From Helicobacteraceae bacterium (GTDB lineage Bacteria > Campylobacterota > Campylobacteria > Campylobacterales > Sulfurimonadaceae): a stretch of DNA of 64,000 nt. Shown in pieces: positions 1 to 64,000 of the stretch. A program made the position numbers and the translations under genes. Every line of letters starts with the position of its first letter. Position 1 is the stretch's first letter. Below the pieces are notes generated by a model. The model was given only the letters and a program-made list of their open reading frames with translations, made no database searches and was not told the origin of the DNA. Location: NCBI GenBank assembly GCA_947498025.1, contig CANMJR010000001.1, positions 62,001-126,000 of the forward strand, written 5' to 3'.

Positions 1-287
1 CCAGATTTTACCGCTATCGTAACAACTTCAAACTTTTTTGAAATAAAATCTATATTTGAAGCTTCAAGTTTACATGTAGGACACCACGAAGCCCAGAAGT
101 GTATAAGAACAGGCTTATCGCGAGTAAATATATATTTTTCATTATCTATAAGCGTTGTTTCATTCATATTGAGCGGCTGTTTGTTTAATTCAATACTTTT
201 ATAGATACTTATGATATTTGTTAAAACAGTTATAATTACAAGAAAAATTACAATTTCTTTTATATAGCGTTTGATTTTTTCTTTCAT
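1..287 (-). CDS. Thioredoxin-like (TlpA/ScsD-type) membrane-anchored thiol-disulfide protein, partial
   Basis: The gene runs off the left edge, so only the first 95 residues are seen. They show one N-terminal membrane segment (about residues 8-28), a short linker, then the start of a thioredoxin fold with the redox motif W-C-P-T-C in the context HFWASWCPTC. Membrane-tethered TlpA/DsbE/ScsD-type proteins act in the periplasm on protein thiols, for example in cytochrome or copper-protein maturation. It is divergent from the NosL-like gene that starts at 389, with about 100 bp between them, which fits a shared envelope redox or copper role. The start is the ATG at 287. The family assignment is good; the substrate is unknown. 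Confidence 0.8.
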   Translation of the reverse strand, partial: MKEKIKRYIKEIVIFLVIITVLTNIISIYKSIELNKQPLNMNETTLIDNEKYIFTRDKPVLIHFWASWCPTCKLEASNIDFISKKFEVVTIAVKS

Positions 288-388
288 TTTCTTCCTATTA
301 CTATTTTATTTAATGTAATTATAGAGTCTATTTAACAATTATGTAATTAATAACTGATAAGATTTAAAAAAGAGTAAAAGGAAATAAA

Positions 389-904
389 ATGACAAAAACG
401 GTAAGTTTGTTTGTTGTAAGTTTGGTTGTCGGTCTGTTCGTTTTTGGATGTTCTACTGATAAAAATATGGCTACCCCAAATATGATGTTTCAATCTGTAA
501 ATGCAGATGAGGCAACTCTGGTTCAAGAGGGTGAGAATAGAGACAGTTGTATTAGATGCGGGATGGATTTGGTAAAGTTTTATAAAACGAGTCACACAGC
601 AACTTATAACGGTAAAAATATTCAATACTGCTCACTTCACTGCCTTGAAGAGCATTTAGGTGAGGGTGTTGAACTTAAGAATCCTCAAGTTGTAGATATT
701 GCTTCGTTAAAATTTATTGATGTAAGCAAAGCCTATTATGTTGTTGGAAGTTCTAAAAGAGGAACGATGAGTAAGGTCAGTAAATATGCTTTTTTAGAGG
801 AAGCCATGGCTAAAAAGTTTCAGGCTGAATTTGGCGGTGAGATAATGGATTTTGCACATGCAAGAGAAAAAGCAAAAGAGGATTTTAAACACTATAAAAA
901 TTAA
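389..904 (+). CDS. NosL-like lipoprotein (copper-site accessory protein)
   Basis: The 171-residue product has a lipoprotein signal (hydrophobic stretch ending in VFGC, acylated Cys near residue 21). It then has a NosL-type core: C-I-R-C-G-M-D, followed about 25 residues later by YCSLHC, giving thiol and Met ligands suited to a copper ion. NosL proteins deliver copper to nitrous oxide reductase, and NosL-like paralogues occur in other copper pathways. No nos genes are visible here, so this may be an orphan paralogue. A Shine-Dalgarno AAAGGA precedes the ATG. It is divergent from the thioredoxin-like gene at the left edge. Confidence 0.75.
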   Translation: MTKTVSLFVVSLVVGLFVFGCSTDKNMATPNMMFQSVNADEATLVQEGENRDSCIRCGMDLVKFYKTSHTATYNGKNIQYCSLHCLEEHLGEGVELKNPQVVDIASLKFIDVSKAYYVVGSSKRGTMSKVSKYAFLEEAMAKKFQAEFGGEIMDFAHAREKAKEDFKHYKN

Positions 905-1026
905 TATAGTTACAATTTCTAACACTCATAAAGCTTATATAAAAATTAGAATTATTGTATAATTGCAATGATAAATGTATCGTATAAAAATCTATGTTAT
1001 AAATCGAACAAATAAGGAGCATCATT

Positions 1027-1416
1027 ATGATAAAGTTATTTTTAAATAGGACGGATGATTTTTTATGCAAAAATGTTAGAAGTATTTTTGAAAAGACAGA
1101 AGATGCTTATAAGAATAAGGGTTTGAAAGTAAACCTAGTGCAAGAGCTCCATAATTTAGAGTTTAATCCTATCGTCTGCTCTGTTGGCAAAAATTCAAAC
1201 TTTGAAAAAAATATAAAGATTAAAATAAAAGCCCTCTTGGGAATGTTTTTTGTTGCTATTCCATTGTTCGCTTTTTCTTTGGTTACTTATATTTTGAATA
1301 TTGATTATGCTTATGCTTTTATATTCACATTTGTTGTAGCAATTTTAGTTTCATCAAGAATGGATGATATCGCGAAGCGATACGCTCAGAGAAGATTTTT
1401 GCTAGTTTGCAATTAG
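1027..1416 (+). CDS. Small two-TM membrane protein of unknown function
   Basis: The 129-residue protein is not recognised. The N-terminal 65 residues are soluble, basic and mildly amphipathic with two cysteines. Two hydrophobic segments follow (about 70-90 and 93-111), and the tail is short and positively charged. The ATG is preceded by AAGGAG, and an extended -10-like TGTTATAAA lies near 991-999, giving a short leader. The next gene is a tiny lipoprotein 17 bp downstream that shares a terminator, so the two are probably co-transcribed. HMA-like folds were considered for the N-terminus, but no CxxC is present. Confidence 0.6.
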   Translation: MIKLFLNRTDDFLCKNVRSIFEKTEDAYKNKGLKVNLVQELHNLEFNPIVCSVGKNSNFEKNIKIKIKALLGMFFVAIPLFAFSLVTYILNIDYAYAFIFTFVVAILVSSRMDDIAKRYAQRRFLLVCN

Positions 1417-1433
1417 TCAAATAAGGGTAAAGT

Positions 1434-1574
1434 ATGAATAAATTAATCATGTTTCTAAGTATCGCAGCTTTAATGGGTTTTGTGGGTTGTGCAAGTCATA
1501 AAAGTGATAGTAGCTACTATGATAGAGCAAATAAGGTATCTAAAGAGACTATAAACGAGCTAGACAAAGAGTAG
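1434..1574 (+). CDS. Tiny lipoprotein, 46 aa
   Basis: The short frame starts with ATG behind AAGGGTAA and encodes a classic lipoprotein signal: a basic start (MNKL), a hydrophobic run and GFVGC-A-S, which leaves a mature peptide of about 28 residues. The mature part is polar and charged, ending in ETINELDKE. It resembles the small outer-membrane entericidin- or Lpp-like lipoproteins only in architecture; no family is assigned. A strong terminator overlaps its stop codon, supporting it as the last gene of a transcript with the membrane protein upstream. Confidence 0.6.
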   Translation: MNKLIMFLSIAALMGFVGCASHKSDSSYYDRANKVSKETINELDKE

Positions 1575-1590
1575 TTAACTCTTTGTTTTT
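1564..1590 (+). terminator. Rho-independent terminator after the small lipoprotein
   Basis: A 9-bp perfect stem (ACAAAGAGT / ACTCTTTGT) with a 5-nt loop is followed by TTTTT. The stem begins in the last codons of the lipoprotein gene. The region before the convergent trpA end is short, so it may also insulate that gene. Confidence 0.8.
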
Positions 1591-1615
1591 ATAAATTTCA
1601 AAATATATTTTTAGA

Positions 1616-2356
1616 CTAGCTATTTATCTCATATTTTATAATTTTAGCTAAGGCGTTACACTCATCAATCTTCTGTTTATAACTTGTCGTATTATTTAAA
1701 AGCACCTCAATAAAAGCACTCCCGACAATAACTCCGTCAGCACCTTTTATCTTGTCTTTTGCAGTTTTTTGATTCACACCAAAACCAACATATACCGGCG
1801 TGTTTGTATATTTTTTAATAGAAGTCAAAAATGGTTGTAAATCTTCACTTACCCCAGATCCTGTGATACCCGTATATGCAACCATATAGATGAATTTTTG
1901 AGATTCACTGACTATCTTTTTGATTCTCTCTTCGCTGTCGGTAGGTGCTACAAAACTTATATTTGCTACATTGTTTGAGTTAAATAAGTTCTTGTAGGCT
2001 AAAGCCTCTTCGTGGGGCAAATCGGGGATAATCAAACCACTAATTCCTAGTTCTTTGGAATATGGAATCAATTTATCTAAGTTTTGTTGATAAAAACTAT
2101 TGAAATACCCCATCCAAAGAGTATCTACTTTTGGAGCCACAGCTTTAGAAATTTCTAAAAGATGGCTAAATTTAAAACCAAGCTCAAGGGCTTTATGGTT
2201 TGCTTTTTCAATTAAAGGTCCATCGGCAACCGGGTCAGAGAATGGAACCCCAAGCTCCAACGTGTCAACCCCACTCTCACTTAAAGCTAATGCTAAATCT
2301 ATACTAAAAGATTTTTCCGGATATCCGGAAGTTATATATGCGACTAATTTTTTCAA
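1616..2356 (-). CDS. trpA: Tryptophan synthase alpha chain
   Basis: TrpA cleaves indole-3-glycerol phosphate to indole and glyceraldehyde-3-phosphate; indole is channelled to TrpB. The 246-residue TIM-barrel protein keeps the catalytic pair: Glu34 in LELGVPFSDP and Asp45 in ADGP, matching E. coli Glu49 and Asp60. The phosphate-binding GVNQKTA and GSAF segments are near the C-terminus. It is about 20 residues shorter than E. coli TrpA, mostly at the N-terminus. No trpB or other trp gene is adjacent. Instead the ATG directly abuts the stop codon of an Hpt-domain gene, so they share a transcript. Confidence 0.95.
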   Translation of the reverse strand: MKKLVAYITSGYPEKSFSIDLALALSESGVDTLELGVPFSDPVADGPLIEKANHKALELGFKFSHLLEISKAVAPKVDTLWMGYFNSFYQQNLDKLIPYSKELGISGLIIPDLPHEEALAYKNLFNSNNVANISFVAPTDSEERIKKIVSESQKFIYMVAYTGITGSGVSEDLQPFLTSIKKYTNTPVYVGFGVNQKTAKDKIKGADGVIVGSAFIEVLLNNTTSYKQKIDECNALAKIIKYEINS

Positions 2357-2758
2357 TTATTTTTCCAAATCTGGTATTTTAAGTAGAGAATATTTTACTT
2401 TGCTAAGTTTGTTATTAAGTTTAAGGTCTTCATGCCATTGAGCGAACAGATCACTAATCCTTAGAAGCCAGCTAATAACCTCTTGATTAATTGGTGGTTC
2501 CATAGTTCTGAGTTTTTCTAACTCATCTTCAACAAGAGTTGATAATCTCTGCATGGGTACTATTTTTAAAAAACCTGATGCTGATTTTATGTTGTGAAAC
2601 ACACGGAAAAGTTCATCGACGCTTCTTTTATACATCTCAGGATTCGACAAATCTATAATCATAACTTCCATGCTGTCAACCATCATAGTATAATGGTCTA
2701 AGAATTCATCAACTATTTCAAAATCGAAGTTAGCATCTAAGTCACTTCTTATGCCCAT
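2357..2758 (-). CDS. Histidine-phosphotransfer (Hpt) domain protein
   Basis: This 133-residue helical protein contains the Hpt signature around His55 (LFRVFHNIKSASGFLKI), where the histidine accepts phosphate from a response-regulator receiver and passes it on. There is no kinase or CheW module, so it is a stand-alone phosphorelay shuttle. It begins MGIRSDLDANF with an ATG 90 bp from the divergent panB start. It is immediately followed by trpA with no spacing, an unexpected signalling-biosynthesis pairing. Its partners are not encoded next to it. Confidence 0.85.
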   Translation of the reverse strand: MGIRSDLDANFDFEIVDEFLDHYTMMVDSMEVMIIDLSNPEMYKRSVDELFRVFHNIKSASGFLKIVPMQRLSTLVEDELEKLRTMEPPINQEVISWLLRISDLFAQWHEDLKLNNKLSKVKYSLLKIPDLEK

Positions 2759-2848
2759 AAAATAATTCTCCCATATAGTTAAGATTATAGCAATTTTTAG
2801 TTAAAATTCTTTTACTAAACTTTATTAAAAGTAAAAAAGAGTTTCATA

Positions 2849-3640
2849 ATGACTAAAAAAATGACAATTTCCTCAATCAAAAAAACAAAAGGAGTTAGAC
2901 CTCTTGTGATGATTACGGCTTATGATGCACTTTTCGCAAAACTTTTAGAACCAAGCTCCGATATGATTTTGGTAGGTGACAGTCTTAACATGAGTTTTGC
3001 AGGTAAAGCCGACACTCTCAGTGCTACTTTAGAGCAAATGCTATACCACACTAACGCCGTTTGTAATGGGGCGCAAAATAGTTTTGTAGTTTGCGATATG
3101 CCTTTTGGAACATATGTTTCAAAAGAGGAGGCTCTAAAAAATTGTATAAGAGTTTTTCAAGAAACCTCTGCCGATTGTGTAAAAATAGAGGGCGGTGCGG
3201 ATAAAGCAGAGATAATTGCTCACTTGACAAGTAACGGCATCGCAGTTTGCGGTCACATAGGTTTGCTTCCTCAATCGGTTAGAAGCGAGGGCGGCTACAA
3301 GGTAAAAGGCAAAACAGAGGAAGAGCATATACAGCTTATAAAAGATGCAAAGGCAGTAGAGGGTGCCGGAGCCTTTTGTATGGTCATTGAGGGTGTGAAA
3401 GCTGAAGTAGCCTCAGAGGTGGCACGCAGTGTAAATATTCCGGTTATTGGAATAGGTGCCGGTTCGGGTGTTGATGGGCAGGTGCTTGTTTTTTCTGACA
3501 TGCTTGGTCTGTTTGAGGAGTTTACCCCAAAATTTGTAAAAAAATATCTTGATGGAGCCGCTTTGGTAAAAGAGGCTATTCAAAATTATGCAGATGAAGT
3601 TAAATCAAGAGAGTTTCCTCAAGAAATTCATACCTATTAG
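2849..3640 (+). CDS. panB: 3-methyl-2-oxobutanoate hydroxymethyltransferase
   Basis: PanB transfers a hydroxymethyl group from 5,10-methylene-tetrahydrofolate to 2-oxoisovalerate, making ketopantoate for pantothenate and coenzyme A. The 263-residue protein has the usual length. It keeps the metal ligands Asp44 (LVGDSLNM), Asp83 (VVCDMPFG) and Glu114 (VKIEGG), and the catalytic Glu181 (MVIEGV). The GIGAG(S)G(V)DGQVLV segment near the C-terminus is diagnostic. ruvB starts 12 bp downstream on the same strand, so panB probably heads a panB-ruvB-permease transcript. Confidence 0.96.
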   Translation: MTKKMTISSIKKTKGVRPLVMITAYDALFAKLLEPSSDMILVGDSLNMSFAGKADTLSATLEQMLYHTNAVCNGAQNSFVVCDMPFGTYVSKEEALKNCIRVFQETSADCVKIEGGADKAEIIAHLTSNGIAVCGHIGLLPQSVRSEGGYKVKGKTEEEHIQLIKDAKAVEGAGAFCMVIEGVKAEVASEVARSVNIPVIGIGAGSGVDGQVLVFSDMLGLFEEFTPKFVKKYLDGAALVKEAIQNYADEVKSREFPQEIHTY

Positions 3641-3652
3641 ATTGGCATAAAT

Positions 3653-4666
3653 ATGGAAAGATTAGTTGAGATAGAAAAATATAACCCGGAAGAGGAGAGT
3701 GTAGAAACCTCGCTTCGCCCAAATATCTGGAGTGAATACATCGGTCAAGAGCAGATTAAAAAAAATCTTGGCGTATTTATAGAAGCGAGTAAAAAAAGAG
3801 TAGAAGCACTCGATCATGTACTTTTTTTTGGACCTCCGGGGCTTGGAAAAACAACTTTAGCACTTATTATCGCAAATGAGATGGGTGCTAATATAAAAGT
3901 TACAGCCGCTCCGATGATAGAAAAGAGCGGAGATTTAGCCGCACTTCTTACAAACCTAGAGGAGGGCGATATACTTTTTATAGATGAAATTCATCGTCTT
4001 TCTCCCGCCGTTGAAGAGATACTCTACTCATCCATGGAAGATTTTCGCATAGATATTATTATAGGAAGCGGACCTGCTGCCCAAACGGTTAAAATTGACC
4101 TGCCTCGATTCACTCTCATTGGTGCGACGACAAGAGCGGGAATGCTCTCTAACCCACTCAGAGACAGGTTCGGAATGAGCTTTAGAATGCAGTTTTACAC
4201 ATCCGAAGAGCTTGCAAGAATTGTATTGCAGGCATCACTTAAACTAGGAAAAGAGATACTCAATGAGGCATGCATGGAGATTGCAAAAAGAAGTCGGGGA
4301 ACGCCTAGGATTGCTCTTCGTCTGCTTCGCCGCGTGAGAGACTTTGCCGATGTTGCCAATGAGAGCAGCATCGAGTTTGTTAGAACAAAATATGCGCTCA
4401 ATGAATTGGGAATAAACTCCCATGGTTTTGATGAGATGGATATAAGACTTTTAAATCTTTTAGCAAGTGCAAATGGAAGAGCTATGGGACTGAGTACAAT
4501 AGCAGCATCGCTTAGCGAGGATGAGGGAACGGTTGAAGATGTGCTTGAACCTTACTTGATAGCAAACGGCTATTTGGAGAGAACCGCCAAAGGAAGAAAA
4601 GCAACAAGAATGACTTATGATGTTTTAGATATCTCATTCCCAGAAGATGGAGGATTATTTTCATGA
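3653..4666 (+). CDS. ruvB: Holliday junction branch migration ATPase RuvB
   Basis: RuvB is the hexameric motor that, with RuvA, drives branch migration of Holliday junctions. The 337 residues show the order expected: Walker A GPPGLGKT at 60-67, Walker B FIDEIHRL near 109-116, sensor GATTRAG, arginine-finger region NPLRDRFG, and the C-terminal winged helix ([17 protein letters not shown]). Length is standard. The stop codon overlaps the start of the downstream permease gene by 4 bp (ATGA), implying coupled translation. Confidence 0.97.
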
Positions 4667-5703
4667 AATCACAATATTTTATAGCCGTGCTTTTTGCAAC
4701 CTCACTTTATTGGATGTATCTTTTATATGCTCCGTTTTTGCTTGTTATAACAATCGCGGCTCTTTTGGCAGTTTCAACTTCAAATATTCAAGATAATTTT
4801 GAGAAGATTTTTAAAAATAGACTACTTGCAGCTCTTAGCTCAAGCTTTTTATTAGCAGTTCTGTTTTTTGCCCCGTTGGGCTATTTTTTGGCTACATTAA
4901 CTATAAGACTCAACTCTCTTGAACCGGATGCTTTTGCAAATCTAGAAACTTACATTAAGGACATTATTGCAAATCCGCCACTCTATTTAGCCTTTATAAA
5001 ACCATATGTAGCAGACACTATGAAAGATATAGACATAAACTTTATCACCTCAAATGCTCTCTCCATCACCGGAAAAATAGGGGCATTTAGTGCAGGATTT
5101 TTAAAGAATGCTTTTTTAGTTATTATTTTTTACTTTTTTGCTCAATATAATGGCAGTCATATTGTTGCCTTTTTAAAGCGGGTAGTTCAGATGTCGGTGG
5201 ATGATAGCAGTTTGCTCTCAAAAGAGCTCTCTTCTGTCATGAGTGTTGTTTTTTACTCTATCATTGTAAATGCTATGATTCAAGGAGTTCTTTTTGGAGT
5301 TGCAATCTCTCTCATGGGATATAATGGGCTCCTCTTTGGAATTATGTATGGATTTGCATCTTTGATTCCTGTTGTTGGTGGGGCTCTCATGTGGCTTCCG
5401 TTTATGACTTATGAGTTTTCTATGGGGAACAGTTCAAATGCGATTTTTATCGCTCTTTACTCTATAGTGGTTATCTCAATAATTGCAGACACATTTATTA
5501 AACCACTGATTATCAAAGAGATAAATAAGAGGCTCCTAAAAGAGGATGATGCCAGAATGAATGAGCTTGTCATTTTCTTTGCTATCATAGCAGGACTCTC
5601 TACTTTTGGATTTTGGGGAATGATATTGGGACCGGCGATTACGGCATTTTTTCTAACTATCCTGAAACTTTTCGAGGCGAGAAGTAAAGAGTGTTTAACA
5701 TAA
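4663..5703 (+). CDS. AI-2E (PerM/YdiK) family transporter
   Basis: The 346-residue polytopic membrane protein has two N-terminal TM segments, another near 53-75, a soluble loop of about 70 residues, and a C-terminal bundle of four to five helices. The latter includes the conserved small-residue stretch [21 protein letters not shown] (split here by family alignment) and the final [15 protein letters not shown] block. Members of this family export varied small molecules or ions; the AI-2 name comes from TqsA, and the substrate here cannot be read from sequence. It overlaps ruvB by 4 bp. The next gene is convergent. Confidence 0.85.
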
Positions 5704-5710
5704 AATAACT

Positions 5711-5730
5711 TTAGTGTGTAACATCAGTTG
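5711..5730 (-). repeat. Solo terminal inverted repeat of the dispersed palindromic element
   Basis: On the minus strand it reads CAACTGATGTTACACACTAA and matches the outer end of the repeat copies at 13999-14171 and 45331-45439 with one or two changes. No element body follows. It encodes the last residues and stop of the acyltransferase, so it looks like a footprint left after loss of the rest of an insertion, or a partial insertion. Confidence 0.65.
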
Positions 5731-6607
5731 TATAAATTTCTGGATGGTCGTTTTTCCATCTTCTATGGAGCCAAAACCAAAATTTCGGCTCTTGTGTTAT
5801 AAGTTCTGTGAGCCAATCTGCTTGTAGCTGAGTTGCTTTTTGGATATCAGCTTCCTCGTTATCTGTTCTTTCAACCTTAATCTCATCAAATAACATCAGA
5901 GTGTAGTTTTCTTCGTCGTCGGTTCTAACTGTTACTGGAATAATCGCTGCATTAAATTTTCTGGCTAAATATGCAGGCGTTGAGGTTTGCCGAATGCTTT
6001 TGCCCATAAAATTTACCATTACTCCCTCTTTAGGATTGATGTTTGTATCTATTAATATCCCGCATGCCAGACCGCTCTTGAGATTTCTGACAAGCGGCTT
6101 GACAACATTTGTCTTCTCCATAGAGATATTTCCAAAAGAGCCTCTTGCCTCTAAGAGCCAATCCTGATACGCTTGATTTTTCATTTTTTTATAAACGGCA
6201 ATTAAAGGTTCTATAAAAGCACCGATACTCGCACCGCCAAGCTCCCAAGAACTGTAATGCGTCGTCACATAAATAATTGCACGACCCTCAGCATGCGCTC
6301 TTTGGACAGCTTCAATGTTTTGTATGGTAACTTTTTTTGCTAGCCCATCTCTGCTCATATGGCGAAGCTCCATCGCATGCAAAAAGTTAAAGAGAAGATT
6401 TTTAAAAGCGTATTTTGTTATCTCACTTTTTTCATCTTCGCTGAGTCTGTTATCGAATGCAAATTCAAGATTTCTGTATGAAACTTCTCTATATCTTTTA
6501 GAAGCGTAATAGCTCAAAATTGCAAGACCGGAAAAAAAAGATTTTCTCCATGTGGGTGGTAGCAACATCAAAAACTTTTCTAAAAGTAAAAAGAGTTTAA
6601 ACCCCAT
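5711..6607 (-). CDS. lpxL: Lipid A biosynthesis lauroyl/myristoyl acyltransferase (LpxL/HtrB family)
   Basis: This inner-membrane acyltransferase family adds secondary acyl chains to Kdo-lipid A. The 298-residue protein has an N-terminal hydrophobic anchor, the catalytic H-X4-E (His117, Glu122, in TTHYSSWELGG) and the LIDTNINPKEGVMVNFMG region that resembles the D-x-x-P acceptor block. Its last six residues, TTDVTH, are encoded by a 20-bp remnant of the dispersed repeat family (5711-5730) that also supplies the stop codon. It abuts waaC, whose stop codon overlaps its ATG by one base, so the two LPS genes form one transcript. Confidence 0.9.
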   Translation of the reverse strand: MGFKLFLLLEKFLMLLPPTWRKSFFSGLAILSYYASKRYREVSYRNLEFAFDNRLSEDEKSEITKYAFKNLLFNFLHAMELRHMSRDGLAKKVTIQNIEAVQRAHAEGRAIIYVTTHYSSWELGGASIGAFIEPLIAVYKKMKNQAYQDWLLEARGSFGNISMEKTNVVKPLVRNLKSGLACGILIDTNINPKEGVMVNFMGKSIRQTSTPAYLARKFNAAIIPVTVRTDDEENYTLMLFDEIKVERTDNEEADIQKATQLQADWLTELITQEPKFWFWLHRRWKNDHPEIYTTDVTH

Positions 6608-7662
6608 TATCGAAGCAATTCCTTTGCTTGTGCCACTATTTCATCGACTTCTATCTCTTTGATGGAAAAATCATTCTTGTCAATTTTATTAATATCTACA
6701 ACGGACGGAGATTTTATGCCTATATTTTTTTGTGTTTCATAAATCATACGAGTGGTCGTGGGTCCAAAAAGTGTGATGGACGGGGTGTTTTGCGCCCATG
6801 CCATGTGTGTCGGACCTGTGTCATTGCCTATTACTAAATCAACACTTGAAATAGCTGAGACAAGTTCATTCAGTGAAAGTTTTGGTGCTAATGTTGCATA
6901 AGAGGAGTTTTTGCAAATCCACATGCCATCCTCTTTCTCATTTTCGTTTCCCCAGATAATTATGCAGTTTTGTTTTAGTTTTTCGCAAAGTTCAGCGACC
7001 TTTTCTTTAGGATATTTTTTTGATTCCCGTGATGCACCTATAACAATAGCAATATTTCTACTGTCAATGTCAGCATGTGGAAGTTTGACATGTGGAAATA
7101 TATTGGTGTGAGGAAAGAGATACTTCTCTTCAAAACATAAATTTTCCTGTTTAACAAACAGAGCCTCTTTATTCTGAAGCATCTCATCGTCTATCTCAAA
7201 TCCTAGTGCATCTGAGACTAAAAAACAGTTTCTTTTTATAACATTTTCATCATATTTTACATGCGAAGTTGTTTTATAAAAAAGCGAAGCCACTCTTTCT
7301 CTTGCAGAGGAGCTATCAAAGCCATGCGTATTTTTGCCAATAAGCCTTGCAACTATGGCGGATTTTAAAAGCCCTTGAATGTCAATAATAATATCAAATT
7401 CACCCAAAGAGCGAAGTTTTGAGATACTTTCTTTTAAAAGGGTAAAGCTCTTTTGTTCTTTGATCTCTTTAAGATTGATTGTATGAACAGCAGAGATGAG
7501 AGGATGATTCTCTAAAAGCGGTGCAAAAACCTTTTCAGTAATCCATTCAATCTTAGCATGCGGGAATTGTTTGTGTATAAACTGCAAAGTAACAGTCGTG
7601 TTCACAATATCACCAAGCGCTGAAAGTCTGACTATTGCTATGCGTTTTATCTCTTTTTTCAT
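6607..7662 (-). CDS. waaC: Lipopolysaccharide heptosyltransferase I
   Basis: WaaC adds the first heptose to Kdo on the LPS inner core, on the cytoplasmic face of the inner membrane. The GT-9 family hallmarks are present: the N-terminal IAIVRLSALGDIVNT and the nucleotide-sugar-binding block GNDTGPTHMAWA with the following LFGPT. Two ATG codons are possible. The one at 7671 lies inside a TATAAT -10 box on the same strand (7670-7675), so the second ATG at 7662 (MKKEIKRIAIV) is preferred; it would give a nearly leaderless message. The protein is about 351 residues. It precedes lpxL with a one-base overlap. Confidence 0.9.
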   Translation of the reverse strand: MKKEIKRIAIVRLSALGDIVNTTVTLQFIHKQFPHAKIEWITEKVFAPLLENHPLISAVHTINLKEIKEQKSFTLLKESISKLRSLGEFDIIIDIQGLLKSAIVARLIGKNTHGFDSSSARERVASLFYKTTSHVKYDENVIKRNCFLVSDALGFEIDDEMLQNKEALFVKQENLCFEEKYLFPHTNIFPHVKLPHADIDSRNIAIVIGASRESKKYPKEKVAELCEKLKQNCIIIWGNENEKEDGMWICKNSSYATLAPKLSLNELVSAISSVDLVIGNDTGPTHMAWAQNTPSITLFGPTTTRMIYETQKNIGIKSPSVVDINKIDKNDFSIKEIEVDEIVAQAKELLR

Positions 7663-7669
7663 AGGCGCC

Positions 7670-7675
7670 ATTATA
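7670..7675 (-). promoter_or_regulatory. Extended -10 box for waaC-lpxL
   Basis: The minus strand reads TTTGCTATAATGG, a TGnTATAAT extended -10 element. Initiation about 7 bp downstream would fall next to the ATG at 7662 and exclude the ATG at 7671. It faces a similar box at 7697-7702 on the other strand, making a compact divergent promoter. Confidence 0.6.
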
Positions 7676-7696
7676 GCAAAGGAAGTTTTAGTTTGG

Positions 7697-7702
7697 TATA
7701 AT
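7697..7702 (+). promoter_or_regulatory. Extended -10 box for the PDC sensor-hisH-hisA transcript
   Basis: The sequence TTTGGTATAATCA is an extended TGnTATAAT -10 box 31 bp upstream of the ATG at 7733, with a purine-rich Shine-Dalgarno (AGGAGAAGGAAAG) between them. Campylobacterota housekeeping promoters typically rely on such extended -10 elements with a poor -35. Confidence 0.65.
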
Positions 7703-7732
7703 CACACCAAATTTAGGAGAAGGAAAGTTCCC

Positions 7733-8632
7733 ATGACTCCATCCGATATACAAGACTTCTCAACCAGTAGAACAAAAGCTAGAGCCTACTTTTGTTATCT
7801 TTTTTCGAAAAATATTCCAAATAGATTGCCATCTATTTCAGTGGAGATGATTGTTCCACGCCTTTTAAAAATCAAAGCAGATTTAGAGAGCTGTGAGGGT
7901 GTTTATCTTTTAGACCACCGTGGTGTTCAAGTAAGTCCAACTTATCTTGACCACAAGCAAATAGATGAAGATGCTGGAAAAATTCGTGCGGACCGAGCGT
8001 ACTATTATAGAGCTGTTAGAGAGGGAAGATGTACCATAACAGACCCTTATCCATCGCTTATTACAAGGGATTTGACAGTTACAGCTTCACAACCAATTTA
8101 TGATGAAACAGGTGTGCTTAAATATGTTGCATGTTTAGATATGCCATTTGCAGAAGTTCTTAAAATCGCTCATCTGAGTACCTTTGATTCATTATTTGTT
8201 AAATTTTTCAAATACTCTTATAGCATGTTTTCTCTGGCTCTTATTGCTGTGGCAATGCTCCTCTTTTTCAAAGGAATGCAGAGCTTCTTTTTGTATGAAA
8301 TATCACATTTCAACATTAAAGATGTATTTGAAGCAACAATTTTAATTACCTTAGCCTTAGCCATTTTTGATTTAGCGAAAACCCTGATAGAAGAGGAGAT
8401 AATGGGCAGAACAAAGGAGCAAAATATATTTGGTGCCCATAAAACCATGGTGAGGTTTTTAGGCTCAATCATCATTGCTCTATCCATTGAAGCACTCATG
8501 CTTGTATTCAAATTTGCCATTACCGAGCCTCAGATGCTTCTCTATGCCATGTTTATTATTGCCGGAGTTGCGATGCTGCTAGTCAGTTTGGCAATTTATA
8601 TAAAAAATACAAAAGAGAAAATTCAAGAATGA
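7733..8632 (+). CDS. PDC (Cache-like) sensor membrane protein
   Basis: The frame stays open upstream, but the ATG at 7733 behind AGGAGAAGGAAAG is the supported start, giving 299 residues. Residues 1 to about 150 form a PDC/dCache-like sensor with the typical GVYLLDHRGVQVSPTY, RADRAYYYRAV and SQPIYDETGVLKYVACLD segments. It is followed by a membrane domain of four or so helices (about 160-185, 200-220, 245-265, 270-292). No kinase, MCP or GGDEF output follows, so it may signal through its membrane part or a partner. The TGA overlaps the hisH ATG by 4 bp. Confidence 0.75.
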   Translation: MTPSDIQDFSTSRTKARAYFCYLFSKNIPNRLPSISVEMIVPRLLKIKADLESCEGVYLLDHRGVQVSPTYLDHKQIDEDAGKIRADRAYYYRAVREGRCTITDPYPSLITRDLTVTASQPIYDETGVLKYVACLDMPFAEVLKIAHLSTFDSLFVKFFKYSYSMFSLALIAVAMLLFFKGMQSFFLYEISHFNIKDVFEATILITLALAIFDLAKTLIEEEIMGRTKEQNIFGAHKTMVRFLGSIIIALSIEALMLVFKFAITEPQMLLYAMFIIAGVAMLLVSLAIYIKNTKEKIQE

Positions 8633-9240
8633 TAGCAATAGTAGATTACAACATGGGAAATCTGGCAAGCGTACAAAATGCTTTTGCTAAGCTTGGAAAA
8701 GAGACGGTAGTTGAGAGTGACCCCCAAATGTTTAAAAATTATGACAAGCTGATACTCCCTGGTGTCGGTGCTTTTGGTGATGCCATGGAGCATTTAAAAG
8801 AGAGAAACATGGTTGAAGCACTCAAAGAGTTCGCACATAGCGGAAAATACATGTTTGGAATATGCCTTGGAATGCAGCTGCTTTTTGAAAGTAGCGAAGA
8901 GTTTGGCTTACATGAAGGTTTAGGACTTATAAAGGGCGATGTGAAAGCTTTTGATAGTTCAAAATTTGATGAACCGCTTAAAGTTCCGCACATGGGGTGG
9001 AACAAAATGTTCACAAAAGAGCATCCGCTTTTTAAAAATTTGGATGAAGAGCATTACCTCTATTTTGTTCACACATACCATGTTGATTGTGCAGATAAAA
9101 ATGACATAATCGGCAGTATTTATTATGGCTATGAATTTACATCTGCCGTGGCATGCGGAAATATTTTTGGCATTCAGCCTCACCCTGAGAAAAGCCATAA
9201 AAACGGTTTGGCAATTTTACAAAATTTTATAGGACTATAA
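8629..9240 (+). CDS. hisH: Imidazole glycerol phosphate synthase glutaminase subunit
   Basis: HisH hydrolyses glutamine and passes ammonia to HisF, which makes imidazole glycerol phosphate for histidine and AICAR for purines. The 203-residue class I amidotransferase keeps its triad: Cys79 in GICLGMQLLF, with His184 and Glu186 in IQPHPEKS. The oxyanion strand LPGVGAFGDAM is also present. It overlaps the upstream sensor gene by 4 bp and hisA follows after 3 bp. HisF is not in the window. Confidence 0.96.
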   Translation: MIAIVDYNMGNLASVQNAFAKLGKETVVESDPQMFKNYDKLILPGVGAFGDAMEHLKERNMVEALKEFAHSGKYMFGICLGMQLLFESSEEFGLHEGLGLIKGDVKAFDSSKFDEPLKVPHMGWNKMFTKEHPLFKNLDEEHYLYFVHTYHVDCADKNDIIGSIYYGYEFTSAVACGNIFGIQPHPEKSHKNGLAILQNFIGL

Positions 9241-9243
9241 TCA

Positions 9244-9954
9244 ATGACTTTATACCCGGCGATAGATTTAAAAGATGGAAAAGCAGTGAGACTTACAAAG
9301 GGTCTTATGGAGAGCGCAAAGATTTACTCGAATGAGCCATGGGAACTTGTGAAAAAGTTTGAGGAGATGGGTGCAGAGTGGGTTCATTTGGTTGATCTAA
9401 ACGGTGCTTTTGCAGGAGAGCCAAAAAACTTAGAGCAGATAATAAAAATTAGAGAAAACTGTAATGTAAAATTAGAGCTCGGCGGCGGAATTAGAGACGA
9501 AGAGACAATTAAGAAAATGCTTGCAATCGGGATAAATAGAGTTATTTTAGGTTCAATTGCCGTTAAAAATCCACAATTCGTAAGAGAGATGGCAGCAAAA
9601 TATCCAATAGCTGTCGGGATTGATGCTATTGACGGTTTTGTAGCGGTTGAGGGTTGGGGTGAAGTGAGTTCCATGCGAGCAACTGATTTGGCGAGAGAGT
9701 TTGCAAATGCCGGTGTTGAAGCCATAATATGCACAGATGTCGGTAAAGACGGCACTTTGAGCGGGGTAAACGTTGAATTTACTTTAGATATTGCAAGGGT
9801 TTCAGGAATAAGCACAATCGCGAGTGGCGGAGTAAAAGATGCAAGTGACATAGAGGCTCTTATAGCAACGAAAGAAGTGGATGGCGTTATTATAGGTAAA
9901 GCTTACTATGAGGGAACACTTGACCTGGCAAAAATGTTCAAACTCCTAAATTAA
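9244..9954 (+). CDS. hisA: Phosphoribosylformimino-5-aminoimidazole carboxamide ribotide isomerase
   Basis: HisA catalyses the Amadori rearrangement of ProFAR to PRFAR in histidine synthesis. The 236-residue half-barrel duplication is clear: Asp8 in [15 protein letters not shown] and the phosphate-binding LELGGGIRD in the first half. The second half has [12 protein letters not shown] and [12 protein letters not shown]. Its length is typical for the family. It is the last gene of the sensor-hisH-hisA transcript; a sigma-54-like promoter for cheY begins about 30 bp after its stop. Confidence 0.96.
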
Positions 9955-9983
9955 TAGAAAAATAAACAAAATTTAGGTACCAT

Positions 9984-9999
9984 TTGGCACAAAAAATGC
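9984..9999 (+). promoter_or_regulatory. Probable sigma-54 promoter upstream of cheY
   Basis: The sequence TTGGCACAAAAAATGCT contains the invariant GG-N10-GC spacing of sigma-54 (RpoN) promoters, with TTGGCAC perfect at -24 and ATGC in place of TTGC at -12. It lies 28 bp before the cheY start. Sigma-54 drives many flagellar genes in Campylobacterota, so control of the chemotaxis regulator by this factor is plausible. No activator site was identified. Confidence 0.6.
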
Positions 10000-10026
10000 T
10001 AACAATATTATAAAAAAGGATTTTAA

Positions 10027-10401
10027 TTGAAATTATTAGTTGTTGATGATAGCTCTACAATGCGCCGTATTATTAAAAACACTTTGGCTCGTCTCGGTTA
10101 TAAGGACATTCTTGAAGGTGGAGATGGTTTAGAGGGATGGGCGGCTATGGATGCCAATCCAGATATTGACATGTTAATTACAGATTGGAATATGCCGGAG
10201 ATGAATGGTCTTGAACTTGTGAAAAAAGTTCGCGCGGATGCTCGCTTTAAAGATTTGCCAATCATTATGGTAACAACAGAAGGTGGCAAAGCAGAGGTTA
10301 TAACTGCTCTTAAAGCAGGAGTAAATAACTACATTGTGAAGCCGTTTACTCCACAGGTATTAAAAGAAAAACTTGGTGCCGTAATGGGTGTCACGGAGTA
10401 A
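10027..10401 (+). CDS. cheY: Chemotaxis response regulator CheY
   Basis: CheY carries the chemotaxis phosphosignal to the flagellar motor switch. The 124-residue single receiver domain has the acidic pocket Asp7-Asp8, phospho-acceptor Asp53 (ITDWNMPEMNG), the switch Thr in MVTTEGGK and Lys105 (IVKPFTP). The start is a TTG behind AAAAAAGGA, and no ATG fits the conserved N-terminus. It is followed by prmA with a one-base stop/start overlap; cheY-prmA-ftsH is a conserved order in Campylobacter. Confidence 0.95.
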   Translation: MKLLVVDDSSTMRRIIKNTLARLGYKDILEGGDGLEGWAAMDANPDIDMLITDWNMPEMNGLELVKKVRADARFKDLPIIMVTTEGGKAEVITALKAGVNNYIVKPFTPQVLKEKLGAVMGVTE

Positions 10402-11225
10402 TGCAAGAGTACTACTACGAATTAAGTGTTAAAATTTCATCCCATCACTCTCTCTTTTTAGATTTTTTATCAGATACCATACCAATAGGCTTTGAAGAGA
10501 GTGACGAGGGATTTATTATCCGAAGTGAAGAAGAGCTTGAAACAATCGCTTGGGGGCTTGAACAGTTTGCCGAAGCCCTGCAAAAAGCTTTAAGTCAGAG
10601 TGTAGATTTAGAGTGTAAAATAACAAAACAAAAAAACAGTGATTGGGTAGAGAGTTATCAAAAAAGTATAGAACCACTAGTTATAGATAAGTTCTATATA
10701 CATCCAACTTGGGATGAACCTCATAATGAGCTTATAAATATAGTAATAGATCCGGCTTTGGCATTTGGAACCGGGCACCATCCAACAACAGCATCATCAC
10801 TTAGAGCAATTTCAGAGTATGTAAAGAGCGGAGATACACTTATTGATGTAGGTTGCGGAAGCGGTATATTGGGAATAGCTGCGATGAAACTCGGAGCAGT
10901 TGTTGATGCTTGTGATACAGACATAATCTCCGTTGAAAACAGCATTGAAAATGCAAAGATAAACTTTCTTGAATTTTCAAATATCTGGGAAGGCTCGTGC
11001 TCCCTTTCTAAAAATAGATACAACATAGTCGTTGCAAATATAGTAGCGGATGTTTTGACATTTATAGCAAAAGATTTAAAAAGTGCGCTCAAAGAAGATG
11101 GTATTCTGATTTTATCAGGAATATTGGATAAATACGAAGCAAAAGTTTTAAACTTTTACAAAGATTGTGAAATAGTTCAAAGAATCGCTCAAGATGAGTG
11201 GGTAACCCTTGTTTTAAAAAAGTAA
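10401..11225 (+). CDS. prmA: Ribosomal protein L11 methyltransferase
   Basis: PrmA trimethylates lysines and the N-terminus of ribosomal protein L11. The 274-residue protein has a small N-terminal substrate-recognition domain, a linker, and a class I SAM-dependent domain. That domain carries FGTGHHPTT, LIDVGCGSGILGIAAMKLGA, ACDTDIISVENS and the active-site NIVADVL block. Its ATG overlaps the cheY stop by one base. A copy of the palindromic repeat separates it from ftsH. Confidence 0.95.
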   Translation: MQEYYYELSVKISSHHSLFLDFLSDTIPIGFEESDEGFIIRSEEELETIAWGLEQFAEALQKALSQSVDLECKITKQKNSDWVESYQKSIEPLVIDKFYIHPTWDEPHNELINIVIDPALAFGTGHHPTTASSLRAISEYVKSGDTLIDVGCGSGILGIAAMKLGAVVDACDTDIISVENSIENAKINFLEFSNIWEGSCSLSKNRYNIVVANIVADVLTFIAKDLKSALKEDGILILSGILDKYEAKVLNFYKDCEIVQRIAQDEWVTLVLKK

Positions 11226-11231
11226 CTGACC

Positions 11232-11361
11232 TTACGCACTTTTCAAAAAAGTGTGTAAAACACCTTGTAATTCTCGAAAAACAAAGTTTTTTGTAGCTTT
11301 AGGGGGTTGTAGGGACATTTGTCCCTGCCACTAAAACGGACGCGTTCGTTTTAGTGCGTAA
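11232..11361 (+). repeat. Dispersed palindromic element, copy A (full length, short form)
   Basis: This 130-bp element lies between prmA and ftsH. Its ends are the perfect inverted pair TTACGCACT / AGTGCGTAA, extended outward as TAACTGACC and CATCA. Inside are three hairpins: CGAAAAAC...GTTTTTTG, AGGGACA-TT-TGTCCCT and a long stem starting CACTAAAACG around ACGCGT. It has no coding capacity. The middle hairpin carries A-T where other copies carry T-A, a compensatory change. It could be read through, as prmA and ftsH are on the same strand. Confidence 0.85.
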
Positions 11362-11389
11362 CATCAAAAAGTAAATAGGAAATAAAAAT

Positions 11390-13372
11390 ATGGCAAAAAA
11401 AACTCCCAATAAAGACAATGACGATAATAATTTTTTTAATAAAAATCCGCTGATAACATTCGCAATTTTTTCTATTGCCGTTATTTTACTGTTTAAAGTA
11501 GTAATAGGTGAAAGTGGTGCTGGAGTTGATGGAGCTGTAGAAGGTGCAATTGCCGGAAACTCAGCTAGAGTAAAACAGGTAAGCTACTCGGAGTTAAAAT
11601 CATTAGTTGCATCTAAAAGTGTAGATAAAGTTGATATAGGGCAAAGCTATATTAAAGCCACTTCAGCGGATGGAAAGATATATACGACAAGAATAGTAAA
11701 AGGTGATACAAAGCTTGTAGATGAGCTTGATAAACAGGGCATACAGTATCAAGGTTTTAGCGAGACAAACTGGTTTACAGAGATGTTTGGATGGCTCTTC
11801 CCGTTTTTGATAATTATAGGTATTTGGATGTTTTTTGCAGGGAGAATGCAAAAAAGCATGGGAAGCGGTCTTTTGGGAATGGGTAATTCAAAAAAGATGG
11901 TTAATTCAGAAAAACCTAAAACAAAGTTTGATGATGTAGCGGGTGTAGAAGAAGCAAAAGAGGAGGTTCAAGAGATAGTGGACTTTCTAAAATACCCTGC
12001 AAGATATGTAGAAATCGGTGCTAAAATTCCAAAAGGCGTACTTTTGGTAGGAAGCCCAGGAACCGGTAAAACACTTCTAGCAAAAGCCGTTGCAGGAGAA
12101 GCGGATGTTCCATTTTTTTCTGTAAGCGGTTCTAGCTTTATTGAGATGTTTGTGGGTGTTGGTGCTGCTCGTGTTCGTGATTTGTTTGAACAAGCGAAAA
12201 AAGATGCTCCGAGTATTATTTTCATAGATGAGATTGATGCAATAGGTAAAAGTCGTGCCGCCGGCGGCATGATGGGCGGAAATGATGAGAGAGAGCAGAC
12301 GCTCAATCAGCTTTTAGCAGAGATGGACGGTTTTGGAACAGACACACCTATTATTATTTTGGCTGCAACAAACAGACCTGAAGTCCTTGACCAAGCGCTT
12401 CTTCGTCCAGGGCGTTTTGACAGACAGGTTTTAGTTGACAAGCCGGATTTTGCAGGGCGTATAAAAATTTTAAATGTACATGTGAAAAATGTAAAGATGG
12501 ATGCGGATGTTGAGCTAGAAGAAGTTGCAAGATTGACGGCAGGTTTGGCGGGCGCAGATTTGGCAAATATTGTAAATGAAGCTGCGCTTTTGGCTGGAAG
12601 AAAAAGCCAAAAAACCGTAAAACAGAAAGATTTATATGAAGCAGTTGAGCGAGCCATAGCAGGACTTGCCAAAAAATCTCGCCGCATCAATCCTAAAGAG
12701 AAGAAGATTGTTGCATACCATGAGAGTGGACATGCACTTTTAGCAGAGACAACAGACGGGGCGAAGAAGGTTTCCAAAGTTTCTATTGTTCCTCGTGGAC
12801 TAGCTGCACTTGGATATACACTCAATAAGCCTGAAGAAGATAAGTTTATGATGCAAAAATATGAACTTTTTGCAGAGGTGGATGTTCTTTTGGGTGGGCG
12901 AGCGGCCGAAGAGGTTTTTATCGGTGAAATTTCTACGGGTGCAGGAAACGACCTTGAGAGAGCAACAGAGATTATTAAATCAATGGTGCAGGTTTATGGA
13001 ATGACTGATGTTGCAGGGTTAATGGTTTTAGAGAAACAGAGACACTCCTTTTTGGGTGGTGCGCAGCAGGTTTCGCGTGAGTACAGTGACAAAATGGCAG
13101 AGAACATGGATGAGTTTATTAAGTCATCCTTAGCTGAGCGATACATTGCTGTCGTAGCTAGGCTCAATGAGTATAAGGGTGCAGTCGAAGAGATGGTGGC
13201 ACTTCTTTACAAAAAAGAGAATATTACCGGTGAAGAAGTTAGAGAGATTATTATTCATTTTGAAAAAGAGAACAATATGAAATCGAAAGTTTCTAATGTT
13301 ACAAATGATATAGAAGAAGAGCTAAAGCAAGACGCTACAATGTCTAAAGAAGAGCATAGAGATGAGAAATAA
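11390..13372 (+). CDS. ftsH: ATP-dependent zinc metalloprotease FtsH
   Basis: FtsH is the membrane-bound AAA+ protease that degrades membrane and regulatory proteins. The 660 residues show two TM helices (about 21-40 and 132-150) flanking a small periplasmic domain. They are followed by the AAA module with Walker A GSPGTGKT (221-228), Walker B IIFIDEID (276-283) and the second region of homology (LLRPGRFDR), then the zinc protease with HESGH (444-448). Its last 11 bases overlap the start of the psd-like gene. The order cheY-prmA-ftsH-psd-like is that of C. jejuni. Confidence 0.98.
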
Positions 13373-14009
13373 TCTATCCCCCGTAGCAAAAGAAGGGCTT
13401 AAATATATTGGCTGCTCGACGCTCCTTTTTGCCGTTTTTGCTATATTAGATTTTGAGATTTTAGAGTTTATAGCTTTTTTTGCATTACTCTTTTTTGTAT
13501 TTATCTATAGAAATCCAGAGAGAACAGCAATAATTTATGAAAAAAATAGTGTAGTAAGCCCAGTGGATGGGGTTGTGCTCTCTATAGAAGAGATTGATGA
13601 TAAAGAGTATGCTTATAAAATTGAGATTGAAAATAGTTTTTTTGATGTTGCTTTTTTGCGAGTACCATTCAACTCCTCTCTCAAATCAGTGAATATAAAA
13701 AGAGGTGCGAGACTTTCTAAAATTGGTGTATTGGCAAAAAAAATCAACGAACATGCAGAGCTTCTGTTTGAAGATGAAAACTCTAATAAAATGAAAGTTC
13801 TGCATATGTTAAAATGCAGTCCAGATGAGATTACAATAGGTATTTCAGAGGGTCAAAATCTTCTTCAATCTTTAAGATACGGTCTTATGATTAACGGTAT
13901 TACAACTCTTTATCTTCCTCAAAATTTTAGGTTAAATATCGGTGTAGGACAAGAAATCACAGCATCTGAATCACTTATAGGCTACTTTTTAACTGATATT
14001 ACGCACTAA
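13362..14009 (+). CDS. Phosphatidylserine decarboxylase-like membrane protein, no obvious GS cleavage site
   Basis: The 215-residue protein has two N-terminal membrane helices (about 14-48), YRNPER, then the decarboxylase-family core with SPVDGVV and IEIENSFFDVAFLRVPFNS. Short-type enzymes self-cleave at a Gly-Ser near the C-terminus to make the pyruvoyl cofactor. At the corresponding place this protein reads LRYGLMINGITTLYLP, with Gly-Ile instead, so activity is doubtful. The last five residues, TDITH, and the stop come from the end of repeat copy B. In C. jejuni pssA follows this gene; here it does not. Confidence 0.75.
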   Translation: MRNNLSPVAKEGLKYIGCSTLLFAVFAILDFEILEFIAFFALLFFVFIYRNPERTAIIYEKNSVVSPVDGVVLSIEEIDDKEYAYKIEIENSFFDVAFLRVPFNSSLKSVNIKRGARLSKIGVLAKKINEHAELLFEDENSNKMKVLHMLKCSPDEITIGISEGQNLLQSLRYGLMINGITTLYLPQNFRLNIGVGQEITASESLIGYFLTDITH

Positions 14010-14171
14010 AACGAACGCGTCCGTTTTAGTGGCAGCTGCTTATGTCCCTACAACCCCCTAAAGCTACGAAAATAAGCGAAGCGCTTTTCGCAAAGCGAAA
14101 ATGTTTCTTTAGTAAAATGAATTTTTCGAGAATTTCAAGGAGCTTTACTCATTTTTTATAAAAGTGCGTAA
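13999..14171 (-). repeat. Dispersed palindromic element, copy B (full length, long form)
   Basis: This 173-bp copy is inverted relative to copy A and bounded by TTACGCACT and AGTGCGTAA. It carries an extra segment of roughly 45 bp, shared with copy D, that holds the hairpin TTTTCGC-TTT-GCGAAAA. Its middle hairpin is broken (AGGGACATAAGCAGCT). The left end overlaps the psd-like gene, providing codons TDITH and the stop. With copy A it flanks ftsH-psd-like in opposite orientation. Confidence 0.85.
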
Positions 14172-14202
14172 GGTTACATAATAAAATAAGAATAAAGGCA
14201 TA

Positions 14203-16593
14203 TTAATTTGCTTTAGTTCTATTTGTATCCTCTTGCTTGCGGTTCGCACTGTTTTCTTTTTTCTGAAATTCATAGAGTAATTTATCTGAATCTATTTCAA
14301 AGTTAAAAAATTCAGAACTGAATCCATTGTCTCCAATTTTTAGCAGTTGAATAACTGCTCCATCATGGTTTTGCAATTCAAGATATAAAAGCCCCAAAGC
14401 ATATCTGCTCTCTAAAAAGTCAGTATCTTGTAACTTTGATAACTCTAAAAGAGCAACGGCATTTTCATTATGTTTTGCGGCTATTGAGGCAACAGCACCT
14501 AGAAAGAGTGTATCTGCATCTCTTATTTTTAACTCATCAATGAGTTGATTATAAAGGGTAAATGACTCTTCATAAGCTTTATCATAAAGAGAGGCTAAAG
14601 CTAATGCACTTATAATCTCGTATGGATTTTCTGTTGTAGCATCTAAGACATGCTTGAGCTGCTCTCTCAAAAAGAAGAGTTTACCCGTGATAAGGTTCTG
14701 TTGAATATATAAATACCTTACGATTTGTGGACCATAATAGAGATCGTTGAAATCAAATTTTTGAATTTTTAAGTAGTTTTGTACCTCTTTCGCATAATCG
14801 GTTATTTTTAAATCACCGAAATGAGCATCAATATACATCATGTGCGGCAATATATTATTTGGAAGAAGGGCAGTTAATTTTTCAGATGATGCCATTGCCG
14901 TATCTTGTTTATTTAAACCCTGAGATATAATAACATCTAGGGCAAAATAGAGTGGTCTCTGCTTATAGCTATTATCAAGCCAATCGACGCTTGAGAGCAA
15001 ATCGTTTTCACTTATATTTAAGAGCGTTTTATATAAATCCATGTTTTCATCAGGCTCTTCTTGTTGCATTGCGTCTTTGATTATTGAGGTTAATTTAGTA
15101 TGCTCTTTATTTATAAGTTGACCAGTCATAATTGCAAAGATGCCTGAAAGATAATTTTTTGCATCTAGGTAGTAGGAGCGTAAAAAGTGCTCATGAGCAT
15201 CATGCATGTTTCCCATCTGTGCATATGTTAGCGCTAAGTTATAGTGCAGGATTGAGTGCTTTGGCTGTAATTTAACAAGCTCGTCTAACTCCTCATTAGC
15301 TTCTCTGATTCTAAAAGTGAGTGCTTTTTTTATCGCCTTTGCTATTCCATAATTTACAGCAGAAGATGAAGCACTTTTTTCAAGGTACTCTGTTGCCGAA
15401 TCAATATTATCTATATACATATTGGCGTTGCCTTTTCGTATGTAATTTATAGTTTTGTCCGCATTAAATACTTTATAGGGGGAGAAGTAAAATATTTTTT
15501 GGTAAGTTAGAGACTTAGAATATTCAATCTTATTTTTAAAGAGCTGCTGCGCTTTTTTTGGTTCAAAAAGGGAGTCTTTGAGCACTACTTTTATAGGGTA
15601 TATATTAAATGCCTCATCCGGAAAATTATCTGTTACAGCTTTTATATCGATTGCACCCTTTGCAACAAGCCCCGCTTTAATATTTACAAGCCCTAGCGCT
15701 AATTGTGCTTTTGCAGGTTCAATATTGTTTTGAATCGCATCTTGTAAGTACTTTTGCGCAGATACCGTATCTCCGACTCTAGCATTCAAAAGACCAAGAC
15801 TCAGGGCATCTCTCTTGTCATACTCTTTTTTTATCGTCTCTATTGCATCGTTGTTATTTTCAAAAAGTGAATCAATTTTTGCACTTAAATGTTTTTGAAC
15901 TTCAGGGTACTCATCAGAAGTTGCATTTTTAAGTGCGCTTAATGCTTCAAGATAGTTGCCGTTATAGTAATTTATGAGTGTGTAGTAATAGGAGTAGAGA
16001 GGAGAATCGATTTCATGCGGGAGGTAGGCATAGGCTAAATCTATGTAGTACCTGAAACTCTCTTTGTCACCCAGATGCATGGAACAGACTGCCGCATTTA
16101 TAGCGCTTACACATCTTTTTTCATCATTTTGTATAGCTTTTTGAAAAGTTTTAAGAGCCACGTCGTACTGTTTATTTATAAGTTGTGCCACACCAAGGTT
16201 GTATTGAGAAATAGCTTCACTAAAGAGAGCGATTCTTTCATACAAAGAGAGTGCTTCCTCTTTGTTTCCGTTGGAATAGAGATAGTTCGCTTTAGCAATC
16301 ATGTTCTCAAGCTTGCTTGCTTCAATAGGCTCTTGTACCTTTTTTACCTCTTTTTTTTCTGTTGTTACTGTTGCCGGAGGAGCTTTTTCTTCTTTTGATG
16401 ATTTGAATAGTAGTATCAATACTATCAAGATAATTAGAATAAGGATAGCTCCGACACCGCCATAAATGATGAGTTTTTTATTTTTTAGAGGAGACTCCTT
16501 AGCCGCTGTCTCTTCTTCTTTAGGAGTAGCCTGAAAATCAGTTACTTCACTCTCTTCAATAATGATTATCTCTTCATTAGCATCAGCCATCAT
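14203..16593 (-). CDS. TPR-repeat single-pass membrane protein next to serS
   Basis: The 796-residue protein has an acidic N-terminal tail, one TM helix (about 41-63), a charged linker, and then a long helical region with repeated TPR-like units. Examples are EALSLYERIALFSEAISQYNLGVAQL near 110 and HSILHYNLALTYAQMGNMHDAHEHF near 445. Such proteins are scaffolds. A serS-adjacent TPR membrane protein also occurs in C. jejuni (Cj0390), which I recall being linked to flagellar stators under the name FlgX; that link is from memory and not shown by this sequence. The Met-Met start leaves the second Met equally possible. Confidence 0.7.
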   Translation of the reverse strand: MMADANEEIIIIEESEVTDFQATPKEEETAAKESPLKNKKLIIYGGVGAILILIILIVLILLFKSSKEEKAPPATVTTEKKEVKKVQEPIEASKLENMIAKANYLYSNGNKEEALSLYERIALFSEAISQYNLGVAQLINKQYDVALKTFQKAIQNDEKRCVSAINAAVCSMHLGDKESFRYYIDLAYAYLPHEIDSPLYSYYYTLINYYNGNYLEALSALKNATSDEYPEVQKHLSAKIDSLFENNNDAIETIKKEYDKRDALSLGLLNARVGDTVSAQKYLQDAIQNNIEPAKAQLALGLVNIKAGLVAKGAIDIKAVTDNFPDEAFNIYPIKVVLKDSLFEPKKAQQLFKNKIEYSKSLTYQKIFYFSPYKVFNADKTINYIRKGNANMYIDNIDSATEYLEKSASSSAVNYGIAKAIKKALTFRIREANEELDELVKLQPKHSILHYNLALTYAQMGNMHDAHEHFLRSYYLDAKNYLSGIFAIMTGQLINKEHTKLTSIIKDAMQQEEPDENMDLYKTLLNISENDLLSSVDWLDNSYKQRPLYFALDVIISQGLNKQDTAMASSEKLTALLPNNILPHMMYIDAHFGDLKITDYAKEVQNYLKIQKFDFNDLYYGPQIVRYLYIQQNLITGKLFFLREQLKHVLDATTENPYEIISALALASLYDKAYEESFTLYNQLIDELKIRDADTLFLGAVASIAAKHNENAVALLELSKLQDTDFLESRYALGLLYLELQNHDGAVIQLLKIGDNGFSSEFFNFEIDSDKLLYEFQKKENSANRKQEDTNRTKAN

Positions 16594-16739
16594 ATACCTT
16601 AGTTTATTTCGTTATTGTAGTAATGTAAGCAAGAAAAGTGCCACTAGTTTGTCTGTTGCATGAACAGCAGATTCTGTCAGTTTTAACTTTTCTCTAGGCG
16701 TAGTTAACTCTGCTGTTAAGTCAAAAGTATGAGAAGTTT

Positions 16740-17987
16740 TTAGTTTATATAAGGCTCTAAAACTTTCGGAATTGTAATTGTTCCGTCCTCGTTTTGGAAG
16801 TTCTCCATTATGGCAACCAAGGTTCTGCCGACCGCTAAAGATGAGCCGTTTAGCGTGTGAACCATGCTGTTTTTATCGCCGTCTTTGTATCGTATTTTTG
16901 CGCGTCTTGCCTGAAAATCTCTTGTGTTTGAAACAGAACTAATTTCTCTGTATGTGTTTTGCCCCGGGAGCCACACTTCAATATCTACTGTTTTAGCGGC
17001 ACTGAAACCTAAGTCTCCCGTGCATAGCGTTACAAGACGGTGAGGGAGTTCGAGTGCGGTTAAAACGTCGGAAGCACATGCGAGCATTTCATCAAAAACT
17101 TTATCGCTTGTTTGCGGTGTTGTGATGGCAACAAGTTCGACTTTGTGAAACTGATGCTGTCGTATCATGCCTCTCGTGTCACGTCCTGCCGCACCTGCCT
17201 CTTTTCTAAAACATGGAGTATAAGCTGTCATTTTTATAGGGAGCTGCGATTCCTCTAAAATCTCATCGGCAAAGAGGTTTGTAACCGGAACCTCTGCAGT
17301 AGGGATTAAAAAGAGCTCTTGAGAATCTATTTTGTACAAATCATCCTCAAATTTTGGAAGTTGTCCCGTGCCTTTGAGGGCATTTCTGTTTACGATAACG
17401 GGCACGCTTACCTCTTCAAAACCTCGTTTTGAGTTGAAATTAAGCATAAAGTTTATAAGAGCGCGCTCAAGTTTTGCACCCATTCCGAAGGAGACGCTAA
17501 AGCGGCTTGTTGCAAGTTTCACCCCACGTTCAAAGTCTATCCAGCCGTTTTGCTCTGCCAGTTCCCAATGCTCTTTGGGAGCAAAGGTAAAAGCATGAGG
17601 TGCTAAAACTTTCTTAATCTCGATATTGTCGTTTTCGTCTGCACCATCGGGAACATTGTCGTCGGGCATGTTAGGTATAGACATGGCTAGAGTTTCTAAC
17701 TCCTCTTGTCTCTCTCTTTGTGTTTCAAGTGCTGCGGCAATATTTATTTTGTTTGCATCTACTTTCGCTTTGAGTTCACTAACATCTCTTCCCTCTTTTT
17801 TATAAATGCCAAACTCTTTGCTCATGCTGTTTTGCATGGCTTGGAGTGTTTCAAACTCTGTTTTTGCTTTTTTAAGTTCTTCGTTTTTCTGTTTCAAATC
17901 AGCGATTAAAGAGGTATCCACTTTTTTGCGAGAGAGTTTCGCACTCATAGCATCAAAATCTTTTTGTAATAGTTTTAAATCAATCAT
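16740..17987 (-). CDS. serS: Seryl-tRNA synthetase
   Basis: SerRS charges tRNA-Ser (and tRNA-Sec where present). The 415-residue class II synthetase has the N-terminal coiled-coil arm (about 25-105, rich in K/E heptads) that grips the long variable arm of tRNA-Ser. Motif 2 follows ([22 protein letters not shown]), then [13 protein letters not shown] and motif 3 ([16 protein letters not shown]). Length is normal. It precedes the TPR protein gene by 146 bp; that gap holds no convincing gene. Confidence 0.97.
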
Positions 17988-18113
17988 GAATATCCTAAAA
18001 AATAAGTAGCGTGATTATATCAAAAATTAAAAGTGATTTTAACTGATAGTAAGATAATATTCACAACTAGATAGAGCTTGTAAAATATTGTAAACAAAAC
18101 TAAAAGGTCGGGA

Positions 18114-20198
18114 ATGTCATCATCTTTTGAGAAAGAGTTAATAGAAGAAAGAAAGCAACTAAAAAAACTAAAATTTGGACTCAATAAAGCCCAAGAGTTG
18201 TCTCATATCGGTCACTGGGAACTTGATATTCCATCGGGCGAACTTTTTTGGTCTGACGAGGTTTATCGCATTTTTGGTTACGCTCCTCAAGAGTTTGCTG
18301 CAACCTACGAGCTCTTTTTAAAGCATATTCATCCTGATGATATTGAGATTGTAAATAAAAGCTACATGGACTCCGTGAACGAAAAACGGGGATACCATAT
18401 AACCCATCGCATTATTCGAAAAGATTTAAAAATGGGTTTTGTTGAAGAGAGATGCGAACATGAATTTGATACTGATGGTAATGTCATCCGTTCTATAGGA
18501 ACGGTGCATGACATAACTAAGCAAAAAATTGCGCAAAATGACCTCATGCTAGCCTCTGAAGTTTTTGCAAAAATGAGCGATGGTATCGTTATTACCGATT
18601 CATCTCAAAAAATTATCAAGGTGAATGAAGCTTTTTGTAAAATAAGTGGCTACACAGCCGAAGAACTTTATGGGCAAACACCGAAAGCTCTCAGTTCCGG
18701 CTGGCACAATCATGAGTTTTATGCGTTGATGTGGGCATCCATCATGGCACACGGCCATTGGAATGGCGAAATTATTGATCGTAAAAAAAGTGGTGCATTA
18801 TACAAAGCAGAAATCAATATAATCGCTTTGCACAATGATGACGGCACCTTGACAAATTTTATAAGTATTACGAATGATGTAACCAAGAAAAAAGAGCAAG
18901 AAGATTTGATACACAACCTTGCATATTTTGATTCTCTTACAACTCTTCCAAACAGAGTGCTATTCCAAGAAAGAGTTGTGAGCAGAATGCCATTTATAAA
19001 ACGAAATAAAAAAAAGATGGCTCTGCTTTTTATTGATATGGATAACTTTAAAAATGTGAATGACACACTCGGTCATGTTATGGGCGATAAATTTTTGGTT
19101 GAAGTCTCTAAGATTATAAAAAAAGCAATTCGAGAGCAAGATACGCTCGCACGCTTGGGCGGAGATGAATTTACCGTAATTGTAGAAGATATTGATACGG
19201 CTATGGATGTTGTCTCTATCGCAGAGAACATCATAAACGCTTTTAAGCAGCCACTTATTATAGAAGAAAATAAACTCTATACCGGAGCCAGTATGGGTAT
19301 TAGTATCTATCCTGATGATGGGCAAAGTTATGAGGAGCTTGTAAAAGCAGCGGACACTGCTATGTATCATGTCAAAGAGTTAGGGAAAAACAGTTTTCAG
19401 TTTTATACCCAGTCTATGAATGAGAAGCTCACTGAGAGAATAGATATAGAGAATCATCTTCGCAGTGCGATAGAAAATAATGAGTTCTTTTTAGTCTATC
19501 AGCCAAAAGTCAATCTTGACACAAAAAGCGTCTATGGCATGGAGGCACTTATAAGATGGAAGCATCCTGAATTAGGGCTTGTGCGACCGGATAAGTTTAT
19601 AAATATTTCTGAAGAGACGGGGCAAATATATTCGATTGGATTGTGGGTTGCAAAACAGGCGCTCATTGATACAAAAGCACTGCATGAAGCCGGAAATATG
19701 CTCACGGTATCTATAAATGTTTCGAGTAAACAGTTGGAGAATGAAAATTTTATACGTGATATTTGCCAAATTGTGAGTGAAATCGGAGTCGATATTCAGT
19801 ATGTAGAGCTTGAAATTACAGAATCACATATTATGAGCAACATAGATAAGGCACTCTCTATTCTTAATGAGCTGCATGCTATTGGCTTTTTACTCTCTAT
19901 TGATGATTTTGGAACGGGATATTCATCCCTGAGCTACCTTAAAAAGCTGCCGGCGCAAACGATTAAAATTGATAGAAGTTTTGTTCTTGATATTGAAACG
20001 GATGAGGATGACCGTTCTATTGTTGCCACAATTATAGCCATGGCTAGAGCTTTAGGTAAAGATGTTATTGCAGAAGGTTCTGAGACGCAAGGGCATGTAG
20101 ATACCCTTAAGCTTCTAAACTGCAATAAGATACAGGGTTATTTTTTTAGTAAACCAATAGAAATAGATGCATTTAAAGAGTTTATTTACAGCTTTTAG
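18114..20198 (+). CDS. PAS-PAS-GGDEF-EAL cyclic-di-GMP protein
   Basis: This 694-residue soluble protein has a short coiled N-terminus and a PAS domain with PAC motif (about 20-140: IGHWELDIPSGELFW). A second PAS follows (about 145-265: VITDSSQKIIKVNEAF), then an intact GGDEF (LGGDEF, residues 349-353) and an intact EAL (MEALIRWKHPE, 477-479; DDFGTGYSS; KIDRSF). Both the cyclase and phosphodiesterase signatures look active, so it could act either way under PAS control. There are no TM segments. A terminator-like hairpin lies just after its stop. Confidence 0.93.
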   Translation: MSSSFEKELIEERKQLKKLKFGLNKAQELSHIGHWELDIPSGELFWSDEVYRIFGYAPQEFAATYELFLKHIHPDDIEIVNKSYMDSVNEKRGYHITHRIIRKDLKMGFVEERCEHEFDTDGNVIRSIGTVHDITKQKIAQNDLMLASEVFAKMSDGIVITDSSQKIIKVNEAFCKISGYTAEELYGQTPKALSSGWHNHEFYALMWASIMAHGHWNGEIIDRKKSGALYKAEINIIALHNDDGTLTNFISITNDVTKKKEQEDLIHNLAYFDSLTTLPNRVLFQERVVSRMPFIKRNKKKMALLFIDMDNFKNVNDTLGHVMGDKFLVEVSKIIKKAIREQDTLARLGGDEFTVIVEDIDTAMDVVSIAENIINAFKQPLIIEENKLYTGASMGISIYPDDGQSYEELVKAADTAMYHVKELGKNSFQFYTQSMNEKLTERIDIENHLRSAIENNEFFLVYQPKVNLDTKSVYGMEALIRWKHPELGLVRPDKFINISEETGQIYSIGLWVAKQALIDTKALHEAGNMLTVSINVSSKQLENENFIRDICQIVSEIGVDIQYVELEITESHIMSNIDKALSILNELHAIGFLLSIDDFGTGYSSLSYLKKLPAQTIKIDRSFVLDIETDEDDRSIVATIIAMARALGKDVIAEGSETQGHVDTLKLLNCNKIQGYFFSKPIEIDAFKEFIYSF

Positions 20199-20219
20199 AA
20201 TTCATCTTGAGTTCTAAAA
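20193..20219. terminator. Bidirectional terminator between convergent genes
   Basis: The inverted repeat TTTTAGAA / TTCTAAAA with an 11-nt loop overlaps the stop of the GGDEF-EAL gene and precedes the end of the convergent metF gene. A-rich and T-rich flanks on either side fit use from both directions. Confidence 0.6.
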
Positions 20220-20231
20220 AAGATGCCGTTT

Positions 20232-21143
20232 CTATATTAAAATATCTTTTGCAATTTGAAACTGATTTGCAGTCATAAGATGAATTTTTGGATGCAATGC
20301 TTTTAGCTCATCAAAAAGATTTTTACTAAGTTCAAATCCAACTTTATACTCCTCTTCAACTCCTCTTTCACTTGCGACTCTTAAAGCTTCCAGCCAAGAG
20401 TTCGGAACATCTATGCCCGGAACATGTGCCGCCAAAAATTGAGCGGTGCGAAGCTTTGTGATAGGGAAAACTCCTAAAATCAGTTCAGCATTTTTTTGCT
20501 CACCGCAACACTCTCTGTTTGCCGCATCTCGTAAATCTAACAACCTCTTAGCATTTTCTAAATCATATACGGGTTGGGTAATAATTCCGCAAGCCCCATG
20601 TTTAATCTTTTTTTGCATCTTTTTTTGAAGTGTTTTAGGATTTTTAGAATAGGCGTTTACTACTGCAAAGGGGTAAATCTCTTTTGGCTTTTGTGCCAGA
20701 GGCTTTCCTGCATAATTTATACCGCTGTTAAAACAAGAAATCATGTCTAGCAAAAGTGAACTGTCCGACTCAAAAACACCTTTTGTATGCGGTTGGTCAG
20801 AGATAGTCGCTGGGTCACCGGTGAGGGCTAAAATAGCTCTGACATCCACTTCATTTGCACCGAGCAGGTCTGATTGAAGGGCGATTTTATTTCTGTCTCG
20901 CATGCTCATGGTGGCTAAGACAGGCTTGCCAAATCTATCTTGAAGCATCTTTGCTGCAAAAAGGGCGTTGTATTTTAGTTTTGCAAGAGGATTGTCTGTC
21001 GTTGAGAAGCCATCCACTAACTTATCTAAGCCTAGCTCCGCGATTTTATCGATAATGGGTGCAAATACAGGAGAGTGCCCAGGAGTGGTCTCGAGCGTGA
21101 TGTAAGTGCTATTTTTCAATTTATCTATGAGTTTGTCAAACAA
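20232..21143 (-). CDS. metF: Methylenetetrahydrofolate reductase
   Basis: MetF reduces 5,10-methylene-THF to 5-methyl-THF, the methyl donor for methionine synthase. The 303-residue protein shows the MTHFR barrel features: the N-terminal TLETTPGHSP with its conserved Glu, FSTTDNPLAKLKYNALFAA, RDRNKIALQSDLLGA, ALTGDPATISDQP (flavin and substrate region) and ITQPVYDLENAKRL. The start is a TTG eight bases after an AGGA; no ATG fits. It is divergent from serB, with overlapping -10 boxes between them. Confidence 0.92.
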   Translation of the reverse strand: MFDKLIDKLKNSTYITLETTPGHSPVFAPIIDKIAELGLDKLVDGFSTTDNPLAKLKYNALFAAKMLQDRFGKPVLATMSMRDRNKIALQSDLLGANEVDVRAILALTGDPATISDQPHTKGVFESDSSLLLDMISCFNSGINYAGKPLAQKPKEIYPFAVVNAYSKNPKTLQKKMQKKIKHGACGIITQPVYDLENAKRLLDLRDAANRECCGEQKNAELILGVFPITKLRTAQFLAAHVPGIDVPNSWLEALRVASERGVEEEYKVGFELSKNLFDELKALHPKIHLMTANQFQIAKDILI

Positions 21144-21160
21144 AAAAAATCCTAATTCGC

Positions 21161-21178
21161 TATAATTGCGGCATTATA
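21161..21178. promoter_or_regulatory. Overlapping divergent -10 boxes between metF and serB
   Basis: A forward TATAAT (21161-21166) lies 31 bp before the serB ATG, and a reverse TATAAT (21173-21178) lies 29 bp before the metF TTG. The two transcripts would overlap and compete, a tight arrangement for two one-carbon/serine genes. Confidence 0.55.
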
Positions 21179-21197
21179 ACAAAGAGAGAAAAAATAT

Positions 21198-21821
21198 ATG
21201 TTGAAATTGGCAGTTTTTGATTTTGATTCAACCCTTATGGATGGAGAGACGATTGATTTTTTTGCAGAGGAGCTTGGCATTGGCGAAGAAGTAAGTCGCA
21301 TAACCGAGGAGGCGATGAGCGGAAGGCTTGATTTTTTTGAGTCGCTTCAGCTTCGCGTTGGGCTTTTGAAGGGGCTTGATTACTCCATAGTTGAAAAAAT
21401 ATCTCATAATTTACCCTATATGAATGGCGCGAAAGAGACGATTGCAGAGCTTAAAAGCAGGGGTATGAAAGTTGTCTGTTTTAGCGGCGGTTTTAGAACT
21501 GCTACAAGTTATGCAAAAGACATTTTGGGTTATGATGCAGATTTTTCCAATGCGCTGCATGTAAAGGATGGAAAGCTGACTGGACTTGTTGGCGGCGACA
21601 TGATGTTTAACTTCTCAAAAGGTGATATGTTAGTAAGGTTGCAAAACATTCTGGGCATCAGCGAAGAGGAGACACTCGTGTGTGGCGATGGGGCAAATGA
21701 TTTATCCATGTTTGCGCATGCAGGAAGCAGAGTAGCTTTTTGTGCAAGAGAGATATTGAGAAAAGAGGCAAACATAGTCGTTGAGACTAAAGATTTGAGA
21801 ATAATATTGGAGAAAATATAA
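21198..21821 (+). CDS. serB: Phosphoserine phosphatase
   Basis: SerB performs the last step of serine synthesis, removing phosphate from O-phosphoserine. The 207-residue HAD hydrolase has motif I DFDSTLMDGE (nucleophile Asp8, acid Asp10), motif II CFSGGF, and motif III with GDMLVRL and CGDGANDLSMF. A small cap domain lies between motifs I and II. Length fits the short bacterial SerB type. The TAA overlaps the next ATG by one base. It lies opposite metF, linking serine and folate one-carbon supply. Confidence 0.92.
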   Translation: MLKLAVFDFDSTLMDGETIDFFAEELGIGEEVSRITEEAMSGRLDFFESLQLRVGLLKGLDYSIVEKISHNLPYMNGAKETIAELKSRGMKVVCFSGGFRTATSYAKDILGYDADFSNALHVKDGKLTGLVGGDMMFNFSKGDMLVRLQNILGISEEETLVCGDGANDLSMFAHAGSRVAFCAREILRKEANIVVETKDLRIILEKI

Positions 21822-22150
21822 TGTTAGAGAGTTCTGTCTGGAGACAATACAATAGTGAAAACAGTTTTAGAGATAAATTGAGTGAGTTCTGTAAAATAGA
21901 TGTTTTAGATCTTATCAGTGATGATAAAGAGTTGTATGCCATGTTGAAATCAAAGCTTACAAAAAAAGAATTAAAGCTTTTTGCTATGGATAGTGCTAAG
22001 AGAAGTGATGAAGAGATTTGTACTACATTTTCTATGAGTATAGATGAACTTACACAGGCTAAATATAAGTTATATAAAAAGCTAAAACAAGATAAGACAA
22101 AGTTGAATTTTAAAGAGTCAAGCTTTAGTGAAGCAAAAGGCTATGAATAA
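21821..22150 (+). CDS. Small helical protein downstream of serB, unknown
   Basis: The 109-residue product is not recognised. It is charged and predicted mostly helical, with no signal or TM segment. The central part (LTKKELKLFAMDSAKRSDEEICTTFSMSIDELTQAKYKLYKKL) looks like a helix-turn-helix of the sigma-region-4 type, where a short acidic turn separates two helices; this is inference from pattern only. Its ATG overlaps the serB stop by one base (TAATG), so it is translated with SerB. Confidence 0.6.
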   Translation: MLESSVWRQYNSENSFRDKLSEFCKIDVLDLISDDKELYAMLKSKLTKKELKLFAMDSAKRSDEEICTTFSMSIDELTQAKYKLYKKLKQDKTKLNFKESSFSEAKGYE

Positions 22151-22232
22151 TTTACTACTTCATTATTAATATTTAATTTATATGATAGTGTGTAAAATTC
22201 CGAAAATTAGAAACTATGGGGGGGAAGATAAA

Positions 22233-22574
22233 ATGAAAAAAAATATTTCTTTATTATTGGCCATGTTAGTAGCAAGTTCGGTTTTTGCTACAGCAGCAAC
22301 GGCAGATGCTAAAAAAGGGCAAAAATATTATAATAAAAATTTAAAAGAGTGTGAAAAAGACGGTATCAAAGACGGCAGTGTATTTACCGGGAGAAATGAT
22401 CGTGATGCATGGTCTGAAATGAAAGAGAATGACAAAATAGTAGATCAATGGAAAGAGTTATGTCCAAGCGGTGCTAAAAAATTTGATAAAATGAAGAAAA
22501 AAGATATTGAAGACTTAGCTGATTTTTGCTGGCAATATGCTTCGGACGGTGACTTCCCGACAGGAAAAGATTAA
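22233..22574 (+). CDS. Secreted small periplasmic protein, unknown
   Basis: The 113-residue protein starts at the ATG at 22233 after a strong GGGGGGAAG; the frame is open further upstream but has no such site. A Sec signal peptide (KKNISLLLAMLVASSVFATAATA) gives a mature domain of about 90 residues. That domain has three cysteines (in ECEKDG, LCPSGA, FCWQY) and many Lys/Asp. The KKGQKYYNKNLK start is reminiscent of small c-type cytochromes, but no CxxCH is present, so it is not a heme protein by sequence. A terminator hairpin follows. Confidence 0.65.
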   Translation: MKKNISLLLAMLVASSVFATAATADAKKGQKYYNKNLKECEKDGIKDGSVFTGRNDRDAWSEMKENDKIVDQWKELCPSGAKKFDKMKKKDIEDLADFCWQYASDGDFPTGKD

Positions 22575-22582
22575 GAAACTAC

Positions 22583-22605
22583 AGATTCAAGTTTTTCTTG
22601 AGTCT
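22583..22605 (+). terminator. Terminator-like hairpin after the secreted protein gene
   Basis: AGATTCAAG and CTTGAGTCT pair with one G-T wobble around a TTTTT loop and are followed by a T-rich tract interrupted by A and C. A second, GC-rich hairpin at about 22737-22758 follows before the integrated element. Confidence 0.5.
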
Positions 22606-22736
22606 ATTTCTTTTGCTATTTATCTCTAAAACAATACTAATATTTTAACTTACGGATTTTATTTTAAGAAAGTTTGGCAGTAAAATACAAAAAAGTATAA
22701 TATTTTTTCCGAATTTATCTATGTTAAATTTTGGAA

Positions 22737-22758
22737 AGCCCCGAAGTGGGGCATTTTT
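22737..22758. terminator. GC-rich hairpin, probable original rpsR terminator displaced by the element
   Basis: GCCCC-GAAGT-GGGGC is followed by ATTTTTT on the plus strand and flanked by AAA on the other, so it can serve both directions. It lies immediately outside the left att repeat. Since rpsR is read leftward, this would have been its terminator before the 5.5-kb insertion. A similar hairpin at the right end now ends rpsR. Confidence 0.65.
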
Positions 22759-22763
22759 TCAAA

Positions 22764-22782
22764 AATCTATCTAAGATTTTCG
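22764..22782 (-). other. Left attachment site (displaced rpsR 3' end)
   Basis: AATCTATCTAAGATTTTCG matches 28245-28263 at 18 of 19 positions. On the minus strand it reads CGAAAATCTTAGATAGATT, i.e. the last codons of rpsR (E-N-L-R-stop) with one synonymous change. This is the expected product of integrase-mediated insertion into the 3' end of rpsR. Confidence 0.85.
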
Positions 22783-22792
22783 GGCATACCTC

Positions 22793-23911
22793 TTACAAGC
22801 CTATTTTACGGACTTTATCATCTTCCCCTTGGTAAAGTGTCACCGTATTGTCACCGTATAACGAAAAATCCTTCCCCAAATCAATCGATTCAGCCCCTAG
22901 AACACTCGCATATTTATCGAGTGTTGTCTTTGCAGAAGAGTGACCTAACAGACCAGCTAATTCATTTATACTTACTAGTTTACTATTCAACATCAAAGTT
23001 GCGTAAGTATGTCGTGTGCAATATAATCTTAACTTTTTAACTTTAGCATCGAGAACACATTGTCGCCAAAGATAATCAAGTTTTCCTGCATCATCTGTAT
23101 TTCCAAAGATAAATATATTATTCGTTTGGATTTTCCTTACTTCATCATATATAAAAGATGGATAAGGAACTCTTCTTTGTGCATTCCAAGTTTTACCACT
23201 TCCAACAATACCTTTGGTTCTACTTCTTTTAATGCTTATATAACCATCTTCAAAATCGCCAAGTTGCAAACCTAAAATCTCACCCGTTCTCATTCCGGTA
23301 TTAAAAGCAATTTGTAGATACACTTTAAAAAATCCACTTGAAGCTTCAATAATATTATTCACTTCGTCTTTAGTATAAAATCTAACTGCCTCTTTTACAT
23401 CTTTGCTCAACCGAATATTTAGAGCTGGATTAAAGTTCATTACTGCATCATCAACAGCTAATTCAAATATGCCATTTAAGCCACTTCTGTATGTAGCTTT
23501 AGAAGCAGATTTTATCTTTAGCGAGTTTAGATACTCTTTTATATCAAGTCGTGTAATAGTATCTATATTACGGTTTTTAAAGAACTCTATTACTCTCTTC
23601 CATTTTGGAAGTTTTGAGGAATAACTTTTGATACCTTTTTTTTGTTCTAAAAATATATTTCCATAATACCCAAAAGTTTGAGGCTTCTTTTTATATATTT
23701 CGCCTGTTGCTATTTTTATGTCGAGAGCTGGTATAATCTTGTCTTTCACTATCTTTATGTTTTGTGGTGTGTTTTTTAACTTAGTGGACTTTTGTTTTCT
23801 CGCACCATCAACATAATAATTAAGCCATATTACAGAGCCTCTTAAAAAATATGTTGTCATTCCTTTGTTGCCTTTTTTAGTAGCAACAACTTTACTATGA
23901 AACAAAATCAT
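22793..23911 (-). CDS. Tyrosine recombinase/integrase of the rpsR-integrated element
   Basis: The protein (372 residues; Met18 is an alternative start) has an N-terminal arm-binding/SAM-like region (about 80-165) and a C-terminal catalytic domain. The catalytic residues are Arg208 (NTGMRTGEIL), Arg300-His301 (CTRHTYATLML), His324 (LLGHSSAKTT) and Tyr334 (DKYASV). The first box-II His is replaced by Tyr297, a common variation. It lies at the left end next to att, facing outward, as usual for phage-type integrases. Its 3' end contains two tandem candidate arm sites. Confidence 0.93.
   Translation of the reverse strand: MILFHSKVVATKKGNKGMTTYFLRGSVIWLNYYVDGARKQKSTKLKNTPQNIKIVKDKIIPALDIKIATGEIYKKKPQTFGYYGNIFLEQKKGIKSYSSKLPKWKRVIEFFKNRNIDTITRLDIKEYLNSLKIKSASKATYRSGLNGIFELAVDDAVMNFNPALNIRLSKDVKEAVRFYTKDEVNNIIEASSGFFKVYLQIAFNTGMRTGEILGLQLGDFEDGYISIKRSRTKGIVGSGKTWNAQRRVPYPSFIYDEVRKIQTNNIFIFGNTDDAGKLDYLWRQCVLDAKVKKLRLYCTRHTYATLMLNSKLVSINELAGLLGHSSAKTTLDKYASVLGAESIDLGKDFSLYGDNTVTLYQGEDDKVRKIGL
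22838..22858 (+). promoter_or_regulatory. Paired candidate integrase arm-type sites, left end
   Basis: TGTCACCGTA occurs twice (22838-22847 and 22849-22858), spaced by 11 bp start to start, about one helical turn, and 56 bp inside the left att repeat. The same decamer with small changes recurs with the same orientation and spacing near the right end (28157-28177). They sit in the integrase coding sequence (residues around Gly-Asp-Asn-Thr-Val-Thr). Confidence 0.6.
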
Positions 23912-23917
23912 ACCTTT

Positions 23918-24127
23918 TTATATTAAAAATTTATCTAAGTCGATTTCGTCAGAAATTGAATTGATAGGCTTAATACTGTTATTGAACTCTTCAACATCAA
24001 TATAAATTCTTTTGTATCCATTTATTTTATGAGCTGTAAGGTCTTTGTTTTTTATCATGCTTCTGATGTATGAAATATCAATACCCATATCTTCAGCAAC
24101 TTTTTGAATAGTTTGAAATTTATTCAT
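23918..24127 (-). CDS. Excisionase/AlpA-like helix-turn-helix protein
   Basis: The 69-residue product (from the ATG at 24127; an upstream Met would overlap the initiator gene) is a small winged-HTH of the excisionase/MerR type. Its pattern is FQTIQKVAEDMGIDISYIRSMIKNKDLTAHKINGYKRIYIDVEEF, with helix, turn, recognition helix and a beta-wing around GYKRIYI. Placed directly before the integrase, it is the likely directionality factor and may also regulate the element. Confidence 0.75.
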   Translation of the reverse strand: MNKFQTIQKVAEDMGIDISYIRSMIKNKDLTAHKINGYKRIYIDVEEFNNSIKPINSISDEIDLDKFLI

Positions 24128-24128
24128 T

Positions 24129-25538
24129 TTAAAATACCTCGCTTGCTTCATTAATGTCTGATAGTTTCAGCCTCTCACCATCTATCAAACCTCTATTAAT
24201 CATTTCATTGGTAGCGATTACATAATGCGCAGGGTTTACAGTTGCTATATCTATACTTTCAAAATAGCTGTTAAGCTGATAATTTTTCATTTGATAGGGT
24301 TGTGTAGTGACTTTTTGCAGTATGTCTTGAAACGGAACAGCCTCTTTACCTTGCTCTAAGAGCTTTTGATTTTCATAGTTGTGCTTTTTAACAGAAAAAT
24401 CATAAGTGATATACTCTTCGCCATCAATTGAAACATTGATATAGTGCGGAGTTGCATCTTTGTAAATAGACTCAAACCCACTATCTAACTGTACAGTTCC
24501 ATCTTCGCCAAGCATATCAGCTTCATCTAGTTTTTGCGACCAATTCACGGGCTTAGGTATATAAATAGTGCCGTATTCATTTTCTATCATGGCAATTTTT
24601 TTAGTATCGGAATAGACATACACACATACTTCATTCAAATCATATTTTTCAGTCAATTTTTGGAGAGTGTACATGCCGTTTAATCTTCTATACACTTCAA
24701 GAGCTACAAAAGTGCGAGAAGTGTAAAACCTTGAAATGCCGTGATATAAGTACCATAAAGTAAGATTTGATATATCGCTTTTTTCATCCCTTAAATCGTC
24801 AAGCGTTTTTAAAACATACTTCATAAGATAGGCTACTGGACTATCTATGTCAGTTTCAATTTTACTTTGTGGAGCAGGGAACAATCTATTAAGAGCTGCA
24901 ACTATTTTATCTTTCATATCAGATGGGATAAATAAACTCATGTGTATATGCGGTGTACCGTCTTGATGCGGTTCAGTAACTCGAAAATAACACCTATCAT
25001 CCTTATTGATGCTTTTGTAAGCCCTATCATCGAAAAACTTTTTTAATAGCTTAGAAAGCTCTATGGAAGCATTATGCGGAGTGTATTTGTCTATCGTTTC
25101 ACTAAAATCTAGTACAGCATCAAAATCAAGTCCGTTAAACTTTTGCTTTACATGACAATTGAAAAACTTGTATTTCTTTTTATCAATAGGACTTTTTAAA
25201 GTAGTGATATATGTACGACCGGCAAACTTTTTATTGTTAATGAGTTTATCTTTAAAAGACTTCTTTTTATGCCAATGAGAGGGGAGTGTAAGAGTCAGAA
25301 ATACATTGGATAAGTCTTTTGACTTCGCATAATTATAAACACTCCAAGCACGGTGCTGTAACTCTGCAATATATCTGTCAGAATTCATATAGCTGTTTTG
25401 GACAAAGTCAGCAAAGGGTACTATTTTATTGTCTACTTGAACACCGTTAGAGTTCATAAATTGTCTATTGAACTTTAATTTGTCATGAGCTTTTTTTATT
25501 TGATACTTTGTTAAGCCGTATGTTTTAATCTTTGTCAT
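24129..25538 (-). CDS. HUH-family rolling-circle replication initiator (phage A-protein type)
   Basis: The 469-residue protein shows the three motifs of HUH endonucleases: motif I VFLTLTLP (79-86), motif II TPHIHMSLF with the metal-binding His197-x-His199, and motif III AYLMKYVLKTLDD with paired tyrosines Tyr237 and Tyr241 and Lys240/Lys244. The Y-x-x-x-Y form is that of phiX174 A and related phage initiators, which nick the origin and become 5'-linked. Its ATG overlaps the stop of the RHH gene by 4 bp. It implies the element replicates as a circle when excised. Confidence 0.85.
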   Translation of the reverse strand: MTKIKTYGLTKYQIKKAHDKLKFNRQFMNSNGVQVDNKIVPFADFVQNSYMNSDRYIAELQHRAWSVYNYAKSKDLSNVFLTLTLPSHWHKKKSFKDKLINNKKFAGRTYITTLKSPIDKKKYKFFNCHVKQKFNGLDFDAVLDFSETIDKYTPHNASIELSKLLKKFFDDRAYKSINKDDRCYFRVTEPHQDGTPHIHMSLFIPSDMKDKIVAALNRLFPAPQSKIETDIDSPVAYLMKYVLKTLDDLRDEKSDISNLTLWYLYHGISRFYTSRTFVALEVYRRLNGMYTLQKLTEKYDLNEVCVYVYSDTKKIAMIENEYGTIYIPKPVNWSQKLDEADMLGEDGTVQLDSGFESIYKDATPHYINVSIDGEEYITYDFSVKKHNYENQKLLEQGKEAVPFQDILQKVTTQPYQMKNYQLNSYFESIDIATVNPAHYVIATNEMINRGLIDGERLKLSDINEASEVF

Positions 25539-25726
25539 TTTGTCTCTTCCTCTTCCATAAAAACAGATTTTAAAGATTCAATAATCAAAGAATTTACAGA
25601 TAAATTATTTTTTTCTGCAATATCATAAACTACTTCTTTTAATTCCACAGGAATTCTTAAACTAATTCCATAAAGTTTTTCATTTCTTTTATTTGCTCTA
25701 AATATACTTAATTCTGATTTTGTCAT
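25535..25726 (-). CDS. Arc/CopG-like ribbon-helix-helix regulator
   Basis: Two ATGs are close together. The one at 25726 has AAGGA at 8 bp, while the one at 25735 abuts it, so the shorter 63-residue protein is preferred. Residues 18-58 follow the ribbon-helix-helix pattern YGISLRIPVELKEVVYDIAEKN followed by LSVNSLIIESLKSVF. It overlaps the initiator gene by 4 bp and is likely its copy-control repressor, as CopG-type proteins are in rolling-circle plasmids. Its core resembles the other RHH protein of the element. Confidence 0.8.
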   Translation of the reverse strand: MTKSELSIFRANKRNEKLYGISLRIPVELKEVVYDIAEKNNLSVNSLIIESLKSVFMEEEETK

Positions 25727-25775
25727 TTTGTCCATTCCTTTTTAATTTTCTAATCGTGTCCGATAACTTTTTATA

Positions 25776-25852
25776 GATAGCCAAGAGGCTATCGCCTCAT
25801 ACTGTTTTTGTTCGGCGGAGCCTCACAAAAAAACAGTCTTCGCCTATAGCCT
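25776..25852. other. Nested inverted repeats upstream of the initiator, candidate replication origin
   Basis: A perfect hairpin GATAGCC-AAGA-GGCTATC (25776-25793) is followed by a larger nested structure. AGGCTAT (25786-25792) pairs with ATAGCCT (25846-25852), and inside it ACTGTTTTTGT pairs with ACAAAAAAACAGT. The region has no reading frame and sits just upstream of the RHH-initiator operon. Structured DNA of this kind is typical of rolling-circle origins, but no known nick sequence was recognised; it could also be a terminator or attenuator. Confidence 0.5.
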
Positions 25853-25854
25853 TA

Positions 25855-26046
25855 CTATTCATTATCATCAATTGGAGCGTAATTAAAGGAGCCTTTCAGA
25901 CAATCAAGAATTAAATTGTAGTCTGTAAGATGTAAAGAGCCAAAGGCATTTAAACCTAAGAGTAATCTATGAAACTCATCGAGTTTTCTATGTACAGTGG
26001 TGCAGTCAATTTCTGTTTTTTTAATATTTTTTTGTGTATTATTCAT
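25855..26046 (-). CDS. Small unknown protein of the integrated element
   Basis: The 63-residue product has a basic N-terminus (NNTQKNIKKTEID), one central hydrophobic-amphipathic stretch (RLLLGLNAFGSLHLTDYNLILDCL) and an acidic end. No family is recognised. An AGGAAAG-type ribosome site precedes the ATG. It stands between the two RHH genes, same strand, and its end abuts the candidate origin. It may be a small regulator, but that is a guess. Confidence 0.5.
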   Translation of the reverse strand: MNNTQKNIKKTEIDCTTVHRKLDEFHRLLLGLNAFGSLHLTDYNLILDCLKGSFNYAPIDDNE

Positions 26047-26264
26047 TGTTTCTTTCCTGTATGGGTTAGAACAGCGTAGGGAGTTCAGTCTTGCCGGAGT
26101 GACTCTCTATGTGTTTTTATTGTTTAAGACTTCAAATAAAACTACTATTAATGCAAATAGTATGTGTCTATACTCTATAATCTAACTTTTTTTAAGACAC
26201 GTAAAAACTTACTAATGATTTAGAAATGTAGCTACAGTTTACATTTAACTGAAATTTTCATTTT

Positions 26265-26651
26265 TTAGTCCTTTTTTAAAAATTTTGCTATTAATGCATT
26301 CATTTTAATTCTATCCTTTAAATGACGATTACTTTCTTCTATCATAGATGCTGTGCCACCATTACAAGACCATTCATATATTTCTTCTTCAGACAATACA
26401 ATCATGTCCTCAAAATATTCAATTATCTCATGCGCCAAATCTAATTCTGTATTTATTTTTTCTATCTCAGTACCGCACTCGTCATTAATTAAAGAGTGCA
26501 TCGTTTCAATAATCAGTGAGTTCATTGATACATTTTCTTTATCAGAATATGTTTGCAACTCTTTTTTTAGAGTTATAGGTAAACGCAGACTAACTGCAAC
26601 TTTCTCTTCGTCAAGCATTTTTACTTTTGAGATTATTTTATTTTTGTACAT
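26265..26651 (-). CDS. Ribbon-helix-helix protein with C-terminal helical extension
   Basis: The 128-residue protein has an Arc-type N-terminal domain (VAVSLRLPITLKKELQTYSDKEN followed by VSMNSLIIETMHSLI) related to the smaller RHH protein upstream of the initiator. It then has about 75 acidic, mostly helical residues that may oligomerise or bind a partner. The ATG is preceded by AGGA at 6-7 bp. It is the first gene left of a 356-bp noncoding stretch and may govern a promoter there. Confidence 0.75.
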   Translation of the reverse strand: MYKNKIISKVKMLDEEKVAVSLRLPITLKKELQTYSDKENVSMNSLIIETMHSLINDECGTEIEKINTELDLAHEIIEYFEDMIVLSEEEIYEWSCNGGTASMIEESNRHLKDRIKMNALIAKFLKKD

Positions 26652-27007
26652 CTCAATTCCTAAAATATAATTTCAAAACACTGTGAAAGTATTATGATAT
26701 TAAAATCCTATCACTTTAAAGAATACAAGTCAAGTGCTTATACGGAATATATAAAATAAATGAAATATTGAAAAACTAACGCCTCGAGGTATTGTGCCCT
26801 GAAAACAACTGATAAGCTCGTTGTTATCCCTATCGTTCGTTCCTCTCTATGACGGGAATTTAAAAATCAGGATTTTTTATAGAATATAAATAAAATAGAA
26901 TAAGGTGTGAATATTGAATATACTAATACAATGGCAAGAGAAGAAAATGATAACTAAAAAAAAACTTATCAGCAGTAAGGTTTGTTTGAAAATAAATAAT
27001 TAAAGGA
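26652..27007. other. Noncoding stretch within the element
   Basis: No credible gene is seen in these 356 bp. They include the palindrome CCTCGAGG near 26782, an inverted pair AACAAC / GTTGTT around TGATAAGCTC near 26808-26826, and GATAA / TTATC flanking an A-run near 26950-26970. Promoter-like AT-rich sequence upstream of the RHH gene is expected here. A small RNA or second origin element is possible but not supported. Confidence 0.4.
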
Positions 27008-27451
27008 TTATTTATCCTTTTTCTTGAGGTAGAAAGCTGTTCCTACTGTACCAATTGCAGTAACAAGTGCAATAAGTGCTTCTATACTTCTACCTTCTTT
27101 GATTAAATCAATTGCTGCATTAAGTGTATAAAATCCTATACCAGTTGGTGTTGCCCATCCTAAAATTCCCATAAGAAGTTGACCGGATACTTCTAGTTTT
27201 TCAATAAATTCTTTATGAGATAAATTATTTTCAGCCATTTTAGTAAATCTATCTGGTAACGTTTCATCCACTTCTTTATAAAGCCTCATATGCTCCGGAT
27301 GCGGTACTGGTCCAGTAAAGTTTTCGGAATGAAGAACCATCTCCATTGTTTCCAATTTAGCCTGGTCTATAATTTCAAATAACTCTTCTACAGTAATAAC
27401 TACTTCTTGCTTTTCAATTTTTTTATCTAAATTTTCAGTTTTTTTATTCAT
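27008..27451 (-). CDS. DUF2335-like membrane protein
   Basis: The 147-residue protein has a charged N-terminus and then the block GPVPHPEHMRLYKEVDETL followed by PDRFTKMAENNLSHKEFIEK. This matches the DUF2335 signature as I know it (GPLPPPE...Y....PG...RI..MAE....H). Two membrane segments follow (about 90-112 and 122-141) and the tail is lysine-rich. The family occurs in phages and genomic islands; its function is not established to my knowledge. It overlaps the upstream small gene by 8 bp, forming a two-gene cassette that could be cargo. Confidence 0.7.
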   Translation of the reverse strand: MNKKTENLDKKIEKQEVVITVEELFEIIDQAKLETMEMVLHSENFTGPVPHPEHMRLYKEVDETLPDRFTKMAENNLSHKEFIEKLEVSGQLLMGILGWATPTGIGFYTLNAAIDLIKEGRSIEALIALVTAIGTVGTAFYLKKKDK

Positions 27452-27746
27452 TAGTCTTCCCTATTCTATAAAATGTTTGATTAGATTTAACAGCATCCAT
27501 TGGAGTTGCGGATTTTCCTAAAACTCTGGCTATTGCTTCTTGTAAATTTGTTTGATTAGATTTAACAGCATCGACAAGTATATTATTCATAGCAACATCC
27601 AACTCTTTGCCAACATCCTTCCATGCAGAAGCAATAGTAGCTGGAGTACGAACATTATTGAAAATGTTTACTTTATTTTGTCCATCCATAGATTTTGCAA
27701 CACCTTGAGTGTAGCTCAAAAATAATTTTTTTGATACTCCTGACAT
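27444..27746 (-). CDS. Small protein with a duplicated octapeptide, partner of the DUF2335 gene
   Basis: The ATG at 27746, behind GAGGAGG, is preferred to the longer open frame and gives 100 residues. No family is recognised. The octapeptide DAVKSNQT occurs twice, 25 residues apart, and is encoded by an identical 24-bp direct repeat (27474-27497 and 27549-27572), pointing to a recent internal duplication that moved or extended the C-terminus. It has no TM segment. Its stop overlaps the DUF2335 start, so both are made together. Confidence 0.6.
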   Translation of the reverse strand: MSGVSKKLFLSYTQGVAKSMDGQNKVNIFNNVRTPATIASAWKDVGKELDVAMNNILVDAVKSNQTNLQEAIARVLGKSATPMDAVKSNQTFYRIGKTNE

Positions 27747-28156
27747 GCCACCCTCCTCACTATAGTATATGTATGCTCTGATTATACTAAAATAATGGTT
27801 ACTATTTAATAATGATATTATCAGCAAATTTAGCAATGATTCTAGTTTTATAGTTAAATTTAATTTTGACTAAGTTGCAAAGCTATTTTTGAAAAATGTA
27901 GTAAGTATATTTGAAATTAATCTATTTATTAGAAGAAAAAGTGTGACCGTAAACAGTTGAATTCAGAGTAAAACTGTTATATTACACCCATAAAAGCCCT
28001 TGTTTGTGTGGTTTTTTAAACTACTCTGGAATTGTGTCTTGAGAAATACATAAACTCTATGTAATATATCTTTAAATGGTGCTGAGTATGTGAATAATTG
28101 TAATATAAAATATGGGTAAATTGATTTTAAAAAAATCTAAATATGAGAAGAAAAAC

Positions 28157-28177
28157 TGTAACCGTAGTGTCACAGTA
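28157..28177 (+). promoter_or_regulatory. Paired candidate integrase arm-type sites, right end
   Basis: TGTAACCGTA (28157-28166) and TGTCACAGTA (28168-28177) are spaced 11 bp start to start, as in the left-end pair, in the same orientation, ending 67 bp from the right att repeat. A third variant stands alone at 27942-27951. Confidence 0.55.
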
Positions 28178-28221
28178 AAACAGATATATTCATAGTAAAG
28201 CTGTTACAAAAAGCCCAGAAA

Positions 28222-28238
28222 GCCCCAATTTAGGGGCT
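28222..28238. terminator. Hairpin now serving as the rpsR terminator
   Basis: On the minus strand it reads GCCCC-TAAATTG-GGGC with following TTTCTGGGCTTTTTG. It lies just inside the right att site, so the element appears to bring its own replacement for the terminator it separated from rpsR. Confidence 0.6.
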
Positions 28239-28244
28239 TAAATT

Positions 28245-28263
28245 AATCTATCTAAGGTTTTCG
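28245..28263 (-). other. Right attachment site within the rpsR 3' end
   Basis: AATCTATCTAAGGTTTTCG includes the rpsR stop codon (28248-28250) and its last four codons. It matches the left repeat at 18 of 19 positions. Insertion leaves rpsR intact. Confidence 0.85.
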
Positions 28264-28511
28264 AATGGTGCTGTTACAACAGCTTTTCTAGTTACAGTAT
28301 ATGGAACTAGTGCTGCTGCTCTTGCTCTTTTGATTACGATTGTAATCATATCTTGATGGCGTTTACAGTTTCCTGTTAAACGGCGAGGCATAATTTTATA
28401 TCTTTCAGAGAGTGAGAAACGTAATGCTCCTACTTCTTTGTAGTCCATAAAATCAACTTTTGATTCACAATATTTACAAAATCTTTTTTTGTATTTTCTT
28501 TTTTCTGACAT
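28248..28511 (-). CDS. rpsR: 30S ribosomal protein S18
   Basis: The 87-residue protein is a full-length S18, a platform protein of the small subunit that pairs with S6. Characteristic features are the N-terminal [23 protein letters not shown], the [19 protein letters not shown] core and a basic C-terminal helix. It is the last gene of rpsF-ssb-rpsR. Its last codons form the right att site of the integrated element, which restores the coding end with no change. Confidence 0.97.
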
Positions 28512-28535
28512 GTTATTACCCTCTATTGTCTATTT

Positions 28536-29096
28536 CTAAAATGGAATTTCATCTTCATCGATGTCAATCACAGGAACAGAGTTGCTACTTGGCATCTCAC
28601 GACTTTGGCTTGTTGCTTGAGTAGGTTTTTGATAGCTTTGTGGCTGTCTATTTCCTTCATTGGCATAGCTTGGTTGTTGATAGCTTTGAGTTCGACCTTG
28701 TTGTGGCGCTGAATAAGGAGCTTCCTCATGCATGTCATCTGATGGCGCATTGTATCCGCCACCCTGATTATCGCCTTTTGAGTCCAACATCTGCATTGTT
28801 TCAACAACAACGCTATGTTTAGAACGCTTCTGCCCATTTTGGTCAACCCATTGTTCAAAACTAAGTCTCCCCTCTACTAGGATTTTACTCCCTTTACGAA
28901 GGTATTGGTTAGCTACTTCTGCACTTCTTCCAAAGAATGTAATATCAACAAAGCATATCTCCTCTTTTTTTTCACCATTTACAGTGAACTTACGGCTTGT
29001 CGCAATAGCAGTTTTTGCTATGCCCATACCGCCTTGAGAATATCTAAGTTCGATATCGCGTGTTAAGTTTCCAACCAAAATTATTTTATTAAACAT
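28536..29096 (-). CDS. ssb: Single-stranded DNA-binding protein
   Basis: SSB coats single-stranded DNA during replication and repair. The 186 residues show the N-terminal OB-fold (FNKIILVGNLTRDIELRYS, ATSRKFT, FVDITFFGRSAEVANQYLRKGSKILVEGRL) and a Gln/Gly/Pro-rich linker. The acidic tip DIDEDEIPF recruits partner enzymes. It sits between rpsF and rpsR, the common arrangement that ties SSB supply to ribosome synthesis. Confidence 0.97.
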   Translation of the reverse strand: MFNKIILVGNLTRDIELRYSQGGMGIAKTAIATSRKFTVNGEKKEEICFVDITFFGRSAEVANQYLRKGSKILVEGRLSFEQWVDQNGQKRSKHSVVVETMQMLDSKGDNQGGGYNAPSDDMHEEAPYSAPQQGRTQSYQQPSYANEGNRQPQSYQKPTQATSQSREMPSSNSVPVIDIDEDEIPF

Positions 29097-29128
29097 GAGT
29101 TTTCCTTAATCGTTAAAGCTTGCGCTAA

Positions 29129-29533
29129 TTACTCTTCTTCGTCTGCTTGAAATTCGCTAGCAGCTATTTCAATAGGCTCTCTAACTTGAGCTGATGCCGG
29201 TCTTTGAGCTTTTTCAACTAATTTATTCCAAGCTGCTATTTCACGATTTGTATCATATTTGATAGTCATGAAACGAAGAAGATCTTCATTAATACGGAAG
29301 CGTCTTTCAATTTCTGAAATTGCTGCCGGAGCAATTTTATAGTAGATAACATGGTAATATCCACGCTCACTTTTGTTAATCGGGTAAGCTAATTTTCTCA
29401 TCCCCATTGCGTTTGTCGTAGCTATTTCGCCACCATTTGAAGTGATTGTTTCTTCGATAGTTTTAATGCTAACTTGAATCTCTTCTGCTGTAAATGTCGG
29501 TTTTACGATTACAAGGTTTTCGTAATGTCTCAT
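29129..29533 (-). CDS. rpsF: 30S ribosomal protein S6
   Basis: S6 binds S18 in the platform of the 30S subunit. The 134-residue product has the family start MRHYENLVIVKPTFTAEEI and the ferredoxin-like core with RKLAYPINKSERGYYHVIYY and RFRINEDLLRFMTIKYD. The C-terminal tail is about 25 residues longer than a minimal S6 and is acidic at the end. It heads rpsF-ssb-rpsR; the 240 bp upstream before the divergent deacetylase gene should contain its promoter and leader. Confidence 0.97.
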   Translation of the reverse strand: MRHYENLVIVKPTFTAEEIQVSIKTIEETITSNGGEIATTNAMGMRKLAYPINKSERGYYHVIYYKIAPAAISEIERRFRINEDLLRFMTIKYDTNREIAAWNKLVEKAQRPASAQVREPIEIAASEFQADEEE

Positions 29534-29776
29534 AGAGTATTATCTCCTTTTGGTATTTGCCAGTGTGGCATTGTTTCCCCTTCGGATATTTATATATTAC
29601 TAATCAATAGTAATACAAAGAGAAAGGAACTCGCGATTATACATAAATTATGCTTAAAAAATAAATTTATGGAGCATCAAAGAACTATGTTTTTAAAGAA
29701 AAAAATATTGCAATTTGTAATGAAATAGTTTTTTATTTACTTTTTGGATATAGTTTCGTAACTATATGGAGAGAAG

Positions 29777-30895
29777 ATGCTAAAAAGAAAAAAAAGAGCT
29801 TCAAAACATGATGTAAAAACTTTAACATATATTGCATGGATTTTAGGTCTTGTCGCCTTAGTTCTGAGTGCCTTGGTTGTTGGCTACTATTTAGGTTATG
29901 AGGGTGCACAAAATGAAATAGCAAAAAAGCCTAAGCTAGAAAGCCAGAAACAACAGGATTTACCTAAAAAAACAGATGATTCTATAAAGAAAAATGATAC
30001 TCCTTCCAGTAGCAGTGTTAATAATAGATTAATTGAAGTATTAAAAAAAGATGTAAATATTACCAACCATAAAGAAGAGATAAATAATGAAAAAGTAATA
30101 AAAGAGGAAATAAACAGTACAAAAGTAACAAAAGATGCGGCAATAAGTGTGAGTGGCAAAGGAGAAGGTGGTGCTGCTCATGAATACGAAGATGAATCAA
30201 TAGAAATACCACCAATGCCGGTACTGAAGGAAGTCAGAAAATATACAGGAGGTAGAGCGAAATTAGCAATCATTATAGATGATGTATCTACTTCATCTGA
30301 GGTAAATGCTCTAAACAGTTTGGGAATTATACTTACTAAGTCGTTTTTACCTCCACGTAACGGAAGACCGGACTCTGCAAAATTGGCATCACATGAGAGC
30401 CAGTACATGGTGCATTTACCGATGGAAGCACAGAAATTCAGTGCAGAAGAACCATTTACTTTAAGAGTTGGCGATTCACAGCAAGATATCTCGCACAGAA
30501 TTAAAGAATTAAAAGAACTTTTTCCGAAAGTAAAATATATAAATAATCATACGGGAAGTAAGTTTACTTCTAATGAGGTCGCTATGCATAGACTTATCAC
30601 AGCTTTAAATGAAAATCATATCGGTTTTATAGACAGTAGAACAACTGCCAAGTCAGAAGCTCCTAAGGTTATGAGAAGTTTTGGACTTAATTATCAAGGA
30701 AGAGATGTTTTTTTAGATCACCAGATGGATAAAGCAAATATTATTTCACAAATAAAAGAGGCGATAAAAGTGGCTCAAAAGCATGGAACTGCAATAGCTA
30801 TCGGGCATCCGCATGCTAATACTATATTGGCACTGCGTGAATCAAAAAGCCTTTTTGCAGATGTAGATTTGGTCACTATTGATAAACTTTATTAA
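29777..30895 (+). CDS. Divergent polysaccharide deacetylase family protein (YibQ-like)
   Basis: The 372-residue protein has an N-terminal TM anchor (about 15-43), a charged low-complexity linker (about 50-145), then the divergent deacetylase domain. Signatures are KLAIIIDDVS, SFLPPRNGRPDS, YMVHLPMEAQKFS, YINNHTGSKFTSN, GFIDSRTTAKS and AIAIGHPHANT. Its own residues H, D and N suggest metal binding, but the activity of this subfamily is not established. dprA follows after 6 bp, matching the C. jejuni neighbourhood. Confidence 0.85.
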   Translation: MLKRKKRASKHDVKTLTYIAWILGLVALVLSALVVGYYLGYEGAQNEIAKKPKLESQKQQDLPKKTDDSIKKNDTPSSSSVNNRLIEVLKKDVNITNHKEEINNEKVIKEEINSTKVTKDAAISVSGKGEGGAAHEYEDESIEIPPMPVLKEVRKYTGGRAKLAIIIDDVSTSSEVNALNSLGIILTKSFLPPRNGRPDSAKLASHESQYMVHLPMEAQKFSAEEPFTLRVGDSQQDISHRIKELKELFPKVKYINNHTGSKFTSNEVAMHRLITALNENHIGFIDSRTTAKSEAPKVMRSFGLNYQGRDVFLDHQMDKANIISQIKEAIKVAQKHGTAIAIGHPHANTILALRESKSLFADVDLVTIDKLY

Positions 30896-30901
30896 CATAA
30901 A

Positions 30902-31705
30902 ATGAATAAAATTGAGGGCGAGATAACTGAACTTCTCTCAATGAAAAATTATCCAAAACAGCTTTTTTATGCTGGAAATCTTGGCTTGTTAAAACAGAAA
31001 AAAATTTCAATAATAGGTTCAAGAAAACCAACTCAATACTCCAAAAACTTAGCGCATAAACTCTCTTTGGCTCTTGGAAAATCAGGAGTTTGTGTAGTGA
31101 GCGGTGGAGCCATGGGTATTGACGCCGTTTCACACATGGGTGCAGGAAGCTTCAACACTATTTCTGTACTGCCATGTGGAATAGACATAAAATATCCCGG
31201 TGTAAATAAAAATCTATTGACAGAAATAGAAAATAACGGTCTCTTGATGAGTCAGTTTGACATTGGCTTTAGTGCAGCTCCATGGAGTTTTGTGGTGAGA
31301 AATGAGCTTGTCGTAGCACTTGGTGATATTTTGGTTGTTGCCGAGGCGGATGAGGGAAGCGGTAGCATGCGAAGCATCGAATTCGCACTCAAGATGGGCA
31401 AAGAGATTTATGTTTTTCCTCAAAGAGTGGGTGAGAGTGGTGCTACAAATAATCTGCTCAAAGAGGGCAGAGCAAAAGCTATTTATGACATAGATGAATT
31501 TGTTGCAGATTTCTGCAAATACAGAGTGTCACAAGAGAGTAGCTCTTCTTTGTCTCTCACAGATAATAAGAGAGATGATTTTTTAGAGTATTGTAATACA
31601 AATCCAACCTATGACGAAGCCCTGAAAAAATATCCGAATAAAATTTTTGAAGCTGATTTGAGCGGCTTGATTGTGATTAAAAACGCACGAGTCTATCTGC
31701 TCTAG
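30902..31705 (+). CDS. dprA: DNA processing protein DprA
   Basis: DprA protects incoming single-stranded DNA and loads RecA during natural transformation. The 267-residue protein contains the Rossmann-like core with SIIGSRKPTQYS, VSGGAMGIDAVSHMGA, ISVLPCGID and VAEADEGSGSMRSIEFALKMGKEIYVFP. The C-terminal winged domain is reduced to about 60 residues. It is coupled to the deacetylase-like gene. The ruvX gene that follows dprA in Campylobacter is not here; queA is convergent. Confidence 0.93.
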   Translation: MNKIEGEITELLSMKNYPKQLFYAGNLGLLKQKKISIIGSRKPTQYSKNLAHKLSLALGKSGVCVVSGGAMGIDAVSHMGAGSFNTISVLPCGIDIKYPGVNKNLLTEIENNGLLMSQFDIGFSAAPWSFVVRNELVVALGDILVVAEADEGSGSMRSIEFALKMGKEIYVFPQRVGESGATNNLLKEGRAKAIYDIDEFVADFCKYRVSQESSSSLSLTDNKRDDFLEYCNTNPTYDEALKKYPNKIFEADLSGLIVIKNARVYLL

Positions 31706-31712
31706 CATATTT

Positions 31713-32741
31713 CTATAAAATCAGCATAGCGTCACCGTAGGAGTAAAATCTATACTCATTTTCTATTGCATTCGCATAGAGCTCTTGGGTCTTGTCCACC
31801 CCAACAAAAGAGGACACAAGCATAAGAAGTGTTGATTTTGGCAGGTGAAAATTTGTAAGAAGATGATTTACCCTCAGAGGTTTGTTGTTTGGGTGTAAAA
31901 AGAGGTTCGCTTCTCCTCTTTGTTTCTCTTTATTTCGCATGTAAAATTCAATCGTTCTTGTTGATGTTGTCCCAACGCTAAGAATGGGTTTGTCAGAATT
32001 GAGCACTCTTTTTGCTTCATCCGATATATCATAATACTCTGAGTGCATGGGATGTTCTGTGATTATGTCAGTTTCTACTGGCTTAAAAGTACCGCTTCCC
32101 ACATGCAGAGTGATGTATGCATGTGCAAAGTTTTCACAAATACTCTTATGCTGCTCCGGTGTGAAATGCAGAGATGCTGTCGGTGCAGCAACAGCTCCCT
32201 CATTGAGAGCAAAAACACTCTGGTATTCACTTTCATCCTCTTTGTTATCCTCTCTTTGGATGTAGGGAGGAAGAGGAATATGACCGATTTTATCTATGAT
32301 ACATAAGATATCTTCAAATCGAAGTTTTTCTTCATCTCTAAAAAAATTTACAACTCTGCTTCCATCTTCATGCAACTCTTTTACAACTGCTATAAGCTTA
32401 TCATCAAAAGCTATTTGTGTCTCAACTTTTACCTTCCCTCTTATGTAAACACTTATATCATGTGCATTTAATGCTCTGTTTATAAGCAACTCACACTTTC
32501 CGCCACTTGGTTTGTGTCCAAAAAGTCTAGCTTTTATAACTTTTGTATCATTAAAAATGAGAGCAGTGTTATGGGGAATAAATTTAGCAAAATCGTAAAA
32601 GTGGGCATGTGTAATTGTATCTTTTGCTCTGTCATACACTAAAAGTTTTGCATGGTCTCGCGGTGCGGCAGGGTGGGTAGCTATGAGATTTTGCGGTAAA
32701 ACAAAATCATAGCTAGAAGTTAGATACTCTCTGTTATTCAC
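31713..32741 (-). CDS. queA: S-adenosylmethionine:tRNA ribosyltransferase-isomerase
   Basis: QueA transfers the ribosyl of SAM to preQ1-tRNA to form epoxyqueuosine. The 342-residue sequence has the family landmarks: YDFVLPQNLIATHPAAPRDHAKLLVYDR, NDTKVIKARLFG, FTPEQH, TLHVGSGTFKPVETD and the end block NHLLTNFHLPKSTLLMLVSSF. The start is GTG at 32741 and overlaps the tatC stop by 8 bp. It is thus the third gene of tatB-tatC-queA and convergent with dprA. Confidence 0.96.
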   Translation of the reverse strand: MNNREYLTSSYDFVLPQNLIATHPAAPRDHAKLLVYDRAKDTITHAHFYDFAKFIPHNTALIFNDTKVIKARLFGHKPSGGKCELLINRALNAHDISVYIRGKVKVETQIAFDDKLIAVVKELHEDGSRVVNFFRDEEKLRFEDILCIIDKIGHIPLPPYIQREDNKEDESEYQSVFALNEGAVAAPTASLHFTPEQHKSICENFAHAYITLHVGSGTFKPVETDIITEHPMHSEYYDISDEAKRVLNSDKPILSVGTTSTRTIEFYMRNKEKQRGEANLFLHPNNKPLRVNHLLTNFHLPKSTLLMLVSSFVGVDKTQELYANAIENEYRFYSYGDAMLIL

Positions 32742-33549
32742 TCTTTTTCTCTATGGCAACTGCCATATTCTGGTCATCTTCATTCTCTTCTTCCCCATTT
32801 TCCTCTTCAAGCGGCGGTGCAGGGTTCACCATCTTTACAATCAAAATGGAGATACCATAGAGAATAACAAGAGGACCAGCCATTAAAAACTGGGTAAGAA
32901 CATCAGGCGGAGTTAAAAATGCAGCGACTATAAAAATAATAACAACCGCATATCTAAAAAATTCGCGCATCTGTCTGTCATCCACCATGCCAAGAAGTGC
33001 TAAAAAGTAGGCAAAGATAGGAAGTTCAAAGGCTATTCCAAAACCAAACATAATCTTTGTAAAAAAGCCTACATACTCTTCGATGTTGATAAGCGGCGTA
33101 AATTTGAAACTACCAAAGGTAATGAGAAAGTTAAATCCAAAAGGGGTAACGACATAGTAGGAGAATAAAACACCAATAACAAACATGGATGTCCCGCCGA
33201 CGATAAAAGGGATAATCATCTTCTTCTCATTCGCATAAAGCCCTGGAGCTACAAACATCCAGATTTGTGCGAGAATTATAGGTAGAGCACCGACGATTGC
33301 TGCAAAAAAGGAGACTTTTAGAGCCACGAAAAATGCACCGCCAACCTGGTTGGTAGTGAGCATTCCATCTGCTGCATGCACTGATGTTTTTCCAACTTCG
33401 ACAAGTGCTACATTGAGAGGTTCAACCATCCAACTCAAAATTGGCTCATGAAAGTAAAACATTACAAAAAACATAACAACTAAACTGCCGACAGAAATTC
33501 CTAGGCGTTTTCTAAGTTCTACTAAATGGGGTCGCAATTCTTTAAACAT
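32734..33549 (-). CDS. tatC: Sec-independent protein translocase TatC
   Basis: TatC is the core membrane receptor for twin-arginine signal peptides. Taking the ATG at 33549 gives 271 residues beginning MFKELRPHLVELRKRL, the canonical TatC start. It overlaps tatB by 8 bp (ATGTTTAA). Six TM helices can be placed (about 17-37, 70-100, 103-130, 155-180, 188-205, 208-230), followed by an unusually long acidic tail (EEENGEEENEDDQN). No tatA is nearby. Confidence 0.95.
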   Translation of the reverse strand: MFKELRPHLVELRKRLGISVGSLVVMFFVMFYFHEPILSWMVEPLNVALVEVGKTSVHAADGMLTTNQVGGAFFVALKVSFFAAIVGALPIILAQIWMFVAPGLYANEKKMIIPFIVGGTSMFVIGVLFSYYVVTPFGFNFLITFGSFKFTPLINIEEYVGFFTKIMFGFGIAFELPIFAYFLALLGMVDDRQMREFFRYAVVIIFIVAAFLTPPDVLTQFLMAGPLVILYGISILIVKMVNPAPPLEEENGEEENEDDQNMAVAIEKKSE

Positions 33550-33931
33550 CTGTATTTTCTTGTTTTGGTTTTTTCTCAAAAGTTATTTTGTCTGCTTCCG
33601 GAGCTGGCTGTGGAGCTTTTGTTTTTTCAATATCACCGATTATGTCATCACTTAAGTTTGTAAGATGATTACCTACTGCCGACATATCTGTGCTTCGCTT
33701 GAGATCATCGCCCGCTTTTAAAAGCTCTTTTTTATAAGCAAGTGCCTCTTCTTTTATTCCCGTGGCATTTATCTCTTGCTCGAGAGAATCTTGAATCGTT
33801 CCTATCGTTTTTTTGATTTGCTTAAAAAATTTAGCAACATCTACCATTACGCTTGGGAGTTTGTCCGGACCTAAAAAAAGTATAGCAATGACAATAATAA
33901 CAAGCATCTCGCCTAAACTGAAATCAAACAT
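33542..33931 (-). CDS. tatB: Sec-independent protein translocase TatB
   Basis: TatB joins TatC to form the substrate receptor of the Tat system. The 129-residue protein has the short N-terminal TM helix with the typical MFDFSLGEMLVIIVIAILFLGPDKLP (Glu8, then the F-G-P hinge), an amphipathic helix, and a charged variable tail. The length and Glu8 favour TatB rather than TatA. It is the first gene of tatB-tatC-queA; a repeat copy lies about 80 bp upstream. Confidence 0.92.
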   Translation of the reverse strand: MFDFSLGEMLVIIVIAILFLGPDKLPSVMVDVAKFFKQIKKTIGTIQDSLEQEINATGIKEEALAYKKELLKAGDDLKRSTDMSAVGNHLTNLSDDIIGDIEKTKAPQPAPEADKITFEKKPKQENTDV

Positions 33932-34020
33932 GTAAAACCTCTGAAATTATGATTGCGTGATTCTAGCTAAAGAATAGTTAAACTTTACATAAGCATATCA
34001 ATTTTGAAGTTCATAAATAT

Positions 34021-34114
34021 CTCGAAAAACAAAGTTTTTCGTAGCTTTAGGGGGTTGCAGGAACATTTGTCTCTGCAACTAAAACGGACGCGTTCGTTTT
34101 AGTGCGTAACATCA
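34021..34114 (+). repeat. Dispersed palindromic element, copy C (left-truncated short form)
   Basis: This copy starts at CTCGAAAAAC, lacks the left TTACGCACT end, and ends TTTTAGTGCGTAACATCA. The first hairpin is perfect (CGAAAAAC-AAA-GTTTTTCG). The middle hairpin (AGGAACATTTGTCTCT) keeps most pairs with one wobble and one mismatch. Its right edge carries TGA on the minus strand, the stop codon of hemW. Confidence 0.85.
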
Positions 34115-35170
34115 ATAAGAGGATAGAAACAGTGCAATCTCATCAGCCAAAAGATAGTTGCTGTTAAAAAAAAGACCATCCAAAAATTGTAACTTATTCT
34201 CATCAACGAGCATTTGCGCTCTTTTTAGCTCGGATATATTCAAAAGTTCACTCTTTACCCCGATGCAGGAGCGAAAACCTAAAAATATTTGCTCCATTTT
34301 TTTGTCATCTTTGCTGAGAGTTTCTACTTTTATGTCGAATGGATTTTTAATGTACTCTTCTAAAATTGTATTTGGATAAAATCTTTCGTTATTAAGCTTT
34401 CCGACGGCACCGCTTCCTACTCCGATGTAATCTTTATAAAGCCAATATCCAAGGTTGTGCCGACTTTGATATGTGCCGAAGTTACTAATCTCATACTGCT
34501 TGAAGTTCTGTTTTTTTATCTCTTTAAAAAGCCATGAAGTAAGGTTAAGAGTCTCTTTTGACATCTGCGGTTTTGACGCAAATGCAGTTCCCTCTTCAAT
34601 GGTGAGAGCATAGGCACTTATGTGGTTTATGGGTAAAGAAAAGGCTGTTTTGAGGTCATTTGAGAGAAGCTCTTTGGTGTCGCCGAGCGTTGCGTAAATC
34701 AAATCAAGAGAGATATTTTTAAAGCCTGCCTTCTCTGCGTTTAAAATCGCTTCTTTCGCCTGTTCGCCTGAATGAGCACGGTTGAGAAGTTTAAGTTTTT
34801 TATCATTAAAGCTCTGCACACCAAAGCTGATGCGGTTTACACCAAGGTGAAACATGCCAGAAAGCCACTCTGCAGTTGCGCTGTTTGGGTTGGCTTCGCT
34901 TGTTATTTCAATCTCTTTTTCCATGTAGGGTCTGAGGAGTGTAAAAATCGGTTCATAAAGCTTGGGCGAGATTGTCGAAGGAGTTCCTCCACCGATAAAG
35001 AGTGTTTCGATACTCTTTGGTTTGGCATCAAATCTTTGAAGTTCATACTCCAGCTGAGCGTAGAGAGCCTGCATGTACTCCTCTTTGAGATGAAATTTAT
35101 CAACATAAGAGTTGAAGGCACAATAGGAGCATTTTGAGTCGCAAAATGGGATATGAATGTATAAAAGCAT
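34112..35170 (-). CDS. hemW: Radical SAM HemW-like protein
   Basis: HemW is a radical SAM heme chaperone often misnamed as oxygen-independent coproporphyrinogen oxidase. The 352-residue protein starts MLLYIHIPFCDSKCSYCAF with the C-x3-C-x2-C cluster (Cys10, 14, 17), then LFIGGGTPST and NRISFGVQSFND. It lacks the N-terminal extension of true HemN. The reading frame stops on a TGA supplied by the edge of repeat copy C (ending LSSY), so the original C-terminus may have been a little different. Confidence 0.92.
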   Translation of the reverse strand: MLLYIHIPFCDSKCSYCAFNSYVDKFHLKEEYMQALYAQLEYELQRFDAKPKSIETLFIGGGTPSTISPKLYEPIFTLLRPYMEKEIEITSEANPNSATAEWLSGMFHLGVNRISFGVQSFNDKKLKLLNRAHSGEQAKEAILNAEKAGFKNISLDLIYATLGDTKELLSNDLKTAFSLPINHISAYALTIEEGTAFASKPQMSKETLNLTSWLFKEIKKQNFKQYEISNFGTYQSRHNLGYWLYKDYIGVGSGAVGKLNNERFYPNTILEEYIKNPFDIKVETLSKDDKKMEQIFLGFRSCIGVKSELLNISELKRAQMLVDENKLQFLDGLFFNSNYLLADEIALFLSSY

Positions 35171-35286
35171 GTGTAATTATAACTTTATTTTTAACTTTTC
35201 AGATTAGTTGTGTTTTAATATGTTTGAAAGTAATATCTTATATATAATTGACTTAGTGAATATTTCTTAGATTTTATGGAGAAGTT

Positions 35287-37458
35287 GTGAATACAAAGAG
35301 TGAGCTTTCGCTGCAACAAAAACTTGATGAACAGGAGTTTATCTTAAAGCAAAAGAATAAGATAATTGATGAAAATGTTTACATGACGACATCTGATTTG
35401 TCTGGAAGAATCACAGAAATTTCGCAAGCCTATCTTGATTTTACGGGATATAACAGAGAAGAAGTGATTGGCAAGAATCATAGTATTTTTAGAAATGAAA
35501 AAATGAATAGCTCAGTTATAAAAAATCTTTGGGAAACAATACAAAGTAATCAGCATTGGCATGGAGAGATAAAAAATCATAAAAAGAGCGGTGAAGAGTA
35601 TTGGATTGATACAGTAATCGCTCCTCTTTATGATAAAGAGCACAATAAAGTTGGTTATACATCCGTCAAGCAAGATATTACATATAGAAAAATGTTAGAA
35701 GAACTTTCGATAAATGATTCATTAACTTCAATGCACAACAGAAGATTTTTTGACCACTATATGAAGAGACAGATTAGACGCTCCAATTTAAACAAAGAAA
35801 AATTTGCGCTTTTACTGATCGAGATTGATTGTTTTAAAGAGTACAACGAACTTTATGGTGAAAGTCAGGGAGACAAAACTCTGATTGAGCTTACAATAAA
35901 TATGAAAAAAAGCATAAGCAAAGAGATAGATGACATGTTCAGAATTGGTGAAAAAGAGTTTGCCATTGTCATTTTGGACAAAGATGATGCTTATGTGCAG
36001 AATGTTGCTAAAAAACTGGTTACTTTTATAGAATCCCTTCACATCGAACATGCAAAGAGCAAGGTTTCAAAGTATATAACCGTCTCTATCGGTGCTATAA
36101 ATTTATATAACTACTTGCATAATATCAACAGCAATGACCTCTATAATATTGCGGAAAATAATCTCAATGCGGCAAAAAAGGCCGGTAAAAATCAGGTCGT
36201 ATTCGACATTAATGAATTTTATGTCAAAAATTTAACAAATATAGATAGCATTACAAAATTGCCAAACAGGGAAGCTTTAGTGAATGATATTTCACTGCTT
36301 CAAGAGGAAGCAATGCTTATAATACTTCATATAAACCAGATTATGTCCATAAAAGATATTTATGGTTTTGACATAGTGAAAAATCTTATTTCAAAAAAAG
36401 CAAAGCAACTGGATGAAGTCTTAATAGATGGTGAGGCATCGCTCTATAGCCTCAATTTACAGGAGTTTGCGATACTTATTACTAATAAATCTCTCTTTGA
36501 CAAGTATCTGCTGCTTCTAAAATATTCAATATTGATTGATAATATAGAGGAGGATGTCTATAAAAGCAGTGACAGCAGCTGTATTGTAACCGATTTTACA
36601 GCCGGCATCGCGTATGGTGTAAGTAGTATATTTAATCTTGCAGATGCTGTTTTGCAAGAGGCGATACTTACTAAAAAAAGCTATATTGTTTATAAAAACA
36701 ACCAAAGTACCAGAGAATTGCAAAAAGCCACTATTGAGAGAATGAGAGTTTATAAAAACGCACTCTACACAGGAAATATCATTCCCTATTTTCAGCCAAT
36801 TATTGACATGAAAGATGGCAAGGTTATGAAATATGAAGCTCTGGCAAGACTGCAAACAGACAGCGGTGAAATAATTACACCCTACTACTTTTTAGATTCT
36901 GCAAAAGAGGACAAAACTTTTGAGTATTTTACAAGACAGATGATGCAAAAAGTGTTTAATGTTTATGCGGTAAAAAAAACTCACATCTCCATAAATCTTA
37001 CTTATGAAAATATAAGTTCAGAGAGCATGCTTAATTACATAATTAATAGACTTGATACTTATGGTGGAGAGGGCATTACCTTTGAAATTGTAGAGTCAGA
37101 GGATATAAAAGATTATGAAGTCATTGAAAAATTTATCCTTATGGTGAAGGGGTATGGATGTAAGGTTTCTATAGATGATTTCGGCTCAGGCTATTCAAAT
37201 TTTACAAATATCATAAAATTAAATATTGACTATATTAAACTTGATGGCTCTTTGGTAGAAAAATTGAATAGTGATTTGAATGTTAGACATATGATAGAGG
37301 GGCTTTTGATATTTTCTAAAAATGCGAATATCAAAACTATTGCAGAGTTTGTAAGTTCTAAAGAGCTAGCAGATAGTGTTAAAGAGCTCGGTATTGATTA
37401 TTCTCAAGGGTACTATTATGGAGAACCAGGAAGTGCAGAGAGTTATGATTTAGTTTAA
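35287..37458 (+). CDS. PAS protein with two degenerate GGDEF domains and an intact EAL domain
   Basis: The 723-residue soluble protein starts with GTG after TGGAGAAGTT. It contains a PAS-PAC module (about 25-135, Aer-like DLSGRITEISQAYLDFTGY...HSIFRNEKM) and a GGDEF-fold domain whose signature is GEKEF (about 220). A second, more worn GGDEF-fold follows (about 315-470, reading LNLQEF). The EAL domain has YEALARL (517-519), FEIVESE, IDDFGSGYSN, YIKLDGS and SQGYYYGEP. Cyclase activity is unlikely; c-di-GMP hydrolysis is plausible with the GGDEFs as sensors. Confidence 0.9.
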   Translation: MNTKSELSLQQKLDEQEFILKQKNKIIDENVYMTTSDLSGRITEISQAYLDFTGYNREEVIGKNHSIFRNEKMNSSVIKNLWETIQSNQHWHGEIKNHKKSGEEYWIDTVIAPLYDKEHNKVGYTSVKQDITYRKMLEELSINDSLTSMHNRRFFDHYMKRQIRRSNLNKEKFALLLIEIDCFKEYNELYGESQGDKTLIELTINMKKSISKEIDDMFRIGEKEFAIVILDKDDAYVQNVAKKLVTFIESLHIEHAKSKVSKYITVSIGAINLYNYLHNINSNDLYNIAENNLNAAKKAGKNQVVFDINEFYVKNLTNIDSITKLPNREALVNDISLLQEEAMLIILHINQIMSIKDIYGFDIVKNLISKKAKQLDEVLIDGEASLYSLNLQEFAILITNKSLFDKYLLLLKYSILIDNIEEDVYKSSDSSCIVTDFTAGIAYGVSSIFNLADAVLQEAILTKKSYIVYKNNQSTRELQKATIERMRVYKNALYTGNIIPYFQPIIDMKDGKVMKYEALARLQTDSGEIITPYYFLDSAKEDKTFEYFTRQMMQKVFNVYAVKKTHISINLTYENISSESMLNYIINRLDTYGGEGITFEIVESEDIKDYEVIEKFILMVKGYGCKVSIDDFGSGYSNFTNIIKLNIDYIKLDGSLVEKLNSDLNVRHMIEGLLIFSKNANIKTIAEFVSSKELADSVKELGIDYSQGYYYGEPGSAESYDLV

Positions 37459-37472
37459 GATTATTTTTGATA

Positions 37473-37504
37473 TGCACAAAAACGAACAAGTCCATTTTTG
37501 TGCA
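37473..37504. repeat. Hairpin remnant related to the palindromic element end
   Basis: TGCACAAAAACG and CATTTTTGTGCA form an inverted repeat around AACAAGTC. It resembles the outer long stem of the dispersed element in altered form and lies 20 bp left of copy D, suggesting nested or successive insertions. Confidence 0.5.
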
Positions 37505-37523
37505 TTTATATTGATAATGTCAT

Positions 37524-37658
37524 TGTAATTCTCGAAAAACAAAGTTTTTTCTAAAGAAACATTTTCGCTTCGCGAAAAGCGATTCTCTTGTTTTGTAGCT
37601 TCAGGGGGTTGTAGGGACTTTAGTTCCTGCAACTAAAATGGACGCGTTCGTTTTAGTG
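37524..37658 (+). repeat. Dispersed palindromic element, copy D (long form)
   Basis: This copy includes the additional block found in copy B with the hairpin TTTTCGC-TTC-GCGAAAA. The middle hairpin is AGGGACT-TT-AGTTCCT (one wobble). The right end is altered: TTTTAGTG is followed by TTTTTATCGCG instead of CGTAACATCA, so the terminal repeat is lost. It lies between convergent genes and ends 3 bp from the MCP stop codon. Confidence 0.85.
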
Positions 37659-37661
37659 TTT

Positions 37662-38774
37662 TTATCGCGCAAGCGTATTTAGAGTATGGATAATATCATC
37701 CATCTTATCACTTATGCGGCTTACTTCATCAGAAATATCATTTACTTCATCTGCATTTCTGTTGAGTGTGTCGGAAGTTTCAGAGATAGATTGAATTAAA
37801 ATATTCGTGGTTGCCGATGTTTCAGCTAAACTTTTTTGTGTTCTCTCAGCTAGCTTTCTCACTTCATCGGCTACAACTGCAAAGCCTCTTCCATGCTCGC
37901 CCGCTCTGGCTGCTTCGATGGCTGCATTGAGTGCAAGAAGGTTCGTCTGATCTGCTATGTCACCGATAGTAGAGAGTATCTCTTTTGTCTCATTCGCATT
38001 TGAAACGAGTGTTTGAAGACTACCGACCATTTCGTTCTCTTTTTGAGAGACATCATGTATTCTATGAACGGTGTGTTGAATCATATCTTTTAGTTCAATA
38101 ATTGTAGTGTCGGTTATATTGCTTATAGTTTTATTGAGAGCACCCGAAGTTTCAAGTATATGATTTTGAGAGTTTTCATTCTCTTTTTGCATATTCTGAA
38201 GTGACTCACCGAGTGAATTTATATTGTTGAGTAAATCAGCCATCTTTGCTTCAACTTTTATTTCACTTCTTGCGTTAAATTGACCGTTTGAAAAGTTTTG
38301 CAAAGTTTTGATTGCATTGTCGAGATTTATTTCTGATGATGTTAACATGTTGTTCATACTGTTTCTGAGAACATGCACATAAGGAGTCTTGGAATCAGCC
38401 CCAACTCTGCAAGAGTAGTGACCATTTGAGACTTTATCTGCAAGAAGCACCATCTCTCCTGCAACTTTTGTATCCTCTAAAACTGATTTTTCATAAATTC
38501 CTATAAGGGTATTTATATCTTTTTCAACTTTATCTGTGGTTGCATGATTAATATTGATTTTATTTCTTTTAAACTCCAGCATCTCATCTATTTCTGTTAA
38601 TACTCTATGAATATTTGAGTTGCCGGAAGAATTTTGCATCTGTAAAACTATGATCAGTATGAAAACAACAACTGCTAAAATAGCGTGTATTACAGCTGAA
38701 TCTGTTAAAAATAGAGAGAGAATTAAAATCATAAAAGCGACTGTTATCGTAATGTTTTTTTGTAATGAGTTCAT
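37662..38774 (-). CDS. Methyl-accepting chemotaxis protein with no periplasmic domain
   Basis: The 370-residue protein has two adjacent N-terminal TM helices (about 8-25 and 27-46) with no periplasmic sensor between them. A linker/HAMP-like region follows (about 50-170), then the cytoplasmic signalling hairpin with the near-invariant tip [18 protein letters not shown] followed by [18 protein letters not shown]. Lacking its own sensor, it probably reads out the PAS protein encoded just upstream, as CetA reads CetB in C. jejuni energy taxis. The tail after the tip is short. Confidence 0.88.
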
Positions 38775-38784
38775 AAGGTGTTTC

Positions 38785-39168
38785 CTATTTTAATGTTTTG
38801 TATAATGCTTGCGCTTCACTAATCTCTTGAGCCGAAGGTTTTCTTCTGCATGAGAGATGTGTTCGAGCATGCCTTATTTCATCATACATCGGATAAACAG
38901 TTGCAAAAACCCAGTAAAAACCGCCATCTTTTGTTCTGTTTTTTACATAGCCTCGCCAAATTTTATCTTGTTTGACAGTGTCCCACAAATCTTTAAACGC
39001 AACCTTTGGCATGTCGGGATGCCGCACAATATTGTGAGGTTTACCGATTAATTCATCTATCGTGTAGCCGGCTATTTTACAAAAATCATCGTTTGCAAAT
39101 AAGATAACGCCCTTTTCATCCGTCTGTGATACTAGGAAATCATCACTTTTTAAGAAATATTCTCGCAT
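38785..39168 (-). CDS. PAS-domain energy-taxis sensor (Aer/CetB-like)
   Basis: The 127-residue soluble protein is a single PAS domain of Aer type: [20 protein letters not shown], then the [22 protein letters not shown] signature, and [16 protein letters not shown]. Aer-type PAS domains bind FAD and sense redox state. The MCP gene starts 10 bp downstream. This sensor-plus-transducer pair parallels the bipartite CetB/CetA system of C. jejuni; FAD binding is inference from the family. Confidence 0.85.
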
Positions 39169-39335
39169 GTATTTCCTCCCATGCTCTAATAATATTGTTC
39201 TTTGATATATCTATACTTAGTCTGTAAACATCAGCAATTATAGTTCCAACCTTCAATATTCATGTGTTATGTGAAATTATCTTATTTTAATAGCAAATTA
39301 TGTACAATTTCGGCTACTAAAATTTAGGTGTTTTA

Positions 39336-39806
39336 ATGAGCAAAGAAGATTTATATCGTCCTAATGTGGCGATGATTATTGTTTCAAGCAATTATCCAGA
39401 AAAAAAAGAGATTTTTATTGCGCAAAGAAACGATTTACTCGATATTTGGCAGTTTCCTCAAGGCGGTATAGACAGCGGAGAGGAGATAGAAGAGGCACTT
39501 TTTCGTGAACTTGAAGAAGAGATTGGAACAAATAAAGCTAAAATAATCGCAGAGTATCCGGAGTGGATTTCCTATGATTTTCCTGAAAAAATAGCTAAAA
39601 ATATGAAACCGTTTAAGGGGCAGACACAGCGATATTTTTTGCTTAAACTCAAAAAAAGTGCGATTATTAACTTAGAGACAAAACATCCTGAGTTTATATC
39701 GCACAAATTTGTACATGTCGATGAGGTTCTTGGTTTGACAGCGCATTTTAAAAAGCATGTCTATGAAACGGTGATAGAATATTTTAAAAAAGAGGGTTAT
39801 CTTTAA
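39336..39806 (+). CDS. rppH: RNA pyrophosphohydrolase (Nudix)
   Basis: RppH removes pyrophosphate from mRNA 5' ends, opening them to decay; it was called NudH or an Ap4A hydrolase. The 156-residue protein starts with [12 protein letters not shown] and has a complete Nudix box from Gly48 ([20 protein letters not shown], then IG). The later block YDFPEKI...[13 protein letters not shown] is typical of RppH/IalA. It is followed by lysC after 1 bp, the same order as in Helicobacter and Campylobacter. Confidence 0.93.
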
Positions 39807-39807
39807 C

Positions 39808-41019
39808 ATGTTAATAGTACAAAAATTTGGCGGAACAAGCGTAGGTGATTTGGAGAGAATCCAAAATGTGGCAAATCGTGTTGTTGAGACAAAAAAAGCC
39901 GGCAACAATGTTGTAGTGGTGGTTTCTGCCATGAGCGGAGAGACAAATAAACTTGTAGCCTATGCGGAGCACTTCTCAAAAAACCCTTCAAGAGGTGAGA
40001 TGGATATGTTGCTTAGCTCAGGTGAAAGAGTAACGGCTTCACTTTTGGCGATAGCACTTTGTGAAATGGGCTATGATGCAGTCTCCATGAGCGGTAGAAG
40101 AGCAGGCATTGTAACGGATAATATTCATACAAAAGCTAGGATTGAAGAGATAGATCCGGCGGCGATGAATAAGGCAATAAAAGAGGGCAAAATAGTTGTT
40201 GTTGCAGGTTTTCAGGGTGTTTCTCAAGACGGAAACGTAACGACGCTCGGCCGTGGAGGAAGTGACCTCTCTGCAGTTGCTATTGCGGGAGCTTTAAGAG
40301 CTGATTTATGTGAGATTTATACGGATGTAAGCGGTATATTTACAACTGACCCCCGAATAGAACCAAAGGCCAAAAAGCTTAACAAAATCTCATATGAAGA
40401 GATGCTGGAACTTGCAAGTCTGGGAGCAAAAGTGCTTCAAAACCGTTCAGTTGAGCTGGCAAAAAAATTAAATGTAAATTTGGTAACACGAACAAGTTTC
40501 TCAAACGAAGAGGGAACATTAATAACGAAGGAAGAAAATATCATGGAAAAACCATTAGTAAGCGGAATAGCATTAGACAAAAATCAAGCGCGTATCTCTT
40601 TGATGGGCGTTAAGGACAGACCGGGGATAGCGTCAGACATTTTTAATAAACTCGCAGAGGCCGAAGTAAATATTGATATGATAATTCAAAATATTGGACA
40701 AGACGGTACTGCAAATATAGATTTTACTGTGGCAGTCGGCGATTTGTTTGATGCCAAAGCAGTTGTGGATTTATTTGTTGAGAGCGGAGATATTAGAGAG
40801 GAATCTTATGATGAAAACATCTGTAAAGTCTCTATTGTGGGCGTTGGAATGAAGTCACATACGGGCGTTGCTGCAAAAGCTTTTGCAACAATGGCGGCAG
40901 AAAACATAAACATAAACATGATTTCAACTTCAGAAATAAAAGTTTCTATGGTCATCGCAGAAAAATATGCAGAGTTAGCTGTGAGAAGTTTACATAGTGC
41001 GTATGAGTTAGACAAATAA
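39808..41019 (+). CDS. lysC: Aspartate kinase
   Basis: LysC phosphorylates aspartate, the first step to lysine, threonine, methionine and diaminopimelate. The 403 residues comprise the kinase domain ([16 protein letters not shown] at the start, [32 protein letters not shown]) and two C-terminal ACT domains (about 260-330 and 340-403) that bind the feedback amino acid. It begins 1 bp after rppH and hobA follows after 8 bp. An in-frame ATG at the ACT boundary could give a beta subunit, but no strong ribosome site marks it. Confidence 0.97.
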
Positions 41020-41027
41020 ACGCTCAC

Positions 41028-41576
41028 ATGCAAGATTTTGCGCAGTGGAGTTTGGATGCTATCAGGGAAGAGGGCGGCAGTTTAAGTTGGCTCGAAGAAC
41101 ATAGATTTGATTGGACAACAACTACATCTTTGGCATTAGAACAGATATTGGACGGCAAAACAGTTATTTTAATAACGGATGAAAAAAGAAAGTGGTTTGA
41201 GACATACATGCTCACTTCTATAAATAAAGCGAATATGGATAGACCTCTTTTACCAATTGTGAGTATAGATGCACTTTATAGTCACTATGGCACGGTAAAT
41301 GGGGGAGAGATGATAGACATGTTGGATGATATGATTTCACTCTCTTTTAAGAGCGACTACTTTTTTTGGTATGTCGGACATGGCGATGACAAAAGAGCAG
41401 ATGTAGCTAAAAGAAAAGATAATAGTTACCTTTGGCTCTTTGATGAAGATTTTCATAATGCTTTTACGCTTAAATCCTATGACACGCATTTGGATATAAA
41501 ACTTTTGCAACTTTTCCGTCTTTTTAACTCATCTCTCAATGCAACTATGTTTGGAGAGGTTGATGTTACCTCATGA
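41028..41576 (+). CDS. hobA: DnaA initiator-associating protein HobA
   Basis: HobA tetramers bind DnaA domain I and promote orisome assembly; the structural equivalent in E. coli is DiaA. The 182-residue protein is recognised by its start (MQDFAQWSLDAIREEGGSLSWLEEHR), the RKWFETYMLTSIN segment, FFWYVGHGDD, and SYLWLFDEDF...HLDIKLLQLFRLFNSSLNATMFG, which parallel H. pylori HP1230. It lies between lysC and holB, as in Helicobacter. This gene is a phylum marker. Confidence 0.9.
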   Translation: MQDFAQWSLDAIREEGGSLSWLEEHRFDWTTTTSLALEQILDGKTVILITDEKRKWFETYMLTSINKANMDRPLLPIVSIDALYSHYGTVNGGEMIDMLDDMISLSFKSDYFFWYVGHGDDKRADVAKRKDNSYLWLFDEDFHNAFTLKSYDTHLDIKLLQLFRLFNSSLNATMFGEVDVTS

Positions 41577-42180
41577 GAGCAAAAAAGGTCATATCCTCAT
41601 TGCAACTGAGATTGAAGCAGAATTTCAGAGACTAAAATTAGAATTAAAACCTCATAGAGTTGTAGGTTTTATAAGAGAGAAATTTCTCCTCGAAGATGCC
41701 AAAGCTGTTATAGCTGAGGCGTACATAAGCGAATCTCAAACAAAATATATAGTCATGGGTGCGTTAGAGTTTCATACGGTCTCTCAAAATTCTCTGCTTA
41801 AAATGCTCGAAGAGCCTCCTAGAAACATAGAATTTATCATCATCTCCCCTACAAAATCAAACCTTCTGGCAACCGTTCGCTCACGACTTCCCATCCTTCA
41901 CGGTGAAAGTTTACATGAAATTATGCAAGTAGATTTAAACCTAGCCAGATTGGATTATGCGCAAATATTCTCCTTTTTAAAAGAGCATGCAAGAATAAAA
42001 AGAAGTGAAGCAAAACTTCTTCTTGAAGCACTCTATCACAGGGCAACAGTAGTTGACATGCTCATCCTTAGCTCTGCTCAGCTGGAAAATTTTGACAAAG
42101 CCTACAGGCTTCTGGAACTAAACTCAAGACCTCAAAGTATATTTGCGCTGATACTTATGGGTTTTGTAGGTGAAAAATAG
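41563..42180 (+). CDS. holB: DNA polymerase III delta' subunit (short epsilon-type)
   Basis: The delta' subunit is part of the clamp loader. The 205-residue protein contains the sliding-clamp-loader remnant NSLLKMLEEPPRNIEFIIISPTKSNLLATVRSRLPI, the sensor-like SRC region being absent. It is much shorter than E. coli HolB but equals the Helicobacter version. The start is the ATG at 41563 after GGAGAGG, inside the end of hobA (14-bp overlap), rather than an earlier in-frame ATG with no ribosome site. folP follows after 2 bp. Confidence 0.85.
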   Translation: MLPHESKKGHILIATEIEAEFQRLKLELKPHRVVGFIREKFLLEDAKAVIAEAYISESQTKYIVMGALEFHTVSQNSLLKMLEEPPRNIEFIIISPTKSNLLATVRSRLPILHGESLHEIMQVDLNLARLDYAQIFSFLKEHARIKRSEAKLLLEALYHRATVVDMLILSSAQLENFDKAYRLLELNSRPQSIFALILMGFVGEK

Positions 42181-42182
42181 CC

Positions 42183-43325
42183 ATGCAGGTTGAGAAGTTA
42201 TCAAATACAATTGATGCAAAAAAGTATCTTAAAAATTTGGGTGTGGATGGCGGCGGGTTAGCTATTCTTGCATCAAAAATCAAACATCATGTGATTTATA
42301 TACGAGATTTGCATGTCGGAGCTGCCAACATCCTGAAGCAAGACGCACTCTCGATAGGTGCAGATTTAGCGGTGCCTCGCGGAACTGTAATCGCTGCAAC
42401 GCAACATGTGGATTGCATTTTGATAGCTACCGATAAGCAATTAAAAACATTGAGCAAAAAAGAGTCGGCACAGCCTTTCGGGCTCAAAGAGTTGGCAAAA
42501 AAACTTCAAGAATTTACGACTCTTGACATGCCGCAACATGTAGAGATAATGGGAATTATTAACGCAAATAGTGACAGCTTTTACTCAAATAGCAGATTTA
42601 GAGATGCAGAGGCAATAGAGGCAATAATAAAAATGATAGAGGAAGGTGCAGACAGTATAGATATCGGCGGAGTTTCATCTCGCCCGAATGCACCGAAAGT
42701 TACTGTTGAAGAAGAACTGGAAAGAGTAAAGCCAATTTTGGACGCGATAGCAAAAGAGAGACTTTATGAGAGAGTAAAGTTTAGTATCGACAGTTATGAA
42801 CCACGCGTTATTTCCCATGCCTTGCAGAGCGGATTTAAAATAGTGAATGATATAACGGGATTGCAAAACGATGAGGTTTGCAGGCTCTGTGCTTCTTATG
42901 GCGCAACCGCCGTAATTATGCACATGCAAGGGACACCGCAAACCATGCAGGAGAATCCTAAGTATGAAAATATACTCAGTGATGTTTACACATTTTTAAA
43001 AGAGAGAATTCTAAAAGCTGAATCTTTCGGACTCAGTGATATAATAGTCGACGTAGGCATAGGTTTTGGAAAATCGTTAGAGGATAACTTAAAATTGATT
43101 AAACATTTGGAAAATTTTATGACGCTCGGAAAACCTATTTTGGTGGGTGCTTCAAGAAAATCTCTGATTGACAAAATCACGCCGTCCTCCGTGGGGGAGA
43201 GATTGGGGGGAACCATAGCTTTGCATTTAGAGGCTATAAATAACGGTGCATCCATAGTGCGCGTGCATGATGTAAAAGAGCATCTTCAGGCTTTAAAAAT
43301 AAAAAAAGCATTAGATGCAATTTAA
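42183..43325 (+). CDS. folP: Dihydropteroate synthase with N-terminal extension
   Basis: FolP condenses pterin pyrophosphate with p-aminobenzoate in folate synthesis. The 380-residue protein has an extra N-terminal domain of about 115 residues, as in Helicobacter, then the TIM barrel with IMGIINANSDSFYSNS, SIDIGGVSSRPNA (the usual GGxSTRP as GGVSSRP), VNDITGL, IVDVGIGFGKSLEDNL and VGASRKSLI. It is the last gene of rppH-lysC-hobA-holB-folP. The Thr-to-Ser in the STRP position keeps the hydroxyl. Confidence 0.93.
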   Translation: MQVEKLSNTIDAKKYLKNLGVDGGGLAILASKIKHHVIYIRDLHVGAANILKQDALSIGADLAVPRGTVIAATQHVDCILIATDKQLKTLSKKESAQPFGLKELAKKLQEFTTLDMPQHVEIMGIINANSDSFYSNSRFRDAEAIEAIIKMIEEGADSIDIGGVSSRPNAPKVTVEEELERVKPILDAIAKERLYERVKFSIDSYEPRVISHALQSGFKIVNDITGLQNDEVCRLCASYGATAVIMHMQGTPQTMQENPKYENILSDVYTFLKERILKAESFGLSDIIVDVGIGFGKSLEDNLKLIKHLENFMTLGKPILVGASRKSLIDKITPSSVGERLGGTIALHLEAINNGASIVRVHDVKEHLQALKIKKALDAI

Positions 43326-43340
43326 GGTGGGTTACAGAAA

Positions 43341-44675
43341 ATGAAATTCCCGGTTGTCGGTGACATAGCTAGCAAAATAGTTATAGCGGTTAATATACAT
43401 GATAGTGCTACAAAAGCAATCGAACAGATGTTAGAGTATGAACATCGGCATGTTGTGGTAGAGGACAAAAACGAATATTTTATTATAAGCGTGATAGATA
43501 TTTTACATTTGCAAGAGAAAAAAATAACACTTGATACGCCGCTGCATGCGTTAAAATTACGAAAAATTCCGGTGATAAACAGACATAAAAATGTTTTAGA
43601 TACCTTGGAATTTTTGAGTGACAGCGTTGAGTATATCTGTGTAACAAATGATGATGAGACACTGTATGGGCTTTTGACGCATACGGATATAACAAGCAAT
43701 ATAGATCCGGACACATTGATGGAGAATTATAAACTTCAAGATTTTTTAAAGCTTGGAAGAAGGATGAAATGGGTCTCTAAAGATGAAAAAATATCTGATT
43801 TAATTAGTGATATGGTAGATTCCGGTTATGACAATGTGATTGTTGTGGATGATTTGAAGCCTATTGGAATACTTACGACAAAAGATATTGTGAGATTGAT
43901 TAAAACACAAAAAGATTTGAATGTAGCGGTGCAAATTCACATGTCAAAGCCTGTTGATAGCATTGGCCAAAGCTCATCTATCAGAGAAGCTCTCAATTTT
44001 TTAAAAAGCAAGCACTATAAAAGGGTTGTTGTCGTTGATAATGAAGGGAAGCTATCGGGAATTATTTCACAAAAAGAGCTTATCTCATTAACATACTCAA
44101 AATGGGTTGCACTTATGAAAGAGTATCAAGAGGAGTTGAGTGAAATAAATGTGCTGCTAGAAGACAAAAACAGAGAGTATCAGACAATCGCTTCTACAGA
44201 CTCCTTGACCGGTCTCTATAACCGTTATAAATTCTCTGAACTCTATTCCTCCTCACTTTTAGCCATGAGACAAAGACACAATGAGATGTCTTTGATTATG
44301 CTAGATATTGATTTTTTTAAAAAAGTGAATGACACCTATGGGCACAATGCAGGTGATAAAGTTCTTATACAGGTCTCCCATGCTTTGCTTAAAACGCTGA
44401 GGAATATAGATATAGTTTGCAGATGGGGCGGAGAGGAGTTTGTCGTGCTTCTGCCTACTGCATCGCTTGAGAATGCTTATACTTTGGCTCAAAAGATAAA
44501 AACGTATATAGAAGAGCTGGAGATAGATGTTGTAGGGCATATAACGGCTAGTTTCGGCGTAGCTCAAGTTTTAGAGAGAGACGACATGCAGAGCGTACTT
44601 GACAGAGCCGATAAGGCTCTTTATTTAGCTAAAAAGTCCGGCAGAAATTGTGTGAAAACATGCAGTGAAATTTAA
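43341..44675 (+). CDS. CBS-domain diguanylate cyclase
   Basis: The 444-residue soluble protein contains about four CBS motifs in the first 255 residues (e.g. SATKAIEQMLEYEHRHVVVED; SDLISDMVDSGYDNVIVVDD; IREALNFLKSKHYKRVVVVDN), which commonly bind adenylates. A coiled linker (about 256-285) leads to a GGDEF domain with an intact GGEEF (RWGGEEFVVLLP) and DIDFFKKVNDTYGHNAGDKVL. A diguanylate cyclase tuned by nucleotide binding is inferred. It starts 15 bp after folP and may be on the same transcript. Confidence 0.9.
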   Translation: MKFPVVGDIASKIVIAVNIHDSATKAIEQMLEYEHRHVVVEDKNEYFIISVIDILHLQEKKITLDTPLHALKLRKIPVINRHKNVLDTLEFLSDSVEYICVTNDDETLYGLLTHTDITSNIDPDTLMENYKLQDFLKLGRRMKWVSKDEKISDLISDMVDSGYDNVIVVDDLKPIGILTTKDIVRLIKTQKDLNVAVQIHMSKPVDSIGQSSSIREALNFLKSKHYKRVVVVDNEGKLSGIISQKELISLTYSKWVALMKEYQEELSEINVLLEDKNREYQTIASTDSLTGLYNRYKFSELYSSSLLAMRQRHNEMSLIMLDIDFFKKVNDTYGHNAGDKVLIQVSHALLKTLRNIDIVCRWGGEEFVVLLPTASLENAYTLAQKIKTYIEELEIDVVGHITASFGVAQVLERDDMQSVLDRADKALYLAKKSGRNCVKTCSEI

Positions 44676-44763
44676 AAAGATTGCTACGCTACACATGCCT
44701 TGGCAGGCATAGCATGTAAAAATGATGAAGTAATGATAGGTTCCGTAAAACCTATGTTGCAGG
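44676..44763. other. Intergenic hairpins between convergent genes
   Basis: Two inverted repeats lie here: ACATGC...GCATGT with inner ATGCC/GGCAT (about 44691-44716), and ATAGGTT-N6-AACCTAT (44736-44755). Neither is followed by a strong T run, so termination is only possible. No gene fits the gap. Confidence 0.4.
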
Positions 44764-45300
44764 CTACTTCGCCTCTTTTATAAAGGCTTTTACTATCTCT
44801 TGTCTCTCAAGGGGTCTATCTCCCGCTGAACGACCAAGTGTAGAAACCTCATTTAACTTTTTGATAGTCTCCATCGATGCTTCGTCCGCATGACCAAATA
44901 TGGTATGTCTTCCGTTGAGCCATGGAGTTTTAGCTGTTGTTATAAAAAACTGACTTCCATTTGTGTTTTCTCCGGCATTTGCCATGGCAAGAATACCGGC
45001 ACTATCAAAAGTTTTGTTTTTGTATTCATCTTTAAAGGGTTTTTTCCAAATACTATCTCCACCGCGTCCGGTCTCAGTTGGGTCTCCGCCTTGAATCATA
45101 AAATTTTTGATAATTCTATGAAATGCAATTCCATTATAGTAGCCATTTTTTACATGCGTGGTGAAATTTTCCACCGCAAGTGGGGCAACATCCGGATATA
45201 ACTCTAGCTCAATCGTGCCTTGGGTAGTTACTAAAACTACATGAGGGTTCTCTGCCCACAAACTCAATACCACAAATAGTGATAAAATAAACGCTTTCAT
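44764..45300 (-). CDS. Periplasmic cyclophilin-type peptidylprolyl isomerase
   Basis: The enzyme catalyses cis-trans isomerisation of prolyl bonds. The 178-residue precursor has a signal peptide (MKAFILSLFVVLSLWA) and a compact cyclophilin domain with FHRIIKNFMIQGGDPTETGRGG, GILAMANAGENTNGSQFFIT and WLNGRHTIFGHAD, all key active-site stretches. It should act in the periplasm on envelope proteins. It is convergent with the CBS-GGDEF gene; repeat copy E lies upstream of its start. Confidence 0.92.
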   Translation of the reverse strand: MKAFILSLFVVLSLWAENPHVVLVTTQGTIELELYPDVAPLAVENFTTHVKNGYYNGIAFHRIIKNFMIQGGDPTETGRGGDSIWKKPFKDEYKNKTFDSAGILAMANAGENTNGSQFFITTAKTPWLNGRHTIFGHADEASMETIKKLNEVSTLGRSAGDRPLERQEIVKAFIKEAK

Positions 45301-45330
45301 ATCTTTTCCTTCTTTTTTTTTTGTAAACCG

Positions 45331-45439
45331 ACCTTGTAACTCTCGAAAAACAGAGTTTTTCGTAGCTTTAGGGGGTTGTAGGGACTTTAGTCCCTGCCAC
45401 TAAAACGGACTTGTTCGTTTTAGTGCGTAACATCAGTTG
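45331..45439 (+). repeat. Dispersed palindromic element, copy E (short form) within the msrB 3' end
   Basis: The copy has the hairpins CGAAAAAC-AGA-GTTTTTCG and AGGGACT-TT-AGTCCCT, and a long outer stem whose core reads GACTTGTT instead of GACGCGTT. It ends TTTTAGTGCGTAACATCAGTTG. The msrB frame reads through about two thirds of it before stopping at a TAA in the GGGGGTTG region. Confidence 0.85.
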
Positions 45440-45808
45440 TAAACATACCGAATTTATACAGTATCTTAGTCCAGTTGGTTTTGGACCATCCTCAAATACA
45501 TGCCCCAAATGGGCATCACAGTTTGAACATCTGATTTCGGTACGAATCATACCATGCGTCACATCTTTTATCTCTGTAATTGCACCATCTAAGCAACTAT
45601 AATAACTCGGCCAACCACTGCCGGAGTCAAACTTGGCAGTTGAGTCAAAGAGCGGTGAATCACAACAAACACATCTGTATAAACCGTCATCTTTACTATT
45701 GTAAAACTCTCCACTAAACGGTGCTTCAGTACCATGAAGTCTGCATACGAAAAAAGCTTCCGGGCTTAGCTGCGCTCTCCACTCCTCTTCAGTTTTTGTT
45801 ATCTTCAA
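45368..45808 (-). CDS. msrB: Peptide methionine-R-sulfoxide reductase with repeat-derived tail
   Basis: MsrB reduces methionine-R-sulfoxide in proteins. The 146 residues include two zinc-binding CxxC pairs (CVCCDSPLF and CSNCDAH), the SGSGWPSYY motif, and the catalytic Cys in GLRYCINS. The usual ending SLKFIP is absent: after INSV the frame enters repeat copy E and adds [20 protein letters not shown] and VPTTP before stopping. Enzyme core residues are intact, so activity may persist. Its start overlaps the end of the ATPase gene by 20 bp. Confidence 0.92.
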
Positions 45809-47300
45809 AGTCGCTCCTCAAGCTCATTAATTTTTTACATTCATCATCATGCAATATATAAACACTATCGCTGCAAATATTGTAGGCATACTCAAGCTCT
45901 ATCAATGAAGCAAAGCAGATATCCATAAGTATTACAAACTTGGCTTCAATAGTGTTTGTATCAGAATAAGTTGCTAACAGGAGTTTTTCAATATCTTGGT
46001 CTATTAATTTTAGAGAATTATCTAGCAATACAACGCTGTCTTTTATATAATGTTCTAAATCTTCACTTAATTTTTCTCTGCTTAATGCACTGCTAACAAC
46101 CAAAATATCCTTTGGCATGTGGAATTCTAACAGAGATGAAATTATTTGTAATGCCTTAGCATATGGGTTTGCTTTTACAAAAAGAACTTTTTTGCTCTCT
46201 TTAACAAAGTTTCTGTTAAATGTATAGGTTTCATTCAGCAGTTTGTTGCTTCTCACTAAGAGTAAATTTGCTCCATGTTGTATATGTTTTAAGTAGTATT
46301 TGAATTCGTTGGAAAACATATCAGAGTCATCACCAATTATTACATCCGCGACGTTGAACTCTTTGTGTATTAAATTTTTACTTGCATCTATCTCGTCATC
46401 TAAGGGGGCTCTATTTAGTTTTTTTAGATGTCTGCCCAGCAGTTCTAATGGTGTGATAATCTCTATTTCGGTAGCATCAAACTCTATTTGCGCACGATTT
46501 ATTATATTTACTAGTTTTCTTTTTAGTAAATCACATGAGAGAGCAGTTGGTTTAATAATTATAATTTTAAGGTTTGGATTTCTTAGTTTTTGTAACATTA
46601 CCTTTAAGAGGAGTGAGGTTGTTTTTCCACTTCCCGTGGGTGAACTAAGAAGTTCAAAAGATAAAAAAGGAGAGTCTATAAACTTTTGTTGCTCTTTTGT
46701 TGCCATGTTAAGATAACTTTTATTATCCAGTATTGCATATTGAACCACAATATTGCCAATAATAGTATTCACATTGGGAAGGGGCTCTTTTGGCAGCGGA
46801 ATATTTTTTATTTTCTTTATAATTTCATCTTGGGATAAGTTATTAAACATAATTCTCTCATATGGCATCAGCCCTTGAAAGGATGGGTCTAAATGCTCAT
46901 ATTGATCACTATTGAGGTGCTCCATGATTACATAGTTGTATATTGGCAGATGACTGATATGTGTCATTTCACTGAATTTTCGCTGCATGAATGTATGTGA
47001 TTTTTCAAAGGCTAATGTCTCATAGGAAGGCTCTTGTTTAGAGGCTTTTTCTAATTTTGCATTTTTTAAATCATCATAGAGCCAATCTTTGTGTTCAAAG
47101 AGATATACCCCACGCACACTGTCTAGAATAAGTAATGGAATAAAAATAGTTTCGGCATGATGATATATTGTGATGTTTTCATAGACTAATAGATTGTTTT
47201 TTAGACTGGCAGATTTCAGTTTCTTTAAAATTATTGATTCTGGAGCTTTTAGGGATTTTTGATGTTTTTTAAATATGTTTAGGGAAAAGAGTGATTTCAT
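45789..47300 (-). CDS. P-loop ATPase, possibly SF1 helicase-related, unknown role
   Basis: The ATG at 47300 is preferred over a TTG at 47324, which lies inside the HU terminator; it gives 503 residues. The N-terminal 75 residues ([33 protein letters not shown]) look faintly like a NERD nuclease-related domain. The middle has a Q-motif-like [10 protein letters not shown] and Walker [11 protein letters not shown] (219-228), with a Walker B-like DVIIGDDSD near 320. Clear C-terminal helicase motifs are lacking. It is probably a divergent ATPase; function unknown. Confidence 0.65.
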
Positions 47301-47311
47301 GGAAGGAATAA

Positions 47312-47341
47312 AATATTGCCGCAAATTTTGCAGGCAATATT
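47312..47341 (-). terminator. Terminator of the HU gene
   Basis: AATATTGCC and GGCAATATT form a 9-bp stem around a 12-nt loop that itself has GCAAA/TTTGC pairing. On the minus strand it is followed by TTATTCC. It begins 4 bp after the HU stop codon and overlaps the TTG alternative start of the ATPase gene. Confidence 0.7.
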
Positions 47342-47345
47342 AAAA

Positions 47346-47630
47346 CTATTTACTAGCAGTTACACGGTCTTTAAGACCTTTACCTGCTTTAAACTTAGGA
47401 ACCATTTTGTCTTCTGTAGTGTAAGTTTTATCAGTACCCGGAACTTTACCGCTCTTACCTTTTTGTAATGCTGCTGTAAAACTACCAAAACCAACTAAAG
47501 AAACATCCTCTTTTGCAACTAATGCAGAAGTTACAGCTTCCGTAAACGCTTTGATTGCTGCTTCTGCTTCCACTTTAGTTTTGTAGTTGCCATTTGCCTG
47601 TACTAATTCAACGAATTGAGCTTTATTCAT
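47346..47630 (-). CDS. hup: HU-family DNA-binding protein
   Basis: The 94-residue HU/IHF-type protein bends and compacts DNA as a dimer. The family pattern is complete: MNKAQFVELVQANG, the dimer helix region with EAAIKAFTEAVTSALV, the saddle VSLVGFGSFTAALQKGKSGKVPGT (basic arm), and a C-terminal helix with FKAGKGLKDRV. It has its own terminator downstream. It is the only clear nucleoid protein in the window. Confidence 0.95.
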   Translation of the reverse strand: MNKAQFVELVQANGNYKTKVEAEAAIKAFTEAVTSALVAKEDVSLVGFGSFTAALQKGKSGKVPGTDKTYTTEDKMVPKFKAGKGLKDRVTASK

Positions 47631-47728
47631 AAGAGAGACCCTTTGGATTAAAAAGATTTCCGAAATTATTTACGCACCACAGTAAATACCGCAGTTACAA
47701 AATAATTCAGCTAGTCGTACTTTATAAT

Positions 47729-47962
47729 TTATTTGCTTAAATATTTCTTCTTTTTAGTGATATATGCTATAAAATGTGAAATATTTGTCTCCTTTAGTCC
47801 ATATTTTGCGTGCTTTATGAGGGTGTTCACTGAGAGAGTGTTCCCTTTTGAGATAATCAATGCAGATATATCTTTTATTTTTTGATATTTTTCATGTCCT
47901 GAATGAATAGATAAAAACACCTCTTCTAAACCATCTCTCTCATTCTTAGTTAATGCACCCAT
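47729..47962 (-). CDS. Small protein downstream of the HTH gene, unknown
   Basis: The 77-residue protein is not recognised. It is helical and charged (NERDGLEEVFLSIHSGHEKYQKIKDISALIISKGN, then a second amphipathic stretch ending in lysines). It follows the HTH gene after 3 bp on the same strand, so the two are likely co-expressed. It might be a partner of that regulator. There is no TM or signal. Confidence 0.55.
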   Translation of the reverse strand: MGALTKNERDGLEEVFLSIHSGHEKYQKIKDISALIISKGNTLSVNTLIKHAKYGLKETNISHFIAYITKKKKYLSK

Positions 47963-47965
47963 TCA

Positions 47966-48205
47966 TTAATCCTCAAGTTTATTAATTTTTCTAACTGCCC
48001 TGATAACTTCTTCATCATCTAATTGTCCTAGCATTTTCATAACAGCAATGGCTGCTTGCGGCTTGGCGCGCCCTAGCTTCCAGTCTTGATATGTACGCAT
48101 AGAAAGCCCAAGCGAATTGGCCATATCTTTGAGAGATATTTTTTTACCATTATTTTGAGACTCTAAAGAGTTATGAAGAATATTAAACAGATCATCAATT
48201 TGCAT
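47966..48205 (-). CDS. XRE-like helix-turn-helix protein
   Basis: The 79-residue protein carries a helix-turn-helix of lambda-repressor type: ISLKDMANSLGLSMRTYQDWKLGRAKPQAAIAVMKML. Here DMANSLGLS is the first helix and turn, and RTYQDWKLGR is the recognition helix. With only one domain it is either a small repressor or part of a two-gene unit with the 77-residue protein that follows. A near-perfect palindrome containing ATACGG lies about 135 bp upstream, and a single ATACGG half-site lies close to its start, making autoregulation possible. Confidence 0.7.
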   Translation of the reverse strand: MQIDDLFNILHNSLESQNNGKKISLKDMANSLGLSMRTYQDWKLGRAKPQAAIAVMKMLGQLDDEEVIRAVRKINKLED

Positions 48206-48340
48206 TGGACGATTATACGGAATTAATACTTAAATATACATATTAATATTAGTTAAATGTGTTAAATTTGGTGTTTAATCCAATATAAGTAATAAAAAGA
48301 TATATAATAGTATGTTAACAGTGTATTTTAATACTTAACA

Positions 48341-48356
48341 ATACGGAAAACCGTAT
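48341..48356. promoter_or_regulatory. Perfect palindrome upstream of the HTH gene
   Basis: ATACGGAAAACCGTAT is a perfect 6-bp inverted repeat with a 4-bp spacer in the 238-bp gap between the FapA-domain gene end and the HTH start. An additional ATACGG half-site occurs at about 48215-48220, next to the HTH ATG. It could be the HTH operator or a weak terminator of the upstream gene; no T run follows on the minus strand. Confidence 0.45.
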
Positions 48357-48443
48357 GTATTTTGCATGGATTTATTTTTCTCAAATATGAAAATTTTGAG
48401 CTTAAAAAAACTCAATAAAAAAAGTAGTAGTTAAGGATTTGCT

Positions 48444-50117
48444 TTATGATTTAAAGGGGATAGTCTTATTTGTAGGGAGAAGTGTAATTGAATCTTTGCT
48501 GATTTTTAAATGAAATGGTTCATAACTACCGGCATCAGTCTTAAATACTAACTCACTACCATCGTCCAGTGCGAATATAATTGTATTAAGCCCTCTCAGA
48601 GGCTGTTCTATGGTTATTTTTGCTTCTAAAGAAGAATTTTTTATACTATCCTGCTCTTGTTTTAAAGCTAATATTTTATTTTGGATGACGGAAGCCTGAG
48701 TTGGGTTGTGTCTGCGTGCCTCTTCAAGACTATCTTTAAGGTCGGCAATTTCATTTGTAATAAAATTTAGTTTGTTTATTAAAATAGGTATCTCTTTATA
48801 ATTTATTTTCAAGAAATTATCCTCCCCGCTGATGAGTTTGATTGTGATAGAGTTTGAAGCATAAACTTTCAGATTATTTTTTACATGGTTTATAGTTACA
48901 TTTTGAGCATAAATAGATCCGCCAAGTGAAGTTTCTACATGTACATTTGTTGCATGTACTTCACCGCCCTCAAGTACACTGATTTTTGCATCACTGCAAC
49001 TTAGAGTGCCTTTGTGTCTGTTAATATTGGCAAATCTGGCAAATTGGGTCGAATCTTTATGCGTAGCTCCATCTATTTTTAGATTGCTAGCTTCTAAAAC
49101 GCTTTTTGCGCCAACATGCCCTCTTACATGTATTGTTTCGGATACAAGTACAACTCCCTCTCCAATGCTATCTCTGTTTGAATCACTTTGAGATATTTGT
49201 ACCTCAATGTTATTTTTTTCATCAGAAGCCACAGAATCATTGTTTCTTGATAGTTCGAGTATGTTTATTTTATTACTAACAGAGAGGTAATTATTTGCAT
49301 AGACTACATAGCCCTTTTTCTTGCTCTTATAGAGTTTTTTTGTATCGTCCTCAACTATTTTTATGCTCTCTTCATCGATATCGCACTCCAAATCCACTTT
49401 ATTGCTCCCTAGTGAGTTGCTTATCTCTTCTCCAAACGCATTTAGACCATTCTTTCCAAATTTCGGTTTTCTAAATTCAATTAAAAGATCACCTTCTGCA
49501 ACTTCTATCACTTGGTTATGTTTGTTATTTTCTTGAAACCACATAATGAGTCTGGCCTCTCTTGTTACTTCAGGTTCTATCCCATCGAATAGAGGAATTC
49601 TAATTTTTTTCGTAAATTTTCCTGCGTAGAGATGATTTACAAAAGCTTTGAGATTTTTTCGCATAGGTTCATCAAATAAATTTATCAGAATTGAATTTTC
49701 TGCTTTAATTTTATTTATCTCTTGGAGCATAAGAAGGTAGAACTCTATAGGTTGATATGTTTTGTACGGTATTTCGGAGTCAGGATTGATAATAATTTTA
49801 GGATGGTCAGCGTGTTCACCGAAATCTAGAGAGTAGCTGAGGGAGAGCTCTTTTGTAGGCGCTTTATTGATAGTAATGTTATATATTTGTTTAAATTGAA
49901 CATGCTCATTTAAAATTTTATTTTTATCACTGTAGTTTAGATTTAAATCTTCATTAGCTAATCTAAACTTATCATGTAATACATCTTTTACATGTGTCTC
50001 AATACTGTTTAGAGTGAAGTCACATTCGGATGAATTTATTTTATTTTCTGACGCATACTCCTGCATGGCTTTTTTAATATTGCTTGTCCTTACCTCTTCT
50101 TGCACAGTTTCACTCAT
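48444..50117 (-). CDS. FapA (DUF342) domain protein
   Basis: The 557-residue protein fits the flagellar assembly protein A/DUF342 family. It has an N-terminal region of about 150 residues, a middle block (GDLLIEFRKPKFGKNGLNAFGEEIS) and a beta-helix-like repeat region. That region (about 300-400) has VVLVSETIHVRGHVGAKSVLEASNLKIDG and GGEVHATNVHVETSLGGSIYAQNV (cut here for length), followed by a coiled coil (about 430-470). Such proteins affect flagellar number or placement in some bacteria. A helical protein gene lies just upstream on the same strand. Confidence 0.8.
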   Translation of the reverse strand: MSETVQEEVRTSNIKKAMQEYASENKINSSECDFTLNSIETHVKDVLHDKFRLANEDLNLNYSDKNKILNEHVQFKQIYNITINKAPTKELSLSYSLDFGEHADHPKIIINPDSEIPYKTYQPIEFYLLMLQEINKIKAENSILINLFDEPMRKNLKAFVNHLYAGKFTKKIRIPLFDGIEPEVTREARLIMWFQENNKHNQVIEVAEGDLLIEFRKPKFGKNGLNAFGEEISNSLGSNKVDLECDIDEESIKIVEDDTKKLYKSKKKGYVVYANNYLSVSNKINILELSRNNDSVASDEKNNIEVQISQSDSNRDSIGEGVVLVSETIHVRGHVGAKSVLEASNLKIDGATHKDSTQFARFANINRHKGTLSCSDAKISVLEGGEVHATNVHVETSLGGSIYAQNVTINHVKNNLKVYASNSITIKLISGEDNFLKINYKEIPILINKLNFITNEIADLKDSLEEARRHNPTQASVIQNKILALKQEQDSIKNSSLEAKITIEQPLRGLNTIIFALDDGSELVFKTDAGSYEPFHLKISKDSITLLPTNKTIPFKS

Positions 50118-50125
50118 ATTAATCC

Positions 50126-50803
50126 TTAGTATTCTAGTAAATCACCGTAATCATATTTTGAAAAATCTAAGTATAGCTTGCCATTTTGTTGAAGCACCCT
50201 AATGTCATTATCATAGACCGCTAAAAATCTTTTCTTTATAGTTTTTCTTTGATGTGATTTTAAATCTAAAGTCCTCAAATAATCCCTAAGCTCAACCAAC
50301 TGAGACGCGTTGTCATTCACCTGAGTATTTTCTATGGTTTCGTAATCCTGAATTTCATGAACAGTCTGCTGTCTGTTGTCAAGCATTAACTTGGCATTTA
50401 CAAGCTCTAAAATATTTTTCAGTTGTTCGTCTTTAGCACTGTAAACTTGCTCTATTTTGTTCATCTCATCACGAAGCATCTGCTCCTTGTCATCAATTAA
50501 TTTATCTATTTTAGATTCTAACTGTGCTATTTTTTCTTTTAGTTGCTGATTTTCTCTTTGATAAAGGGCAAGTACCGTAGCAACTGTAATTTTGGGTTTT
50601 GCTAGAGCCTTTGTAGCCTCTTCCTGAGATTTCAGTTGAATCTCATCACTACTCTTATGGCTTTCAATAGAATTTCTTGTTACCAAAATATAGGTAACTC
50701 CATCATCAATAATATAATTAAGTTTCTTTTCTTTAAGTTTTGAACTTATCATCTCTTTAGACATTTTAAAATATCTTGAGTATTCATCTAGGGTCAATCT
50801 CAT
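50126..50803 (-). CDS. HTH plus coiled-coil protein of Campylobacterota (DUF3972-like)
   Basis: The 225-residue protein starts MRLTLDEYSRYFKMSKEMIS, an excisionase-like short helix-turn-helix followed by a strand (LNYIIDDGVTYILVTRNS). It then has a long coiled coil (about 80-140, QRENQQLKEKIAQLESKIDKL) and a basic C-terminal domain (TIKKRFLAVYDNDIRVLQQNGKLYLD). The N-terminus recalls the DUF3972 family known from Campylobacter and Helicobacter; I am not certain of the number. It is followed by the FapA-domain gene after 8 bp, suggesting joint function. Confidence 0.6.
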   Translation of the reverse strand: MRLTLDEYSRYFKMSKEMISSKLKEKKLNYIIDDGVTYILVTRNSIESHKSSDEIQLKSQEEATKALAKPKITVATVLALYQRENQQLKEKIAQLESKIDKLIDDKEQMLRDEMNKIEQVYSAKDEQLKNILELVNAKLMLDNRQQTVHEIQDYETIENTQVNDNASQLVELRDYLRTLDLKSHQRKTIKKRFLAVYDNDIRVLQQNGKLYLDFSKYDYGDLLEY

Positions 50804-50983
50804 GTGTTACATCCTCAGACTCATAAGCCACTTGTTATTTAGCTCTTTTTGTATTTGAAATTTGAATTTATTATGGCAATTCTAGCATAAAAAGTAAATA
50901 TTTAAATCTATCTCAACTGGCTTTTGCACTTTTTGGTTACGAATTAAATGCATGAAAAAAGTTATTTTAAATGTAGCGTGTAA

Positions 50984-50989
50984 TATAAT
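50984..50989 (+). promoter_or_regulatory. -10 box for the aldolase gene
   Basis: TATAAT in GTAATATAATCTC lies 29 bp before the fba ATG, with AGGGAG as ribosome site in between. The context upstream is T- and A-rich, as in Campylobacterota promoters. Confidence 0.6.
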
Positions 50990-51018
50990 CTCACAATTAA
51001 AATTTTTAGGGAGTCATT

Positions 51019-52098
51019 ATGAGCAGAGGTATTTTAGATATTGTGAAACCAGGAGTTCTTTTTGGTGAGGATGTACAAAAGGTTTATGCACATGCAAAGG
51101 AGATGGGCTTTGCAATACCTGCTGTAAATGTTATCGGAACAGATTCTGTAAATGCTATTTTAGAAGCTGCTGCAAAAGTAAAATCTCCGGTAATTATTCA
51201 GTTTAGTAATGGTGGAGCCTCATTTTATGCCGGTAAAGGTCTAAGCAATGAACATGAAAAAGCAGCAATAGCCGGAGCAGTTTCGGGTGCGATTCATATT
51301 CACATGATGGCAGAGGCTTACGGAGTTCCTGTTATTCTTCATACTGACCATGCAGCTAAAAAACTTCTTCCTTGGATAGATGCACTTCTTGACGCAGGAG
51401 AGGGATATTTTGCTGTTCAAGGCAAAGCGCTTTACTCCTCCCATATGCTTGACCTCTCAGAAGAGCCATTGGAAGAGAATATAGCAATTTGTAAAACATA
51501 CTTAGAAAGAATGAGTAAGATTGGCATGTGTCTCGAGATAGAGCTTGGCGTGACCGGAGGAGAAGAGGATGGTGTTGACAACAGCAGTATCGATAATGCA
51601 CTTCTTTATACTCAGCCGGAAGATGTAGCTTATGCTTATGAAGAGTTAAATAAAATTTCACCAAACTTTACAATAGCAGCCTCGTTTGGGAATGTTCATG
51701 GGGTTTATAAATCGGGCAATGTTGTTTTAACTCCAAAAATTTTGAATAACTCCCAAAAATATATTCAAGAAAAATTTAAAACTGGCGAAAAGCCTGTAAA
51801 CTTTGTTTTTCACGGCGGTTCAGGTTCGGCTCCTGAAGAGATTGCAGAAGCAATCGGCTATGGTGTTATAAAAATGAATATTGACACGGATACACAGTGG
51901 GCAACGTGGGTTGGTGTTAAAGATTATTATGAAAAAAATCGTGACTATCTTCAAGGTCAGATTGGAAACCCAGAGGGCGATGACAAACCAAACAAGAAAT
52001 ATTACGACCCTAGAAAATGGCTAAGAGCAGGGCAAGAGACTCTGATTGCACGCTTGGAAGAGGCGTATGCAAATCTCAATGCGATGGGTAGAAATTAA
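51019..52098 (+). CDS. fbaA: Class II fructose-bisphosphate aldolase
   Basis: The zinc-dependent aldolase interconverts fructose-1,6-bisphosphate with two trioses in glycolysis/gluconeogenesis and the sugar phosphate pool. The 359-residue protein has PAVNVIGTDSVNAILEAAA, the zinc site HTDHAAKK, EIELGVTGGEEDGVDN, FGNVHGVYKSGNV and FHGGSGSA, characteristic of the class IIA long form. Campylobacter has it next to peb4 and nth; here these lie about 2-3 kb downstream with cmoA between. Confidence 0.96.
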   Translation: MSRGILDIVKPGVLFGEDVQKVYAHAKEMGFAIPAVNVIGTDSVNAILEAAAKVKSPVIIQFSNGGASFYAGKGLSNEHEKAAIAGAVSGAIHIHMMAEAYGVPVILHTDHAAKKLLPWIDALLDAGEGYFAVQGKALYSSHMLDLSEEPLEENIAICKTYLERMSKIGMCLEIELGVTGGEEDGVDNSSIDNALLYTQPEDVAYAYEELNKISPNFTIAASFGNVHGVYKSGNVVLTPKILNNSQKYIQEKFKTGEKPVNFVFHGGSGSAPEEIAEAIGYGVIKMNIDTDTQWATWVGVKDYYEKNRDYLQGQIGNPEGDDKPNKKYYDPRKWLRAGQETLIARLEEAYANLNAMGRN

Positions 52099-52123
52099 TA
52101 CTAGAATCTCAGCTCTGCTATTT

Positions 52124-52477
52124 TTACATCTCTCCCTCCTCCCGGGGGTGCTTATGTAGCAGCAGCGATACATGAGGATTTTGTAAGTAGTACAGTTCTA
52201 AGAGTTGATTTACCCTGTTTTGATTAAATCTCCAAAAGTGCTTTGCATCAAAATCTGCGTCGCTTTTCATTTTTTCATATAACTCAGCTGGAGTTATTGT
52301 ATCCTCGTTTTCTTTTATCACTTTAAGCATAAGCTGCATCAGCTCTTCTTGTGAGCTTCTTGTCATGTCATCATCTGCTAACTCTCTATTTGGCAAAAAC
52401 GCATAAATTTTCCACAAGCCGATAATCATAAAGAGTATAAAAAAGAGCATCATCCAAGTTGCAATATTAAAATTCAT
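52124..52477 (-). CDS. Small membrane-anchored protein, unknown
   Basis: The 117-residue protein has one N-terminal TM helix (about 6-27: TWMMLFFILFMIIGLWKIYAF) and a cytoplasmic tail rich in acidic and Met/Leu residues (SQEELMQLMLKVIKENEDTITPAELYEKM...FWRFNQNRVNQLLELYYLQN). It ends with a His/Arg-rich HKHPREEGEM. It is not recognised. It is convergent with fba and divergent from cmoA, standing alone between them. Confidence 0.6.
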   Translation of the reverse strand: MNFNIATWMMLFFILFMIIGLWKIYAFLPNRELADDDMTRSSQEELMQLMLKVIKENEDTITPAELYEKMKSDADFDAKHFWRFNQNRVNQLLELYYLQNPHVSLLLHKHPREEGEM

Positions 52478-52535
52478 CGTCCATTTTCCTCATTTATTTA
52501 GAAACATATTATTATGTTTTAGTTAAAATTCGGGC

Positions 52536-53243
52536 ATGAATGATAAAGTATTTACAAAACCGATAAAAAAACAGTTTGAATTTGATGAGGAGGTTGCAGC
52601 AGTCTTTGATGATATGCTCCAAAGAAGCGTTCCTTTTTATAGAGAGTCTCAGAAAATAACAGAGTTTTTTGCATTAAAGCGGCTGCAAGATGGCAGTGTT
52701 CTTTATGATTTAGGTTGCTCGACTGCTTCGTTGCTTCTAAATATACATAGAAAATTGGAGTGTGAAGCCACCTTGATAGGTCTTGACAACTCAGAAGCCA
52801 TGCTAAAACAAGCCAAAAAAAAGTGTGAAGCTTATGGTGCAAAAATAGAGGTGAAATATGCTGATATTCTGGAGTATGAATATGAAATGGCGGATGTTTT
52901 CATCAGTAACTACACTCTGCAGTTTATTCGCCCGCTTAAGAGAGAGGAGCTCATAAAAAAGATTTCAAACTCTCTGAAAAAAGAGGGACTATTCATCTTC
53001 AGTGAAAAGGTAATAAGCCACCATTCAAAGCTCAACAAAGATTTAATTGAGTGCTATTACGATTTCAAAAAAGAACAAGGGTACTCAGAGTATGAGATTG
53101 TCCAAAAAAGGGAAGCATTGGAGAATGTGCTGGTTCCATACAGCGAAGATGAGAATATTAGAATGGCAAAGAGCTGCGGCTTCTCCCACTGCGAGGTAGT
53201 GTTTCGCTGGGCGAATTTTGCTACTTTTATCGCTATAAAGTAA
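52536..53243 (+). CDS. cmoA: Carboxy-S-adenosyl-L-methionine synthase
   Basis: CmoA makes carboxy-SAM from SAM and prephenate for the CmoB step of uridine-34 modification of tRNA. The 235-residue protein has the class I methyltransferase fold: [66 protein letters not shown] and [14 protein letters not shown], the last containing the CmoA-specific EK motif. cmoB is not adjacent. The end is 2 bp from the convergent lipoprotein gene. Confidence 0.93.
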
Positions 53244-53245
53244 AT

Positions 53246-53572
53246 TTATCTAATATAATCATAAACCGCTCCACCAACATCCTTAGCTGTGTCGATAACT
53301 TTTCCGCCGGCATCCTTGGCAGTATCGACAACTTTTCCGCCGGCATTGGCAGCCGAACTGATACCATTGCCAGTGGCTTTGGCAGCTTGTCTGGTAGCCT
53401 CACCTGCCTCTTCGTATGTAACTATATCACCTTTACCACACTCTTTGTGGTAGTACCCTTGCAAGTCATAGTACTCTTCGCAGTCGCTATAGTATTTGGC
53501 AGACACTCCATGTTTGTTAAAACATGCCGTAAATAGAAAAGTTGTTAAGAGTAATAGTGCTGTTTTTGTCAT
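53246..53572 (-). CDS. Lipoprotein with GGK-V-DTAKDA repeats
   Basis: The ATG at 53572 gives a 108-residue lipoprotein with signal MTKTALLLLTTFLFTAC and Cys at 17; a longer open frame upstream overlaps nth and is not favoured. After a Tyr/Cys-rich stretch (YYSDCEEYYDLQGYYHKEC), the second half is made of 11-residue repeats AG-G-K-V-(V/I)-D-T-A-K-D, which would form an amphipathic helix like LEA-type proteins. The repeats are also visible at DNA level. Function unknown; it is convergent with cmoA. Confidence 0.65.
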   Translation of the reverse strand: MTKTALLLLTTFLFTACFNKHGVSAKYYSDCEEYYDLQGYYHKECGKGDIVTYEEAGEATRQAAKATGNGISSAANAGGKVVDTAKDAGGKVIDTAKDVGGAVYDYIR

Positions 53573-53589
53573 AAAAAGAATTATACCTG

Positions 53590-54231
53590 CTAAACTTTGA
53601 ATGTTTCTTTTGTCTTGCAAAACTGAGTTAAAAAACACTCTTCACACTTTGGATTTTTTGCCTTGCATATATAACGACCAAAAAGAACCATCCCCTGATG
53701 CAGCGCATGTAGGTTGTTTTTAAACTTTTTAACAAGGGTTGCCTCTGTTTTAGTTGCAGTTGTGTCATCGCTCAGACCAAGCCTATGAGAAACTCTAAAA
53801 ACATGCGTGTCAACTGCCATAAGATTTGCACCTGTATATTCTATCATTACAACATGCGCTGTTTTTTGTCCTACACCTGCGAGCGTAATAAGCTCCTTTT
53901 CGTTCATAGGAATTTCACCGCCATACACTTCAACAACTCTTTTTGCCATCTCTATAAGGTTTTTAGCCTTGTTATTAAAAAATGAGCAGCTGTTTATAAC
54001 CTTTTTTACATCTTCTATATCTGCATTAGCAAGAGCATGCGGATTTGGATATTTGCTGAAAAGTGCAGGCGTAATAAGGTTTACTCTTTTATCGGTACAT
54101 TGGGCTGAAAGGGCAACGGCGACCACTAATTCATAGGCATTTTTATAAGCAAGCTCAGTAACCGCATCACTATATCTCTCAATAAAAAGTTGATGGATAA
54201 CTGCAATATCATGTTTTGTTACTTTTTTCAT
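53590..54231 (-). CDS. nth: Endonuclease III
   Basis: Nth is a bifunctional DNA glycosylase/AP-lyase for oxidised pyrimidines. The 213-residue protein has the helix-hairpin-helix LAGVGQKTAHVV with catalytic Lys, the aspartate in AVDTHVFRVSHRLGL, and the iron-sulfur cluster motif C-x6-C-x2-C-x5-C (CKAKNPKCEECFLTQFC). Length matches Campylobacter Nth. Its start faces the parvulin gene with repeat copy F in the intervening divergent promoter region. Confidence 0.95.
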   Translation of the reverse strand: MKKVTKHDIAVIHQLFIERYSDAVTELAYKNAYELVVAVALSAQCTDKRVNLITPALFSKYPNPHALANADIEDVKKVINSCSFFNNKAKNLIEMAKRVVEVYGGEIPMNEKELITLAGVGQKTAHVVMIEYTGANLMAVDTHVFRVSHRLGLSDDTTATKTEATLVKKFKNNLHALHQGMVLFGRYICKAKNPKCEECFLTQFCKTKETFKV

Positions 54232-54251
54232 AATGAAATTCTACTCTTAAA

Positions 54252-54360
54252 AACCTTTGTAATTCTCGAAAAACAAAGTTTTTCGTAGCTTTAGGGGGTT
54301 GTAGGGACTTTAGTCCCTGCTACCAAAACGGACGCGTTCGTTTTTGTGTATAACATTAGT
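54252..54360 (+). repeat. Dispersed palindromic element, copy F (short form, decayed end)
   Basis: The copy has the hairpins CGAAAAAC-AAA-GTTTTTCG and AGGGACT-TT-AGTCCCT intact, but the outer stem is changed (ACCAAAACG / CGTTTTTGT) and the right terminal sequence reads TGTGTATAACATTAG. It is unusual in lying between the 5' ends of two divergent genes, where it could affect both promoters. Confidence 0.8.
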
Positions 54361-54459
54361 AAATAGCTCTAAAAAGTTAAGTTTGTTTAATATCCATTAG
54401 CATAATCTTACTAAACTCTTGAACTTAAAATACGATTACACACAAGGATATTCCATCAC

Positions 54460-55290
54460 ATGAAGACTAGAACAAAGATATTATCGGCAATTTTATTGGC
54501 TGGCTCACTTTTAAATGCTCAGGGGCTTGTAACTGTAAATGGCGTAGAAATTACACAAAAAGATGTAGATACAGAATTGATGAATGCAACACAAGGTAGA
54601 TTTAACCAAGTGCCTGCAGACAAGCAAGCAGAATTTAGAAAGCAGGTATTAGATCAATTAGTAGCAAAAGAATTAGTATTTGCTGATGCAAAAGAGACTG
54701 GAATACTTAAATCAAAAGAGTTTGAAGAAGAGTATGAAAAAGTTAAGGAAAGAATTAAAAAAGAGCTAGCTATTCAGGTTTGGCAGAAAAAAGAGCTTGA
54801 TAAGGTAGTTGTATCTGAAAAAGAGCTCAAAGAGTACTATGACAAAAACAAAGAAGAGTTCAATGAAAAAGAGAGTGTACATGCTCGTCACATTTTGGTA
54901 AAAACAGAAGAGGAAGCAAAAATAGTTATAGCAGAGCTAAAATCTTTAAAAGGTGAAGCTCTAAAAAATAAATTTATAGAGACTGCTACAGCTAAATCTA
55001 CTGGACCGACCGGTGAAAAGGGCGGTGATTTAGGTTATTTTGCTCAAGGTCAAATGGTTCCGGCATTTAATGATAAAGTATTTAGCATGGAAGTAGGAAC
55101 TATAACTGCAGAGCCTGTACAGACACAGTTTGGCTATCATGTTATCTATCTTGAAGATAAAAAACCTGAAACAGCAAGAGCTTTCACAGAAGTTAAATCA
55201 TTCATAGACCAAAGACTTAAAATGGAAAAATTTAAGACAGTTATGAAAACAAAAATGGAAGCACTGCAAAAAAAAGCTACCATTAAATAA
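54460..55290 (+). CDS. Periplasmic parvulin-type peptidylprolyl isomerase (PEB4/Cbf2-like)
   Basis: The 276-residue precursor has a signal peptide (MKTRTKILSAILLAGSLLNA), an N-terminal chaperone region with VNGVEITQKDVDTEL, and the parvulin domain (about 133-228: VHARHILVKTEEEAKIV, GPTGEKGGDLGYFAQGQMVPAFNDKVFSM, QTQFGYHVIYLEDKK), then a C-terminal helix. C. jejuni PEB4 (Cj0596), next to nth, has the same plan and assists outer-membrane protein folding. The start is the ATG at 54460 with AAGGA upstream. Confidence 0.92.
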   Translation: MKTRTKILSAILLAGSLLNAQGLVTVNGVEITQKDVDTELMNATQGRFNQVPADKQAEFRKQVLDQLVAKELVFADAKETGILKSKEFEEEYEKVKERIKKELAIQVWQKKELDKVVVSEKELKEYYDKNKEEFNEKESVHARHILVKTEEEAKIVIAELKSLKGEALKNKFIETATAKSTGPTGEKGGDLGYFAQGQMVPAFNDKVFSMEVGTITAEPVQTQFGYHVIYLEDKKPETARAFTEVKSFIDQRLKMEKFKTVMKTKMEALQKKATIK

Positions 55291-55298
55291 TAAATTTT

Positions 55299-56174
55299 AT
55301 GCAAAAATCTCCGATATCTAAGATTGCCTTAGATGGAAGGGATTTTTATGTTAAAAGAGATGATTTAATAGACCCTTTTTTAGCAGGAAATAAATACCGC
55401 AAACTCTACATACTTTTAAAAACACCCAAAGAAAAATATAACAAAATCATCTCCTACGGCGGAACTCAATCGAACGCGATGCTTGCAATTGCAGCCATGT
55501 GCAAAGAAAAAGAGTGGGAATTTACTTACTATACAAAGCCACTGAGCACTCTTCAAAAAGAGCAAAACGAGGGAAACTTTTTTCATGCAATCTCTTTAGG
55601 AATGCGGCACGTGGAAATAGAAGAAGCGTATTATAAAGAGTATATTGCATCTCTTAGAATTCATTTAGATGAAAAAACTTACATTATAGATCAAGGTGGA
55701 GCAGACGCAAGTGCAAAAGAGGGATTAGAAGTTTTAGCACGAGAGATTAGAGAAGCAAATTTAAATCTGAAAGCTTTGGCAACTCCATCAGGCACCGGGA
55801 CAACAGCACTTTTTTTAGCTTTGGCACTTCCAGAGTATAAAATATACACAACTCCTTGTGTCGGGGATTCAGTTTACTTAAAAGAGCAGATGAATGCACT
55901 CTATGCGATACCAAAAAACTTAATTATTTTAGAGCCAGCTAAAAAGTATCACTTTGCAAAGCTCTATCCAGAATTTTTAGAGATATACAAAAAAATATTA
56001 AGCTCTGGGGTTGAATTTGATTTACTTTATGCACCTAACTTGTGGAAGGTTTTGCTAGAACAGACAAGCGAAGAAATTTTGTATATTCACAGCGGAGGCG
56101 TGAGTGGAAATGCTAGTATGTTAAAGCGATATAAAAAGAAGGTTGAGTCACAAAAAACAGTTAAGACTAAATAA
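55299..56174 (+). CDS. PLP-dependent ACC deaminase / D-cysteine desulfhydrase family protein
   Basis: The 291-residue fold-type II PLP enzyme has the PLP lysine in LAGNKYRKLY (about residue 31), KRDDLIDPF, GGTQSNAMLAIAA, DQGGADASAKEGLEVLAREI and TPSGTGTTALFLALALP, plus a C-terminal SGGVSGN. These match the ACC deaminase/D-cysteine desulfhydrase family. True ACC deaminase requires further residues, so D-cysteine or another amino acid is as likely. It begins 8 bp after the parvulin gene, probably the same transcript. Confidence 0.85.
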   Translation: MQKSPISKIALDGRDFYVKRDDLIDPFLAGNKYRKLYILLKTPKEKYNKIISYGGTQSNAMLAIAAMCKEKEWEFTYYTKPLSTLQKEQNEGNFFHAISLGMRHVEIEEAYYKEYIASLRIHLDEKTYIIDQGGADASAKEGLEVLAREIREANLNLKALATPSGTGTTALFLALALPEYKIYTTPCVGDSVYLKEQMNALYAIPKNLIILEPAKKYHFAKLYPEFLEIYKKILSSGVEFDLLYAPNLWKVLLEQTSEEILYIHSGGVSGNASMLKRYKKKVESQKTVKTK

Positions 56175-56175
56175 A

Positions 56176-56196
56176 CTTGACACAGTCACACTCAAA
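56176..56196 (+). promoter_or_regulatory. HAIR-like operator at the clpB promoter
   Basis: CTTGACA-N7-ACTCAAA matches the HspR-binding HAIR consensus (CTTGAGT-N7-ACTCAAG) in 11 of 14 arm positions with correct spacing. It overlaps the -35 box and spacer of the clpB promoter, where a bound repressor would block RNA polymerase. HspR regulates heat-shock genes in Campylobacter and Helicobacter; no hspR is in this window. Confidence 0.6.
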
Positions 56197-56206
56197 GTGA
56201 TATAAT
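56177..56206 (+). promoter_or_regulatory. Consensus housekeeping promoter for clpB
   Basis: TTGACA (56177-56182) and TATAAT (56201-56206) are both perfect and separated by 18 bp. The -10 is 29 bp before the clpB ATG, with AAAGGATAATTT as ribosome site. Such a full-consensus promoter is rare in this AT-rich sequence and overlaps the HAIR-like operator. Confidence 0.75.
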
Positions 56207-56234
56207 TATTTTATATTAATTTAAAGGATAATTT

Positions 56235-58811
56235 ATGAGTAATATTTTTGAAAAACTAACACACAATATGACGGAGGCAATTGAGTCATCGGTCTCTTTG
56301 GCTCTTCATAACCAAAATCAAGAGGTTGACTCGCTCCATTTTTTATGGGCACTTTTAGTAAATTCTAACTCCTTACTAAATCAGATGTTTAACAAAATGA
56401 ACATTGATAAAGCTGCAATTGAACTGGATGTAAAGAGTTTGGCACAGAAACTGCCGAAATCTTCGAGTGTCTCAAAAGAAAATATTAAACTATCTAAGAG
56501 CTATGTTGCAACACTTGAAAATGGCACCGGTGTCATGACAAAAAATGGGGACACCTATTTAGCCGTTGATACATATCTTTTGGCAAATTTAAAGAAGGAG
56601 CCGTTCTCGTCCATATTATCAAAATATATAAATTTAATGGATTTAGAAAAAAATATCCAGGCCTCAAGAGGCGGAGCTAAAATAGAGTCTCAAAGCTCAG
56701 ATGAGACTCTTGAAAGTTTGGAAAAGTACGGTATCGATTTGACAAGAGAGGCGGCTAGCGGAAAACTCTCGCCTGTCATTGGACGGGATGAAGAGATTAG
56801 CCGTATGATGCAGATACTAATCCGCAAAACTAAAAATAATCCTATTCTCTTGGGTGAACCGGGAGTTGGCAAAACAGCCTTGGTTGAGGGACTAGCCCAG
56901 AAGATTTATAACGGAGATGTTCCGACTTCGTTAAAAAATAAAAGAGTCGTCGCACTTGACATGAGCGCATTGATTGCCGGTGCAAAATACAGAGGAGAGT
57001 TTGAAGATAGACTCAAAGCTGTTATAGATGAGGTTAAGAAGAGCGGAAATATCATTTTATTTATAGATGAGATTCATACGATTGTCGGAGCGGGTGCGAG
57101 TGAAGGAAGCATGGATGCAGCTAACATTTTAAAGCCGGCATTAGCCCGTGGAGAGTTGCACACTATCGGAGCAACAACACTCAAAGAGTATAGAAAATAT
57201 TTTGAAAAGGATGCGGCACTTCAGAGAAGATTTTTACCTATTAACCTAAGTGAACCGACGGTGAATCAATCACTGCAGATTTTAAGAGGCATAAAAGGGC
57301 GACTTGAGACACATCATAATGTAACTATTACCGATAGTGCTTTGGTCGCTGCTGCTAGGCTCTCTGATAGATACATTGCAGATAGATTTTTGCCGGACAA
57401 GGCAATTGACCTTATTGACGAGGCGGCAGCTGAGCTTAAAATGCAGATAGAATCTGAGCCAAACGCTCTGAGCGCTGCAAAAAGAAAACGCTCAGAATTG
57501 CATGTAGAAACAGAAGCTCTAAAGATGGAGAAAACACCTGCTAATGAGAAGAGAATAGAAGAGATTAAAAAAGAGTTGGCAGATGTTGATGAAAAGGTTC
57601 GCTCACTTGAGGCTCAATTTGCAACTGAAAAAGAGGTATTTGAAAAAATCTCATCTATAAAAATGGATATTGAAGCTAAAAAAAGAGAGGCTCAAAGTGC
57701 AAAAAATAGTTCAGAATATAACCGTGCTGCAGAGATAGAATATGGTGAAATACCGGCACTTTTGGCGGAAGAGAAAAGAGTAAATGAGAATTGGGAAAAA
57801 CTCCAAGAGGCTGGGACTCTTCTTAAAAATAGTGTTGATGAAGAGGCGATAGCTTCTATAGTTTCAAGATGGACCCGAATCCCTGTAAACAAAATGCTTC
57901 AAGGCGATAAAGATAAAATCTTAAACATTGAAGATGAATTAAATAAAGAAGTGGTTGGTCAAACGAAGGCTACGCATGCCGTAGCCCGCGCAATAAAAAG
58001 AAATAAAGCAGGTCTCTCAGACACTACTTCACCTATTGGCAGCTTTCTATTTTTGGGTCCAACCGGTGTAGGTAAAACGCAAACAGCCAAAACTTTGGCA
58101 AAGTTTCTCTTTGACAGTCCAGAAGCACTTATAAGAATAGATATGAGTGAGTACATGGAAAAACACTCCGTTTCCCGCTTGGTGGGAGCAGCTCCGGGGT
58201 ATGTGGGGTACGAAGAGGGCGGACAACTCACAGAAGCGGTGAGAAGAAAGCCATACAGTGTCATACTTTTTGATGAGGTAGAAAAGGCGCATCCCGATGT
58301 TTTTAACATGTTACTTCAGGTTTTAGATGACGGAAGATTAACCGATAATAAAGGTGTGACGGTTGATTTTACAAACACGATTATAATTTTAACCTCAAAT
58401 ATTGCAAGTGATAAAATAATCAATAATAAAAATTCTGATGAACTTCAGGCAATGGTTATGGGTGAATTAAAACAAGCTTTTAAGCCGGAATTTTTAAACC
58501 GTCTGGATGATATAGTCATTTTTAATGCACTTGGACAAGAACAAATTATGGGAATTGTTGATATTTTCTTTGCAGATATATCTAAAAAAGTAGAGCAGAG
58601 AGACATAGAACTCACCCTGACTTCACAGGCAAAGGCATATATTGCAGAAGCCGGTTTTGACCCTGTATATGGTGCTAGACCGCTAAAAAGAGCTCTTTAT
58701 GAAATAGTTGAAGACCGTCTAGCAGATTTAATCTTAGAAGGCAAAGTGGAGGAGGGCTCAAAAGTTACTTTTGATGCTCAAAACGGTGAGATAAAAGTAA
58801 CGGTATCGTAA
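56235..58811 (+). CDS. clpB: Protein disaggregase ClpB
   Basis: ClpB hexamers with DnaK reactivate heat-aggregated proteins. The 858 residues show the N-terminal domain, the first AAA+ module with [10 protein letters not shown] (about 205-215) and [12 protein letters not shown], and the long coiled-coil middle domain (about 400-525) with the expected K/E heptads. The second AAA+ module has [12 protein letters not shown] (about 605-615) and [12 protein letters not shown], followed by a C-terminal oligomerisation domain. Length is standard. It is a single gene behind a consensus promoter with a HAIR-like operator. Confidence 0.98.
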
Positions 58812-58836
58812 ATAAAAGAGAGGTTATAATTTCGCT

Positions 58837-59190
58837 ATGAAATATTTAGCCTCCCTGATACTCTTTAGTAATTTACTGCTTGCATGTACGGGTGACTGTT
58901 TAACATGTCACCCGAAGTTAGTCCCTACTATAAAAGAGGACGTAAGACACAAGTCCATGCTCACATGTATAAAATGTCACTCACCAAATCCAAATAAAAC
59001 CGCTGATTGCGGGGCAGATTGCTTCGCATGCCACTCAATGAAAAAGATTAATTCTGCAAATGTGAAAGAGCATGATGTTATTCAAAGCTGTAGAGATTGT
59101 CATGTTGGAGCAAAAGAGAAGATATTTGATACTTCAAATTCATTTAATCAGTCACTAAATGAGTCTTTAAAAGAGTTCTTAGTTCAATAG
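58837..59190 (+). CDS. Small tetraheme c-type cytochrome, probable lipoprotein
   Basis: The 117-residue protein has four CxxCH heme sites (CLTCH, CIKCH, CFACH, CRDCH) spread over residues 21-94, with extra His that could be distal ligands. The signal ends in NLLLAC, which could be a lipobox, so it is either a lipoprotein or a cleaved periplasmic cytochrome. It resembles small electron carriers of the tetraheme type; the redox partner is not adjacent. It starts 26 bp after clpB, and its function in respiration is inferred from the heme sites. Confidence 0.8.
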   Translation: MKYLASLILFSNLLLACTGDCLTCHPKLVPTIKEDVRHKSMLTCIKCHSPNPNKTADCGADCFACHSMKKINSANVKEHDVIQSCRDCHVGAKEKIFDTSNSFNQSLNESLKEFLVQ

Positions 59191-59265
59191 TTGTTGTAAC
59201 CTTAACCGCGCTTTAAGTAATTTTTTTATACAATTGCGCTCTTAAAATTATATAAGGATATGTCA

Positions 59266-59400
59266 ATGAAAAGAACATACCAACCCCATAATACGCCTAG
59301 AAAAAGAAGCCATGGTTTTAGAGCTCGTATGGCTACTAAAAATGGTCGTAGAGTAATCAATAGACGTCGCGCAAAAGGTCGTAAAAGATTGACAGTTTAG
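59266..59400 (+). CDS. rpmH: 50S ribosomal protein L34
   Basis: The 44-residue product, [20 protein letters not shown]..., is a perfect L34 with the [12 protein letters not shown] core and a basic end. An AAGGAT ribosome site precedes the ATG. It heads the rpmH-rnpA-yidD-yidC-jag-mnmE cluster, which lies near oriC in many bacteria. The rnpA frame begins inside its last codons. Confidence 0.97.
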
Positions 59401-59729
59401 GCGGTTTTAATACGCTGAAACAGCATCGTGAGTTTCAGTATATTTATAACAAAGGAAAAAGTCAGCATTCAAACAGTGTTGTACTCTTCTTTCTTCCTCA
59501 AAAAGGAATTCACAAGGTAGGATTTACCGCAACCAAAAAAATTGGTAATGCAGTAAAGAGAAATAGAGCTAAGAGAAGATTAAGAGCTCTGTTTTGTGAA
59601 TATTCTAAAACACTTAAAGACGGCACATATATATTTGTTGCAAAGCAAGTAACCCCAGAAATCCCATTTGAAAATTTAAACAGTGATTTTAAAAAAATCC
59701 TCAGTCGTGCGGACACAATTTTGCTATGA
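59388..59729 (+). CDS. rnpA: Ribonuclease P protein component, noncanonical start
   Basis: RnpA binds the RNase P RNA and helps tRNA 5' maturation. The frame contains the RNR motif [20 protein letters not shown] and the typical [17 protein letters not shown] start. No ATG, GTG or TTG exists between the in-frame stop at 59382-59384 and the end of the gene. The N-terminus expected from family length places the start at ATT (59388), overlapping rpmH by 13 bp; a CTG at 59415 is the alternative. The last 4 bases overlap yidD (ATGA). Confidence 0.85.
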
Positions 59730-60052
59730 TTAAAATTTTCTTACTTAAACTTTTATGGCTTTATCAGAAGTTTTTTACCCTTGTTGGCTTTGGAAGTTGT
59801 AGATATTACCCATCATGTAGCGAATTTGCACGACTTAACTTCGAAAATAACTCCATTTCAAGTGCTTTTTACAACTCTTTTACTAGAATACTCCGTTGCA
59901 ATCAATTATTCGATGGTGGAATAGAGTATCCTTTGCTCAATAAACTATCTTGTAAGCCCGCAAAACTAGGGGTTGGTTCTATAAAATATTGGCTGGTTCC
60001 AAATAAAAAAAACCGTTTTTATATCATAAAAAATTTTTCCTATAAAGGGTAG
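59726..60052 (+). CDS. yidD: Membrane protein insertion efficiency factor
   Basis: YidD is a small protein assisting YidC-dependent insertion. The 108-residue product has the family start [17 protein letters not shown] and the three-cysteine signature CRYYPSCSEFA...RCNQLFDGGIEYP (usually PSCS.YA and C.P...GG.DPVP). The tail beyond is longer than in E. coli and basic. It overlaps rnpA by 4 bp and yidC follows after 2 bp. Confidence 0.93.
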   Translation: MIKIFLLKLLWLYQKFFTLVGFGSCRYYPSCSEFARLNFENNSISSAFYNSFTRILRCNQLFDGGIEYPLLNKLSCKPAKLGVGSIKYWLVPNKKNRFYIIKNFSYKG

Positions 60053-60054
60053 TC

Positions 60055-61698
60055 GTGTTAGATAAAATGTCAGCAAATCAAAGATTGATAGTAGCCGTAG
60101 TATTGTCGGTTGTTTTTTTCGTAGCTTATACAGCAATTTTTCCACCAGCAAAACCAGAGGTAGCGGATGCTCAGAAGAGCCAAAATGTTCAGATAAAAAA
60201 AGATTCACAAAATAATGAAGCAACAGCAGTTGCAGCAAAGGTTGAAGAAGCAACAGGTCATGCTATCTCAGAGCAAGAAAAAATAGCTCAGAGTGCTTCG
60301 AGTACTATTGCAACTATCAAAAATAAAAATTTTATTTTGAAAATAGATACTTTAGGGCGTATCTCTTCAAAAGAACTACTTCAAGAGATGTATAATGATA
60401 AGGAGGAACACCATGCGCAGCTTATTCCTGCTTTTGGAACTAAGCCGCTTTTTGTAAGATTTTTAGACGATGCTATTAATAAAGAAGCTACAACAGTTGT
60501 ATATAGCGCAAGTGCATCAGAAGTAACGGTAGAGGATGCTCCTCAAAAAGTGACTTTGACTCAGAAGCTATCAGATTTAGTAGTGACAAAAGAGCTTACA
60601 TTTTATGCAGATGGACATTATGATGCAGTAGTAAATGTTTCACAAGATAAAAAATATTTTGTCTATTTAGGTCAGAGACCGAAGATTACAGAACAGATGA
60701 TGACCGTCTCAGGTGCCATGGTATATACGGATGATAAGTTGGTTACAATAGTTGCAGACGGCGATGCTGAGGGAAGAAAATCTTTTTCCGGTGTTGAGCT
60801 TATCTCCGCATTTGATCAATATTCTGCAACAATCATGTATGGTTTTGCGACCGACACAAATATTATAGTGGAGCGAGATAAAGACAGTAATCCGGTTGTC
60901 TATTTTGAATCTCTTCAGTCAATGAAGTTCAGCGGCTATATTGGTCAAAAAAATTATAAAATACTCGAGAGTATAAATCCTGTTTTAACAAATGCAATAG
61001 AATATGGTTGGTTTACATTTGCATCTAAACCACTTTTTCAGCTTTTATCATGGTTATATAGTATATTTGGAAACTGGGGTTGGTCTATAATCGCTCTCAC
61101 ATTAATCATTAGAGTTATTCTCTACCCTTTGACCTACAAGGGTATGGTTTCTATGCAAAAAATGAAAGATATTGCACCGAAAATCAAAGAGCTTCAAGCG
61201 AAATATAAAGGTGATCCGCAACGCATGAATGCAGCGGTTATGGATATGTACAAAAAACATGGAGCAAACCCGCTTGGTGGTTGTCTGCCAATGATTTTAC
61301 AAATTCCTGTCTTTTTTGCAATTTATCGTGTACTATTAAATGCGGTTGAGCTTCAGGGAGCTCCATGGATGTTCTGGATTCATGACCTTTCAAAAATGGA
61401 TCATCTATACATTTTACCTATTCTTATGGGTGCATCAATGTATTATCAACAAAAGCTTACACCAAACAATTTTACAGACCCGATGCAAGAGAAAGTTTTT
61501 AAATTTTTACCGATTATATTTACATTCTTCTTCTTAACGTTCCCGTCAGGTTTGGTTCTTTACTGGTTTGTAAATAATCTTTTCTCAATTACGCAACAGT
61601 TTATAGTTAATCAGCAGTTTAAAAATGCAAAAGATGCAGAGATAGCAGCGCATGCACACCATGAGAAAAAAGAAGTGACGGAGAAAAAAGATGATTAA
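60055..61698 (+). CDS. yidC: Membrane protein insertase YidC
   Basis: YidC inserts and folds inner-membrane proteins alone or with SecYEG. The 547-residue protein starts with GTG (VLDKM...), has an N-terminal TM helix (about 11-26), a large periplasmic domain (about 50-320), then the conserved five-helix core with KGMVSMQKMKDIAPKIKELQ, GCLPMILQIPVFFAIYRVL and LVLYWFVNNLFSITQQ. The His/Lys-rich C-terminus may contact ribosomes. jag overlaps its end by 8 bp. Confidence 0.97.
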   Translation: MLDKMSANQRLIVAVVLSVVFFVAYTAIFPPAKPEVADAQKSQNVQIKKDSQNNEATAVAAKVEEATGHAISEQEKIAQSASSTIATIKNKNFILKIDTLGRISSKELLQEMYNDKEEHHAQLIPAFGTKPLFVRFLDDAINKEATTVVYSASASEVTVEDAPQKVTLTQKLSDLVVTKELTFYADGHYDAVVNVSQDKKYFVYLGQRPKITEQMMTVSGAMVYTDDKLVTIVADGDAEGRKSFSGVELISAFDQYSATIMYGFATDTNIIVERDKDSNPVVYFESLQSMKFSGYIGQKNYKILESINPVLTNAIEYGWFTFASKPLFQLLSWLYSIFGNWGWSIIALTLIIRVILYPLTYKGMVSMQKMKDIAPKIKELQAKYKGDPQRMNAAVMDMYKKHGANPLGGCLPMILQIPVFFAIYRVLLNAVELQGAPWMFWIHDLSKMDHLYILPILMGASMYYQQKLTPNNFTDPMQEKVFKFLPIIFTFFFLTFPSGLVLYWFVNNLFSITQQFIVNQQFKNAKDAEIAAHAHHEKKEVTEKKDD

Positions 61699-62632
61699 GA
61701 TAGAGTCACCTACGCTTGAGGCCGCTTACAAAGATGCTTCGACCGCTCTTAACTGCTCCGTAACTGAACTGAAAATAGAGGTAGTGCAAGTTCCAAGCAG
61801 GGGTGTGTTTGGTCTGTTCAAGAAAAATGCTATTATCGTAGCTACTAGAGACATGAAAGAGACACCGGCACCAATTGTACATAAAGAGGTAGCTAAGGTT
61901 GAAAGAGTTGTAGAATTACCTAAAGAAGAAAAAAAAGAGCTGCCTAAAGAAGAAAAAAGAGTAGAAGTTAACCCTTATATAAAAAAACAGGTTGAAAAAC
62001 CTAAAAAAGAGAAACAGGATTTAAAGCAGCAAGTTTCGCACACAATTTTAAACGACACTATTATGCCGGCTTCTTTTGTAAGCATACAAGATGAAGATGA
62101 TTATGAAGAGGATGTCTCTTCCTATTTAGCAGATTATGATGATGAAGAAGATCTTGCAGCAAAAGAGAATATTTTAGAAATTGCTGCAATAGTTGAAAAA
62201 GAGGTAAATGTACTTTTTGATTTAACTTGCTTTAATATAGATAAAATAGATGTAAGTGTTTATGATGAAAATACATTGCTGATGGAATTTAAAGGTGAAG
62301 ACGCTGCGCTTTTAATCGGAAAAGAGGGCTACAGATATAAAGCACTTTCATATATGATATTTAACTGGATTAATACAAAATATCAGATACAGCTTCGTCT
62401 AGAAATTGCAGAGTTTTTAAAGAATCAGGAAGAAGCAGTTTTAAGATATTTGGTAAATGTTTGTGAAAATATCGAAAGAGATGGAAAAGCGCAAACTAAA
62501 ATACTTGATGGAGTTTTGGTACAGATTGCCCTGAAAGAACTTCGTGAAAAGTATCCTAATAAATATGTAGTAATCCGCTCAACTCGAGATGGGCTAAAAT
62601 ATATTATTATTAATGATTATCATACAAATTAA
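61691..62632 (+). CDS. jag: Jag (SpoIIIJ-associated) KH-R3H RNA-binding protein
   Basis: Jag/KhpB proteins carry an N-terminal Jag domain, a KH domain and an R3H domain. Here the N-terminal 55 residues (TLEAAYKDASTALNCSV...GVFGLFKKNAIIVA) fit Jag_N. A long charged linker rich in Lys/Glu/Pro follows (about 60-160), then KH (FKGEDAALLIGKEGYRYKALSYMIF) and R3H-like helices at the C-terminus (about 240-313). Position directly after yidC is the usual one. RNA targets are unknown. Confidence 0.9.
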   Translation: MIKIESPTLEAAYKDASTALNCSVTELKIEVVQVPSRGVFGLFKKNAIIVATRDMKETPAPIVHKEVAKVERVVELPKEEKKELPKEEKRVEVNPYIKKQVEKPKKEKQDLKQQVSHTILNDTIMPASFVSIQDEDDYEEDVSSYLADYDDEEDLAAKENILEIAAIVEKEVNVLFDLTCFNIDKIDVSVYDENTLLMEFKGEDAALLIGKEGYRYKALSYMIFNWINTKYQIQLRLEIAEFLKNQEEAVLRYLVNVCENIERDGKAQTKILDGVLVQIALKELREKYPNKYVVIRSTRDGLKYIIINDYHTN

Positions 62633-62635
62633 TAA

Positions 62636-63976
62636 ATGAATACAGACACAATCTCTGCCGTTGCAACAGCCAACGGCATAGGCTCTATTGCTATCATAAG
62701 AGTAAGCGGTAACAGAGCCTTAGAAATCGCAAAAAAATTAACGGCAAAAACAGATTTTACTCCGCGACATGCAACTCTGACAACCCTTTATAATCAGCAA
62801 AACGAACTTATAGATGAAGCAATTGTTATTTATTTCAAAGCGCCGTTCTCTTTTACTGCCGAAGATGTTGTAGAAATACAGTGCCATGGCGGTTTTATAG
62901 TTGCCCAGAGTATTCTAAAAGCAACGCTTTCATGTGGAGCAAGGCTGGCAACCGCAGGTGAGTTCAGCAAAAGAGCATTCTTTAACGGTCGTATAGATTT
63001 GAGTGAGGCTGAGGCGATAGCACAGCTTATAGAAGCAAAAAGTGAAGATGCAGCTAAAATACTGGCTCGTCAAATGAAAGGTGAACTCAAAGAGTTTATA
63101 GAAAAAATACGCGATGAAATTATCCATATTTTGGCCTACTCTGAAGTGAGCATTGATTATGCAGAAGAGGATTTACCAGAAGATTTGGTTGCTCAAATTG
63201 AGGCTAAGTTAAATAGTTTAAAGAAGAGTTTAGAAGAGACGCTGCATGCGAGCAGAGCCAGAGAAGGGCTTATGCAGGGCTTTAAAGTAGCTATTGTCGG
63301 TAAACCGAATGTCGGTAAAAGCTCACTCTTGAATGCACTCCTCAATTACAATCGTGCAATTGTCAGTTCTATTGCAGGAACAACAAGAGATACAATCGAA
63401 GAGCAGGTAAAAATCGGAACGCATCTGATTCGTATAGTTGATACTGCGGGAATCCGTGAGGCAAATGATGAGATAGAACGCATTGGCATTGAGCGTTCAC
63501 TCGAAGCTATAGAACAAAGCGATATAGTCGTGGCACTATTTGATGCAAGCAGAGAGTTTGATGCAGAAGATGAAACAATAGTCTCTTTAATCAATAAAAA
63601 TAGCACAAATAAAAAAGTTATTTTTGTAAAAAATAAAATAGATTTAGAACCGAAACTTTGGCATGTGGATTTAAAATTTGATTTAGAAGTTAACTCAAAA
63701 GAGAGTGTTAATTCTTTAGTAGAAGTTTTAAAAAGCATAATGGATAGAACGAACGCATCCGATGAGATTATGCTCATATCTCAAAGACAAATTTCTGCGG
63801 TAGAGAAAACTCTAAAAAATATTGATGAAGCTTTTGCACCGCTAGCTAATCAAGAACTTGAAATTTTCTCTTTTCATCTCAATGAGGCGGTAAAAGAGAT
63901 GGCAAATATTACTAGACCTTTTGAAAATGATGAGATGTTAGAGAAGATGTTCGGCTCTTTTTGCCTAGGAAAATAA
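62636..63976 (+). CDS. mnmE: tRNA modification GTPase MnmE
   Basis: MnmE with MnmG modifies the wobble uridine of tRNAs (cmnm5). The 446-residue protein has the N-terminal folate-binding-like domain (IVIYFKAPFSFTAEDVVEIQCHGG), a helical domain, and the inserted G domain with GKPNVGKSSLLNAL, GTTRDT, DTAGIREA and KNKIDL. The C-terminal CxGK motif is CLGK, which carries the catalytic cysteine. Length is normal. The stop overlaps the next ATG by 1 bp. Confidence 0.97.
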   Translation: MNTDTISAVATANGIGSIAIIRVSGNRALEIAKKLTAKTDFTPRHATLTTLYNQQNELIDEAIVIYFKAPFSFTAEDVVEIQCHGGFIVAQSILKATLSCGARLATAGEFSKRAFFNGRIDLSEAEAIAQLIEAKSEDAAKILARQMKGELKEFIEKIRDEIIHILAYSEVSIDYAEEDLPEDLVAQIEAKLNSLKKSLEETLHASRAREGLMQGFKVAIVGKPNVGKSSLLNALLNYNRAIVSSIAGTTRDTIEEQVKIGTHLIRIVDTAGIREANDEIERIGIERSLEAIEQSDIVVALFDASREFDAEDETIVSLINKNSTNKKVIFVKNKIDLEPKLWHVDLKFDLEVNSKESVNSLVEVLKSIMDRTNASDEIMLISQRQISAVEKTLKNIDEAFAPLANQELEIFSFHLNEAVKEMANITRPFENDEMLEKMFGSFCLGK

Positions 63977-64000
63977 TGAAGTATATTGCAATAGATTTAG
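63976..64000 (+). CDS. Start of a downstream gene, cut by the window edge
   Basis: Eight codons (MKYIAIDL) follow an ATG whose A is the last base of the mnmE stop codon. A hydrophobic strand followed by Asp is the usual start of actin-like ATPase-fold proteins such as RuvX or TsaB, but the fragment is far too short to assign. Confidence 0.5.

Follow-up and report, generated by a model that had tools for sequence, protein, structure and literature searches.

A Sulfurimonas MITE with IS-like ends and a target motif that probably accounts for its adjacency to stop codons

The stop codon of hemW (34112-35170 or 35074, minus strand) in the 64,000-nt stretch of DNA analysed here (the window) lies at the very edge of a copy of a short repeat. 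As a sequence-only reading of the window had pointed out, the repeat end TGATGTTACGCACT (34101-34114, minus, exact) opens with this TGA (34112-34114, minus). The name hemW comes from that reading, the sole Pfam family shown being Radical_SAM. The question raised by this locus is why repeat ends and gene stops should coincide. We consider it likely that the repeat is a MITE with IS-like ends, that its preference for the target TTAWTAA accounts for the stop adjacency, and that the element itself supplies replacement stops.

The window contains seven repeat sites, and the 14-mer end occurs in it six times with at most two mismatches, as compared with 0.34 expected. The features at these sites are:

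5713-5727, minus strand: solo right end; lpxL (5711-6607) reads across it and ends in TDVTH
11219-11225, plus strand: 7-bp target duplication AAAGTAA on the left, with the TAA stop of prmA as its final triplet
11226-11367, plus strand: complete 142-bp element, with prmA on one side and a gene starting at 11390 on the other
11368-11374, plus strand: right 7-bp target duplication AAAGTAA
13993-14177, minus strand: 185-bp element with an internal insert of about 44 nt; psd (13362-14009) reads into it and ends in LTDITH
34004-34115, plus strand: element copy at hemW, right end (34101-34115) intact, left terminal repeat gone
34112-34114, minus strand: hemW stop TGA, provided by the element end
37523-37658, plus strand: copy with the internal insert and degenerate ends; converging genes end at 37458 (plus) and 37662 (minus, MCP)
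45330-45436, plus strand: copy with its left end shortened; the msrB frame (45368-45808) continues into it for 22 codons
54250-54357, plus strand: copy in the gap that separates two divergent genes, one endonuclease III-like and the other at 54460

Pfam agrees with the names lpxL, psd, msrB, prmA (10401-11225, PrmA) and MCP. The genes terminating at or in a repeat are prmA, psd, lpxL, hemW and msrB. The earlier count of four frame-ending sites among the seven is borne out, but the element-borne stops in use are at +4 only in hemW and lie inside the element at +17 in lpxL and psd and at +69 in msrB, and prmA is a fifth gene. The MCP stop (37662-37664) is, as claimed, 3 bp from the recognisable end of its copy.

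The repeat is a non-autonomous transposon (MITE) of about 142 bp, or about 184 bp, of Sulfurimonas and its relatives, and the hemW copy is a relic of it. The sequence CTGAYSTTACGCACT forms the element ends, in inverted orientation, at both ends of two-ended copies, which are mostly 140-143 or about 184 bp long. The element is short, multicopy and without a transposase gene: 42 of 57 sites with target duplications hold less than 260 bp, and 30 of the 57 hold 140-149 bp. The host genome has at least 48 matches, at least 40 of them at E below 1e-33 (the best 40 of 140 candidates were scored), and the 14-nt end with at most one mismatch is found there 74 times, as compared with once for the reversed pattern. 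Besides the host, 19 of 134 genus-mates carry the exact 23-base end pattern, which is also present, among the matches listed, in Sulfurimonas, Sulfuricurvum, Sulfurovum, Sulfurospirillum and others; a 74% copy is carried by the Sulfuricurvum kujiense plasmid pSULKU01. No description of the element was found among the matches listed from the open PMC literature.

The palindromic insert of about 44 nt, located in the window at 37552-37594 and 14072-14115, occurs in 31 places in the host genome. The idea that it is a second mobile unit was dropped, because its position is identical in the 20 loci read of the 31; it marks, instead, the longer subfamily of about 184 bp. The same or a similar palindromic unit lies within the loop of the first hairpin in a few copies (L065, L077, L046). 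A second short type of about 266 bp, with the same ends, is found in two genomes, G166 and G167 (L178, L179, L185, L234, L235), and its copy L178 has a long subterminal palindrome. At L067, contig C18 stops exactly on an element end, which suggests that assembly breaks may conceal more copies or IS.

A hemW match is present in 125 genomes (host included), and 30 of these loci were read. In 28 of the 30 the conserved end of the protein ([AS]DEI.. and a few residues) meets the stop, with no element in the approximately 57 nt shown; the element is at hemW only in the host and its sister G068 (86% identical). The native stop of the relatives lies approximately at the preceding codon (FLSS and stop). 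The hemW end in G067 reads TCCTCT TGA AGATTTTTTAACTATTC and that in the host TCCTCT TAT TGA TGTTACG.., and past the element of the host, sequence similar to the downstream region of G067 picks up again. Read in this way, the native stop was displaced, and the element TGA ends the gene about one codon later. The target duplication of hemW itself is no longer readable, which counts against our main explanation. The G068 hemW copy contains the 44-nt insert and the host copy does not.

Insertion-free alleles of hemW, psd, msrB and lpxL are present in relatives. The psd product ends ..GYFLTDITH in the host and ..GYFSK in G068, and relatives without the insertion end in SK and similar. In msrB the final 22 residues are element-encoded in the host, and the G068 protein ends ..CLNLQKK. 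The lpxL product ends ..IYTTDVTH in the host, ..IYTTDVIH in G068 and ..IYN in G067. In another species (G132, L311) an element copy lies at the lpxL 3' end, a few bases from its place in the window.

Target duplications were sought at 61 two-ended copies, the partner ends of which were picked by end similarity only. A 7-bp duplication is exact at 16 of them and has at most one mismatch at 29, as compared with 0.7 and 4.3 in permuted flanks. In a larger non-redundant set that includes IS relatives, 30 of 123 are exact and 57 within one mismatch (1.0 and 6.6 expected), the exact matches here being inflated because partner ends were partly picked by best duplication. The length is constant at 7 bp. 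The 57 sites comprise 42 MITEs (8 in the host genome, the rest in relatives), 8 IS at least 1100 bp long, 5 elements with lengths of 260-364 bp, and 2 elements the ends of which deviate (L137), and the tests below were repeated on the 42 MITE sites.

The consensus of the duplications is TTAWTAA, which is palindromic and so has a TAA on either strand. TAA or TTA is present in 53 of 57 duplications (39 of 42 for the MITE alone). At sites that lie in divergent gaps or have no stop within 30 bp, the figures are 28 of 30 and, for the MITE alone, 22 of 24, as compared with a background of 37% of the 7-mers in the 41 intergenic gaps used below. The motif score of the observed sites within their own gaps is at the 98th percentile (median). 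The target preference that the sequence-only reading had offered as one option thus exists for the palindrome TTAWTAA, but, on these small sets, not for stop codons as such.

To relate the sites to stops, empty sites were modelled by joining the flanks, and the 57 sites were mapped onto called genes. The gene calls come from our own codon-usage model, which missed msrB in the window and gives approximate starts. Twelve of the 57 sites overlap a called gene, the stop of which follows within 26 nt in six cases; of the remaining 45, 41 have both neighbours present and lie in a gap no longer than 1500 bp. Among these 41 (MITE and IS), a stop lies inside the target in five, as compared with 1.9 when sites are placed uniformly in the same gaps (P = 0.03) and 4.3 when the placement is weighted by the motif (P = 0.42). 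For the MITE alone there are 4 of 34, as compared with 1.6 (P = 0.06) and 3.2 (P = 0.40). The weight matrix was leave-one-out in both tests, of which the MITE-only test is the weaker, and the pooled set contains IS relatives. Stops within 10 nt number 7 against 5.2 (P = 0.20) in the pooled set and 6 against 4.0 (P = 0.16) for the MITE alone, an excess that, on only 34-41 sites, leaves room for a small direct stop preference. With a matrix from far-from-stop sites only, 4.2 are predicted against 5 seen (P = 0.40), and 3.1 against 4 for the MITE (P = 0.36). Since the motif is the same far from stops and predicts the adjacency, it looks primary, with stop adjacency following from it. For each single insertion this precedence of motif over stop is presumed.

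A wider test covered 129 insertions, obtained from 333 raw ends that form 197 flank clusters, less 57 that overlap called genes and 11 for which no gap was usable; the matrix in this test was not leave-one-out, and IS-copy ends were kept among the non-duplicated class. Where duplications are within two mismatches (n = 40), a stop lies in the target in 7, as compared with 3.2 uniform and 6.2 with the motif. Where there is no clear duplication (n = 89), there are 27 against 12.7 with the motif, a value reached in 0 of 1500 draws. Gap medians are alike between classes (130, 106 and 127). With a left-flank stop within 40 nt, the target contains the stop in 5 of 9 duplicated copies (3.3 expected), 6 of 14 two-ended copies without duplication (3.9 expected, P = 0.14), and 15 of 23 one-ended copies (6.7 expected, 0 of 4000 draws). 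The excess beyond the motif is carried mainly by one-ended copies, the far flanks of which are approximate, and in copies without clear duplications it is perhaps survivorship. The genome-wide distance test that had been proposed, run here on copies from the host and many relatives, therefore gives a divided answer: the distances differ from uniform placement, but those of copies with recognisable duplications do not differ from the motif-weighted expectation. An earlier null over -60 to 0 of 780 gene ends (39 of 89 at 0 and -3 against 12.5, far above the motif prediction) was distrusted because downstream positions are often coding, and was replaced by the within-gap nulls.

The positions of stops relative to the ends are discrete. 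Of 310 unique ends, 126 have a gene stop within -60 to +100, with spikes at 0 (24, the stop directly abutting the element), -3 (15, the stop three bases short of it), +4 (26, a stop of the element itself, of which 25 are TGA, the hemW class) and +17 (7, the element TAA, with the tail DVTH). The 310 were de-duplicated on 25 bp of flank only, and a few, including hemW, are the same gene in two species. In the typed consensus, the frames entered from the right end stop at 4, 17 and 69, and those from the left end at 4, 33 and 71. All three frames are closed within about 70 nt in 36% of shuffles, and a stop falls in the first 4 nt in 11%; three-frame closure within 70 nt is therefore ordinary, and so early a stop less so. 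The 26:7 frame bias is roughly as the motif predicts (21.8 of 33, P = 0.08). Tolerance, the other option of the sequence-only reading, is supported for insertions in the last codons, where the element gives the stop, and perhaps for the non-duplicated copies, which adjoin stops more often than the motif predicts.

The end sequence matched in 71 of the 228 family genomes scanned, host included, and these matches led to an IS. In G156 it is intact, 1102 bp long, with ends CTGACCTTACGCACC, the duplication TTAGTAA and a 350-aa transposase. IS with MITE-like ends are present in G156 and G185, and the IS measures 1102-1203 bp; the relative in G185 has an 8-bp repeat, TTAAGTAA, not 7 bp, which counts against the main explanation. 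The transposase matches DDE_5 and DDE_Tnp_1, and its nearest solved structures by sequence are Tn5 proteins (E about 0.08). Relatives of it at E ≤ 1e-20 are present in 17 of the 228 family genomes, and none was found in the host genome at E ≤ 1. The sister G068 contains a 364-bp relic with the duplication TTAATAA. With no transposase relative found in the host and only a relic in G068, mobilisation of the MITE in trans is inferred, which counts against the main explanation. A search of the first loci for an element of 0.6-4.6 kb with the same ends gave no transposase; the one end pair annotated, L061 of 1.6 kb, has ordinary genes inside.

The family placement of the IS needs review. By NCBIfam profile it belongs with IS701 (IS701_2, NF049921, 342.5 bits, cutoff 250), and the best IS4 profile (NF049925) gives 105 bits, below its cutoff of 250. 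IS701 elements have a 4-bp duplication and no full YREK motif (PMC2266710), whereas this IS shows 7 bp (8 bp in G185), and a full YREK, Y(2)R(3)E(6)K, can be read by eye in its YQKRWKVEEYHKSLK. The same study gives the ISPepr1 subgroup of IS4 a 7-8 bp duplication, AT-rich targets, mostly a CT start, and a size of 1500-1600 bp (PMC2266710). The CT ends, AT-rich target, 7-bp repeats and YREK of this IS match that subgroup, but its size does not. It thus combines the IS701 profile with ISPepr1-subgroup features and is smaller than either. This combination of an IS701 profile with 7-bp duplications, full YREK and CT ends is seen at L176 (1182-2283).

These observations can be combined as follows. 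The DDE transposase of the 1.1-1.2-kb IS with the same terminal repeats would move the MITE in trans, favouring the 7-bp AT-rich palindrome TTAWTAA. Because this palindrome has a TAA on each strand, TAA stops are often within good targets, and duplication of the 7 bp would keep such a stop whole at the element edge. When the element lands a few codons before a stop, translation would enter it and be stopped by the right end at +4, +17 or about +69, so that an insertion just inside a gene would cost few C-terminal residues.

The system is of a kind already known; the link between target and stop codon is the new part. The closest parallels are the following. Small MITEs of Coxiella burnetii, QMITE1/QMITE2, extend over the 3' ends of functional genes and so change the C-terminus, with little change in protein mass, and the reason for their 3'-end preference is called unknown there (PMC5896051). 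Here, in contrast, the motif with TAA on both strands can explain the bias, as far as copies with recognisable duplications are concerned. The RUP element of Streptococcus pneumoniae resembles ours in being an intergenic MITE with terminal repeats shared with an IS (IS630-Spn1) and with stops in all frames, but its targets hold the TA dinucleotide (PMC2229807), as compared with 7-bp TTAWTAA and another transposase family here. The enterobacterial RU-1 is likewise found fused to a gene 3' end, with the normal stop removed and the protein extended, but it gives an ORF of tens of codons (PMC2759123), whereas the right end here stops two of three frames within 17 nt. In the present element, a measurable target motif, unchanged far from stops, can explain why copies with recognisable duplications adjoin stops, and the leftover excess elsewhere can be put to the test as survivorship. 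Annotators should be aware that some C-termini in these genomes are transposon-encoded.

Going further, one may ask whether the two-strand stop target and the CTGA ends evolved so that 3'-end insertions keep or replace the stop cheaply. We regard such a safe-landing design as doubtful. If it were true, copies would persist as permanent gene ends and spread tails like TDVTH over unrelated proteins.

It is similarly unlikely, in our estimation, that the element is retained at gene ends for a job, as a structured 3' end or terminator, with retention setting the pattern of the old copies. The excess of stops in one-ended copies given above argues for it, as does the structure of the element: four hairpins lie on one strand (z = -7.05; other strand -5.2), and across 61 distinct hairpins of the right end 94.3% of the cells are paired, as compared with 88.5% shuffled, with both sides of the first hairpin changed in 25 cells against 5.1. 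These rows were selected from 222 ends through 138 with the 3' arm as expected to 62 distinct and 61 used, which favours pairing, and by pairs only 3 have both sides changed, against 1.8 shuffled (78 of 500 shuffles reach it). Pairing may also owe as much to maintenance of the palindrome in the DNA as to a function of the RNA. Four of the seven terminator-like sites in 33900-46000 lie within two element copies, but seven is the shuffle level (7.8), and an Rfam search of the window gave nothing at gathering score. Two-ended non-duplicated copies show no clear excess of stops. Moreover, 91 of the 126 stop-near ends are right ends (201 of 310 overall), so the gene mostly reads the less structured strand.

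Direct recognition by the transposition machinery, whether of stop codons, of gene 3' ends or of terminator hairpins, is much less probable still. The uniform-null result for the 41 sites speaks for it, as do all 129 insertions taken together (34 against 18.8 even motif-weighted). Against it, the excess is gone under motif weighting in copies with recognisable duplications, the motif is unchanged far from stops, and 13 of 40 duplicated insertions lie in divergent gaps, where neither side is a stop side. Terminator-like hairpins, which the sequence-only reading had suggested as the cue, are not supported in this role: they are at 9 of the 57 modelled empty sites as compared with 7.0 expected, no enrichment, and there is less structure at the empty sites than 40-160 nt away from them.

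Least probable of all is sequence-indifferent insertion with purifying selection alone leaving copies in gaps and gene ends, which would fit the avoidance of start codons (targets begin ≤14 nt from one in 0 of 41, motif-weighted expectation 5.2, P = 0.001, and in 4 of 129 in the larger set, 12.2 expected with the motif) and the stop enrichment beyond the motif in copies without clear duplications, but is ruled out as sole cause by a strong motif that holds far from stops. Alongside the TTAWTAA preference of the MITE, selection stays as a contributing cause, and a survival bias may act at gene ends. In the 41-site set, 16 targets begin 15-25 nt from a start codon, as compared with 9.6 expected, just upstream of the would-be ribosome-binding site; both start-codon cut-points (14 and 15-25 nt) were set after the data had been seen.
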